DNA from: Verrucomicrobiota bacterium
GTDB lineage: Bacteria; Verrucomicrobiota; Verrucomicrobiia; Opitutales; UBA953
Direction of reading: 5' to 3'
NCBI GenBank assembly: GCA_016871415.1
Contig: VHDL01000017.1
Location: 1 to 43,292 of the forward strand
DNA: 43,292 bases
Shown here: piece after piece, positions 1-43,292 of the stretch
How positions within the stretch are numbered: position 1 is the first letter of the stretch
Layout: each line of letters opens with the position of its first letter
Notes under the pieces: generated by a model
Told to the model about the DNA's origin: nothing
Seen by the model: the letters and a program-made list of their open reading frames with translations, nothing else
The model's database searches: none
Program-made: the position numbers and the translations under genes

Positions 1-980
1 GTGTTCTCGAAGGCGCCCATCGCCTTGAGCTGGGCGATGATGCGTCCGATCTCCCGGTCCATGCGGTCGACCATCGCGGCGTGGATGGCCATCTTGGTGG
101 CCTGGAAGCGGCGCTGCTCGTCATTGAGCGAATCCCAGGCGAGCGGACGGTTCACCTCGCCGGGGCCGAGTTTGGCGATGGCCTCGGGGAAGGCGTAGGG
201 CGGGCCGACCTCAGGTTCGACGGCGGACAGCGTCGTGTTCGTGAGCCCAAGTTGCTTCTGACGGGCGTGGCGGGAGGCACGCAGGGCTTCCCAGCCGGCG
301 AGATACTTGTCGCGATACTTCGCGATGTCCTCCGGCAGGGCGTGCAGCGGGAAGTGCGGTGCGATGAAGGCCACGTAGTGGAAGAAGGGCTTGCCCGCGT
401 GGTTCGCGGCATGGTCCTTGAGGCAGTCGAGGGCATGGTCGGCCGTGGCGATCGTGGCGTAGTAGCCCTTCTCATCGGCCGGGACCTTCACCGGCACGTC
501 ATCGATGGAGTTGCCTTTGGAGGTGAAGAAGTTGCCCTGGTTCTTCATGTCCAAGGATCGGTCGAAGCCGCCGGCGATCACCGGTCCGTCGATGTGCCAC
601 TTGCCGCTGTGATAGCTGCGGTAGCCGGCTGACTTCAGGAAGTCGGGCAGGAGGCGGGCCCATTCCTGACGGACGCCCTGGCCTCCGCCACCGAGACCGG
701 GCAGTGCGTCGCGGTGGATCTGCTGGGCGTAGTAGCCCGTGAGCAGCGAGGAGCGTGAGGGCCAGCATCGCGCGGTGTTGTAGAACTGCGTGAAGCGCAC
801 CCCGTTGGCGGCCAGGCCGTCGAGGTTGGGCGTGGCGATCTCGCCGCCGTAGCAGCCGAGGTCGGAATAGCCGAGGTCGTCGGCCAGGATCATCACGACG
901 TTGGGTCGCGACGGCGCGGCCCAGGCCAATGCGGCCGCGGTGAGGGCGAGGAGGAGTGCGAGGGGGCGTGGGGACTTCAT
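1..980 (-). CDS. Arylsulfatase, formylglycine type (C-terminus beyond window)
   Basis: Secreted type I sulfatase that hydrolyses a sulfate ester; the substrate cannot be read from sequence. The ATG at 980 gives a signal peptide (about residues 1-22) followed by PNVVMILADDLGYSDLG with the first calcium-binding Asp pair (D34, D35). The active-site motif C72-W-P-S-R is the site converted to formylglycine, and SGKWH (residues 125-129) supplies the Lys/His pair. A stretch of roughly 45 residues with YLAGWEALR resembles AtsA-like arylsulfatases. About 326 residues are visible and remain open to base 1, so the second metal site and the C-terminal subdomain are missing. It starts 4 bases after the stop of the upstream sulfatase, so it is probably cotranscribed with it. 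Trp after the Cys is less common than Ser or Thr. Confidence 0.93.
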   Translation of the reverse strand, partial: MKSPRPLALLLALTAAALAWAAPSRPNVVMILADDLGYSDLGCYGGEIATPNLDGLAANGVRFTQFYNTARCWPSRSSLLTGYYAQQIHRDALPGLGGGGQGVRQEWARLLPDFLKSAGYRSYHSGKWHIDGPVIAGGFDRSLDMKNQGNFFTSKGNSIDDVPVKVPADEKGYYATIATADHALDCLKDHAANHAGKPFFHYVAFIAPHFPLHALPEDIAKYRDKYLAGWEALRASRHARQKQLGLTNTTLSAVEPEVGPPYAFPEAIAKLGPGEVNRPLAWDSLNDEQRRFQATKMAIHAAMVDRMDREIGRIIAQLKAMGAFEN

Positions 981-984
981 AAGA

Positions 985-2424
985 TCACTTCTTTTTCTTG
1001 GCGTTCTTCTGGGCCTGCTTCTTGCGGCGGGCCGCGGCGGCCTCCGCGTCGGCGGCATCGAGCTTCTCCTTGGACGGAGGGGTCCACTCGGCCTTGGCGG
1101 GCTTGGCCACTTCGAGGGGGAAGGGGTCGGCGTAGGCCTTCATTTCGGAGACAAGCAGGGCGGTGAGGCGGCCTTGGACGGCGGCATGTTCCGTCCGCCC
1201 GGCGAGGTTGGTTAGTTCGTGCGGGTCCTTCTCCAGGTCGAAGAGCTGGGTGCGGTCGACCAGCGGATAGCGGATGAGCTTCCAGCGTCCGTCGCTCACG
1301 GAGCGCATGCAGTCGCGGTAGCCCAGGTAGGCCGCTTCGCGGACGCCCTTGCTTTCGCCGCGGATGACCGGCGAGAGGTCTCGGCCGTCGATGCCCTGCG
1401 GAGTCTTCGCTCCGGCGAGCGCGGCGAACGTCGGGAAGAGGTCCATCAGGTAGGCGAGGGCCAAGGTCGTGCCGTGGGGGATGCCGGGGCCTGCGATGAC
1501 GAGCGGGACGTGCATGCCGCCGCGCTCATAGAGGTTCTGCTTGCCGAAGAGCCCGTGCTCACCGAGCGAGAGTCCGTTGTCGCCGGAAAAGACGATGACG
1601 GTGTTGTCCCACTGTCCGGTCTCCTTCAGGGCGGCGAAGATCCGGCCGACGTGGTGGTCCAGTCCGGTCACGCAGGCGTGGTAGTCGGCGGTCTGCCTGC
1701 GGGTGTCCTCCTCCGTGCGCGGCCAGGGAGCGAGGCGCTCGTCGCGTACGGCCATCTCCCCGTTGTCCCACGGATGCAGCGGCATGAAGGCGGGCGAAAG
1801 CGTGATGCGGGCCGGGTCGTACATCGCGTGGAAGCGGGGTTCGGCCGAACGCGGGTCGTGCGGCACGGGCGGAGCCAGGTAGGCGTAGAACGGGGCGCCG
1901 TCCTTGCGGTCGGCGTGCTCCTTGAGGAAGGCGATCGTGCGGTCCGCCAGCCGCGAGCTCGCGTGGGCGCGGTCCGTGGCGGGGTTGTCCGCCGATCGGG
2001 CGTCGTCGATGACGCTCGTCTGGAAGGCGTTCAATCCTGCGGTGAAGGCGTTGCCCCCTTTGCCCATGTGCCAGGTGCGGTAGCCGGCCGCGGCGAGGAC
2101 GGAGGGCAGGAAGGTCGCCGGATCGGCGGCGTCAGGCAGGGCGGAGGGTGCCCCGGGGATGCGCTGCCAGGAGCGTCCGGTCAGCATCATCGTGCGGCTC
2201 GGGGTGCAGACCGCCCCGATCATGGAGCCCTGCGTGTAGGCGCGCGTGAAGGTCATGCCCCGCGCCACCAGGGAATCGAGGTTCGGCGTGATCAGTCCCT
2301 TGGTTCCCAGCGCGCCCAGGCCGTCGGGACGATGGTCATCGGCGTGGATGTGGAGGATGTTCGGCCGGGCCGCCGGCAGTTGCGCGGCGAGGCAGGCGGA
2401 GAGAAGCAGCAGGGGCCTGAGCAT
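985..2424 (-). CDS. Sulfatase with altered GKWH site
   Basis: Secreted formylglycine sulfatase of 479 aa with a signal peptide at about residues 1-19. The calcium-binding Asp pair is in HIHADDHRPDG (D29, D30), the modified Cys is C73 in C-T-P-S-R, and the second metal site is FSGDNG followed by GKQNLYERGG. The layout resembles iduronate/choline-type sulfatases and is closest in this window to the sulfatase at 26715-28127. The usual G-K-W-H is replaced by G-K-G-G-N (residues 121-125), so the Lys remains but the His is gone, which may alter substrate choice. The C-terminus is a Lys/Arg/Ala-rich tail ending NAKKKK. It starts 3 bases after the DUF1080 stop, so translation is probably coupled. Confidence 0.93.
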   Translation of the reverse strand: MLRPLLLLSACLAAQLPAARPNILHIHADDHRPDGLGALGTKGLITPNLDSLVARGMTFTRAYTQGSMIGAVCTPSRTMMLTGRSWQRIPGAPSALPDAADPATFLPSVLAAAGYRTWHMGKGGNAFTAGLNAFQTSVIDDARSADNPATDRAHASSRLADRTIAFLKEHADRKDGAPFYAYLAPPVPHDPRSAEPRFHAMYDPARITLSPAFMPLHPWDNGEMAVRDERLAPWPRTEEDTRRQTADYHACVTGLDHHVGRIFAALKETGQWDNTVIVFSGDNGLSLGEHGLFGKQNLYERGGMHVPLVIAGPGIPHGTTLALAYLMDLFPTFAALAGAKTPQGIDGRDLSPVIRGESKGVREAAYLGYRDCMRSVSDGRWKLIRYPLVDRTQLFDLEKDPHELTNLAGRTEHAAVQGRLTALLVSEMKAYADPFPLEVAKPAKAEWTPPSKEKLDAADAEAAAARRKKQAQKNAKKKK

Positions 2425-2427
2425 GGC

Positions 2428-3216
2428 TCACTTCTTGGCCGGGGCCTTCTTCTTGGGGGCGGGATTCTTGCCCTGGGCGCTGACGACCTTGGGCTTGTCG
2501 ATCTTCTTGGCGCCGGCGGGGAGGGCGGATTCGTCGAACTTGAGCACCGGTCCGTCGGCGAGGACCTTGAGCAGGACCTGCTTCACATAGGTCCTGTGCG
2601 GATTGCCGGCGTGGAGCTGGATGGCGACGAGGCCTTCAAGGGCGCGGTTCTTCTCATCATGGTCGATGAAGACCGAGGTCGTCCGGCCGTTCACCTTGTG
2701 CTCGAGACGGTTGCCGACGGCGATGACCGTGAACTCGTTGTATTGGGATATGTCAGCCTGCACGCGCGGGCGTTCGCCCACCTGCCAGCGCTGTCCGGTC
2801 GGGTCCATCACCACGTCGACGCCGTTGTAGCCGAAGATGCCGCGTCCGCGCTCCTCGTAGGTCATGGCCGTATGGACGTCGGTCGGATGGACGTCGCACT
2901 GGTAGCCGAGGATCGTCCACGGCGTCACTTCGGGCAGCCGGCGGCTGCGATACTGCACGCCGGAGTTGTTGTCGCCGACCACCTTGACCGTCGCGCGCAG
3001 TTCGAAGTCCTTCACCTTGCCGTTCCAGATGAGGAACGAATTGGTCTTCGGCTTGCCGATCTCGCTCGTGCCGACGATCACGCCGTCCTCGACGGCCCAG
3101 AGGCCCGGTTCGCCGTCCCAGCCGGAAAGGTCCTTGCCGTTGAAGAGCGGGGTGAATCCGTCCTGGGCGACGGCCGGGACGACGAGGGCGAGCAGGGCGA
3201 TGGGGAGCAGTTTCAT
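2428..3216 (-). CDS. DUF1080 (3-keto-disaccharide hydrolase/concanavalin-like) secreted protein
   Basis: 262-aa secreted protein. A signal peptide (about residues 1-17, ending AVA) precedes a single DUF1080 domain. Diagnostic motifs are FTPLFNGKDLSGWDGEPG near the N-terminus, then NSFLIW, NSGVQYRSR and the terminal strands around EGLVAIQLHAG. The fold is a concanavalin A-like sandwich. Some relatives hydrolyse 3-keto-disaccharides, but most PVC members are uncharacterised and could bind or cleave glycans. The last 30 or so residues are a Lys/Pro/Ala tail ending KKKAPAKK, like tails on nearby sulfatases. It is the first gene of a short run with two sulfatases and is preceded by 152 bases of non-coding DNA, so a promoter there is plausible. 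Confidence 0.9.
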   Translation of the reverse strand: MKLLPIALLALVVPAVAQDGFTPLFNGKDLSGWDGEPGLWAVEDGVIVGTSEIGKPKTNSFLIWNGKVKDFELRATVKVVGDNNSGVQYRSRRLPEVTPWTILGYQCDVHPTDVHTAMTYEERGRGIFGYNGVDVVMDPTGQRWQVGERPRVQADISQYNEFTVIAVGNRLEHKVNGRTTSVFIDHDEKNRALEGLVAIQLHAGNPHRTYVKQVLLKVLADGPVLKFDESALPAGAKKIDKPKVVSAQGKNPAPKKKAPAKK

Positions 3217-3255
3217 GGGGTCCCGCAGATTGGGCTCGCCCGACGGGGAAAGCCA

Positions 3256-3269
3256 GCCCTTCGCAGGGC
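3256..3269 (-). other. Small hairpin in the leader of the DUF1080 gene
   Basis: Read on the minus strand, five-base arms GCCCT and AGGGC flank a GCGA (GNRA-type) tetraloop, about 40 bases before the DUF1080 start codon. It could shape the mRNA leader. It has no U-run, so it is not a classic terminator. A 5-bp stem in GC-rich DNA may be chance. Confidence 0.2.
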
Positions 3270-3368
3270 GTAACTCCGCCTTTTTCGTTCAAAAAGACGC
3301 AACCATCCCAGACGGACTCCCGGAGGCCGGGGGTGGCTGGGCGCGCCCCGTCTTCCGACTTGTCAGAT

Positions 3369-4265
3369 TCAGAGTCCGATGAAGACCAGGTTGCCCGCCT
3401 TGCTATCCGGGACGACCAGGACGCCGGCCTTCTCGTCGAGGAAGTGGTCGGCCGCGGAGAGGAGGCCCTGGCCGAGTTCGGTCTGGCCGGAACCGTTGGC
3501 TTCGTAGCGGGTGACGCGTCCGGTGAAGACCTCTGAGACGTAGAATCGGCCTTTGGAGTCGTGGACGAGGCCGTCGCCGGAGCGGTGGCCCTTGGCGAGG
3601 GTCTTCCACTTGCCCTTGTTCCATTCGAGCACGTCGCCGGTGAAGAACTCGGCGATGCGGATGCGGCCGTTGGCCATGACGTCGATGCCGTTCGGGTTGA
3701 GCATCTTCGGGGTCGGTGCGATGACTTCGGTGACCTTGCCTTCGAGCGTGACCTGGAAGACGCGGGCGATGACGGGGATGGCCTTGTGCTCGGCGCTACC
3801 CACGTCGAACAGCTTGCCGTCGGCGCCGCGCATCTTGGTCACCGCGCCCATGTCCGTGATGAGCACGCTCTTCTTGTCGGGAGAGACCACGACGTCGTTG
3901 AGGAAGGTGGGCGGCGTCGGGAAGGCGGAAGGTCCGGCGAGCAAGGTCTTCTTGCCCTTGGAGTCGACGGACCAGACCTTGTCGAAGTCGGCGGTGATGA
4001 GTCGGTTGCTCACGAAGACGATGCCCTTGGGGTCGTCGAGGCCTTCGGTGATGACCGTCACTTTGTCGTCCTGCACCCTGGCGATCTTGCCGTCGCCATC
4101 GCCAAGCTTCCGGGACGTGCCCATGAGGGTGACGTAATAGGCGCCGCCGAAGCCCTTGGTGACGCTTTCGGGCGTGGCGCCGACGGGGAGCGAACGCTGG
4201 ACGGGGGCGGTCTGGCAGCCTGCGAGGAGGAGGCCGGCGAGAAGGGCGAGGGCGGGGCTTTTCAT
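3369..4265 (-). CDS. SMP-30/gluconolactonase-like beta-propeller lipoprotein
   Basis: 298-aa lipoprotein. The lipobox LLAGC places the acylated Cys at residue 17. The rest is a repeating six-bladed beta-propeller of the SMP-30/NHL/strictosidine-synthase type, with blade signatures such as DDPKGIVFVSNRLITADFD, NDVVVSPDKKSVLITDMG, NPNGIDVMANGRIRIAEF and GDGLVHDSKGRFYVSEVF. Family members hydrolyse sugar lactones or simply bind ligands. The Asn/Asp residues that usually bind metal (PNGID, GDGLV) are retained, so lactonase activity is possible but unproven. Gaps of 152 bases downstream and 49 bases upstream suggest its own transcript or the end of the upstream operon. No Shine-Dalgarno sequence precedes the ATG. 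Confidence 0.82.
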   Translation of the reverse strand: MKSPALALLAGLLLAGCQTAPVQRSLPVGATPESVTKGFGGAYYVTLMGTSRKLGDGDGKIARVQDDKVTVITEGLDDPKGIVFVSNRLITADFDKVWSVDSKGKKTLLAGPSAFPTPPTFLNDVVVSPDKKSVLITDMGAVTKMRGADGKLFDVGSAEHKAIPVIARVFQVTLEGKVTEVIAPTPKMLNPNGIDVMANGRIRIAEFFTGDVLEWNKGKWKTLAKGHRSGDGLVHDSKGRFYVSEVFTGRVTRYEANGSGQTELGQGLLSAADHFLDEKAGVLVVPDSKAGNLVFIGL

Positions 4266-4314
4266 GACGCAGCTATCACCGCCACGGGACTGACGGGAGT
4301 CAACCGAGGAGCGG

Positions 4315-5106
4315 TCAGCCGGCGATCAGCCACACGGCAGCGAAGGCCGTCAGCCACGCCAGGGTCGTCTCGAAGGCGCGTTGCCCCGTGCGCCGGAGGA
4401 TCCACCAGCCGAGGGCGACTCCGGCCAGGACGCCCGGGAGCAGCACGGCGTTCGTGAGGAGGGACTTGGCGGTGACGAGCCCGACGTTGCCGCTGAAGGG
4501 CAGCTTGAAGAGGTTGATGAAGAGGAAGAATCGGCTGAACACACCCAGATGCTCGTTCTTCTCGAGCCGCTGGGAGAGCAGGTAGACGGTCATCACCGGA
4601 CCGGCGGCGTTGGCGAGCATGGTGGTGCAACCGGCCGTCCAGCCCATGCCCCAGGCGAAGGTACGGTGACGGGTGAGGGCGAGCAGCTGTTCCCGCCGGC
4701 GGTCCAGCACGACGTTGAACGCCAGGAGCGCGAGGATGAGCCAGCCGATGACGACGCGGGCCGTGGCGTTGTCGATGCGGTCGAGCAGCAGCCAGCCGAT
4801 GAGCACGCCGGCCACCGCCGGGGGCACCATGGGCCACACCCTGCGCCAGGAGCCTCCTCCGCGGTTGATCATGAATCCGAGGAAGTCGGCCACGATGAGC
4901 ATCGGCAGCACGACGCCGACCGAAGGCTTGGCCCCGAAGATCTTGGCCATGATGACCACGTTGAGCGTGGCGGTGCCGGCCAGTCCCGCCTTGGACATGC
5001 CGATGCATGCCGCCCCGACCAGGGCGATTAGTAGGATCCAGGGCTCGGCGGGGAGCAGGGTGTGATCGGTCAGCCAGGACATCGGTTCGGGGCCGGCCGC
5101 GGTCAC
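4315..5106 (-). CDS. TauE/SafE-family sulfite/anion permease
   Basis: Integral membrane protein of 263 aa with about seven or eight hydrophobic segments. It has the two-repeat TSUP layout: an N-terminal repeat with GMSKAGLAGTATLNVVIMAK and a second with GCTTMLANAAGPVMTVYLLS. Characterised relatives export or import sulfite, sulfoacetate or other sulfur/organic anions. A GTG start overlaps the TGA of the sulfatase upstream (GTGA, 4 bases), implying translational coupling; an ATG at 5082 is an alternative start. Its position between sulfatases suggests it removes sulfate- or sulfite-derived anions or imports a sulfonated product. That role is inference; transport of sulfate itself is not established for the family. 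Confidence 0.88.
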   Translation of the reverse strand: MTAAGPEPMSWLTDHTLLPAEPWILLIALVGAACIGMSKAGLAGTATLNVVIMAKIFGAKPSVGVVLPMLIVADFLGFMINRGGGSWRRVWPMVPPAVAGVLIGWLLLDRIDNATARVVIGWLILALLAFNVVLDRRREQLLALTRHRTFAWGMGWTAGCTTMLANAAGPVMTVYLLSQRLEKNEHLGVFSRFFLFINLFKLPFSGNVGLVTAKSLLTNAVLLPGVLAGVALGWWILRRTGQRAFETTLAWLTAFAAVWLIAG

Positions 5107-6647
5107 TTCTTCTGCGCCTTGCCCTTGGCCTTCGCCTTCGGAGTTTCCTCGCGGGGGAACCGCGTCACGACGACGTCGTTCTTCTGCTTCTCCCCGGGGG
5201 TGGAACGTCCGTCGGTGATGAGCTTCTCCAAGAGCGCCTTCATCTCGGCGAGTTTGTCCGGCATCGCGGCGGCGAGGTTCTTGGTCTCCCCGATGTCGGA
5301 GCCCAGGTCGTAGAGCTCAGGCAAGGGTTTGGCCACGTACTTCAGGTTTCCAAGCCGCAGTCCCGGGATGCCGGAGGACGCGCAGCTGATGGCGTGCGGG
5401 CGGACGGGTTCGGAGCCTCCGCGCAGCAGCGGGATCAGGCTGAAGCTGTCCTCGCCCGCGCCGGCGGGCAGTTTCTCGCCCAGGATTTCAGCGAGCGTCG
5501 CGATGAGGTCGGCCTGATGGACGAGCCGGTCGCAGGTCGAGCCCGCCTTCACCGTGCCGGGCCAGCGGACGATGAAGGGCACGCGATGTCCGCCCTCGTA
5601 GACCGACGTCTTGTAGTCGCGCAGGGGCCCGCTCGGAAAGTGACCCTGCTTCTCCAGGTCCTTCACGCCCACGTAGGAGGCGAATCCGTTGTCGCTGGTG
5701 AAGAGCACCAGCGTGTTCTCAGCGGCGCCTGACGCCTCCAGCGCGGCGAGCACGCGACCGACCGCGGCGTCGGTCTCCATGATGAGGTCCGCGGCTGCGT
5801 TGTTGAGTCCGCTCCTTCCTTTCCACGCCTCATTCACCGCCAGCGGCGTGTGCGGCGTCGTCAGCGGGAGATAGAGCAGGAACGGCCGGGGCTGCTTGGC
5901 GGACTCCGAGATGAACGCACAGGCGCGTTCGGTGAGCGCGGGCAGGATTCCTTCCAGCTTCCATTCGGGCAGCGCGGGGCCGGGAAGGCTGGCGAGATGG
6001 TTCCGGAAGAGCTCCTTCGGCAGGAAGACGCTCGGGGTGCCGACGGTGCGGTCGTTCTCAATGAAGCAGTAGGGCGGCCAGTTGGGGACGTCCGTCCCGA
6101 AGTAGGAGTCGAAGCCCCGCGTCGTCGGCCCGCCGGGGATGGGCTGCGAGAAGACCTTCGTCCAGGCGGCGCGGTGGCCGTCGGTGGCCGGGGCGGCGTC
6201 GGCTTCGCGGGTGCCGCGGAAGAGGCGGCCTTCGTCCTGCGAGATGGGCCAGTCCCACCCGAGGTGCCATTTGCCGACCGCCGCCGTGCGGTAGCCGTGC
6301 CGCTTGGCCAGTCCGGCCACGGTCAGTCGGTCCGGCGCGATGAGCGGCTCGCCGAAGACGCCCACGATGCCGTTCTGCAGACGGGTGCGCCAGTGATAGC
6401 GGCCGGTGAGCAGGGCGTAGCGCGAAGGGGAGCACACGCCGGATGACGAATGCCCGTCGGTGAAGCGCATCCCCTGGGAGGCGAGTCGGTCGAGGTTGGG
6501 CGTGGCGATCTTGCCGCGCTCGGGATTGTAGCAGCGCAGGTCTCCGTAGCCGAGGTCGTCGGCGAGGATGACGACCACGTTGGGCTTGTCGGCGGCGAAC
6601 ATGGCCGCGGCGCAGAGCAGGGCGGACAGCAGGGTGGGCGTTCTCAT
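5103..6647 (-). CDS. Arylsulfatase, formylglycine type
   Basis: 514-aa secreted sulfatase. The ATG at 6647 is preferred because it gives a clean signal peptide (about residues 1-19) and overlaps the TGA of the upstream gene as ATGA. Motifs are ILADDLGYGDLRCY (calcium Asp pair D30, D31), C72-S-P-S-R, VGKWHLGWDW and the distal metal site LFTSDNGFASYVG. The region GHSSSGVCSPSRYALLTGRY closely matches the sulfatase at 9882-11966, so the two are paralogous and resemble arylsulfatase A/GALNS-type enzymes. The C-terminus carries a Lys/Ala tail (KAKAKGKAQKK). It sits between the TPR-GT41 gene and the permease and overlaps both, so the three are very likely one translational unit. Confidence 0.94.
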   Translation of the reverse strand: MRTPTLLSALLCAAAMFAADKPNVVVILADDLGYGDLRCYNPERGKIATPNLDRLASQGMRFTDGHSSSGVCSPSRYALLTGRYHWRTRLQNGIVGVFGEPLIAPDRLTVAGLAKRHGYRTAAVGKWHLGWDWPISQDEGRLFRGTREADAAPATDGHRAAWTKVFSQPIPGGPTTRGFDSYFGTDVPNWPPYCFIENDRTVGTPSVFLPKELFRNHLASLPGPALPEWKLEGILPALTERACAFISESAKQPRPFLLYLPLTTPHTPLAVNEAWKGRSGLNNAAADLIMETDAAVGRVLAALEASGAAENTLVLFTSDNGFASYVGVKDLEKQGHFPSGPLRDYKTSVYEGGHRVPFIVRWPGTVKAGSTCDRLVHQADLIATLAEILGEKLPAGAGEDSFSLIPLLRGGSEPVRPHAISCASSGIPGLRLGNLKYVAKPLPELYDLGSDIGETKNLAAAMPDKLAEMKALLEKLITDGRSTPGEKQKNDVVVTRFPREETPKAKAKGKAQKK

Positions 6648-8626
6648 GGCTGGGAAGATCGGCACCATTCACGCCACATGCCGCGGTAGGCGGCCTCGAG
6701 GTCACGGGTGAAGGCGAGTATGTCGCAGAGCGGCGAGGCGGCCATCCGCGGCCGCAGGCCGCTGCGGATCTCGGCGAGCCGTCGCGGGTCCGTCGCCGTC
6801 GAGACCGCCTTGGCGACGTAGGCCTCCTCGTCACGCACCGCGAAGTCGGCCAGTCCGACGTTCGTGAGGAGGCTGAGCGCGCCCCGGCCGAGGCTGCGTC
6901 CCGTCACGAGGCTCACCACCGGGACGCCCATCCAGAGGGCGTCCATGGTCGTGGTCATCCCGTTGAAGGGCGAGGTGTCCAGGGCGACGTCGACCCGCAG
7001 GTAGCGGGCGAGCAGGGCGGCCTGCTTCACGTCCTCGGTGGGCGGAAGGTAGTCGAGGAACTCGACGCGGTCGGCGGCCACCCCGTTGCGCTCCATCAGC
7101 TCCTTGGTGCGTCGGTGATGGGCTCCGGCCTTGGCGAGGAGCAGCAGTCTTGAACCGGGGGTCGCCTTGAGGATGCGCGCCCAGAGGTCCAGCGTGCGGT
7201 CGCTGATCTTGCAGAAATTGTTGAACGACGCGAAGGTCGGCCGGCCCAGGCTGAGCATGGGAGGCGGTCCCGGGTCCGGCGCGTCCGCCGCGGGTTGGAC
7301 GCAGGTCCAGCAATGGGGCAGGGTCCACGCTCTCTCGTGCGGCGCGAGGCCGTTGGGCTCCGCCGGTTCGAGAAGCCGGTCGCTGATGCGCCACCCTATG
7401 CCTTCCACGCCCGACGTCTCGGGCAGGCCCAGCCAGGAAGCCTGGACGGGAGCCGGGCGGCGGGCGAAGAGCGCCAGGCGGTTGTCCGAGGTGTGCAGGC
7501 CGAGGTCGACGAGCACGTCGATGCGGTCCTCGCGCACCTGTCGCTCGAGCGCGTCCTCGGAGAGCGTCTCGATGATCCGCCAGGCGTCGGCCCGTGAACG
7601 GAACTTCTCCGTGACGGCGTCGGGGGTGCCGACGGCGTAGGCGAACACTTCGAACTTCTCCCGGTCATGGGCGAGGAAGGCCGGTAGCAGCGCCCTGCCC
7701 ACCACGTGGTCGCGGAAATCGGCTGAGACGTAGCCGATGCGCAGCCTGCGTTCCGGGTCGCGGTCGTTGGGCCAGGGTGCGGGCGGTCTTTTCGCGCCGT
7801 GACGGACGTTCCAGTCACGGTGGGCCTCGGCCAGCTCGGCGTCGGTGACCTCCGGGACGTAGTGCATCGTCAGGATGAGGTTGCTGCTGATGTCCGCCGA
7901 TGCCGGGCGCAGAGTCGTGCAGCGTCGCAGCAGCCGCACGGCCTCGGCTCCGTCACCGCGGTCCTTCAGGGCCACGGCGAGGTTGTTGAGCGACGTGGCG
8001 TCGTCGGGCATCAGTTCGGCGGCCTTGCGGAAGGCGTCGATGGCGCCGTCGAGGTCGCTCTCCGACTGCAGCAGGGCGCCGTAGTTCACCCAGATGGCGT
8101 AGTCCTTGGGCCGCCTGTCCAACACCCCGCGATAATGGGCGAGGGCCTCCTTGCGCCGGCCGCCCCCGTGCAGCGCCATGCCGAGCTGGAGGTCGCAGAG
8201 GTCGAAGTCCGGTTGGAGCGCGAGGGCGGCGCGGTAAGCCTCGACCGCCTCCGCCCATTTCCGCTGACGGTAAAGGGCGTTCCCGAGGTTGTATCGGGTG
8301 GACGGACAGTCGGGAGAGCGCTCCGCGCCCTGTCTCAACACCTGCTCGGCCTTGGCCAGGTCGCCCTTGTCGATCAGGCGGGATCCGAAGTTGTTGTAGT
8401 AATGGCCGGCTCCGGGATTGGCGGCCAGGGCCTCCTCCATCAGCCGGACGCCCTCCTCGCGTCGTCCGAGGTCGAACTGCGCCAGTCCAAGCAGATGCCT
8501 GACGTCATGGCTGTCGGGACTCAGGCGCAGGATTTCGACGTACAGTCCCTCCGCTTCGGCGGGACGGCCGGAGCGATGAAGGTTCATTGCGTGGTTGAGC
8601 GCGGACTGCAGGTCGGGGAACTGCAC
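6644..8626 (-). CDS. TPR-repeat SPINDLY/O-GlcNAc-transferase-like protein (GT41)
   Basis: 660-aa protein with no signal peptide, so probably cytoplasmic. Residues about 8-245 form a run of TPR helices. Residues about 293-650 match the GT41 (OGT/SPINDLY) catalytic region: RIGYVSADFRDH with H307 at the conserved catalytic-His position, PVQASWLGLPETSG, FASFNNFCKIS with K473 at the UDP-contacting Lys, and DTSPFNGMTTTMDALWMGVP. Family members transfer GlcNAc or fucose to Ser/Thr of proteins, and many bacterial members are unassigned. The usual G-H-T motif reads L-H-T here. The GTG start at 8626 is weakly supported; an internal ATG at residue 14 is possible. It is followed by a 4-base overlap with a sulfatase, an unusual partner for a cytoplasmic enzyme. 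Confidence 0.9.
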   Translation of the reverse strand: MQFPDLQSALNHAMNLHRSGRPAEAEGLYVEILRLSPDSHDVRHLLGLAQFDLGRREEGVRLMEEALAANPGAGHYYNNFGSRLIDKGDLAKAEQVLRQGAERSPDCPSTRYNLGNALYRQRKWAEAVEAYRAALALQPDFDLCDLQLGMALHGGGRRKEALAHYRGVLDRRPKDYAIWVNYGALLQSESDLDGAIDAFRKAAELMPDDATSLNNLAVALKDRGDGAEAVRLLRRCTTLRPASADISSNLILTMHYVPEVTDAELAEAHRDWNVRHGAKRPPAPWPNDRDPERRLRIGYVSADFRDHVVGRALLPAFLAHDREKFEVFAYAVGTPDAVTEKFRSRADAWRIIETLSEDALERQVREDRIDVLVDLGLHTSDNRLALFARRPAPVQASWLGLPETSGVEGIGWRISDRLLEPAEPNGLAPHERAWTLPHCWTCVQPAADAPDPGPPPMLSLGRPTFASFNNFCKISDRTLDLWARILKATPGSRLLLLAKAGAHHRRTKELMERNGVAADRVEFLDYLPPTEDVKQAALLARYLRVDVALDTSPFNGMTTTMDALWMGVPVVSLVTGRSLGRGALSLLTNVGLADFAVRDEEAYVAKAVSTATDPRRLAEIRSGLRPRMAASPLCDILAFTRDLEAAYRGMWREWCRSSQP

Positions 8627-8676
8627 GCCTCACAGGCAAGCCCGTCCGGGGTCCGTTTGCCAGCGTCAAGTCGGCC

Positions 8677-9885
8677 TCAGCGGACCTCCTGATAGTCGGA
8701 GGTGAGGGTCAGGTCGCCCGCGTAGGCGTTGATGTACCAGGCCGTGGTTCCGGAGGGCAAGGGAGCGCTGACGGTCGTGCCGCCGCCGCCGCTGGCGGCC
8801 ATGGCCGGCGTCTCGACCCATTTGCGCGTGCCGGTGAAGCCCATGTCCGTGGTCGTGACGAGCACGGCACGCGTGAGCGGTTTCGAGGAATGGAAGACGG
8901 CGATGGCGGTGCCGGATTCGGTCTTGGCCGAGGGGGACGTTCCCCAGGGCTTGCCGGTCTCGACGACGCTCTTCGCGAACGCATAGCTGTCCGGCGGATT
9001 CCAGCCGGCCGGATGGCTGTGGCCCATCTTCGTGATGAGGGAGACCGTGCGCGGCCCCGGGGTCTTGCGGTAGTGCTCGGCCTGGCAGCCGAGGGGGAAG
9101 TGGGCGTCCTGAGGCCAGGAGAGCCAGAGCACGGGCATCTTCACGCGGTCGGCGTAGTTCATGCCGTCCCAGACCCGCTTGTAGCCTTCGTTGTCATGCA
9201 GGGCCCGGCCCCAGTGGTTCTCGGCGTCGAAGAGGTGGCCGCAGCCGTAGGTCGGGATCGCGAAGGCGAAGCGGTCGTCCAGGCCGATGACGGTGCTCGT
9301 GATCACGCCGCCCCAGGAGATGCCCATCACGCCGATCTTGGAGGCGTCGACTTCCGGCAGTGAGCGCAGGAGCGAATTCGCTAGCATCGTGTCCGCGAGC
9401 GCGTGATACATCCACTGTTCCTTCAGCGGCAGCTTGGTGTCGGCGAACGTGCCGTCGCGGGCCGGACCTGAGAAGGGATGGCGGGCCCACGTCTGCCTGC
9501 CTTTCTGCGGATTCGTGTTCACGTCGGTCTGGCCCTCGACGGCGATGCTGATCGCCGCGAAGCCCTGGTCGTTCCATTTGCGCACCCATTCCTTGAAGGC
9601 CGTGCCGCCCCCGCCGTGGACAAGGACCATGCCCGGGACCTTGCTTTCACGCTTGGCGGGCAGGCCGAGCCACGCGAAGACGCGGGTGGGCTTCCCTTGG
9701 TAGGGCAGGGCGTCGTAGAAGATGGGGCGGATCGCGCCGTCCGCCTTGAACCCCTCTGCCTCGCGAATCCTCGGCGCCGCCTCGCAGTCATGAGGCAGGA
9801 TCGTCCGGATGGGGTCGGGGGTCGATTCGGCGCCGAGGGCGGCGGCGAAGAGGAGAAGGCAGGCGCGGAGGGGCGTGGTTTTCAT
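8677..9885 (-). CDS. Secreted alpha/beta hydrolase, acetyl-xylan-esterase-like
   Basis: 402-aa secreted hydrolase with a signal peptide at about residues 1-19. The alpha/beta core starts near residue 85 (GMVLVHGGGGTAFKEW). The nucleophile elbow is G-I-S190-W-G-G, the acid is likely D260 (WPQD) and the catalytic His is H289 (KMGHSHPAGW). This layout fits the dienelactone-hydrolase/acetyl-xylan-esterase/PhoPQ-related group. The last 90 or so residues look like a small beta-rich appended domain. Removing acyl groups from a decorated polysaccharide would fit the neighbours, but the ester is unknown. The ATG overlaps the upstream sulfatase stop (ATGA). A 50-base gap separates it from the GT41 gene. 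Confidence 0.85.
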   Translation of the reverse strand: MKTTPLRACLLLFAAALGAESTPDPIRTILPHDCEAAPRIREAEGFKADGAIRPIFYDALPYQGKPTRVFAWLGLPAKRESKVPGMVLVHGGGGTAFKEWVRKWNDQGFAAISIAVEGQTDVNTNPQKGRQTWARHPFSGPARDGTFADTKLPLKEQWMYHALADTMLANSLLRSLPEVDASKIGVMGISWGGVITSTVIGLDDRFAFAIPTYGCGHLFDAENHWGRALHDNEGYKRVWDGMNYADRVKMPVLWLSWPQDAHFPLGCQAEHYRKTPGPRTVSLITKMGHSHPAGWNPPDSYAFAKSVVETGKPWGTSPSAKTESGTAIAVFHSSKPLTRAVLVTTTDMGFTGTRKWVETPAMAASGGGGTTVSAPLPSGTTAWYINAYAGDLTLTSDYQEVR

Positions 9886-11966
9886 TTCGCGACCTTCACG
9901 TTGCGGAAGCCTGCGCTGGCGCCGAATGCGAGCAGGTCGATCGAGGTCTTGTGCTTGCCGAGGCTGGGATGCTTGCCCTTGAAGGTCTGGTCGTTGACTT
10001 GGACGGTCACCTCATCGCCTTGGAAGGTCAGTCGGACTGGAAGCCATGCGCCGGCCGGGAGTTTGAGGTTCTTCTTGGCGATGTCTTCGGTGGCCGTGGC
10101 GGGTTCGCCCTTGGAGGGATTCTTGGTCAGAATCGCCGAGGCGCGCGAGATCACCAGGCGGAAGCCTGCGTCGCCGGCGCCGAAGCGGAGCGAGACGCGG
10201 TTCGCGCCCTGCAGGTTCAGTTCGCAGTCCAGTACGCCGTCGCCCAAGGTCAGCGGCGCCCGCAGCGAGGCGGGCTTCTCGGAGCCGCCCTTCGGCGTCG
10301 CGAAGGCCCCGCCATCCCTGGCGGACCACTCACCCGGGGAGACGATCCAGGGCTTGCCTGGCAGTCCGGCCAAGGTTTCGGCGAGCACGACGGTTCCGGA
10401 TGGCTTCGACAATGTCGCGATTGGGGTGCGGGCGGGCTTCACGTCGGCGGGCGGTAGCTCGCGGCTGTAGCCGCCGTCGCGATAACGGCGGAGGAGGTCC
10501 TTGAGTTCGGCCACGACCAGAGGGTGCTCGGCGGAGACGTCCTTGGTCTCAGCAGGGTCGGCGACGGTGTCGTAGAGCTGGGGGCGGAACTGGTCCTTGC
10601 GGGACTTGCGGACGCCTTCCTTGATCTCCTCGACCGGCACGCCCTCGATCCACTTCCAGCGGCCCTTGCGGATGGCGAAGTTGCCGTCCGCGCTGTGGAC
10701 GATCACGTCCTCGCGGCCCCTGGCGCCTTCCTGGCCGAGCAGCACGGGCAGGAAGCTGCGACTGTCTTCGGCGCCGACTTCCTTGGCCGGCAGTGCGGTG
10801 CCGGTGAGTTCGGCGGTCGTGGCGAGGATGTCGACGACGCTCACGGTCTGCGTGGAGGTCGATCCAGCGGCCACCTTGCCTGGCCAGCGTGCGATGAAGG
10901 GCACTTTGAATCCGCCCTCCCAGACGTCGTGCTTGCCGCCGCGGATGGCGCCGTTGACGCGCAAGCCGGCCTTGAAGGCGGCGGTCTGGAGGAGGCGCTC
11001 GACGTCGGGCTTGAAGACGCCGCCGTTGTCGCTGGTGAAGAGGACGAGGGTGTCCTTGGTGACTCCCATGCGGTCCAGGGCGCTCAGGATCCGGCCCACG
11101 CTGTGGTCGAGCTCGTGGATCCAGTCGCCGTAGGGTCCCGCGGCGCTGCTTCCGGCCAGCGCCTTGTCGGGCGTGACGGGGTTGTGGACGGCGACGGGGG
11201 TGAAGTAGAGGAAGAAGGGGCGGTCCTTGGGCTGCGCCTCAAGCCAGGCCTCGGCCTTGTCGGTGAGCACCTTCATCACGCGCTCGTTCTTCCGGCGCGG
11301 AGCGTCCAGCTCAAGGATCCTGGCCTTGCCGTTCTCCATGTCCTCGGGGCCGTACGTCGGCTTGTAGTCGGCGCTGTCCGCGTCGGGCCCGGCGATCTTC
11401 ATGCCCGCGGGGATCTTTCCGGAACGGAGGCCGTAGACGAAACGGTTCTCGACGTAGACGCCGGTCAGGTCGCCGTGGTTGCTCGGGACGCCGAAGTGGT
11501 AGTCGAAGCCGATGTCCAAGGGGCCGGGCGAGAGTTCGCCGGTGTAGTCGGTCCGCCACTTGGGATCCTCGTTCTCCCGGCCGTATCCGAGGTGCCACTT
11601 GCCGACGGCCGCCGTGGCGTAGCCCTTGGAATTGAGGAGCGAGGCCAGGTTGACGCGCGTGGGCTCGATGTGCAGCGGCGAGAACGTGCCGAGCACCTCG
11701 TGCGTCAGCGTGGTGCGCCAGCAGTAGCGCCCCGTGAGCAGCGAGTAACGGGTAGGGGAGCAGACCGATGAGGTCGTGTTGCCATCGGTGAATCGCCGGC
11801 CCTCGGCGGCGAGGCGGTCGATCGCGGGGGTGCGGACGAGCTTGGGGTCGGCGCCGTAGCAGCCGGCGCTGGCGTAGCCGTAGTCGTCGGCCAGGATGAC
11901 CACGATGTTGGGCCGGTCGGCGGCTGCGGCCGTGAGCGCGATCAGAAGGGAGAGAAGGGGACGCAT
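9882..11966 (-). CDS. Sulfatase with C-terminal concanavalin-like domain
   Basis: 694-aa secreted protein, longer than the usual 450-550 aa. The signal peptide is about residues 1-16. Sulfatase motifs are ILADDYGYASAGCYG (D27, D28), C69-S-P-T-R, VGKWHLGYG and LFTSDNGGVFKPD. The sulfatase domain ends near residue 500. Residues about 515-694 form a separate beta-sandwich that looks like DUF1080/LamG (VSLRFGAGDAGFRLVISR, then VRLTFQGDEVTVQVND), the same fold class as the stand-alone proteins at 2428, 34780 and 36874. The fusion suggests the lectin-like domain targets the enzyme to its glycan. It starts 4 bases after the upstream sulfatase stop. It is a paralogue of the sulfatase at 5103-6647. 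Confidence 0.93.
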   Translation of the reverse strand: MRPLLSLLIALTAAAADRPNIVVILADDYGYASAGCYGADPKLVRTPAIDRLAAEGRRFTDGNTTSSVCSPTRYSLLTGRYCWRTTLTHEVLGTFSPLHIEPTRVNLASLLNSKGYATAAVGKWHLGYGRENEDPKWRTDYTGELSPGPLDIGFDYHFGVPSNHGDLTGVYVENRFVYGLRSGKIPAGMKIAGPDADSADYKPTYGPEDMENGKARILELDAPRRKNERVMKVLTDKAEAWLEAQPKDRPFFLYFTPVAVHNPVTPDKALAGSSAAGPYGDWIHELDHSVGRILSALDRMGVTKDTLVLFTSDNGGVFKPDVERLLQTAAFKAGLRVNGAIRGGKHDVWEGGFKVPFIARWPGKVAAGSTSTQTVSVVDILATTAELTGTALPAKEVGAEDSRSFLPVLLGQEGARGREDVIVHSADGNFAIRKGRWKWIEGVPVEEIKEGVRKSRKDQFRPQLYDTVADPAETKDVSAEHPLVVAELKDLLRRYRDGGYSRELPPADVKPARTPIATLSKPSGTVVLAETLAGLPGKPWIVSPGEWSARDGGAFATPKGGSEKPASLRAPLTLGDGVLDCELNLQGANRVSLRFGAGDAGFRLVISRASAILTKNPSKGEPATATEDIAKKNLKLPAGAWLPVRLTFQGDEVTVQVNDQTFKGKHPSLGKHKTSIDLLAFGASAGFRNVKVAK

Positions 11967-11970
11967 GGAG

Positions 11971-13476
11971 TCATTTCCCTTCCGCGGCCCACTTCTTCAT
12001 CTGGGCGATGTTGCGTTCGACCTCGGGGTTGCCCTTGGCGACGTAGACTTTCATGTCGCTGTCATACATGGCCTCCGATTCGGGCGCGGGATCCTTGGTG
12101 GCGGCAAGTTTGGCGTCCAGGCGTCGGCGATGTTCCTCGAGGACGGCCGCATGGGCCGGGTCGCCGGCCAGGTTACGGGTCTGCCAGGGGTCCGAGGCCA
12201 GTTCATAGAGCTCCTCGCGAGGGCGGGTGGGGCTGAAGAGCAGTTTTTCGGAGAGCTCGGACAGGGAGCCGGAGGCGTGCAGCTCGCGCAGGCGCTGGAC
12301 GATCTGCTTGCCGTCCTTGTAGGCGCAGGGCTGCAGGTGGGGGCGTTCCGGGTGATAGTTACGGACGTAGATGAACTTGTCCGTGCGCAGGCTGCGTATC
12401 TTCTCCGTGGTCTCGTCGCATCGGTCGCGGGCCGAGAAGGCCTCTTCGCGCTTCACATAGGTCGGCGCGAGCACGTCCTTGCCCTGCATCCAGTTTGGGA
12501 CGCCCAGGCCGGCGGCGGCGAGCGAGACGGCCGCGAGGTCGATGTGCTCGACGACGTCCGACCGGACCTGGCCGGCGGCGACGCCGGGGCCGCGGATGAC
12601 GAGCGGCACGTGCGCGCCTTCCTCGTAGAGGAACTGTTTGCCGCGGGCATGGCTGATGCCGTGGTCGGTCATGAAGATGACCAGGGTGCTCCCGAGCAGT
12701 CCTTCTTTCTCAAGTCTGGCGAGCACACGTCCGACGTGGAGGTCGGTCAGGCGGACGGCGTCGAGGTAGTCGGCCCAGTCCTGCAGGAGGACGGGGTCGC
12801 GCGGATAGTAGGGCGGCAGGCTGACTTTGGCGGGTTCGGTGCCCGCCCCGAGCTCACGTTTCACGCGCTCGCGGAACTGGGCGCGGGCGGCGTCCGTTCC
12901 CTCGCGCAGTTTGCCGCCATGCAGTTGCACCTGCATGAAGAACGGCTGGTCCGCCTTGCGGCCGGCCCAGTCATGCGAGTCGTAGATGGCGGGGTCCCAC
13001 TCGAAGTTGTAGTCGGTCTTGCCGAGCCGGCCTGCGGCCGAGGTCTTGGCCTTCTTGCCCTTGGGCTGGCCGAAGGGGAGTCCGCGGAAGTCCAGGTCGG
13101 GCAGGCCGCTGCCGATGCAGGTGTAGTAGCCGGCGTTCTGGAAGAGCTTGGGCGTCGGCACGACCTCGGCGGGCAGGCGGATCTTGAGTTCGCCCCGGCC
13201 GCTGCGGTGGTGGTGCGCTCCGATCGTCGTCTGGTACATGCCCGTGACGAGGGCGGATCGGCAGGGGGAGCAGACCGGCGCGGTCACGTAGGCGCGGCTG
13301 AAGCGCGTGCCCTCGCGGGCGAGTCGGTCGACGTTCGGGGTGGCGACGGTCTTCTCGCCGTAGCAGCCGAAGTTGGCCGACATGTCGTCCACGATGAACC
13401 ACAGCACGTTGGGCCGGTCGGCGGCCGCGGCCGTGACGGCGAAGAACAAGACCAGCAGGTGTCGCATATTGCGCAT
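11971..13476 (-). CDS. Heparan N-sulfatase (SGSH)-like sulfatase with CSPCR active site
   Basis: 501-aa secreted sulfatase starting at ATG 13476; residue 4 is an alternative Met. The signal peptide is about residues 1-19. The calcium Asp pair is in WFIVDDMSANFGCYG (D30, D31). The active site is C69-S-P-C72-R followed by SALVTGMYQTTIGAHHHRSG, typical of N-sulfoglucosamine sulfohydrolase-like enzymes. GKTDYNFEWDP and the distal site FMTDHGISHARGK agree, with His replacing Asn as in that group. Position 4 of the signature is Cys rather than Ser or Thr, which is unusual. N- or O-sulfated hexosamine is a likely but unproven substrate. It follows a palindromic repeat (13484-13515) and starts the run 13476 to 8677. 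Confidence 0.93.
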   Translation of the reverse strand: MRNMRHLLVLFFAVTAAAADRPNVLWFIVDDMSANFGCYGEKTVATPNVDRLAREGTRFSRAYVTAPVCSPCRSALVTGMYQTTIGAHHHRSGRGELKIRLPAEVVPTPKLFQNAGYYTCIGSGLPDLDFRGLPFGQPKGKKAKTSAAGRLGKTDYNFEWDPAIYDSHDWAGRKADQPFFMQVQLHGGKLREGTDAARAQFRERVKRELGAGTEPAKVSLPPYYPRDPVLLQDWADYLDAVRLTDLHVGRVLARLEKEGLLGSTLVIFMTDHGISHARGKQFLYEEGAHVPLVIRGPGVAAGQVRSDVVEHIDLAAVSLAAAGLGVPNWMQGKDVLAPTYVKREEAFSARDRCDETTEKIRSLRTDKFIYVRNYHPERPHLQPCAYKDGKQIVQRLRELHASGSLSELSEKLLFSPTRPREELYELASDPWQTRNLAGDPAHAAVLEEHRRRLDAKLAATKDPAPESEAMYDSDMKVYVAKGNPEVERNIAQMKKWAAEGK

Positions 13477-13483
13477 GAATAAA

Positions 13484-13515
13484 GGGGTCAGACCCCATTA
13501 ATAGGGTCTGACCCC
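13484..13515. repeat. Palindromic intergenic repeat (GGGGTCAGACCCC type)
   Basis: Two 13-base arms, GGGGTCAGACCCC and AGGGTCTGACCCC, flank ATTAAT and pair at 12 of 13 positions. Each arm is itself nearly palindromic. The element fills most of the 61-base gap between the VCBS gene and the downstream sulfatase. It looks like a short REP-like or miniature mobile repeat. As RNA it could also end or attenuate transcription leaving the VCBS gene, although no U-run follows. Only this one copy was seen in the window. Confidence 0.7.
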
Positions 13516-13537
13516 ATCAGGGGGAATGTGCAGGGGG

Positions 13538-14776
13538 TTACTTCTGGGTGAAGACAAAGACGCCATGCTTGTTGGCGATGACGATGTCAGGCTTGCCGTC
13601 CTTGTTGAGCGCGCCGGTCCAGAACTGCGTGCCCACGCCGCTCTCGCGGTCGATCTGGTGGGGGACGAACTTGGCGCCGCCCTTGCCGTCGCGCACGAGC
13701 TCGAACCAGAACAGCACGGGGTCGCCCATGGGGTCGTCATCGTTCTTGGGTCCGTGCGCCCAGCGGCGCTTGCCGGTCACGATGTCGGGCAGGCCGTCGC
13801 CGTTGACGTCAACCAGCTGCATCGCGTGGAGCTGGCTGAAGCCGGCGGCATGCGAATTCTCCTCCTTGGTCTTGCCCAGGATGACGTGCTCCTTGAACGA
13901 GCCGTCGGCGTTCTGCTCGAACCAGGAGAGGCCGTAGCCGTGGGCCTTGATGCTGGTGATGACGTCGTTGCGGCCGTCGTTATTGACGTCGTAGACGTAC
14001 ATCTGGGCGCCGCCCTGCCCGAAGGAGGCCGGATGGAACTTCCAGTCGGAGTCCTTGGAGGTGTCGGCCGGCTGTTCATACCAGCCATCCTTTTCGAGGA
14101 TGTCGACGCGGCCGTCTCCATTGACGTCCCCGGCGCCGTAGCCGTGGGTGTACTTGAAGATCTTCTGATCGTTGGCCGGCGACTTGGGGGTAATGGGGCG
14201 GAAACGTCCTTTGGCGAAGGGGTTCTTCCAGTCGATCTCGACATAGCCGAACTGCCCGCCGGACTTGCCGCCTTTGGCCTTGGCGGGTTTCACGAGGTCG
14301 CTGGAATGGCAGAGGAGTTCCGGCTTGCCGTCGCCATTGATGTCGACGAGGTCGGGCGACTCGCCGTCAGCGACGTCGAAGATGTTGTGCCGGGTCCAGT
14401 CGCCAGCCTTGCCTTGCGGATTCTCGAAGACGAAGGCGGGCTCGCCCGGTAGGCCGTAGACCAAGATGTCGGACCAGCCGTCGCCATTGAAGTCATAGGC
14501 GAATTGGATGAAGTAGTCGGAGTAGGTGAGGGGGTTGTAGGGCGTCTTGTTGGGGCCGGAGGGATTGTCGCGCTCAGGCGTGTAGGACGCGCGCCGCTTG
14601 AAGTCGGGTCCGAACCAGATGTGACGGCCGGCGGCGACGTCGGGCTTGCCGTCCTGATTGAAGTCGGCGACCGCGCAGCCTTCGGCGACGAAGTCCTTGG
14701 TGACGGTGACCTTGTCGAAGGCGACCGGTGCGGCGACGGAGGACGCGGCCACGAGGAGGGGGGCGAAGATACGCAT
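13538..14776 (-). CDS. FG-GAP/VCBS calcium-binding repeat secreted protein
   Basis: 412-aa secreted protein with a signal peptide at about residues 1-16. It carries repeated D-x-N-x-D-G-x-x-D calcium loops: DFNQDGKPD, DFNGDGWSD, DINGDGKPE, DVNGDGRVD, DVNNDGRND and DVNGDGLPD, plus a final NKDGKPD. This is the integrin-like FG-GAP/VCBS beta-propeller, generally used for binding or adhesion outside the cell; no catalytic motif is visible. It is isolated by a 61-base gap downstream, which contains the palindromic repeat, and a 60-base gap upstream, so it may be monocistronic. It is the only gene here ending in TAA; the others end in TGA. Glycan or surface attachment is a reasonable guess. Confidence 0.88.
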   Translation of the reverse strand: MRIFAPLLVAASSVAAPVAFDKVTVTKDFVAEGCAVADFNQDGKPDVAAGRHIWFGPDFKRRASYTPERDNPSGPNKTPYNPLTYSDYFIQFAYDFNGDGWSDILVYGLPGEPAFVFENPQGKAGDWTRHNIFDVADGESPDLVDINGDGKPELLCHSSDLVKPAKAKGGKSGGQFGYVEIDWKNPFAKGRFRPITPKSPANDQKIFKYTHGYGAGDVNGDGRVDILEKDGWYEQPADTSKDSDWKFHPASFGQGGAQMYVYDVNNDGRNDVITSIKAHGYGLSWFEQNADGSFKEHVILGKTKEENSHAAGFSQLHAMQLVDVNGDGLPDIVTGKRRWAHGPKNDDDPMGDPVLFWFELVRDGKGGAKFVPHQIDRESGVGTQFWTGALNKDGKPDIVIANKHGVFVFTQK

Positions 14777-14836
14777 GGGGGTGCGGTTATGACAGCCGCC
14801 CGCCCCCTTGGTTGCGAGGGTAAACTGGAGCCGACC

Positions 14837-16015
14837 TCACTCCAGCCGCCCGAACATGATGCGTTCCTTTCGACTTGGATCAGCATCGCCTTGGGTGACG
14901 CAGAGCCAGATCGCGCCTTCGTGCTCGTGGAAGGAGGGGTATTGGAAGGACTGCGGCGTCTGGAAGCGGTATTTGCGTTCCCAGGTTTTGCCATCGCGGG
15001 AGATGTCCACGTTGAACACGCTTCGGTTCGCGCCCTGAATGCTTGTCGCCTCCTGCCAGCCGAGGTAATAGAGTCCGCCGAACCGGTCGAAAGTGGGCTT
15101 GGAGTTCTGGCCGTTAGGCACGAAGGGCATCGGCCGACCTACGGTCCAGCTCCGCCCGTCACGGCTGGTGGTGAAGTGGTAGTTGCCCTTGTCGTTGCGG
15201 CAGATCGCCATCCAGGTACCGTCGGGCAGGCGGTTGACGGCTGATTCGCTGAGCGCGGCGGACTGTGGCTCGTTGTAGTGGCCGAGCACTTCGAAGGTCT
15301 CCAGGTCGTCATGCACGAGCGCCAAGGCGTTCTGGCGGCCGGTGAAGTTGTTCAGCGCGACATGGAGCTTGCCGTCGAACGTCTTGAAGGAATCGAAGAC
15401 GAAGAAGAAGGAGTCCGATGCCTTCTTTTTGAACCCGTGAGCCGCCGCGTCGGCATGAAAGTGCTGCGGCTGGAAGTCAAAGGTGCCCGCCGCGGTCTTG
15501 AGCTTCGCCTTGTGGATCGTCGGCGCGAACTCATTCCGGCCCAGGTCGAAATCGCGATACCACATCTGCGACTGCCTTTGCCCCGGAGCCTGGCTCACGA
15601 AGTAGCAACGCAGCGTCCGCGCGTCTTTCTGGAGGATTCGGGGCACCCAGCAAGCGCCGGACGGGAGGGTCTCGTTCGCAAACGCCTGCTCCCCCTTCGC
15701 GAAGTCGATGACGCGTTCCGTTTTAAGCGTCCTGAGGTTCACGATGGACAACGTGGAGTAGATGAAGGGCCAGCCGCCGTCTTCCCCTCCTTTGAGGTCG
15801 TTGACTTCGGAGACGACGTAGGCCCGCTCACCCACACAGGCGAACTCCGCGTCATGCGCGCCTTTCACCTGCGGCGCGGTGACGCGGACGAGGCCGGCCA
15901 TGACGCGGTCCCCCGCAGCTTTCGGATCCCACCCGTCCGGAATCAGCCGGGCGCCATCGGGCGAGGCGGCGCAGCCGGCGAGGAGCAGTGAGCAGGCGAG
16001 CAAGGCGGTTTTCAT
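14837..16015 (-). CDS. Sialidase-superfamily (BNR/Asp-box) lipoprotein
   Basis: 392-aa lipoprotein. The ATG at 16015 is chosen because it overlaps the upstream stop (ATGA) and gives a lipobox LLAGC with the Cys at residue 15; an in-frame longer start lacks a signal sequence. The body is a beta-propeller with Asp-box-like turns TTSRDGRSWT and ISRDGKTWER and strands typical of the sialidase/neuraminidase superfamily. The full catalytic set of GH33 (Arg triad, Tyr/Glu pair) cannot be confirmed by eye, so it may be a different exo-glycosidase or a binder. It is translationally coupled to the tandem sialidase-like protein upstream, and the two probably act on the same glycan. Confidence 0.8.
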   Translation of the reverse strand: MKTALLACSLLLAGCAASPDGARLIPDGWDPKAAGDRVMAGLVRVTAPQVKGAHDAEFACVGERAYVVSEVNDLKGGEDGGWPFIYSTLSIVNLRTLKTERVIDFAKGEQAFANETLPSGACWVPRILQKDARTLRCYFVSQAPGQRQSQMWYRDFDLGRNEFAPTIHKAKLKTAAGTFDFQPQHFHADAAAHGFKKKASDSFFFVFDSFKTFDGKLHVALNNFTGRQNALALVHDDLETFEVLGHYNEPQSAALSESAVNRLPDGTWMAICRNDKGNYHFTTSRDGRSWTVGRPMPFVPNGQNSKPTFDRFGGLYYLGWQEATSIQGANRSVFNVDISRDGKTWERKYRFQTPQSFQYPSFHEHEGAIWLCVTQGDADPSRKERIMFGRLE

Positions 16016-18348
16016 CTTCTGGAGGTCGGGAGGGGCGGGAGCTTCGCCGAGTAGTGCACGGCGCGATGACGAGAATCGTCGTAGGCGAAATGGAGCCATT
16101 GTCCGTCGGCGCTGACGAAGCCGTCCGGATAGTTGAGCGAGGACCCCATGGCTTTGGCGGGACGGTCAGGGTCGGGACCCGGCTGTTCGACGAGGACGCG
16201 CTGGTAGGGCCAGGTCCGTGCGCCGTCGAAGCTGACCCAGAGCGACAGCGGCATGCGGCGCCTGGGGTTCGGATTGTGCAGGAGCGCCACGGCGTCGCCG
16301 CCCAGGGGGAAGAGGGTGGCCTTGCTGCCGGGGTTGGGGATGTCGGTGACCGAAGCGAATTCCGGCCAAGTGCGGCCGCCGTCCTTGGAGACGGCCTGAT
16401 AGAGCACGCCCCCGAGGCCGTCGGCGCGGATGAACATCAGGATGGAGCCGTCAGCCCGCTCGCAGATCGTCGGCTCCGCCCAGCCGAAGTACTTGTCGTT
16501 GGGCGTGAGGCGCACGTCGCCGTGCTCGCTCCAGGTCTTGCCGCCGTCGGCACTCATCAGCACGCCGTTGCGCGGGTTGGTGAAGGCGCGGTCGAGCGGC
16601 GCCTTGCCCTTCTCGGAGTCGGGGCCGACATAGTGCTGGAAGGGCATCAGGATCCGTCCGTCCTTGGTCACGATGGAGGGTCGGATGAACGTGCGCTCCT
16701 TGAGGCGACCGGGTAGTTCGGTCGGCTTGCTCCAGGTCTTGAAGGAGTCGTCGCTGGTCAGATACCAGGAACGCCAGTCGTTCGCCCAATGCTTGGAATG
16801 CGTGGAGAAGAAGAGGGTGGACCGGCCGCCCCGGATGAACAGCTCCGTCGGGCCCTGGCCGATGGTCTTTCCCTCGCGAGGGAAGCTCACGTCGAATTCG
16901 GTCAGGTCCGTCCAGGTCCGTCCCTCGTCGTCGCTGCGCGTCACGGCGGTGTAGTTCAGCGGCGAGGGCTCGGTGTCGCCGCCGGCGAGCATGAAGTAGA
17001 TCCACGAGCCGTCGGGCAGCTTGCGCAGCGTGGTGTCGCAGACCATGCGGTTGGGCGAACGGCCTTCGTAAGGGATGCTTTTGCGGTCCTGCTTCGCGTC
17101 CTCGGCGGCTTGCGCCGCCCATCGAGGGTCGGGCCGTATCGCGCGGGAGCCGAGTTCGGGGTGCGGGGTCTTGAGGGCCTTGTTCACGAGCGTGCGCGTG
17201 ACCTTGGTCTGATTCGCGACATCCTCCTCGGTGAACTTGGTCAGCAGGATTTCGGCGTCGGTATGGCGGTTCCAGTCGTAGAGGATGTGGATCGTGCCGT
17301 CGGGCGCCTGGAAGCCGTCGGGGTAGGAGACCGAGGCGCGGTCGTCGAGCAGGAGTCCCGGGCTCCAGGTCTTGCCGTCGTCCTTCGAGACGAAGGCCGA
17401 CAGGCTGGAGCGCCGCGGCAGCCGGACGTCGATCGGGCCGTTCTTCACCATGAGCAGGTTGCCCGAGTTGAGTCGACGGATGAAGAAACGGGCCTTGGGA
17501 TTCTTGATGCCGGAGTCGGTCGGCGTGCTCCAAGTGCGGCCGCCGTCGGCCGAAGTGCTTTCGCTGATCCCTTGGCCGGCGCGGGCCAGCATCCACAGCG
17601 AGCCGTCCTTCCGTTCGACGATCATGTGTTCGTCGAAGTCGGTGCCGGGGAAGACCACCCCGCCGCGGCGGGTCCAGGTCTTGCCTTGGTCGGAAGACGC
17701 ATAGACGTTGGCCATGCGGATCGCGTCGAGGTCGCGATGATGGTCACGGAATGTCTCCACGCCCTTGAAATCCTTGTTCCAAGGCCCGATCCGGTCGCGC
17801 GTCCAGAGCGAGACGGGCAGCAACCAGTCGCCGTTGGCGAGCACCGTCGGCTTGTTCAGCGTACAGCCGTCGGCGATGCGCACGGGCGCCGACCAGGCCG
17901 GGTTGGCGTCATCGGGGTTGTCGCAACGCGTAACCCAGTCCCCTCCGCGACCGTCGAAGTAGCCGAGGCTCTGGTCGAAGAAGCACCAGAGCCGGCCTTG
18001 TGGGTCCGTCCAGAGATTGCCAACGAGCGTGCGGCGGTTCGGTTTGCCCGGCAGGTCGGTCGGGTCGATGACCAAGCGAGGCTTCGACCAGCTCTTCCCG
18101 CCGTTGTCGGAGGAAGCCAGCATCAGGAAGCCGTTGGCGCTGTCCCCGTTGCCGATCCAAGCGGCCCAGAGGCGCCCTTTCGGCGTCCGGTCGAGGCCGA
18201 TGATCATGTTGCCCGGCCGATTGGCGTCGGCGTATTCCGGACCCGGGTTGGTGTTGAGAGCCGGCGGCTCGAGGGCGAGGTCGAGCGTCGCTTGGTCAAG
18301 CGCCGCGAGCGGCAGCGTCAGCGCGATGAGAGACAGGATGAGTTTCAT
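16012..18348 (-). CDS. Tandem double-propeller exo-sialidase-like protein
   Basis: 778-aa secreted protein, about twice the size of a single sialidase domain, with a signal peptide at about residues 1-16. Domain 1 spans about 25-385 and domain 2 about 410-775. Nine Asp-box-like turns are visible, for example SSDNGGKSWS, SSDQGKTWT, SADGGRTWS, SKDDGKTWS, RSDDEGRTWT, SADGGKTWS and SKDGGRTWP. Both halves end in a YPDGF followed by a DG turn and an ILYD or HFAYDDSRH strand, consistent with internal duplication of a six-bladed propeller. The family includes sialidases and related exo-glycosidases, but the true specificity is unclear. It lies 9 bases after the kinase-MurQ gene and overlaps the downstream lipoprotein. 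Confidence 0.85.
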   Translation of the reverse strand: MKLILSLIALTLPLAALDQATLDLALEPPALNTNPGPEYADANRPGNMIIGLDRTPKGRLWAAWIGNGDSANGFLMLASSDNGGKSWSKPRLVIDPTDLPGKPNRRTLVGNLWTDPQGRLWCFFDQSLGYFDGRGGDWVTRCDNPDDANPAWSAPVRIADGCTLNKPTVLANGDWLLPVSLWTRDRIGPWNKDFKGVETFRDHHRDLDAIRMANVYASSDQGKTWTRRGGVVFPGTDFDEHMIVERKDGSLWMLARAGQGISESTSADGGRTWSTPTDSGIKNPKARFFIRRLNSGNLLMVKNGPIDVRLPRRSSLSAFVSKDDGKTWSPGLLLDDRASVSYPDGFQAPDGTIHILYDWNRHTDAEILLTKFTEEDVANQTKVTRTLVNKALKTPHPELGSRAIRPDPRWAAQAAEDAKQDRKSIPYEGRSPNRMVCDTTLRKLPDGSWIYFMLAGGDTEPSPLNYTAVTRSDDEGRTWTDLTEFDVSFPREGKTIGQGPTELFIRGGRSTLFFSTHSKHWANDWRSWYLTSDDSFKTWSKPTELPGRLKERTFIRPSIVTKDGRILMPFQHYVGPDSEKGKAPLDRAFTNPRNGVLMSADGGKTWSEHGDVRLTPNDKYFGWAEPTICERADGSILMFIRADGLGGVLYQAVSKDGGRTWPEFASVTDIPNPGSKATLFPLGGDAVALLHNPNPRRRMPLSLWVSFDGARTWPYQRVLVEQPGPDPDRPAKAMGSSLNYPDGFVSADGQWLHFAYDDSRHRAVHYSAKLPPLPTSRR

Positions 18349-18357
18349 GAAAGCACT

Positions 18358-20139
18358 TCAGGCCGGGCGCCCCAGGCGTCCGCAGGCCTCGCGGACTATC
18401 CAGCCGGTCGATTCCAGCGCACGGCGGCAGGCGACCTCATCGGCGCCGGTCAGCTCACGCACGATGCGCACGGCGCGCTCCCGGAGCTTGGAGTTGGAAG
18501 GGTTGAGGTCGACCATCAGGTTGCTCATGACCTTGCCGGAACGCACCATCGCCAAGGTGGTGATGAGGTTCAGGACGAGCTTGGTGGCGGTGCCCGCTTT
18601 GAGACGGGTCGATCCTGTCAGGACCTCGGGGCCGGTGTCGGGCAGGATGGCCCGGTCGACGAGCGGATGTCCGCGGTAACCGGGATTGCAGCAGAGGAGC
18701 ACGGTCGTGGCTCCACGCCGCCGGGCCTCGCCCAGGCAGCCCCAGATGAAGGGGGCGTGTCCGCTGGCGGAAATGCCGATGACGACGTCGCGTGCGTCGA
18801 CGGCCCGGGCGGTCATCGCCTGGGCCCCGGCCGCCTCGTCGTCCTCCGCGCCCTCGACGGCGCTCCAGAGCGCCCGCTTGCCTCCCGCCATCACGCCCTG
18901 CACCAGCCTGGAGGGCGTACGGAAGGTCGGAGGGCATTCGCTCGCGTCGAGGACGCCGAGGCGTCCGGAAGTACCCGCGCCGCAATAGATCAGACGGCCG
19001 CCGGCGGCGAAAGCCTTCGCGACGGCCTCGACGGTCCATTCGATGTTCGCGCTCTCGGCCAGGATCTTCGCGGGCAGACCCGCATCCTCGTCGAGCATCA
19101 GCCTGATCGCCTCGGCCACGGGCATTTCGGAGAGACGGACCGACCGCGGGTTGCGGCCTTCGGTCGGAGCCGCCGACACGGGACGGAACGCGCCGGTCGC
19201 GGGCTTGGGTCTTGCGGCCGCGGATCCTGCTGGGCCGCGGTCTTCGGCCCGGAGCGCGAGGCGCGTCGCCCCCCAGGCGCCGGAGCGGGTGAGCGGCGCG
19301 ACCTCGCTGCCAGGCCTGGCCTCGCGGATGCGCGCGGTCACGTCTTCGACGAACCAGGGGTTCTTCAGCAAGGTCGAGCCGTTGAGCACGATCTGCACCT
19401 TCTCTTCCGGCGTGGCGATGCGGGCCGCGCAATGGACCGCGTCCTTGCTCAGCCGCTCGGCCGCCCGCCGCAGGATGGCCGTCGCGATCTCGTCCTGCCG
19501 CGAGGCGGCGGCCTCGAAGACCACCTTGGCGAGGGAGGCGATTTCGCTCTTTCCGGCCGTCATCGACCATTCGATGAGCGATTCAGGGTCGTTCATCTGG
19601 AGCTCGGCGAGCATGTCGGCGCCCAGGGCGGGCCAGGCGGCGTCGATGTCGTAGATCGTGACCGTGGACTTCAGGGCGTGCATGGCGATGTCGCACGCGC
19701 TGCCGCGGTCGCCGATGATGTGTCCGCGTCCGCCCACCTTCACCGTGGCGCCGTCCTTGCGCCTTCCGAAGCAGCAGGATCCCGTCCCGCTCAGCAGCAG
19801 CACCTGCGCCGCGCAGCCTTCCTTCCAATCCTCCGCCTCCAGGGCGACCAGCAGGTCGTCGCCGACGGCCGAGGGGACGCCGGGCCAGACCTCGGCGATC
19901 GCCCGGGTCAGCCTTTCGCGGTCGGCGGCGGTACGGACGCCCGCCATGCCCGCGCCGATGCGTCCGGGTTGCGCCGGCAGCCGATCACGGATGGAGACCA
20001 GGAGCGCGTGCAGCTCCTCGCCGTTGAGCAGGCGGACATTGCCCGGACCGGCCGTGACCGTGGCTAGTTCGCCTCCCTCGGCCCCGAGTAGCAGGGCGGT
20101 CGTGCGCGTGCCCCCTCCCTCGATGCCGAGCAGGTTCAC
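18358..20139 (-). CDS. murQ: Bifunctional amino-sugar kinase / N-acetylmuramic acid 6-phosphate etherase
   Basis: 593-aa cytoplasmic fusion. Residues 1 to about 300 are a BadF/BadG/BcrA-type sugar kinase (NagK/MurK-like): GIEGGGTRT phosphate loop (5-13), GDD (93-95), LSGTGS (116-121), GGRGHIIGDRGS (136-147). A linker of about 25 residues leads to MurQ (about 327-593): YCGAGTSGRLGVLDASECPPTF, VEGAEDD, PEVLTGSTRLKAGT. E401 and E432 have the same spacing as the two catalytic Glu of E. coli MurQ. Expected chemistry is phosphorylation of MurNAc (or GlcNAc), then cleavage of MurNAc-6-P to GlcNAc-6-P and D-lactate. The GTG start has a clear AAGGAG eight bases upstream. The gene symbol refers to the C-terminal half. 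It lies among sialidase-like genes, so it could serve cell-wall recycling or glycan use. Confidence 0.92.
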   Translation of the reverse strand: MNLLGIEGGGTRTTALLLGAEGGELATVTAGPGNVRLLNGEELHALLVSIRDRLPAQPGRIGAGMAGVRTAADRERLTRAIAEVWPGVPSAVGDDLLVALEAEDWKEGCAAQVLLLSGTGSCCFGRRKDGATVKVGGRGHIIGDRGSACDIAMHALKSTVTIYDIDAAWPALGADMLAELQMNDPESLIEWSMTAGKSEIASLAKVVFEAAASRQDEIATAILRRAAERLSKDAVHCAARIATPEEKVQIVLNGSTLLKNPWFVEDVTARIREARPGSEVAPLTRSGAWGATRLALRAEDRGPAGSAAARPKPATGAFRPVSAAPTEGRNPRSVRLSEMPVAEAIRLMLDEDAGLPAKILAESANIEWTVEAVAKAFAAGGRLIYCGAGTSGRLGVLDASECPPTFRTPSRLVQGVMAGGKRALWSAVEGAEDDEAAGAQAMTARAVDARDVVIGISASGHAPFIWGCLGEARRRGATTVLLCCNPGYRGHPLVDRAILPDTGPEVLTGSTRLKAGTATKLVLNLITTLAMVRSGKVMSNLMVDLNPSNSKLRERAVRIVRELTGADEVACRRALESTGWIVREACGRLGRPA

Positions 20140-20147
20140 GCCGCGGG

Positions 20148-20153
20148 CTCCTT
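20148..20153 (-). promoter_or_regulatory. Shine-Dalgarno site for the kinase-MurQ gene
   Basis: On the minus strand AAGGAG lies 8 bases before the GTG at 20139. It supports that GTG start. It is the only strong Shine-Dalgarno sequence noticed among the gene starts in the window, suggesting this gene is initiated independently of upstream translation. Confidence 0.7.
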
Positions 20154-20158
20154 GGCTT

Positions 20159-21628
20159 TCACGAGACCAGCGCCTTGACCACCTTGGCCGGCAGGACGCC
20201 GGTCAGCTTCTGGTCGAGGCCCTGATGCTTGAAGGTGAAGCGCTCGTGGTTGTAGCCGAGCAGGTGGACCACCGTCGCGTGGAAGTCCGAGATGTGCAGC
20301 GGGTCCTTGACGATGTTGTAGCTGAAGTCGTCCGTCTCGCCGTAGATCGCACCGCCCTTGGCGCCGCCGCCGGCCATCCACATCGTGAAGCAGCGCGGGT
20401 GGTGGTCGCGTCCGTAGTTCTCCTTCGAGAGGCCGCCCTGGCTGTAGATGGTGCGTCCGAACTCCCCGCCCCAGATGATGAGCGTGTCCTCGAACATCCC
20501 GCGGCGCTTCAGGTCCTCGATGAGGGCGTGGCAGGGCTGGTCGACGTCCTTGACCTGGCTGGGCATGCGGCCGCCGACGTTGGCGTGGTGGTCCCAGTTG
20601 TTCAGGTAGATCTGGGTGAAGCGGACCCCGCGTTCGGCCAGGCGGCGGGCCATGAGCACGCTGTTGGCGAACGTCCCGGGCTTGCGGGCCTCCTCGCCGT
20701 AGAGCGTGAAGGTCGACTCCGGCTCCTTGGTCAGGTCGGTCAGTTCAGGCACGCTGGCCTGCATGCGGAACGCCATCTCATACTGCTGGATGCGGGTGTG
20801 GATCTCCGGGTCGCCCACCTGCCTGTAGTTCATCCGGTTCAGTTCGTTGATGCCGTCGATGGCCTTGCGGCGCACGTCCTCGGACACTCCGGCCGGATTG
20901 TTGATGAACAGAATGGGGTCGCCCTTGCTGCGGAAGGAGACGCCGGCGTGCACGCCCGGCAGGTACCCGCTGGACCAGAGGCGGGACGAGATGGCCTGCT
21001 CCTGCTCGCGGTTGGTCGGGGTGGCGATGAGCACCACGAAGGCGGGCAGGTTGTCGTTCTCCGAGCCCAGGCCGTAGGAGGCCCAGGAGCCGAGGCAGGG
21101 GCGTCCGGTGACCTGGTTGCCCGTCTGCATGGCGCAGATGGCCGGCTCGTGGTTGATCGCCTCGGTGTTGAGCGAGCGCATCCAGCAGATGTCGTCGGCG
21201 TTCTTGTTCAGGTGCTGGAACAGGTCGGAGTTCATCCACATGCCGCACTGGCCGAACTGCTTGAAGTTGAACTTCGACGGCGCGATGGGGAAGCGGGCCT
21301 GGCCGCTCGTCATGGTCGTGAGGCGCTGCCCCTTGCGGATGCTGTCGGGCAGGTCCTTGTCATACCAGTCCTTGAGGCCGGGCTTGTAGTCGAAGAGGTC
21401 CATCTGCGACGGTCCGCCGACCATGTGGAGGTAGATGACGCGCTTGGCGCGGGGCTTGAAGTGCGTCGCCGCGGTGCCGGGGGCGGCGTGGGCTATGGTC
21501 GGGCCGAGCAGCGAGGTCAGCGCGGCGGCGCCCAGGGCGTTGGCGCCGCGTCCGAGGAAGCGGCGGCGGGTCTCGAGGGACTGCCATTCGTGGAGGAGGG
21601 ACATGGGTCGCGAAGGTTCGGGGTTCAC
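20159..21628 (-). CDS. DUF1501 Tat-exported protein
   Basis: 489-aa DUF1501 protein. A twin-arginine signal (TRRRFLGRGANALGAAAL) precedes RVIYLHMVGGPSQMDLFDYKP, the DUF1501 hallmark, and GGEFGRTIYSQGG, DHHPRCFTMWMAGGG and DFHATVVHLLGY near the end. DUF1501 belongs to the alkaline-phosphatase-like superfamily together with sulfatases, but no substrate is known. The GTG at 21628 overlaps the stop of the upstream gene (GTGA); an ATG at 21604 starting MSLLHEWQ is equally plausible. It pairs with the PSCyt1/DUF1549/DUF1553 gene directly upstream, a pairing common in Planctomycetes and Verrucomicrobia. Export in folded form through Tat suggests a cofactor or a multi-metal site. Confidence 0.92.
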   Translation of the reverse strand: MNPEPSRPMSLLHEWQSLETRRRFLGRGANALGAAALTSLLGPTIAHAAPGTAATHFKPRAKRVIYLHMVGGPSQMDLFDYKPGLKDWYDKDLPDSIRKGQRLTTMTSGQARFPIAPSKFNFKQFGQCGMWMNSDLFQHLNKNADDICWMRSLNTEAINHEPAICAMQTGNQVTGRPCLGSWASYGLGSENDNLPAFVVLIATPTNREQEQAISSRLWSSGYLPGVHAGVSFRSKGDPILFINNPAGVSEDVRRKAIDGINELNRMNYRQVGDPEIHTRIQQYEMAFRMQASVPELTDLTKEPESTFTLYGEEARKPGTFANSVLMARRLAERGVRFTQIYLNNWDHHANVGGRMPSQVKDVDQPCHALIEDLKRRGMFEDTLIIWGGEFGRTIYSQGGLSKENYGRDHHPRCFTMWMAGGGAKGGAIYGETDDFSYNIVKDPLHISDFHATVVHLLGYNHERFTFKHQGLDQKLTGVLPAKVVKALVS

Positions 21629-24600
21629 TTGGTGATCGTCTCGTCCAGGTTCAGGAGCTGGTTGCAGACCATGGTCCAGGCGGCCAGTTCGGCGGCGGGG
21701 ACTTCGGCCTGGGGCTTGGATTCGCCGACCTTGAGGAGGGCCTCGGCCTCGGCCTGGCGGCCGGCGTAGTGCGTCCGGAGGTCCTTCAGCGAGCCGCGCA
21801 GGACCTTGAGCTCATCGTCGCGGAGCGTGCGGCCGAGCACGCGCTCGGCGGCCGCCTGGAGGCGGGCGTCCTCGTTCGGGCCCGCCATGAAGACGCGCTG
21901 AGCGAGGTTGCGGGCGGCCTCGACGAACTGCGGGTCGTTCATCGCGACCAGGGCCTGCAGCGGCGTGTTGGTGCGGTCACGTCGGACGCAGCTCATCTCG
22001 CGGCTGGGGGCGTTGAAGATGTCGAGGTTCGCCGGGGCGGCCATGCGCTTCCAGAAGTTGTAGACGGTGCGCCGGTAGAGGTTCTCCCCCTTGTCCTGCA
22101 CGTATTTCTCGGTGCCCATGCCCACGACCTCCCAGATGTTCTCGGGCTGGTAGGGCAGGGTCCCCGCTCCGTACATGCGGGGCGAGAGCGAGCCGCTGGC
22201 GGCGAGGGCCAGGTCGCGGATCATCTCGCCGTCCATGCGGAAGCGCGGGCCGCGGCTCACGAGGGAGTTGTCGCGGTCCTTGGCGAGCTTCTCGGGCGTC
22301 ATGACGGCCGCCTGACGGTAGGCCGCGGAGGTGATGAGCAGACGGTAGAGGCGCTTCACGTCCCAGCCGTTCTCACGGAAGTCGACGGCGAGCCAGTCGA
22401 GCAGCTCGGGATGGGTGGGCGGGGCGCCCATGATGCCGAAGTCCTCGGAGGTCTTGACGATGCCCTGGCCGAAGAGCTCCTGCCACATCCGGTTGACGGT
22501 CACGCGCGCGGTCAGGGGATTGGCGGGGCTGACGATCCAGCGGGCGAGGCCGAGGCGGTTGCGGGGTTCGCCCTCAGGCAGCTTGCCCAGCACGGCGGGG
22601 ATGGCCGCGGCGACCTTCTCGCCGGGCTTGTCGTAGGCGCCACGGATGAGGATGTGGGCGAAGGGCTCGCTGTCCTTCTTCTCCTCCTGGATGTGGGTGA
22701 TCGGGTTGCGGTTCTTGATCGTCTCCTGTTCGGAGGTCAGTCGGGCCACGGCGTCTCCCGTCTTGCGGAAGCCCTGATGGCGAGTCGCGAGGTAATGTTC
22801 GCCGAGGGCGGCCTGCTGCTGCGCGTTGGGCTTGCCCATGGCGACGGCCCGGGCGAGGGGTCCGACCTTGAACACGAGGCCGGCGTGACGCGCGTCGAGG
22901 CTGCGGTCGTAGAGGCGCACGTCCTGCACCTCCCCTTCGAGGAATTCGCTCTGGCTGCGCTGGCCGACGAAGGTCGGCGCCTCCGAAACGGAGGCGGTCT
23001 TCAGCTTGTCGATTTCAGCCCTGATTTCGGTGCGGACGCCGTCGACGTAGAGGGTCAGGCCGCCGGCCTTGCCCTTGCCGTCGTAGGTGAGCACGAGATG
23101 CTGCCAGGCGCCGGGGCGCACCGAAGGACGCGTCGTGGTCACCTTGATGGCGTCATCGGGCCATTTGCTGATGAGGTAGAAGCCGTAGTTGCGACCGCCC
23201 TGGAAGAGGCTCCATCCGCGGGCGGCGTTGCGGTCCTCCATGCGAGCCACGATCGTGCCCGTGCCTTCCGCCTTGGCCACGCGCACCCAGGCGGCGACGG
23301 AGAAGGGCTTCATGGTGTCGAACTTGCCGACCTCACCGAGCTCGAGGGTCGACCCTTTCTTGACCGCGGGGGCGGCGCCCAGCTTGCCGTCCTTCTTCCA
23401 CTCAACCGTGCCGGCGGACTTGGTTCCGGCGGGCACGCCCTTGCCTTCATCGAGCGGGAAGCGCGCGAGCAGGCCTTCGGCGACGTCCTTCTGCAGGTCC
23501 TCGGCCTTCACGGCCTTGAGCCAGGCGGCGATTTCGGGGGCGGCCGACTTGCGCTGCTCGGCAAGGGCGGCCTGGGCCGCAGGGATCTCCTGCTTGAGCG
23601 CGTTCCAGCGCGGGCGGTCGGCGTCGGTCGGGATCACAAGGATGGGCCCGCGGCCGTCCTTCACGTTGCCGTCCAGGGCGCCCTGCGTGGTGTTCCGGAA
23701 GAAGGCCGCCATGGAGTAATAGTCGCGGGCGGTCACCGGGTCGAACTTGTGGTCGTGGCACTGGGCGCAGTTGGTCAGGAGTCCCAGATAGACCCAGCCC
23801 ATGGTCTGCACGCGGTCGGCCGCGTAGTTGGCGAGGTTCTCTTCGGCGATGGTGCCGCCCTCGTTGGTCGTGATGTTGCAGCGCTGCAGTCCTGTGGCGA
23901 TTAGCTGTTCCTCGGTTGGGTTGGGCAGGAGGTCACCGGCGAGTTGCTCGACGGTGAACTGGTCGAAGGGCTGGTTGCGATTGAAGGCCTTGATGACCCA
24001 GTCGCGGTAGGGCCAGATCTCGCGATACTTGTCGAAGTGGAGCCCGTGGGTGTCCGAATAGCGCGCGACGTCCAGCCAGTAGCGGGCGCGGTGCTCGCCG
24101 TACGCGGGCATGGCCATCAGTTCGTCAATGAGCTTGCCGAGGGCCGCGTCGGAGAGGCGGGCGCCGTCCTTGGGCAGGTGCCGCGCGATCAGGTCCGGCG
24201 AGGGCGGCAGGCCGATGAGGTCGAGGGAGACGCGGCGGATGAGGCTGCGGGCGTCGGCTTCAGGCTCAGGCTTCAGGCCGGCCTGTTCGAGACGGGCGAG
24301 GATGAACCGGTCGACCGGATTCTTCGCCCAAGACACGTTCTTGACGTCGGGCAGGGGCGCCTTGACCGGAGGGATGAACGACCAGTGCGGCTGCCAAGGG
24401 GCGCCCTGGTTGATCCATGCCGTGAGCAGGGCGATTTCGTGCGCCTTGAGCTCCTTGTGGGACTCCGGCGGCGGCATCAGGTCGTCTTTGTCCTTGGTGA
24501 TGAGGCGCTGGTAGAGCGGGCTCTTCTCCGCCTGACCTTTGACGACCGGAGCGTCTCCGCTTTCGGCCGCGATGAAGAAACCGGCTTCGGTGTCCAGTCG

Positions 24601-24759
24601 GAGGCCGGCCTTGCGGGTGCCGGGGTCCGGACCATGGCAGTGGAAGCACTTGTCGGCCAGGATGGGGCGGATGTCCCGGTTGAAGACGATCTTCTCCGGC
24701 AGGACTTCCGCGGCGCCGAGCGCGGCCGCGAGCAGGAGGAGGGCGAGGGGTTGACGCAT
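21625..24759 (-). CDS. PSCyt1-DUF1549-LamG-DUF1553 secreted cytochrome-like protein
   Basis: 1044-aa secreted protein with a signal peptide at about residues 1-17. In order: a PSCyt1 cytochrome-c-like domain with C38-F-H-C-H42; DUF1549 (about 145-350) containing a second heme-type motif C331-A-Q-C-H335 in NCAQCHDHKFDP; a LamG/concanavalin domain (about 433-635, FSVAAWVRVAK to GEVQDVRLYDRSLD); and DUF1553 (about 735-990, LGLARWIVSPANPLTARV, DFGIMGAPPTHPELLDWLA). The family is restricted mainly to PVC bacteria and its reaction is unknown. Two CxxCH motifs imply periplasmic redox chemistry, perhaps oxidative attack on a glycan bound by LamG; that is inference. It is first in the run down to 14837, after a 186-base gap. 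Confidence 0.93.
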   Translation of the reverse strand: MRQPLALLLLAAALGAAEVLPEKIVFNRDIRPILADKCFHCHGPDPGTRKAGLRLDTEAGFFIAAESGDAPVVKGQAEKSPLYQRLITKDKDDLMPPPESHKELKAHEIALLTAWINQGAPWQPHWSFIPPVKAPLPDVKNVSWAKNPVDRFILARLEQAGLKPEPEADARSLIRRVSLDLIGLPPSPDLIARHLPKDGARLSDAALGKLIDELMAMPAYGEHRARYWLDVARYSDTHGLHFDKYREIWPYRDWVIKAFNRNQPFDQFTVEQLAGDLLPNPTEEQLIATGLQRCNITTNEGGTIAEENLANYAADRVQTMGWVYLGLLTNCAQCHDHKFDPVTARDYYSMAAFFRNTTQGALDGNVKDGRGPILVIPTDADRPRWNALKQEIPAAQAALAEQRKSAAPEIAAWLKAVKAEDLQKDVAEGLLARFPLDEGKGVPAGTKSAGTVEWKKDGKLGAAPAVKKGSTLELGEVGKFDTMKPFSVAAWVRVAKAEGTGTIVARMEDRNAARGWSLFQGGRNYGFYLISKWPDDAIKVTTTRPSVRPGAWQHLVLTYDGKGKAGGLTLYVDGVRTEIRAEIDKLKTASVSEAPTFVGQRSQSEFLEGEVQDVRLYDRSLDARHAGLVFKVGPLARAVAMGKPNAQQQAALGEHYLATRHQGFRKTGDAVARLTSEQETIKNRNPITHIQEEKKDSEPFAHILIRGAYDKPGEKVAAAIPAVLGKLPEGEPRNRLGLARWIVSPANPLTARVTVNRMWQELFGQGIVKTSEDFGIMGAPPTHPELLDWLAVDFRENGWDVKRLYRLLITSAAYRQAAVMTPEKLAKDRDNSLVSRGPRFRMDGEMIRDLALAASGSLSPRMYGAGTLPYQPENIWEVVGMGTEKYVQDKGENLYRRTVYNFWKRMAAPANLDIFNAPSREMSCVRRDRTNTPLQALVAMNDPQFVEAARNLAQRVFMAGPNEDARLQAAAERVLGRTLRDDELKVLRGSLKDLRTHYAGRQAEAEALLKVGESKPQAEVPAAELAAWTMVCNQLLNLDETITK

Positions 24760-24808
24760 CGTTGGAAATAGGCTCAGTAGATGACCGTTGCCGGTCGGCG
24801 GGCGTTAG

Positions 24809-24824
24809 CATGACCGGGGTCATG
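24809..24824. promoter_or_regulatory. 16-bp perfect palindrome upstream of the DUF1549/DUF1553 gene
   Basis: CATGACC and GGTCATG form seven-base arms around GG, 50 bases before the start codon at 24759 and inside the 186-base gap. The size and symmetry suit an operator for a dimeric regulator. There is no linked regulator gene and only one copy, so the call is tentative. Confidence 0.3.
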
Positions 24825-24945
24825 GGCCAACTAGGCCTGAGGGGTCGCCAGCAAGGTCATACTTGTCCGCCCCCCGTCAGGTTTCAAGGGGAGGTTTGGG
24901 GGTTGATTACCTATTTCGTCGATGAGGTCTCCGATTCCGAATCCC

Positions 24946-26715
24946 TCAGCGACCCGAGAAATCCCAAACCTTCTCCCCGTTCGGGGCCATGATGCGGATG
25001 GATTGCAGGCCGGCCTGAGTCCCGCCTGCGGGCGCCATCAGACGGAGGTGGATGACTTTCTGCATGGTCGGCAGCATGACCATCTCCTCCTGTCCGTCAG
25101 CAGGCCAGTCGAAGTCGCGCACGTTGGCGGGAAGGAAGTCCTCCTGGCCTTCGGTTCGCCAGCTGACTGCTCCCTTGCCGCCGGCTCCGGCGCCTTTGAG
25201 CACGATCGTGATGGGCCCCTTGAGGTCGATGCCGGTCCTGGCGATGAACGGCCGCTTGGTCCCTTCCGGAGTGATCCGCAACGCACCATCGCGGCGTTCC
25301 GCCTTGCCGTTGCGGCAGATCCATTCGTCCTGCGGGGTCGAGATGCCTGCGCCCTGAGGCGCCTTCGTGATGCCGGCGGTGGCGAAGAGTTCCTCGTGAT
25401 GTCGGTCGAAGGACGTGGGAAGGCCGGGAGTCTTGAGCGTCGCCGCCCAAGCCATGAGCTTCTTCTCCAACGCCTCGGCGATTTCGGGGCGTCGCTTGAG
25501 CAGGTCGGCCTCGGCGTCCTCGCCGGCGGGATCGGTGATGTCGAAGAGCAGCTTCGTGCGGTCGCCGAGCAGCACCAGCTTGTGCGGGTGCTCGAGCACG
25601 GCGGCCTGCGAGCCCCAGCGCCAGTAGAGCGTGCGAGGCGTGGCCGCCGCGCCGTTGAGACGGGGGATGAGGTCGACGCCGTCCAGCGCGGGGTCCGCGG
25701 GCAGTCCCGCGGCGGCCAGGGCGGTGGCGGCGACGTCCAGCGAGATCACGGGCGAAGCGTGCACCGTGCCGGCCGGAATGCGTCCCGGCCAGGCGGCCAC
25801 GAAGGGCACGCGGTTGCCGCCTTCGCTGACCATCCCCTTCTGCCCGCGCATCGGCAGGTTGAGCGAGCCGTCCCAGGCCTTGCCCAGCGGCGCGCCGTTG
25901 TCGGCGATGAAGAAGATCAGGGTGTCCTTGTCGGCGCCGCTCTCCGCGAGCTTGCGACGGATGCGTCCCAGTCCGTCGTCCATCGCGGCGATCATGGCCA
26001 GCGCCTGACGGCGTTCCTTGGGCAGGTGCGACGGGGTGCGGGAAAACCACGGCTCCGGAGATTCGAGCGGCACGTGCGGCGCAAACCAAGCCAGGTAGAG
26101 GAACCAGGGGCGTTCGGCGTCCGCCTTGCGTCGCTCGAGGAACGAGAGCGCGGCCTCGGTCTGCACCTCGACGCGGAAGCGGGCGTCCGTCACCAGATGC
26201 GGGGAGTCCGGGAAGGGCCGACCTTGCAGGTCGTGCGAGGCGTAGAACTGACGCATCTCCCCTCGGAAATATTCGTCGAAGCCCTGGGCGTGGGGCATGT
26301 GCTCCCTCATCATGCGGTGGGCCTTCTTGGCGCCGTCGATGTCGAGGTGCCACTTGCCGGCCTGTCCGGTCAGGTATCCGGCGGCCTTGAGCCGCTCGGC
26401 GATGGTCTTCTCCTCAACGGGCAGCGGGCCCTTGTTGTTGTTATCCACCCCGAAGCGCTGCTGGTAGCGTCCGGTCATCAGCCCGGCCCGCGAGGGCACG
26501 CATTGCGGGGCGGTCACGTAGCCCTGGGTGAAGCGGACGCCGTCGCGAGCCAACGCGTCCAGCTCGGGCGTGCGGACGTCCTTGTCGACCCCGTTCGCCC
26601 CGAGGTCGGCCCAGCCGTGGTCGTCGCTGTAGATGACGAGGATGTTGGGCTTGCGCGCGGCCTCGGCGGAAAGCGCCGCCAAGGAGAGGATGAGCAGGAC
26701 GCGGAGCATATTCAT
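24946..26715 (-). CDS. Sulfatase with C-terminal beta-module
   Basis: 589-aa secreted sulfatase with a signal peptide at about residues 1-20. Motifs are IYSDDHGWADLG (D31, D32), C72-V-P-S-R, GRYQQRFGVDNNNKGPLP, AGKWHLDIDG and FIADNGAPLGKA with the Lys of the active site. The catalytic domain ends near residue 450. The last 120 or so residues are a separate module (GPITIVLKG, then AVSWRTEGQEDFLP and VIHLRLMAPAG to the end) seen in this window only here and in the paralogue at 32984-34783. The ATG overlaps the upstream stop by one base (TGATG). The long identical blocks shared with the paralogue (HMPHAQGFDEYFRGE, FYASHDL, LPKERRQALAMIAAMDDG) indicate gene duplication. Confidence 0.94.
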   Translation of the reverse strand: MNMLRVLLILSLAALSAEAARKPNILVIYSDDHGWADLGANGVDKDVRTPELDALARDGVRFTQGYVTAPQCVPSRAGLMTGRYQQRFGVDNNNKGPLPVEEKTIAERLKAAGYLTGQAGKWHLDIDGAKKAHRMMREHMPHAQGFDEYFRGEMRQFYASHDLQGRPFPDSPHLVTDARFRVEVQTEAALSFLERRKADAERPWFLYLAWFAPHVPLESPEPWFSRTPSHLPKERRQALAMIAAMDDGLGRIRRKLAESGADKDTLIFFIADNGAPLGKAWDGSLNLPMRGQKGMVSEGGNRVPFVAAWPGRIPAGTVHASPVISLDVAATALAAAGLPADPALDGVDLIPRLNGAAATPRTLYWRWGSQAAVLEHPHKLVLLGDRTKLLFDITDPAGEDAEADLLKRRPEIAEALEKKLMAWAATLKTPGLPTSFDRHHEELFATAGITKAPQGAGISTPQDEWICRNGKAERRDGALRITPEGTKRPFIARTGIDLKGPITIVLKGAGAGGKGAVSWRTEGQEDFLPANVRDFDWPADGQEEMVMLPTMQKVIHLRLMAPAGGTQAGLQSIRIMAPNGEKVWDFSGR

Positions 26716-28127
26716 CAGAGCAGGGAGGCCATCGCCGAGAGGTCGAGCTTGTCACCGAGCTCCTTCTGCAGGGCGGTGAGGCGGGTGAAGAGGGCGGCGC
26801 GGCGATCCCGCAGGGCGGGGTCTGCGGCGAGGTCCTTCAGCTCCTCGGGGTCCTGCGCCACGTGGTAGAGGCGGAAGACGCCGGCCTTGGGGTAGACGAT
26901 GAGTTTCCAGCCGTCCTGGATGACGGCGCGCTGCAGTTCGAGGTAGCCGCCGTAGATGGCGTCGCGTCGGCCGGACTGGTCGCCTCTGAGGAGGGGCAGC
27001 ACGCTGCGGAACTCGACCTGCGGCTGACGCTCGGCGCCCGCGACGTCGAGGGCGGTCGCCATGGCGTCCTGCAGGTAGATCGGCGCGTCGAGGCGCGCGC
27101 TGGCGGTCACGCCCGGACCCTTCACGATGAAGGGCACGCGCAGGCTGTGGTCATGCATGTTCTGCTTGCCCATCAGGCCGTGCCTGCCGACGGCCAGGCC
27201 GTGGTCGGCGGTGAAGATGATCCAGGTGTCCTTCGCCTGCCCGTTGCGCTCGAGGGCGTCGAGGATGCGCCCGATCTGGGCGTCCATGTGCGTGATGATC
27301 GCGTAATATTCCTGGCGGTGCGTGCGCACGGCGAGCTCGGTGCGCGGGAAGGGCGCGAGGTCCTCGTCGCGCAGGCCCTTGCCGGCGCCGATGGCCTTGG
27401 CGTTCGGGTATTCGGGTTGGAAGCTGACGGGGACGGCCACTTTGTCCCGCGGATAGAGGTCGACGTACTCCTTCGGAGACTGGCGGGGGTCGTGCGGCGC
27501 GTTGAACGCCACGTAGGCGAAGAACGGGCGTGACGAGCCCTTGGCGGCGTCGAGGAAGCCCACGGCGTTGTCGCCCACCACCTCGCTCCAGTGCTTGCCG
27601 CCCTGCCAGTAGCCGCCGAGGGCGGTGTCGTAGGGGCTCCACTCGTCGTGGTCGGGCGAGGTCGGACGGCCGTAGGCGGCCTTGGTGTCCTTGGGCATCC
27701 CGGCGCGCAGGTCCTTCACGACGTCGAAGCACTTCTCGGCGTCGGCGGTGATGTGCCACTTGCCGGTCATCGCGGTGGCGTAGCCGGCCCGCGACATCAT
27801 CTGCGGCCAGAGGCGTCCGGCGACGCGCTCGGCTTCGGTCTTCTTGCCGTAGACCTCGTTGGCGCGCCAGACGGTGCGTCCGGTGATGAGCATGGTGCGG
27901 CTGGCCACGCAGACCGCGCCGGACCACGAGCCCATGTTGTAGGCGTGGGTGAAGACGGCCCCGCCCGCGGCCAGGCGGTCGAGGTTCGGGGTGCGCACCT
28001 CGCTTCCGCCGAGCGCATGCACGGCGTCGTAGGCGTGGTCGTCCGCGAAGATGAACAGGACGTTGGGTTTGGCCGCCTGCGCCGCGAAGGGCGCGGCGAG
28101 CAGCGCGAGCAGGGCGGGGACTCTCAT
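26715..28127 (-). CDS. Sulfatase with CVASR (C-x-A-x-R) active site
   Basis: 470-aa secreted sulfatase. The ATG at 28127 begins a signal peptide (about residues 1-19) one base after the upstream stop; a start nine codons earlier only adds an unlikely extension. Motifs are FIFADDHAYDAVHALGG (D29, D30), C73-V-A75-S-R followed by TMLITGR, TGKWHITA and the distal site FTADHGLAVGRHGLMGKQN. It is closest to the sulfatase at 985-2424 and to choline/iduronate-type enzymes. Ala replaces the Pro of the C-x-P-x-R maturation signature. The C-x-A-x-R form is reported for substrates of anaerobic radical-SAM sulfatase-maturing enzymes, so the protein may still be activated. All other core residues are present, so a dead enzyme is unlikely. 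Confidence 0.92.
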   Translation of the reverse strand: MRVPALLALLAAPFAAQAAKPNVLFIFADDHAYDAVHALGGSEVRTPNLDRLAAGGAVFTHAYNMGSWSGAVCVASRTMLITGRTVWRANEVYGKKTEAERVAGRLWPQMMSRAGYATAMTGKWHITADAEKCFDVVKDLRAGMPKDTKAAYGRPTSPDHDEWSPYDTALGGYWQGGKHWSEVVGDNAVGFLDAAKGSSRPFFAYVAFNAPHDPRQSPKEYVDLYPRDKVAVPVSFQPEYPNAKAIGAGKGLRDEDLAPFPRTELAVRTHRQEYYAIITHMDAQIGRILDALERNGQAKDTWIIFTADHGLAVGRHGLMGKQNMHDHSLRVPFIVKGPGVTASARLDAPIYLQDAMATALDVAGAERQPQVEFRSVLPLLRGDQSGRRDAIYGGYLELQRAVIQDGWKLIVYPKAGVFRLYHVAQDPEELKDLAADPALRDRRAALFTRLTALQKELGDKLDLSAMASLL

Positions 28128-28128
28128 G

Positions 28129-30033
28129 TCAGAAGGTCCAGCGGCGGGGCTCACCCTGATGCGGGGTGAGGACGATGTCGTCGAACTCCACGGCGGGCGA
28201 CCCGCTCGGCAGGTAAAGCCTGAGGATGCCGGCCTTCTCCTTCAGGGGCAGCTCGACGCTGATGTCCTGCCAGACGGATTCGCCGGAGACTTTGTAGGGC
28301 ACGCTGAGCGATTCAGGCGTCCCCGTCCCGTTGAGCAGCGTCACGCGGCCTTCGCCGGCCTGCGGGGCGCGGATGCGGAAGGTGAGCCGGGCGGTGCCCG
28401 CGTTGAGGCCGGCTCCGACGCCCAGGAAGGAGTCGGCTCCCTTGGACTGCACCCGGAGGGCTCCGTCTTGCACGGACGCCGATCCGGCGCGGTTCTTCCA
28501 GCCGCCGGGAAGGTCGTCCGCCGCGACGGCCTTCTTCTTCGGCGCGGCCTTGGCTTTCGCCGCCGTCGCGCCCTTGGCGCGCTCGCCGTTGTAGCGGGGG
28601 ATGACGGCCTCGTTGTCCGCCAGGTAGAGCTGGATGAGGTCGTTGAGCTCCGCGGCCTCGGCGGCGCGCTCCTTGGCGAGGTTGTTCCTTTCGCCGGGAT
28701 CCTTGGACAGGTCGTAGAGCTCCAGCTCATCGGAACCGTCATCGGCGCGTCCGTAGAAACGGATCAGCTTCAGGTCACCCTGGCGGACGTAGGAGCCGGC
28801 GTAGAAGCCGTCCATGACGGAGTCGCGCGTGGCGTTGCCGTGCGGGAAGTGGCAGAAGATCCGCTGGCGGACCGCGGGACCGCCCTGAAGGGCCTTCGTC
28901 TGGTCGAAGCCGTCGATTTTCTGTCCGGGCTTGGTCACGCCTCCGGCGACGTTGATGAGGGTGGGGTAGAGGTCGGTCGACTGGATGAGGAAGTCCGCGG
29001 TGGTGCCGGCCTTGACCTTGCCGGGCCAGACGACGATGCCGGGCTCGCGCGTGCCGCCGTCATAGAGGGAGGCCTTGCCGCTGCGGTAAGGCAGGTTGCT
29101 GGTGGCGGGAATGTCCGCGTAGCCCTTGGGGTCGGTCTGCTTGGGCGGGTAGGCGAAGCCGCCGTTGTCCGACCAGAAGACGACGATGGTGTTGTCGGCC
29201 TCGCCGGATTCGTCGAGCTGCCTGAGCAGTCGCCCCACGGCGTCATCCATGCTCTTCACCATCGCCGCGTAGAGCGGGTTTTTCTGCGGATTGGCCGGGT
29301 CGGTCTTCTTCTTGAAGTACTCGATGTAGTCGGGGCGCGCGTTCCACGGGGAGTGCACGGAGAACAGCCAGAAGTTCACGAAGAAGGGTCGGCCCTTGCT
29401 GGCCCGAATGAACTTACCCGCCTCGTCCGCCATGCGCTCGTCGACGTGGCGGCCCGCCTCGTCCTTGATCGCGGGGTCGGTGATGAACTGCCAGGGCGCG
29501 AGGTAGCCGCCGCCCGGACCGGGAGCCTTGGGCGTGTGCGGCCAGTCGAAGTCGAAGCCCTGGTCGCGCGGCTCGTAGGCGTCGCCCGCCGCCCTGTTGT
29601 GGCCGAGGTGCCATTTTCCAAAATGGGCGGTGGCGTAACCCGCGGCCTTGAGCGCCTCGGCCAGCGTGTGGTAGTCGGGCTTCAGACGAGTGACCGAATT
29701 GGCCACCTGCACGCGCGCGTCATTCTTGAGCAGCAACTTTTCAAGCACCACGGTGGGCAGGTGGCAGGCGGGCGCGGTGATGCCGGTGCGTGCGGGATGC
29801 TGGCCGACGAGGATGCTCGAACGGGTCGGGGAGCAGAGCGGGCTGGCCGAATAGGCGTTGGTCAGGCGCACGCCCCGGGAGGCGAGGCGGTCGAGATTGG
29901 GCGTCTCGTGGTAGGTGCTGCCGAAGCAGGCGAGGTCGCGCACGCCGAGGTCATCGGCGAGGATGAGCACGACGTTGGGACGGTCGGCGGCGAGCGCCGC
30001 GAGCGGCGCGAGGAGGGCGGGGAGGATGCGCAT
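28129..30033 (-). CDS. Sulfatase with C-terminal carbohydrate-binding-like domain
   Basis: 634-aa secreted sulfatase. The reading frame stays open far upstream, but the ATG at 30033 is chosen because it begins the signal peptide (MRILPALLAPLAALAA). Motifs are ILADDLGVRDLACFG (D27, D28), C67-S-P-T-R, a 40-residue insert, FGKWHLGHN and FWSDNGGFAYPP. After about residue 490 comes a Lys/Ala linker (AKAKAAPKKKAVA), then a beta-sandwich of roughly 125 residues (ARLTFRIRAPQAGEG to AVEFDDIVLTP) that resembles a carbohydrate-binding or lectin-like module. It starts 11 bases after the stop of the upstream sulfatase. The reaction is desulfation; the substrate is unknown. Confidence 0.93.
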   Translation of the reverse strand: MRILPALLAPLAALAADRPNVVLILADDLGVRDLACFGSTYHETPNLDRLASRGVRLTNAYSASPLCSPTRSSILVGQHPARTGITAPACHLPTVVLEKLLLKNDARVQVANSVTRLKPDYHTLAEALKAAGYATAHFGKWHLGHNRAAGDAYEPRDQGFDFDWPHTPKAPGPGGGYLAPWQFITDPAIKDEAGRHVDERMADEAGKFIRASKGRPFFVNFWLFSVHSPWNARPDYIEYFKKKTDPANPQKNPLYAAMVKSMDDAVGRLLRQLDESGEADNTIVVFWSDNGGFAYPPKQTDPKGYADIPATSNLPYRSGKASLYDGGTREPGIVVWPGKVKAGTTADFLIQSTDLYPTLINVAGGVTKPGQKIDGFDQTKALQGGPAVRQRIFCHFPHGNATRDSVMDGFYAGSYVRQGDLKLIRFYGRADDGSDELELYDLSKDPGERNNLAKERAAEAAELNDLIQLYLADNEAVIPRYNGERAKGATAAKAKAAPKKKAVAADDLPGGWKNRAGSASVQDGALRVQSKGADSFLGVGAGLNAGTARLTFRIRAPQAGEGRVTLLNGTGTPESLSVPYKVSGESVWQDISVELPLKEKAGILRLYLPSGSPAVEFDDIVLTPHQGEPRRWTF

Positions 30034-30044
30034 GGGAAAGGGGG

Positions 30045-31391
30045 TCACTTGGCGGCCTTCTTCTTGGCCTTCTTCTTGGCGGTGGCGGCAGGGTCTTCCT
30101 TCAGATTGCCGTCGTTCCAACGACGGTCGACCCACCGTGGCGGCTGGTTGCCGGCGTTCCAGGAGTCCCAGAGGGCTTGCAGGGCCTTGACGCGATCGGG
30201 TTCGGATGCGGCGAGATCCTTCTGCTCCTCGCGGTCCGTCTTCAGGTTGAACAGCTGCACGGGCCTTTCCAGTCCGGCCTTCACCAGCTTCCAGTCTCCC
30301 TGACGCACCGCGTACTGAACGCCGAAGCGCCAGAAGAGTGCGTCGCGTCCCGCCGTGGGGGATTTGCCTTCCAGGAGCGGCAGGAGGTTGACCCCGTCGA
30401 GCTTCCATTCGGGACGGGTCTCGGCGCCCGCCGCGGCCAGCGCCGTGGGAAGCACGTCGAGCTGGATGACGGGCTCGGCCAGCGTGCGTCCGGCGGGAAT
30501 GCGTCCCTTCCACTGGGCCATCCAGCTCACGCGGATGCCCCCTTCCCAGAGCAGCCACTTCCTGCCGCGCAGTCCGCCCATCTCGGCCAGGGGGCTCGCT
30601 CCGCCGTTGTCACTGATCACGAAGACGAGCGTGTCCTCCTCGAGCTTCAGCTCCCGCAGCTTGGCCAGCATGGTGCCGACCGCGTCGTCCATCTCGGACG
30701 TCAGGGCGGCGTAGGCCTGCTCGCGCCTGAGCAGCGAGGCGAAGCGCGCGAGGACGTGCTCGCTGGCCACGACGGGGCTGTGCACGGCGTTGAGGGGCAC
30801 GTAGGCGAACCAAGGGCGGTCCTTGTTGCGTTCGATGAAGCCGGCGGCCTCCTTCGCGAAGATGGGCGACGTGACGGGGGCGCCGGGCGGATCGGGGATC
30901 AGTTCCTTGCCGCGGTAGAATCCGCCTTTTTCACCCAGGTTGCCGACCGTTCCGAATGATTCGTCGAAGCCACGTCCCACGGGCAGGTAGGCCTCGGAGG
31001 ACGATCCGACGTGCCACTTGCCGAAGATGCCGGTCACGTAGCCGGCGGACTTGAGCCGTTGGGCGATGGTGGTCTCGGAGAGCAGCAGGTTCTTGGAGTC
31101 GGAATCGGCGCCTTCGTTGGAATTGGCGTCATGCCCGGTGCGCGCCTGATAGCGTCCGGTCAGGAGTCCGACCCGGCTGGGCGAGCAGATGCAGCCCGAG
31201 ACGTAGCCGTCGGTGAAGCGCACGCCGTTCGCGGCGATTGAGTCGAGGTTCGGCGTGGGGGCCAGTTTGCCGCCGTAACAGCCGGGCTGGGCCCAGCTCA
31301 TGTCGTCGACGTAGATGACGAGGACGTTGGGCTGGCGGGCCAAGGCGGCCGCGAAGGCAGTCAGCAGGAAGAGAATGGGAGGAAGGCGCAT
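30045..31391 (-). CDS. Sulfatase with Lys/Ala-rich C-terminal tail
   Basis: 448-aa secreted sulfatase with a signal peptide at about residues 1-18. Motifs are IYVDDMSWAQPGCYGG (D29, D30), GCIC69-S-P-S-R, FGKWHVGSS and FVISDNGGASPLAEMGGLRG. The protein ends in a basic tail (AATAKKKAKKKAAK) that is not part of the fold. It is the first gene of a four-sulfatase run (31391 to 24946) preceded by 171 non-coding bases with a possible promoter. No Shine-Dalgarno sequence is evident. The arylsulfatase A-like layout gives no firm substrate. Confidence 0.93.
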   Translation of the reverse strand: MRLPPILFLLTAFAAALARQPNVLVIYVDDMSWAQPGCYGGKLAPTPNLDSIAANGVRFTDGYVSGCICSPSRVGLLTGRYQARTGHDANSNEGADSDSKNLLLSETTIAQRLKSAGYVTGIFGKWHVGSSSEAYLPVGRGFDESFGTVGNLGEKGGFYRGKELIPDPPGAPVTSPIFAKEAAGFIERNKDRPWFAYVPLNAVHSPVVASEHVLARFASLLRREQAYAALTSEMDDAVGTMLAKLRELKLEEDTLVFVISDNGGASPLAEMGGLRGRKWLLWEGGIRVSWMAQWKGRIPAGRTLAEPVIQLDVLPTALAAAGAETRPEWKLDGVNLLPLLEGKSPTAGRDALFWRFGVQYAVRQGDWKLVKAGLERPVQLFNLKTDREEQKDLAASEPDRVKALQALWDSWNAGNQPPRWVDRRWNDGNLKEDPAATAKKKAKKKAAK

Positions 31392-31397
31392 GACTTT

Positions 31398-31426
31398 CTT
31401 ACACCTTGAACTTCCTTAGGTTTCAA
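31398..31426 (-). promoter_or_regulatory. Candidate sigma70-like promoter for the four-sulfatase run
   Basis: On the minus strand TTGAAA (31426-31421) is separated by 17 bases from TGTAAG (31403-31398), a weak match to the -10 box. Initiation would fall almost at the ATG at 31391, giving a leaderless or nearly leaderless mRNA, consistent with the missing Shine-Dalgarno sequence. The same TTGAAACCT string occurs in the gap upstream of 24759. PVC promoter consensus is poorly known, so this is tentative. Confidence 0.28.
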
Positions 31427-31562
31427 CGAGCAGGCGAGTCGACCCAATCGAGGGATTTTGGAGTCGTTGCATTTTCTGCATGACTTACCCGGTATGCAAG
31501 GCGATGCCCTCCTGTGGTCCGAGGATGATGACGCTGAGGCCTGGATTGCGGGATGCGCATGC

Positions 31563-32918
31563 TCAGTGGGGCAGATCCTTGAGGTCGGCGGGCATCACGG
31601 GGTCATCCTTGGCCAGCTGCGCGTCGAGCAGGGACAGCATCTCCTTGAGCTTCCCGGCCTGGGTCGCGGCCAGGTCCTCCTTCTCGTAAGAATCATTGGA
31701 CAGGTCGAAAAGCTGAGGGGCGCCTTTCTTCATGCGGATGACTTTCCAGTCACCATGCAGCAGGGCCTGACCCTGTGGGTGCGCGATGTAGACGGTCCGC
31801 GGCGAGGGCGCGGCGTCTTCGCCGGTGACAGCCTTCCAGCGGTCAAGGCCGTCCCAGCGCGGGTCGCCAGCGGGCTTCGCTCCGACCAGTCCGGACAGGG
31901 TGGGCAGCCAGTCGCCGACGTAGAGAGGGGCGGAAACCTTGCCGGGCTTGAGCGTCCCGGGCCAGTTGGCGAAGGCGCACACGCGGACGCCGCCCTCGTA
32001 GAGGGTGTTCTTCTGTCCGCGCAGGGGGTCGTTCTTGCTGTTGAATGGTGAGTCGGGCACGTTGCCGACGTAGGCGTTCTTGAGGCCTTCGATGCCGCCG
32101 TTGTCGGAGGTGAAGACGATGAGCGTCCGCTCCCGCTGCCCCGTGCGCTCAAGGGCGGCCACGAATTCGCCGATCTTGGCGTCAAGTTGGGAGACCATGG
32201 CGGCCATGCGCAGGCGGGACTCGTGCTTCACCGGGTCGTCGTGGAACTTCGTGCCGTCATAGAGTTTCTTGAATTCGACGGGCGCGTCGACGGGCGTGTG
32301 CACGGCGTGGAAGGGCACGTACATGAACCACGGCTGGTCACCGCCCTGGGTGATACGCTTCAGGGCTTCGGCGGCGATGAGCTCGGTGGCGTTGCCCTCC
32401 TCCTTGAACAGCTTGCCGTCGCGGTGCCAGGTGTCTTCGTAAGGATTGCCCTTGCGATACTTGTGGGTCCAGGGATCCGCCGCGCCCGTCAGGGTACCAT
32501 AGCTGGTGTCGAAGCCGTAGGCGTTCGGAATCCATCCGGGCCTTGCGCCGAGGTGCCACTTGCCGGCGATGTGCGTGCGGTAGCCGGCCGACTTCAGGAC
32601 GGACGCGAGGGTGGCGGTGCCGAGCGGCATCGCGCGCAGGTTGCTGGGACTGAGCGCCTGCGGGCCGAAGCGTCCCGGACAGCGACCGCTCATCAGGGCG
32701 GTGCGGGTGGGGGTGCAGACGGGCTGTACATAGTGGCGGTCCAGCTCGCGTCCCTCGCGGACGAGCTTGTCCATGTGCGGCGTCTTGCCGAAGCCCCCGT
32801 GCCAGCCGACGTCGGACCAGCCGAGGTCGTCGGCGACGATGAGGAGGATGTTCGGGCGCTCCGCGGCGGCGAGGGGCGACAGCGCGAGCAGGCAGGCGAG
32901 GAGGGCGCGAGCGTTCAT
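31563..32918 (-). CDS. Arylsulfatase B/GALNS-like sulfatase
   Basis: 451-aa secreted sulfatase. The ATG at 32918 is preferred over one eight codons upstream because it begins the signal peptide directly (about residues 1-19). Motifs are IVADDLGWSDVGWHGG (D30, D31), HYVQPVC68-T-P-T-R, then TALMSGRCPGRFG, AGKWHLGARPGWIPNAYGFD and FTSDNGGIEG. The HYVQP/CTPTR and WIP-x-x-x-GFD blocks are typical of arylsulfatase B-type enzymes, which act on N-acetylgalactosamine-4-sulfate in animals; the bacterial substrate may differ. It is flanked by gaps of 65 bases upstream and 171 bases downstream, and ends the long run beginning at the window edge. Confidence 0.93.
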   Translation of the reverse strand: MNARALLACLLALSPLAAAERPNILLIVADDLGWSDVGWHGGFGKTPHMDKLVREGRELDRHYVQPVCTPTRTALMSGRCPGRFGPQALSPSNLRAMPLGTATLASVLKSAGYRTHIAGKWHLGARPGWIPNAYGFDTSYGTLTGAADPWTHKYRKGNPYEDTWHRDGKLFKEEGNATELIAAEALKRITQGGDQPWFMYVPFHAVHTPVDAPVEFKKLYDGTKFHDDPVKHESRLRMAAMVSQLDAKIGEFVAALERTGQRERTLIVFTSDNGGIEGLKNAYVGNVPDSPFNSKNDPLRGQKNTLYEGGVRVCAFANWPGTLKPGKVSAPLYVGDWLPTLSGLVGAKPAGDPRWDGLDRWKAVTGEDAAPSPRTVYIAHPQGQALLHGDWKVIRMKKGAPQLFDLSNDSYEKEDLAATQAGKLKEMLSLLDAQLAKDDPVMPADLKDLPH

Positions 32919-32983
32919 GGGGTGAGAAGAAACTAGGCCCACGCGGCCTCGTGGACAGGTTTTTTATTTGAGGGTGGTACGAG

Positions 32984-33277
32984 TCAGCGACCGAAGTCCG
33001 CGATGTCCGCCCCGCCCTTGGCGGGACGGAGCTCGATCGAGCGCAGGCGCAGGCCTTCCGCCTGGTCGCCGAGGTTCAGGCGGACGTGGATGGCCTGGCC
33101 TTCGACGGGCAGGGTGATGCTTTGCTCGGAGGTGCCGGCGGGTATCCCGAACCGGACGAGGCTCGCGGGCAGGAAGTCAGGCTGTCCCTGGGTGCGCCAG
33201 CTGAGCGAGCCGTTGGTCGCGACCTTGGCGTCGGCCTTGATGACCGCCGTCACCGGGCCTTTCAGCGTGAGGCCGGT
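32984..33277 (-). pseudogene. C-terminal module of the upstream sulfatase, cut off by an in-frame TAG
   Basis: This stretch continues the reading frame of the sulfatase at 33278-34783 beyond its TAG. It aligns residue by residue with the end of the sulfatase at 24946: TGLTLKGPVTAVI against TGIDLKGPITIVL, then LSWRTQGQPDFLPA against VSWRTEGQEDFLPA. Codon use is normal and there is no second lesion down to its TGA. An internal ATG at 33253 could give an 89-residue fragment, but it lacks a signal sequence. The break is therefore recent, a sequencing error, or read through. Confidence 0.75.
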
Positions 33278-34783
33278 CTAAGCGAGAAAAGGCTTGGCAT
33301 TCTTGGCCGACTTGGGGTCGGTGGTGACGAGCAAGGCGCCGTCTTGGGTTGCGATGGTCCCGTTACGGCAGAGCCAGCCTTGGATCGCGCCCGCGGGCTC
33401 GTTCTTGCGCGGCGCGGCGGAGCCGGCAATGACGCCATGTTCTGCGAACATGCCTTCGTGATGCGGGTCCAGGTTCGTAGGCAGGCCGGGCGGCGAGAGG
33501 GTGTCGCTCCAGGCCTTGAGCGCCGTACGAAGGCGGGCCACGATCTCCGGGCGGGCCTTGGCCTGATTCTTCGCAAGGCTCTCGCCGTCGGGTGTCGTCA
33601 CGTCGAACAGCATCTCCTCGCGGTCGCCGAGGCGGACGAGTTTCCAGGGATGCTCCAGCACCGCGGCCTGCGAGCCCCAGCGCCAGAAAAGGCGTTCATG
33701 CGGGGCGCCGGGCTTTTGGTTGGTCACGAAGGGCGTCAGGTCCGTGCCGTCGAGTTCCGGAGCTTGCGGCAGGCCCGCGGCGGCCACCGCGGTGGCGGCG
33801 ACATCGAGGCTGCTGACGGGCTGATCGTACGCCTTGCCGGCGGGCAAGCGCGCGGGCCAGGTGGCCACGAAGGGCGTACGGATGCCGCCTTCGGCGAGCA
33901 TGCCTTTCTGGCCGATGAGCGGCGTGTTGAGCGATCCATCCCACGCCTTGCCGAGGGGCGCCCCGTTGTCGCCGATGAAGACGATGAGCGTGTTCTGATC
34001 CTGACCGGTCGCCTTGAGCTTCGCGCGCAGCCGGCCGATGCCGTCGTCCATCGCCGCGATCATCGCCAAGGCCTGACGACGTTCCTTGGGCAGGTGGGCG
34101 GGCGTCTGGGAGAACCACGGTTCCGGGGACTCGAGCGGGACGTGCGGGGCGAAATAGGCGAGATAGAGGAAGAACGGTTGCGCAGGCTGGGCGGCGCGGC
34201 GGTCCAGGAAGGACAGCGCGGCTTCGGTCTGCACGACCACGCGGAAACGGTTGTCGGCGACGACGTGCGGGGCGTCGGCGAAGGGTTTTCCCGCCAGATC
34301 ATGCGAGGCGTAGAACTGCCGGAGCTCGCCGCGGAAGTATTCGTCGAAGCCCTGCGCGTGCGGCATGTGTTCCTTCGAGAGGCGCAGGGTTTTGTCGCTT
34401 TTCTTGCCGCCGATCATGTCGAGGTGCCATTTGCCGGCCTGGCCGGTGACGTAGCCCGCGGACTTCAGGCGTTCGGCGAGGGTCAGTTCGGTGAGCGGCA
34501 GCGGACCTTTATTGTTATCCTCCACGCCGAAGCGCTGCTGGTAGCGGCCCGTGAGCACGCCCGCGCGCGAGGGGACGCATTGAGGCGCGGTGACGTAGCC
34601 ACGGGTGAAGCGGACGCCGTCACGGGCCATCGCGTCGAGGTGTGGCGTTCGGATGTCCTGGTCCGAGCCTTGGACGCCGAGGTCCGCCCAGCCGTGGTCG
34701 TCCGAGTAGATCAGGATGATGTTCGGCTTGTCGGCCGCTAAGGCCGCGAGCGGAGCGAGCAGGAGGGTGAGCAGGGTTCTCAC
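33278..34783 (-). CDS. Sulfatase, truncated by amber codon before its C-terminal module
   Basis: 501 aa as read, or 599 if the TAG were passed. The GTG at 34783 overlaps the upstream TGA (GTGA) and begins a signal peptide (RTLLTLLLAPLAALAA); no ATG lies near. Motifs are IYSDDHGWADLG (D28, D29), C69-V-P-S-R, RYQQRFGVEDNNKGPLP, AGKWHLDMIG and FIGDNGAPLGKA. It is a close paralogue of the sulfatase at 24946-26715, which has Arg at the position of the TAG. The catalytic domain is complete, so activity may survive, but the C-terminal module (32984-33277) is lost unless readthrough occurs. This is the only TAG ending any gene frame in the window. Confidence 0.9.
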   Translation of the reverse strand: MRTLLTLLLAPLAALAADKPNIILIYSDDHGWADLGVQGSDQDIRTPHLDAMARDGVRFTRGYVTAPQCVPSRAGVLTGRYQQRFGVEDNNKGPLPLTELTLAERLKSAGYVTGQAGKWHLDMIGGKKSDKTLRLSKEHMPHAQGFDEYFRGELRQFYASHDLAGKPFADAPHVVADNRFRVVVQTEAALSFLDRRAAQPAQPFFLYLAYFAPHVPLESPEPWFSQTPAHLPKERRQALAMIAAMDDGIGRLRAKLKATGQDQNTLIVFIGDNGAPLGKAWDGSLNTPLIGQKGMLAEGGIRTPFVATWPARLPAGKAYDQPVSSLDVAATAVAAAGLPQAPELDGTDLTPFVTNQKPGAPHERLFWRWGSQAAVLEHPWKLVRLGDREEMLFDVTTPDGESLAKNQAKARPEIVARLRTALKAWSDTLSPPGLPTNLDPHHEGMFAEHGVIAGSAAPRKNEPAGAIQGWLCRNGTIATQDGALLVTTDPKSAKNAKPFLA

Positions 34784-35367
34784 TGCGGCACGCCTTTGAT
34801 GACGAAGTTGCGGACCTCGGAGGACTTGGCGCCGGCGATCCAGCTGCGGACCTTGGGCGTGGCGAGGAAGGGATGGCTCGCGCTGAGCTCCTTGCCGTCG
34901 ATGCGGACGGCCATGCGGTCGCCGGTCCATTCGACGCGGACGTGGCGCCACTGGCCCTTGACCGTTTCGAGGGGCATGCGGGCGAGGATGTGCGAGGGCT
35001 TGACGGAGTCTTCGGCGATATGGACCTCCTTGGGCGTGATCACGACACGGCCGACATGCTTCTCGGCGTCACAGCCGACGTAGAAGGTCGTCGGGATGTC
35101 TTGGCGGAATTCCAGCTCGATGACGGCGGTCTTGAGGCCGACCCAGTGCTGGAGCACGGGGACGTGCTTGCGCGCGGGGATCTCGGTCATGCGCAGTACG
35201 CCGAAGTCGGGCTTCCACTCACCATGCGGAATCTTCCACGGCTCGCCGAAGGGCGAGCTCAGGTCGGGCGCGACGACGACCGGCGGCTCCTCCTGGACGA
35301 GCAACGGCCCGGTTGAGCAGGCGGAGCAGAGCAGGGCGGCGGTGAAGGCGGTGAGGAGGCGGCGCAT
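34780..35367 (-). CDS. Concanavalin-like (DUF1080-type) lipoprotein
   Basis: 195-aa predicted lipoprotein. The signal peptide ends LLCSAC, with the acylated Cys at residue 17; Cys at -3 makes the lipobox slightly unusual. The mature part is a compact beta-sandwich, with a strand pattern (WVGLKTAVIELEFRQD, GRVVITPKEVHIAED, WRHVRVEWTGDRMAVRIDGK, VRNFVIKGV) typical of DUF1080/LamG lectin-like folds. No catalytic residues stand out, so glycan binding is the likely role. It overlaps the downstream sulfatase (GTGA) and starts 10 bases after the upstream one, so the binder is made together with both. Confidence 0.8.
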   Translation of the reverse strand: MRRLLTAFTAALLCSACSTGPLLVQEEPPVVVAPDLSSPFGEPWKIPHGEWKPDFGVLRMTEIPARKHVPVLQHWVGLKTAVIELEFRQDIPTTFYVGCDAEKHVGRVVITPKEVHIAEDSVKPSHILARMPLETVKGQWRHVRVEWTGDRMAVRIDGKELSASHPFLATPKVRSWIAGAKSSEVRNFVIKGVPQ

Positions 35368-35377
35368 GGCTGGTAAG

Positions 35378-36871
35378 TCAGGGGAAACGTTCCGTGGTTC
35401 CGACGGCGTCGGGACGTACCGCCCCGTCTTTGCCGATGACCGGGCGGGGATTCGGGAAGCGCCCGAGCGGGCGGACGCCCGGGCCCGTCTCGGTGCGCCC
35501 CAGGTCGGCGTCCACGGCGGCGGCCCTCGTCAGCAGTCTTTGCACGACGTCGGGATTCGCCCCGGCGAGGTCGGTGGCCTCGCCGATGTCGGCTTCGAGG
35601 TCATAGAGGCGCAGCGGAGCGTCCTTTTTCGGCTGCTTGGACTGGAAGGGAGCGTTGGAACCTTCCAACATCAGCTTCCAGCGACCGACACGCAGGGCCT
35701 CAAGCGTAAGGCCGCGGAAATAGAGGAACTCGTCGTGGCCCTTGGCGTCCTGCTTGCCGAGGAGGACCGGTGAGAGGTCGAGGCCGTCGATCTTGCGGTC
35801 AGGCAGTTTCGCGCCGGCGAATTGGGCGAAAGTCGGATGCACGTCGAACATGCCGGTGATGACGTCGCTCGACGTGCCGGCGGGGATCCGGCCCGGCCAC
35901 CACGCGATCGTCGGCGCGCGCACGCCGCCCTCCCAAGTGCTTCCCTTATGGCCCTTCAGCGGCGCATTGCTTCCGCGGGGCGTGCCTCCGTTGTCCGAGG
36001 TGAAGATGACGAGCGTCCGACGGTCGAGGCCGAGTTCCCTCAGCGTGTCCAGGATGCGGCCCACCGACCAGTCGGTCTCCTCGACCCAGTCGGAATAGTG
36101 TCCATGGGGGGACTTTCCGGCCCAGGCTTCGCCTGGGTACAGCGGGAAGTGCACCGAGCTGTGGGGCAGATACAGGAAGAAGGGACGGTCCTTGCTGCGT
36201 CGGATGAAGGCCTCGGCTTCGCGGGTGTAGTCCGCGACGAGGCGCTGCTGCTCGGCCTGCTTCACGCGCGCGACGGCCTTGCCGTCACGCAGCATGGGCA
36301 GCGGGGGCTGGTCGCTCCCGCGCAGGCCGGTCTCCGGCGGATTCATCTTTCCAGGATTGGCCTTCGCCTCGGTCTTCGGCGTCGGCTTGCCGAGGTCGCT
36401 CTTGGAGCCCTCGGCCGCCGTGCCCATGTCGTTCGAGTACGGGATGCCGAAGCTGAAGTCGAAGCCCTGCGCGCCGGGCAGGAAGGTGGCCTGGTCGCCG
36501 AGGTGCCACTTGCCCACGCAGGCGGTCGCGTAGCCCGCCGCCTTCAGCGTCTCCGCCACGGTGACCTCGTCGGGATGCAGGCCGACTTCGGCGGCGGGGA
36601 ACAGCACGTGCGGCGTCGGGAGCACGCGCTTCGGATAGCATCCGGTCATCAGCATCGCGCGCGAGGGCGAGCACACGGGGGCGGCGTAGTAGCAGGTCAG
36701 GCGCATGCCCTCCTTGGCCATGCGGTCGAGGTTCGGCGTCCGGTTGAGCTTGGAGCCGAACGGCCCGATATCGGCGTAGCCCAGGTCATCGACGTTGATG
36801 ACGACGAAGTTCGGCGGGGTCTCCTCGGCGGAGCAGAGGGCGGCCAGCAGGAGGAGAGCGAGTTTGCGCAT
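35378..36871 (-). CDS. Arylsulfatase (GALNS-like)
   Basis: 497-aa secreted sulfatase. The frame is open further upstream, but the ATG at 36871 begins the signal peptide (MRKLALLLLAALCSA) two bases after the upstream stop. Motifs are INVDDLGYADIGPFGS (D28, D29), YYAAPVC67-S-P-S-R followed by AMLMTGCYPKRV, VGKWHLGDQ and FTSDNGGTPRGSNAPLKGHKG. These blocks match N-acetylgalactosamine-6-sulfatase-like enzymes of PVC bacteria, so sulfated galactose or GalNAc is a possible target. A 40-residue charged insert follows YSNDMG. It lies between two concanavalin-like lipoproteins. Confidence 0.93.
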   Translation of the reverse strand: MRKLALLLLAALCSAEETPPNFVVINVDDLGYADIGPFGSKLNRTPNLDRMAKEGMRLTCYYAAPVCSPSRAMLMTGCYPKRVLPTPHVLFPAAEVGLHPDEVTVAETLKAAGYATACVGKWHLGDQATFLPGAQGFDFSFGIPYSNDMGTAAEGSKSDLGKPTPKTEAKANPGKMNPPETGLRGSDQPPLPMLRDGKAVARVKQAEQQRLVADYTREAEAFIRRSKDRPFFLYLPHSSVHFPLYPGEAWAGKSPHGHYSDWVEETDWSVGRILDTLRELGLDRRTLVIFTSDNGGTPRGSNAPLKGHKGSTWEGGVRAPTIAWWPGRIPAGTSSDVITGMFDVHPTFAQFAGAKLPDRKIDGLDLSPVLLGKQDAKGHDEFLYFRGLTLEALRVGRWKLMLEGSNAPFQSKQPKKDAPLRLYDLEADIGEATDLAGANPDVVQRLLTRAAAVDADLGRTETGPGVRPLGRFPNPRPVIGKDGAVRPDAVGTTERFP

Positions 36872-36873
36872 GT

Positions 36874-37548
36874 TCAGGGTGTCGGGATGACGACGACGTC
36901 GTCGATCTCGATGCCGGCGGCGCCGCCGTTCTGCATCCAGAGCAGTTTGCGCTTGGTCGCGTCGAAGTTCGGGCGCTTCAGCGTGCGTGTCCACTTGCCT
37001 TCGACGGACATTTCGACGGTGTCGCCTTTGAAGATGAGTTTCACCGTGCGCCATTCGTTCGCCGAGAGGTCGACCTTCTCGGCGGGGAAGTGTTCGTTGG
37101 TGCGGTAGACTTTGCTGACCGGGTCGGCCTCGCGGGTATTCTGGCGGAGCGGGTGCTTCGGGTCGGGGCTGTGCGCGTCGACTTCGAGGACGACGCTGTC
37201 GCGGTTGAGCCGCACGCGGAGCATGTGATCGACCGAGCCGTAGCCGTCGTCGCCGTCCACGAAGAGCCAGAGCATGCCGCCTTTCTCGAGATGACGGTAC
37301 CGGAATGACATCGTCAGGTCCTTGCCGTCCAGGGCGAGGTAGACCATCGGCGGGTATTTGCCGCCGCTGGAACCTCGGGTCCACAGCGCGCCGTTCCGGA
37401 CGGAGGTGTTCTTGTTCGGGAGGGGCGTCAGGAATTTCTTCGCGTCGAAGCCGGGACCGAAGTCCTCCCGGACGGAGAAGGTCTCTTGGGTCGCGCAGCC
37501 TATGAGCAGAAGGGCGGAGAGGAGGGCGGGGCAGAAGCGATGGGTCAT
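36874..37548 (-). CDS. Concanavalin-like (DUF1080/LamG-type) lipoprotein
   Basis: 224-aa lipoprotein. The ATG at 37548 is chosen because it overlaps the upstream stop (ATGA) and gives the lipobox LLIGC with Cys at residue 18. The mature part is a beta-sandwich: REDFGPGFDAKKFLTPLP, KDLTMSFRYRHLEKGGMLWL, HMLRVRLNRDSVVLEVDAHS, EWRTVKLIFKGDTVEMSVEGKW and AGIEIDDVVVIPTP. The final IDDV strand is common in carbohydrate-binding sandwiches. No active site is visible, so surface glycan capture is the likely job. It is coupled to an SGSH-like sulfatase upstream and followed after two bases by a GALNS-like one. Confidence 0.8.
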   Translation of the reverse strand: MTHRFCPALLSALLLIGCATQETFSVREDFGPGFDAKKFLTPLPNKNTSVRNGALWTRGSSGGKYPPMVYLALDGKDLTMSFRYRHLEKGGMLWLFVDGDDGYGSVDHMLRVRLNRDSVVLEVDAHSPDPKHPLRQNTREADPVSKVYRTNEHFPAEKVDLSANEWRTVKLIFKGDTVEMSVEGKWTRTLKRPNFDATKRKLLWMQNGGAAGIEIDDVVVIPTP

Positions 37549-39035
37549 TTGGCGAGGGTGCCTTGCGTGAGACCGTAGCTTTGCTCCCACCAAGCCAGTC
37601 GTTCCGCGTCGGTGGGCTCAGGTTTGCCTAGTCGCTTGGTCCAGGAACGGCGGTAGTCCTGGCGTTTGGCTTGCTGGATCTCGGCCAGACTGGGTTCGGT
37701 CGTGGGGTCGCCGCTTAGGCCTTGGTCTTGGGATGTCTCGCTCCAGGCCGTCAAAGCGGCGCTTTGCCGGCGGATGGTTTCGGCGTTCGCCGGGTCGGCG
37801 GAGACATCGTGGACCCCTGATGCGTCGGCCTTGAGGTCGTATAACTCAAACTCCGGACGCTGTGGCGCGAGCCAGCGGGCGGGAAAGGGTTCGAGTTTGC
37901 CGGTCGCTTGCAGGACGCGGAGCAGAGGCATCCCCGGATAACTATCTTCCTTGTAGCTGGACCAATTGAGACGCGAGACCGAGGTCAGGTGGTTGCGGAC
38001 GAGCAGGGTGTCGGCGCCGATGAGGGCCCGGATGCGGTCCATGGCGTCGCCGCATCGGTCGCGGGCGGCGAAGAGGTGCGGTCGGTCGGCGGGTACGCCT
38101 TGCAGTACCGGGCGACCCTCCATCCAGCCTGGAACCGGCTGACTGGCCGCCTTGAGCACGGAGGGGGCGAGGTCGATGAGGCTGACCAAGCCCGTCTCTA
38201 GGCTGCGAGGCGTCACGCCGGGTCCGCGGATCAGCAGAGGAACCTGCAAGCCTTCGACGCTCAGCCATTGTTTGCCCCAAGGCATCGGACGTCCGTGGTC
38301 GGCGAAGAACATCACCAAGGTATTCTGCAGGACCCCTTCGGCTTCCAGCTGCGCGAGGATGGCGCCGACGCGTTGGTCGACGACCTCGACGCTCCGTTCA
38401 TACGCATACCAGTCGCGGCGGGTCAGCGGGTGTTCGGGATAATTCGGCGGGAGCTTGATGGCCGCCAGGGCGGCCTCGTCGTATCGCGCGGGAATCGGGA
38501 AGGGCCGGTGCGGTTCCGTGATCTGGAACTGGGCGAAGAAGGGCTGGCCGGGCCGACGCTTCCGCCAGTCATCCCCGTCGAACAGGACCTTGGGGTCGTG
38601 GGCGAAGTTGTAATGGGTCTTGCCCTTGGTGATGGCGCGGCCGCCACGCTGGCTGCCGGGTGCGGCGCAGTTGGTGACAAACCAACCCGCCTCGCGGAGG
38701 AGGGTGGGCAGCGGTTTGTAGGGAGCCGGGAGCGGCTGCGGGTTCTCGGTGTCGTGCGGGTGCAGCCCGGTCGTCGTCTGGTAGCATCCGAGGATGAACG
38801 CCGAACGCGACGAGCTGCAGACCGGAGCGGTGGCGTAGGCTCGAGCGTAGCGTCGTCCCTCGGCCGCCAGGCGGTCGAGGTGGGGCGTCTTCACGCCGGG
38901 AGCCCCGTAGGCCGCGATGTCGGGCGACATGTCGTCGGCGATGATCCAGACGACGTTGGGCTGCGGAGACTCGGCCGCGAGCGCGCCGGGCGCACTCGCC
39001 CAGAGGAGGGCGGCGATGGCGAGCAGCCGGATCAT
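37545..39035 (-). CDS. SGSH-like sulfatase with CSSSR active site
   Basis: 496-aa secreted sulfatase with a signal peptide at about residues 1-21. Motifs are WIIADDMSPDIAAYG (D34, D35), ATAPVC73-S-S75-S-R followed by SAFILGCYQTTTGLHPHD, GKTHYNFAHDP and the distal site FFADHGRPMPWGK, all of the N-sulfoglucosamine sulfohydrolase-like group. Ser replaces the Pro of C-x-P-x-R, so formylglycine formation must tolerate this change or the enzyme is inactive. It overlaps the genes on both sides (ATGA at each end), linking it to an esterase upstream and a lectin-like lipoprotein downstream. It is distantly related to the sulfatase at 11971-13476. Confidence 0.92.
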   Translation of the reverse strand: MIRLLAIAALLWASAPGALAAESPQPNVVWIIADDMSPDIAAYGAPGVKTPHLDRLAAEGRRYARAYATAPVCSSSRSAFILGCYQTTTGLHPHDTENPQPLPAPYKPLPTLLREAGWFVTNCAAPGSQRGGRAITKGKTHYNFAHDPKVLFDGDDWRKRRPGQPFFAQFQITEPHRPFPIPARYDEAALAAIKLPPNYPEHPLTRRDWYAYERSVEVVDQRVGAILAQLEAEGVLQNTLVMFFADHGRPMPWGKQWLSVEGLQVPLLIRGPGVTPRSLETGLVSLIDLAPSVLKAASQPVPGWMEGRPVLQGVPADRPHLFAARDRCGDAMDRIRALIGADTLLVRNHLTSVSRLNWSSYKEDSYPGMPLLRVLQATGKLEPFPARWLAPQRPEFELYDLKADASGVHDVSADPANAETIRRQSAALTAWSETSQDQGLSGDPTTEPSLAEIQQAKRQDYRRSWTKRLGKPEPTDAERLAWWEQSYGLTQGTLAK

Positions 39036-40003
39036 TTCGCGGGCTTCAGCTTCGCGAGCAGGAAGTCCGTCGGCGTGGCGTGCTTCGGGTTGGCGAGCCC
39101 CCGATAATGCAACTCGGCGGAGACGCCTTTCGTCGCGCAGTGTTCGGCGAGTTTGGCGCCGAAGTTCGCGGTGTGCGTGGGGTCCTTCTGGTTTTGGCCG
39201 ATGGCGGGCGGGGCGCCGAAGGTCATGTACACCGCGGGGTCATCGGAGGATACCAGCGCATACGGTGAATACTCGGCGATCAGGGGCAAGATGGACTCTC
39301 GTCCGGCGAGGAACTCCTCGAACGTCTTGAAGCCGAAGGCGTGGCCGCCGTAGTTGCTGTTGGGCGTCCACGCCTTCATCTGCGCCGGATCGAGGGTGGT
39401 CTGCGGGCCGGTCACGGCCGCGCAGGTCAGGCGGGTGGATTCGCGGGCGACCGGGTCAGCCGACTTCGGGTCGGCGAGGTCGTCATGGAAGGCCAGCCAG
39501 AGGCTGGAGCAGGCTCCGGCCGAACCGCCGGCGGCGCCGACGCGGCTCTTGTCGAGGTTCCACTCGGCGGCCTTGCTGCGCACGAATTGCAGGGCGCGGG
39601 CGGCGTCGTGTAAGGGCGCCTTTACGGCCGGCGAGGTGTCGGTCGCGGGGTCGCGTTTGATGAGGCGGTAGTTGATGGAGACGACCGAGACGCCGGCTTT
39701 GAGCAGGGCGGCGACGTCGGCGAACTTCTCGGCGCGCTCCTTGCTGCCGCCGACCCAGCCGCCGCCGTGGATGATGAAGACGAGGGGCGTCGGCGTCGCG
39801 GATTCCGCCTTCCAGAAGTCGAGCACGTGTCGCTCATGGTCGCCATAACGGACGCCGGCATGGGTCGGCTTGGGCAGCGAGGCCGAATACGCGTCGGCCT
39901 TGGGGGCGGCCTTAGCCTTCTTGGCCGGGGCTTTCGTCTTGGGTGCTTCCTGAGCGCCGAGCATGGCGCCGGCGAGGAGGGTGAGGAGGGTGAGCAATCG
40001 CAT
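39032..40003 (-). CDS. Secreted alpha/beta-hydrolase esterase (HSL/BD-FAE-like)
   Basis: 323-aa secreted esterase. The ATG at 40003 starts the signal peptide (MRLLTLLTLLAGAMLGA); the frame is open upstream but lacks a better start. A Lys/Ala/Pro stretch (residues about 20-36) follows the signal, then the hydrolase: oxyanion motif HGGGW (79-83), nucleophile G-G-S161-A-G-A, an Asp near 254 (SSDDPAVYMTFG) and a later His. The pattern fits hormone-sensitive-lipase and BD-FAE feruloyl-esterase-type enzymes, so it may remove acyl or acetyl groups from the glycan. It starts 10 bases after the upstream sulfatase and overlaps the downstream one. Confidence 0.86.
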   Translation of the reverse strand: MRLLTLLTLLAGAMLGAQEAPKTKAPAKKAKAAPKADAYSASLPKPTHAGVRYGDHERHVLDFWKAESATPTPLVFIIHGGGWVGGSKERAEKFADVAALLKAGVSVVSINYRLIKRDPATDTSPAVKAPLHDAARALQFVRSKAAEWNLDKSRVGAAGGSAGACSSLWLAFHDDLADPKSADPVARESTRLTCAAVTGPQTTLDPAQMKAWTPNSNYGGHAFGFKTFEEFLAGRESILPLIAEYSPYALVSSDDPAVYMTFGAPPAIGQNQKDPTHTANFGAKLAEHCATKGVSAELHYRGLANPKHATPTDFLLAKLKPAK

Positions 40004-40013
40004 GAGGAAGGTC

Positions 40014-41657
40014 TCAGTTGCCGGCGCGGACGAACTCTTCCTTGGAGAGGCGTCCGTCCTTATCTTTATCGAAACGAACGAAGCGCGCCGGGGCGTCGGC
40101 CTGGTCGCCCATGTGCGGGATGAATTCGTCTTTCGCGAGGTAGCCGTCCTTGTCCTTGTCCCAGCCGTCGAAGATCTTCGGGCGGTCGAGGGTCTTCTTG
40201 GCCTTGGCGGGTGCTGACTTAGCCGTCCCCTTGGATTGTCCGTTGGCGATGAACTTGTCACGGGCGGGGCTTGGGGGCAGGGTCTTGGCCCAGGCGAGGG
40301 TTTTTGCGGTCAGAGTCCTGACGACTTCCGGATTCTGCGCGGCGACGTCATGGTGTTCGCCGGGATCCTTGGGGATGTCGAAGAGCTGGGCGTTCTTGCC
40401 AGCGTGGTCGACGAACAGCTTCCAGTCGCCGTCTCTGACGCAGAGGGGCGGGGGCTGGTAGCCGTCTTGGGGGCCTTGGACGCCGGAGATCCATTCCCAG
40501 TAAAGCGGGGCCCGGCGTGGCGTGGCGGCGCCTCCCAGCCACAGGGCCGAGCGGTCTTCGCCGTCGGAGGCGAGGTTGGCCGGAACTTTCACGCCGGCGA
40601 GGGCGGCGATCGTAGGCAGGAAATCGACGCCACCGACGACGGCCTTCTCTTCCACGCGGCCGGCGGGCACCTTGCCCGGCCAGCGGACGAGACCGAAGGT
40701 GCGGACGCCGCCTTCGTGCATGCTGCGCTTACGGGCGCGGAGGGGGCCGGCGCTGCCGACGCCGGCATTGGCGGCGTTGCCGATGCGATAGTCTTCCGGG
40801 CCGTTGTCGCTGGAGAAGAAGATCAGCGTGTCGTTGGTCAGCCCGAGCTCGTCGAGCGAGTCCAGCAGGCGGCCGATCTGCGTGTCGAGGTCGGTGAGCG
40901 AGGCGCAGAACACCTGCATCTGCGAGCGGAGGTCCTTGGCGTTGGCGTAATACTTTCGGGTCCATTCGCCGAAGGCGGGGTCATCGGCCTTGGGCTGCAG
41001 TTCGGCGTAGACGGCGAGCTGTTCCGGCGTCGGCTTCAGGGCGGCGTGCGGGACGAGGGTCCAGAGGTTGACGTAGAAGGGCCTGTCCTTGTTGGCCTTG
41101 GCGAAGCGAATCGTCTCGTCGACCATCAAGGCAGTGGAGCGGGCGCGGAAGTAGGGTTCCTTGCCTTCGTCACCGAGCGGCGTGCCGTTGGAGTTCTGGG
41201 TCTTCGATGCGTCGATGCCGTAGGCCTCGGGGGCCGGGGCGTCCTTGCCGTTGCCAAGATGCCACTTGCCGAAGTGCGCGGTGGCGTAGCCGGCCTGCTT
41301 CAGGAGGTCGGGCAGGGTGGTGACCTCCGGGTCGAGCCAGTCCGGCATCGAACGGGCGGCGTTCTGAGCATGCTCCGCGAAATGGCCGTGAATCTGATGA
41401 CGGGCCGGGTAATGGGAAGTCATGAAGGCCGTGCGGCTGGGGGAGCAGACCGTGGCCGCCACGTAGAACTGGCGCAGCCACGTGCCTTCCTTGGCCAGGC
41501 GGTCCAGATTCGGCGTCTTCACATAAGGATGTCCGGCGAACTTCGCGTCACCCCAGCCTTGGTCGTCGGTGAGGATGAAGATCACGTTCGGCTGCCGTGC
41601 GGCGGCGGACAACGTGATGAGCAGGAGGGCCAGCAATCCGGATAAGGGCGGCGTCAT
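40014..41657 (-). CDS. Sulfatase with C-terminal EF-hand pair
   Basis: 547-aa secreted sulfatase. The ATG at 41657 begins the signal peptide (about residues 1-20); a TTG further upstream would only add a hydrophilic extension. Motifs are ILTDDQGWGDAKFAGH (D31, D32), FYVAATVC71-S-P-S-R, then TAFMTSHYPARHQIHGHF, FGKWHLGNG and FSSDNGPEDY. After a Lys/Ala linker (SAPAKAKKTL) come two EF-hand loops, DKDKDGYLAKDE (500-511) and DKDKDGRLSKEE (530-541). The EF-hands may give calcium-dependent stability or docking, as in dockerin-like modules. A 35-base gap separates it from the frameshifted esterase upstream. Confidence 0.93.
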   Translation of the reverse strand: MTPPLSGLLALLLITLSAAARQPNVIFILTDDQGWGDAKFAGHPYVKTPNLDRLAKEGTWLRQFYVAATVCSPSRTAFMTSHYPARHQIHGHFAEHAQNAARSMPDWLDPEVTTLPDLLKQAGYATAHFGKWHLGNGKDAPAPEAYGIDASKTQNSNGTPLGDEGKEPYFRARSTALMVDETIRFAKANKDRPFYVNLWTLVPHAALKPTPEQLAVYAELQPKADDPAFGEWTRKYYANAKDLRSQMQVFCASLTDLDTQIGRLLDSLDELGLTNDTLIFFSSDNGPEDYRIGNAANAGVGSAGPLRARKRSMHEGGVRTFGLVRWPGKVPAGRVEEKAVVGGVDFLPTIAALAGVKVPANLASDGEDRSALWLGGAATPRRAPLYWEWISGVQGPQDGYQPPPLCVRDGDWKLFVDHAGKNAQLFDIPKDPGEHHDVAAQNPEVVRTLTAKTLAWAKTLPPSPARDKFIANGQSKGTAKSAPAKAKKTLDRPKIFDGWDKDKDGYLAKDEFIPHMGDQADAPARFVRFDKDKDGRLSKEEFVRAGN

Positions 41658-41692
41658 GGGGGGCCATTGTGTAGCCTCAGACTCCGGGCTTC

Positions 41693-42534
41693 TCAAGGTC
41701 GCTTTGAGCCGTGCTTCTCAAACCATGCCCTGGCCGAAGTGAACACCCGCTCACGTTGCGTCTGGTCGATGGGATGGCCCTCGCCATCGTAGACGGTGCG
41801 TTCGTTGGGCACGCGGTTCTTGTCGAGGATGCCTTTGAATTCCTCCGATTGCTGGGGCCGGACGGTCGTGTCCGCGCTGCCATGCAGGATCAGGAACGGC
41901 GTCCGGACCAGTTCTGCCTTGGCGGCGGAGGGCGCGGGGTAGCCTTCGCTCCGACCGATTCCGCTGCCGGTGATCGCCGCGGCCTGCAGGCGGTCGGGCG
42001 CGGTCGCGGCGAGGCCGATCGTCACGAATCCGCCCATGCTGTGGCCGTAGGCGAAGATGCGCTTCGGATTGACCTCCGGCATACGGGCCAGGAGGTCCAG
42101 GCACTTCTGGGCGCGCCGGAGGTTCTCCGCGCTCGCGCCGAAATCGGCGGGGTGCTGTCCGCTGCGGCCGCCTTTCTGCGGAGGCGTGCCCTTCGCCGAA
42201 GGGTCTCCTTTGGCGGCGCCGGGCCTGGGCCCCAGGGCATCGGCGGAATGCGTGTAGGATGGGGCGATGCAGACGAACCCCCATTTCACCATCTCCCGCG
42301 CCTTGTTGAGCCCGAAGCTCTCCGCGCTTCCGCCGAGCCCGTGGCTGATGAGTACGGCAGGGAAGGGTCCTTTGCCCTGGGCTTGAGCAGGACGCCGTTC
42401 ATGGTGAACTCTCCCTCGCGATACGTCCATCGGTCGCCGGTCAGCTTGAAATCACCCGAGGCGGGCGCCTTGTCCGCCGCCGGAGCGGTGACGACCGCCA
42501 GCAGGGCGGTGAGGAGGGTGAGGGTGTGTCTCAT
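41693..42534 (-). pseudogene. Secreted dienelactone-hydrolase-like esterase, frameshifted
   Basis: One gene in two frames. The ATG at 42534 overlaps the upstream stop (ATGA) and encodes a signal peptide and GEFTMNGVLLKP. The frame then shifts near 42379-42381, and the second frame continues QGKGPFPAVLISHGLGGSAE to the TGA at 41693. Adding one C to the CCC run restores 280 codons. The downstream part has the nucleophile G-H-S-M-G-G, a likely acid in HGSADTTV and a His in GEGHPID, so it is a dienelactone-hydrolase/acetylhydrolase-type esterase. The homopolymer location allows a sequencing error. If real, the gene is inactive. Neighbours are a sialidase upstream and a sulfatase downstream. Confidence 0.85.
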
Positions 42535-43292
42535 GGTTGTTGAACCCATTCGAGATTGAACCGCGCGCAGTCGATGGAGTCCGCGCGCTCGAAGAGGCAG
42601 AGCAAGGTGCCCTCGGGGAGCACGGCGAGGTCGGAGTAGGCGGCCTTGCCGGGTTCGAGGGTTTTGTTGACGGGCCAGGTCTTGCCGTCGTCGCGGCTGA
42701 GCTTGATGGAGAGGTTCTCGCGTTTGCCTTTGCCTGCGGGGACAGGGTTTCCTTCTCTGTCGACCGCCAGCGTGTGCGGGTTGGAGAACAGCAGCACGCC
42801 CGTCGGATGCGTGATGATGCTGGCCATGCAGATCGGTTCCCACAGCGAATCGTGAAACATCGCGGGGCTCCAGCCGGTCGCGCCATCGGCGCTGGTGGTG
42901 ACTAGCTTGCGATTGGGCTTCGAGATGCTGCGCGAGACCATCATCACGCGGCCATCGGAGAGCGTGCTGAGGATGGATTCGTTCGGGGTGGCGGTGTCGC
43001 CTTCGTTCGGAATGGCGATGTCGCCCGCCTTCCATGTGCTGCCGTGATCGTCGCTGAAGATGGTGCCGCAGGCGGAGGGTCCGTGATCGCCGATGCCGCC
43101 ATACGCCAGCCAGATGGGCACGACGAGCCGTCCATTCTTCAACTGGATGCCATGTCCCGGCCCCGTGGCGATGACTTTCCAGTCATACTTCTTCCGAAAC
43201 GGCTCAAAGCACGCCGTGATTTCCGCCGGCGCGCTCCAGGTGACTCCATCGTCCGTGCTGCGCATGGAGAAGCAGCGCGCGTAGTTCACGCA
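42531..43292 (-). CDS. Exo-alpha-sialidase (GH33-like), N-terminus beyond window
   Basis: C-terminal 253 or so residues of a sialidase; the frame is open through the window edge, so the start lies outside. Asp boxes RSTDDGVTWS, SDDHGSTWK and SRDDGKTWP are clear. ATGPGHGIQLKNGRLVVPIW and NESILSTLSDGRVMMVSR match GH33 strands, with the Glu of NES in the catalytic-acid/base partner position. AAYSDLAVLPEGTLLCLFER carries the likely Tyr nucleophile. This is the best sialidase candidate of the three here and would release sialic acid or a similar ulosonic acid. It overlaps the frameshifted esterase (ATGA) and is the most upstream gene seen in this long run. Confidence 0.9.
   Translation of the reverse strand, partial: CVNYARCFSMRSTDDGVTWSAPAEITACFEPFRKKYDWKVIATGPGHGIQLKNGRLVVPIWLAYGGIGDHGPSACGTIFSDDHGSTWKAGDIAIPNEGDTATPNESILSTLSDGRVMMVSRSISKPNRKLVTTSADGATGWSPAMFHDSLWEPICMASIITHPTGVLLFSNPHTLAVDREGNPVPAGKGKRENLSIKLSRDDGKTWPVNKTLEPGKAAYSDLAVLPEGTLLCLFERADSIDCARFNLEWVQQP

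Follow-up and report, generated by a model that had tools for sequence, protein, structure and literature searches.

Why should enzymes that leave the cell carry short runs of lysine, alanine and proline? The question is raised by a 43,292-nucleotide stretch of DNA, hereafter the window, which is contig C17 of a 2.21-Mb genome of 60 contigs. Pfam profile matches to the sulfatase family PF00884 number 43 in this genome. The closest loci in named genomes reside in MAGs labelled as Verrucomicrobiota, Opitutae or Opitutales, and several isolates bear lake names. The original prediction had pointed to basic stretches at four C-termini, in two linkers and behind one signal peptide, and had placed them outside the catalytic folds. 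All seven were read in the translations, and all seven lie outside Pfam matches. The C-terminal stretches and the proteins that carry them are the following.

985..2424, minus strand, predicted sulfatase 985 (PF00884 and SGSH_C), 479 aa, with signal peptide
988..1056, minus strand, lysine-rich C-terminal tail of 985 (aa 457–479), ARRKKQAQKNAKKKK, read in translation
2428..3216, minus strand, exported protein 2428 of the DUF1080 / 3-keto-disaccharide hydrolase family (PF06439), 262 aa
2431..2526, minus strand, lysine-rich tail of 2428 (aa 231–262), KNPAPKKKAPAKK, with a conserved PKVVSAQGK core
5103..6668, minus strand, predicted sulfatase 5103 (Pfam), 521 aa
5106..5165, minus strand, K/A/P tail of 5103 (aa 502–521), PKAKAKGKAQKK, read in translation
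30045..31391, minus strand, predicted sulfatase 30045 (Pfam), 448 aa
30048..30116, minus strand, K/A tail of 30045 (aa 426–448), ATAKKKAKKKAAK, read in translation

Sulfatases are marked by the active-site signature (C/S)xPxR. Residues 73–77 of 985 read CTPSR, and C, P, S and R do not vary in an alignment of 29 rows. The protein matches PF00884 over profile positions 1–301 with 155.8 bits, above the curated cut-off; 5103, 28129, 30045, 40014 and 9882 match the same profile over positions 1–300 or 1–301. The SGSH_C match of 985 stops at residue 426 of 479, which leaves the tail outside the Pfam domains. AlphaFold2 models the tail as a helix that spans aa 452–478 with block pLDDT values of 77–86, a prediction not to be trusted for an Ala/Lys run.

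Comparable stretches are found at internal positions, in two linkers, behind a signal peptide and, beyond the seven of the original prediction, within a catalytic domain. For 28129, 39032 and 40014, translation probably begins at a point inside the listed ORF.

28129..30048, minus strand, predicted sulfatase 28129, carrying an additional C-terminal region, 639 aa when counted from the chosen start
28516..28593, minus strand, K/A/P linker in 28129 between the sulfatase and the C-terminal region, AKGATAAKAKAAPKKKAVA, from the translation
40014..41657, minus strand, predicted sulfatase 40014 with a C-terminal EF-hand pair (Pfam)
40170..40256, minus strand, K/A/P linker in 40014 ahead of the EF-hands, KGTAKSAPAKAKK, from the translation
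39032..40003, minus strand, exported esterase-like alpha/beta hydrolase (BD-FAE) 39032, 323 aa from the signal-peptide start
39893..39949, minus strand, K/A/P stretch of 39032 right behind the signal peptide, EAPKTKAPAKKAKAAPKA, from the translation
13003..13077, minus strand, lysine-rich insert in the catalytic domain of sulfatase 11971 (aa 134–158)

These internal stretches are conserved to different degrees. The linker of 40014 is basic in all 7 orthologues inspected, and the stretch of 39032 in all 9 close orthologues (82–100% identical), the window being counted in both sets. The linker of 28129 is mostly devoid of lysines in the two orthologues (60–61% identical) in which it was inspected. 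The insert of 11971 occurs also in the relative L274:10187, and is missing from the paralogue 37545.

Frequencies were measured in two samples, one made by 40 stretches of 20 kb from the same genome plus the window, the other by 40 stretches taken from five species in the same genus. Genes were called by an own script using a hexamer model, and signal-peptide, Tat, lipoprotein and membrane classes were assigned by own heuristic scripts. A protein was scored as tailed when its final 20 residues include at least 5 lysines and have a net charge of at least +4. Tail, low-complexity, shuffle and last-residue counts cover proteins of at least 120 aa (at least 100 aa in E. coli).

Tails are specific to exported proteins and enriched on sulfatases. 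When secretome and cytoplasm were counted against each other, as the original prediction had proposed, frequencies turned out not to be equal, which supports the proposed retention by charge in part and does not refute it: in the two samples together tails were found in 20/45 sulfatases, 12/297 other exported proteins and 4/737 cytoplasmic proteins (sulfatase versus cytoplasmic, P = 1e-23; sulfatase versus other exported, P = 2.5e-12). Tails are about eleven times as frequent in sulfatases as in other exported proteins. The claim that many secreted enzymes carry them holds for sulfatases, many of which are tailed, but few other exported proteins are. The own-genome sample contributed 8/24 sulfatases, 7/166 other exported, 3/365 cytoplasmic and 0/103 membrane proteins, the five relatives 12/21, 5/131, 1/372 and 0/92, respectively. 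Among 18 further sulfatases of the own genome, fetched on purpose, 5 are tailed, which brings this genome to 13 of 42 scored; 40 of these 42 share at most 53% identity with any other. Overall, the share of tailed sulfatases in the genus lies between one quarter and one half. In the window alone, 3/13 sulfatases passed the test, as did 1/11 exported proteins of other kinds. Shuffling of the mature sequences gave 0.3 expected tails in 63 sulfatases, a set including the 18 fetched on purpose, against 25 observed; 2.5 were expected among other exported proteins (12/301 observed) and 1.6 among cytoplasmic proteins (4/754 observed). By eye, some of the 12 ends scored on exported non-sulfatases of the genus do not resemble tails; that of L024:4785, for one, has the look of an ordinary charged helix.

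Lysine-rich low-complexity stretches, searched anywhere in the protein, occur in 31/63 sulfatases, 24/297 other exported, 17/737 cytoplasmic and 5/195 membrane proteins. They reside at the C-terminus, in linkers, behind the signal peptide and inside a loop; 23 of the 33 stretches of the 63 sulfatases are C-terminal. A third sample comprised 79 loci of named genomes, drawn using the 985 protein, and is therefore a biased set. In its loci of at least 60% GC tails occur in 37/113 sulfatases, 11/136 other exported and 1/156 cytoplasmic proteins; the 11 tailed non-sulfatases among the exported ones all belong, as 2428 does, to the DUF1080 family. In loci below 60% GC the figures are 5/50, 0/79 and 2/131, and exported and cytoplasmic proteins do not differ significantly (P = 0.28). 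A heparin-binding-like pattern, an own regular expression of the XBBXBX / XBBBXXBX type that makes a weak and composition-driven test, was found at the C-termini of 15/63 sulfatases, 10/301 other exported, 40/754 cytoplasmic and 9/197 membrane proteins.

What is conserved in the tails is mostly the charge. Net tail charge stays mostly between +4 and +8 across orthologues, while sequence and length drift. The 985 tail is present in 10/10 genus orthologues (window counted), with charge but not letters conserved; it measures +5 to +6 in 14/15 orthologues, the remaining one being a broken copy. The 5103 tail passes the threshold in 11/13 genus orthologues (window counted) and measures +4 to +6 in 13/15, the other two having lost charge, down to +1. 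The 30045 tail is kept in the 3/3 orthologues (window counted) that were found flanking 17 loci, and the tail of the C45 sulfatase (L129) measures +4 to +8 in 12/12 orthologues. In 2428 the tail measures +6 to +8 in 11/11 orthologues, and here a sequence motif is also fixed: the PKVVSAQGK core is present in all 11 aligned rows used for the charge comparison, and in 17/17 complete orthologues (20 loci, 2 of which are cut by contig ends and 1 holds a paralogue).

The 24 tailed sulfatases have a mean body charge of –1.2, which becomes +4.4 with the tail included; the 36 untailed ones average +0.4 for the body and +2.2 with the end included. Body charges of the two groups show no clear difference (P = 0.065). 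Avoidance of lysine-to-acid changes was considered as a proof of selection and discarded, because lysine-majority columns behave alike in tails (4/53 changes) and bodies (12/213).

In a wide set of 985 family members from Verrucomicrobiota, Planctomycetota and others, the end following the last tryptophan has a net positive charge in 63 of the 72 scorable loci (7 of the 79 could not be scored), is neutral in 6 and negative in 3; the negative ends belong to one broken copy and to two proteins stopping before the tail. By comparison, 62% of the remaining exported proteins encoded at these loci have a positive charge over their last 15 residues. In relatives at about 40% identity the ends are often merely short and weakly basic, and lysine-rich ends mark single family members elsewhere, as L187 and L212. 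Among best-scoring, rather than randomly drawn, PF00884 loci, tails were found in 7/29 sulfatases for the genus, represented by nine species (G001 and G004 among them are shared with the five-species sample), in 3/34 for the rest of the order, represented by seven further genera, with all three in the single genome G110, and in 0/48 from elsewhere in the phylum, a set that includes several close copies out of one genus. On these best-scoring loci, the idea that sulfatases are tailed throughout the phylum was rejected. Tails cluster in this lineage and occur outside it in scattered family members. The lineage itself appears to be a sulfatase-rich, Opitutae-like genus of open water.

What the stretches do may be approached from their distribution. 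Since they concentrate on sulfatases, and since ends, linkers, a loop and the region behind a signal peptide can all carry them, electrostatic tethering would be the best reading of these 15–30 residue elements. Tails and linkers would act as electrostatic tethers by which exported enzymes stay attached to polyanions. These would most likely be the sulfated glycans being desulfated, or the anionic envelope or exopolymer of the cell itself. Tethering would raise the local concentration of the enzyme and limit its loss to open water. That short polycationic appendages, selected for charge and not for sequence, tether exported sulfatases and a few other proteins in this way has about an even chance of being correct. 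If so, the tails would provide open-water bacteria with a simple modular means to keep exported enzymes near the substrate or the cell, and would work as a tag transferable between enzymes. Tailed non-sulfatases speak against tethering, as they include one redoxin-family protein and two proteins of the DUF7133/cytochrome c type, for which a sulfated substrate is not required. Other points against it are the limited share of sulfatases that are tailed, the charge lost by two relatives of 5103, the lysines lost from the 28129 linker, the lysine-to-acid changes that are as common in tails as in bodies, the lack of a clear difference in body charge, and the part of the C-terminal lysine signal that is due to a preference at the last residue.

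Two animal systems may serve as working parallels, no membership being claimed. The hydrophilic domain of human Sulf-1/Sulf-2 is reported as essential for recognition of heparan sulfate and for cell-surface localisation, and dispensable for small substrates (PMC3890690). Like this domain, the stretches described here are basic, non-catalytic regions on predicted extracellular sulfatases, the loop insert of 11971 excepted. The Sulf domain lies centrally in an endosulfatase and has two or more heparan sulfate-binding sites according to the same source (PMC3890690), whereas the bacterial elements, putative binders, are tails, linkers and inserts of 15–30 residues, mostly C-terminal, which lack a common sequence. 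SOD3 (EC-SOD) similarly has a C-terminal polyanion-binding region described as governing distribution in the extracellular matrix (PMC12774472), but it is an animal enzyme of another fold, and the region is cleavable (PMC12774472). No description of lysine-rich or charged tails on bacterial sulfatases was found in titles and abstract openings of the papers that searches of the open-licence literature listed; one of these papers concerns a cell-wall-anchored LPMO (PMC10067821). Freshwater Verrucomicrobia MAGs from lakes were reported by He et al. 2017 to carry many pfam00884 genes near CBM and planctomycete-type cytochrome genes (PMC5615132); the main text of that paper uses neither 'lysine' nor 'signal peptide' as a term.

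Other explanations have to account for the same distribution. Ala/Pro/Lys could be the generic flexible or solubilising spacer of the lineage, with no ligand to bind. Alike stretches do connect domains in 28129 and 40014, and 2428 and 985 form a single open frame in four genomes (G011, G019, G020, G022), where the lysine-rich tail has become an interdomain linker and the signal peptide of the sulfatase is lost or shortened. Terminal tails connect nothing, however, and neither their excess on sulfatases over other exported proteins nor their mostly conserved charge is expected of a spacer, which makes this explanation quite unlikely. The fusion also bears on a role of the tails as docking peptides for partner proteins in cell-surface enzyme complexes. 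The G011 junction differs from that of the other three genomes, so that the fusion probably arose twice, as judged from the junction sequences; the joining of a DUF1080 protein to a sulfatase with differing junctions, and the fixed core of the 2428 tail, would both suit docking. Against it, no comparable fixed motif is found in the other tails, and L154, a more distant relative of 2428, lacks the core; docking is very unlikely.

The tails might also be nothing but neutral low-complexity drift or replication slippage, or serve at the DNA level as part of the ribosome-binding site of the next gene. They are indeed repetitive and evolve fast. Yet tails are nearly missing from cytoplasmic genes, even from those with a tight downstream neighbour (2/278), and lysine codons are normal. 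Runs of A, slippage and base composition were rejected as a source, because lysine accounts for 4–6% of residues in both cytoplasmic and exported proteins, GC content in the window is 64–70%, and AAG has its usual share of lysine codons (113/124 in tails, 9698/10765 elsewhere). An origin from ribosome-binding sites or operon coupling was likewise rejected: sulfatase tails occur independently of a tight downstream gene (8/21 with tight, 7/11 with loose and 4/11 with convergent neighbours), and cytoplasmic operon genes are nearly without them. Drift or a DNA-level role is accordingly highly improbable.

The very last residue obeys a second preference, for Lys or Arg, which runs through the whole secretome and reaches beyond sulfatases. 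Last-residue counts in the genus and in the named loci were made after exclusion of tailed proteins. Tail-less exported proteins, sulfatases included, end in K in 28% and in R in 27% of cases, and in A/G/S/T/C/V in 25/310; cytoplasmic proteins end in K in 5%, in R in 13–14% and in a small residue of the same group in 337/737 (small residues, P = 3.5e-36). The lysine peak is confined to the last position (28% at –1, 8% at –2), also in non-sulfatases (27% and 9%; cytoplasmic 5%). In a strict set of signal-peptide-I proteins K/R account for 86/147 and small residues for 5/147, beside 134/733 and 336/733 in the cytoplasmic set; with one protein per homology cluster, the strict set still gives 63/108 and 3/108. 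The rule is obeyed less by lipoproteins (small 6/52), and proteins with a Tat-like motif are outside it (small 6/12). In the named loci small residues end 3/106 signal-peptide-I and 103/284 cytoplasmic proteins. The trend has the same direction in all six sampled genomes of the genus, numbers being small in two. Part of the C-terminal lysine signal belongs to this secretome-wide rule.

A lysine enrichment at protein ends is not new. Weber et al. 2020 describe Lys and Arg as enriched at –1 in bacteria (Lys 2.3-fold), show that Lys raises protein levels, and propose degradation as the mechanism (PMC7246954). That bias is general and, when the final 10 positions are taken together, more pronounced in membrane proteins than in those of the cytoplasm, whereas the rule found here separates Sec-exported from cytoplasmic proteins; the word 'secreted' is absent from the main text of their paper (PMC7246954). 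The universal bias was discarded as the cause, being too weak in the cytoplasmic proteins of the genus (K 5% at –1 versus 4% in bulk, R 13–14% versus 8%). In the high-GC part of the named loci, however, 14% of cytoplasmic proteins end in lysine. The last-residue rule is possibly more novel than polycationic tethers, which are of a known kind.

In Sec clients, the last residue looks like a sign that the C-terminus is being protected or subjected to quality control. A small last residue is the finer preference of the periplasmic protease Prc. A terminal lysine might be a cap that shields Sec-exported proteins from Prc/Tsp, and the poly-lysine tails an exaggerated cap. The avoidance of small last residues in the strict set, the peak at –1 only and the exemption of Tat-like proteins are all consistent with a cap, and so is the presence of one S41 (PF03572) match per genome in 13/13 genomes of the genus; in the G000 copy, the one in which the full set was established, a protein of 736 aa combines TSP_NTD, PDZ, Peptidase_S41 and DUF3340. 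Prc is reported to prefer nonpolar C-termini, but its substrates MltG, MepS and PBP3 do not end in nonpolar residues according to the same source (PMC7481392). Moreover, a cap covers one residue, and not a charge spread over 15–25 residues, linkers, a post-signal stretch or a loop insert. Prc is present in E. coli too, but the rule is absent from a 450-kb sample of K-12, a small one containing misclassified proteins (small last residue in 11/56 exported and 54/197 cytoplasmic proteins; in the strict signal-peptide set, of small size, small 4/20 and K/R 5/20, with K/R in 53/197 cytoplasmic proteins). As an explanation of the tails the cap is unlikely. A combination of cap and tether is possible, though on the doubtful side: a C-terminal code of the Sec proteome (K/R about 59%, A/G/S/T/C/V 3%, cytoplasmic and Tat-like proteins exempt) may be set before folding by a periplasmic reader, Prc/Tsp, and the terminal lysine of sulfatases may have been extended into charge-conserved tails that also anchor on sulfated glycans.

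The last-residue rule predicts what a periplasmic protease tolerates at protein ends, and provides a sequence-only marker for exported proteins of this lineage. Several exported proteins that depart from it look misclassified by eye (CarB, E2, MurQ, CoaE, Tat-like proteins and lipoproteins), and such misclassification would weaken the rule rather than create it.

Lys or Arg is a frequent last residue of Sec-exported proteins at the sample loci, genus-wide, and small last residues (A, G, S, T, C or V) are avoided, a tendency that cytoplasmic proteins at the same loci do not share. The tail-specific protease Prc/Tsp, a candidate reader of exported C-termini, is encoded with its full domain set in the genus genome G000, and S41 matches number one per genome in all 13 genomes searched.
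L363:913-3123, minus strand, Prc/Tsp protease (G000)

The Lys-rich tail of the exported DUF1080 protein 2428 (window 2431-2526) features a PKVVSAQGK core, strictly conserved among close orthologues; other tails lack a core so conserved. DUF1080 and sulfatase genes, orthologues of window 985-3216, are joined in a single frame in four species (L035, L042, L044 and L045), with junctions of two kinds, and the internal signal peptide is lost or shortened in the fusions. Sulfatase 11971 carries a Lys-rich insert in its catalytic domain, missing in the paralogue 37545.
Window 13003-13077, Lys-rich insert of sulfatase 11971

Adjoining small exported proteins rich in Lys, Gly and Pro are encoded at L054:6335-7477 and L269:13204-16141; the five scanned gave no Pfam match. 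One window protein fuses two domains, of which the ATPase domain is sugar-kinase-like and the SIS domain GKRP/MurQ-type.
Window 18358-20139, BadF/BadG-type ATPase domain and SIS domain of GKRP/MurQ type, fused in one protein
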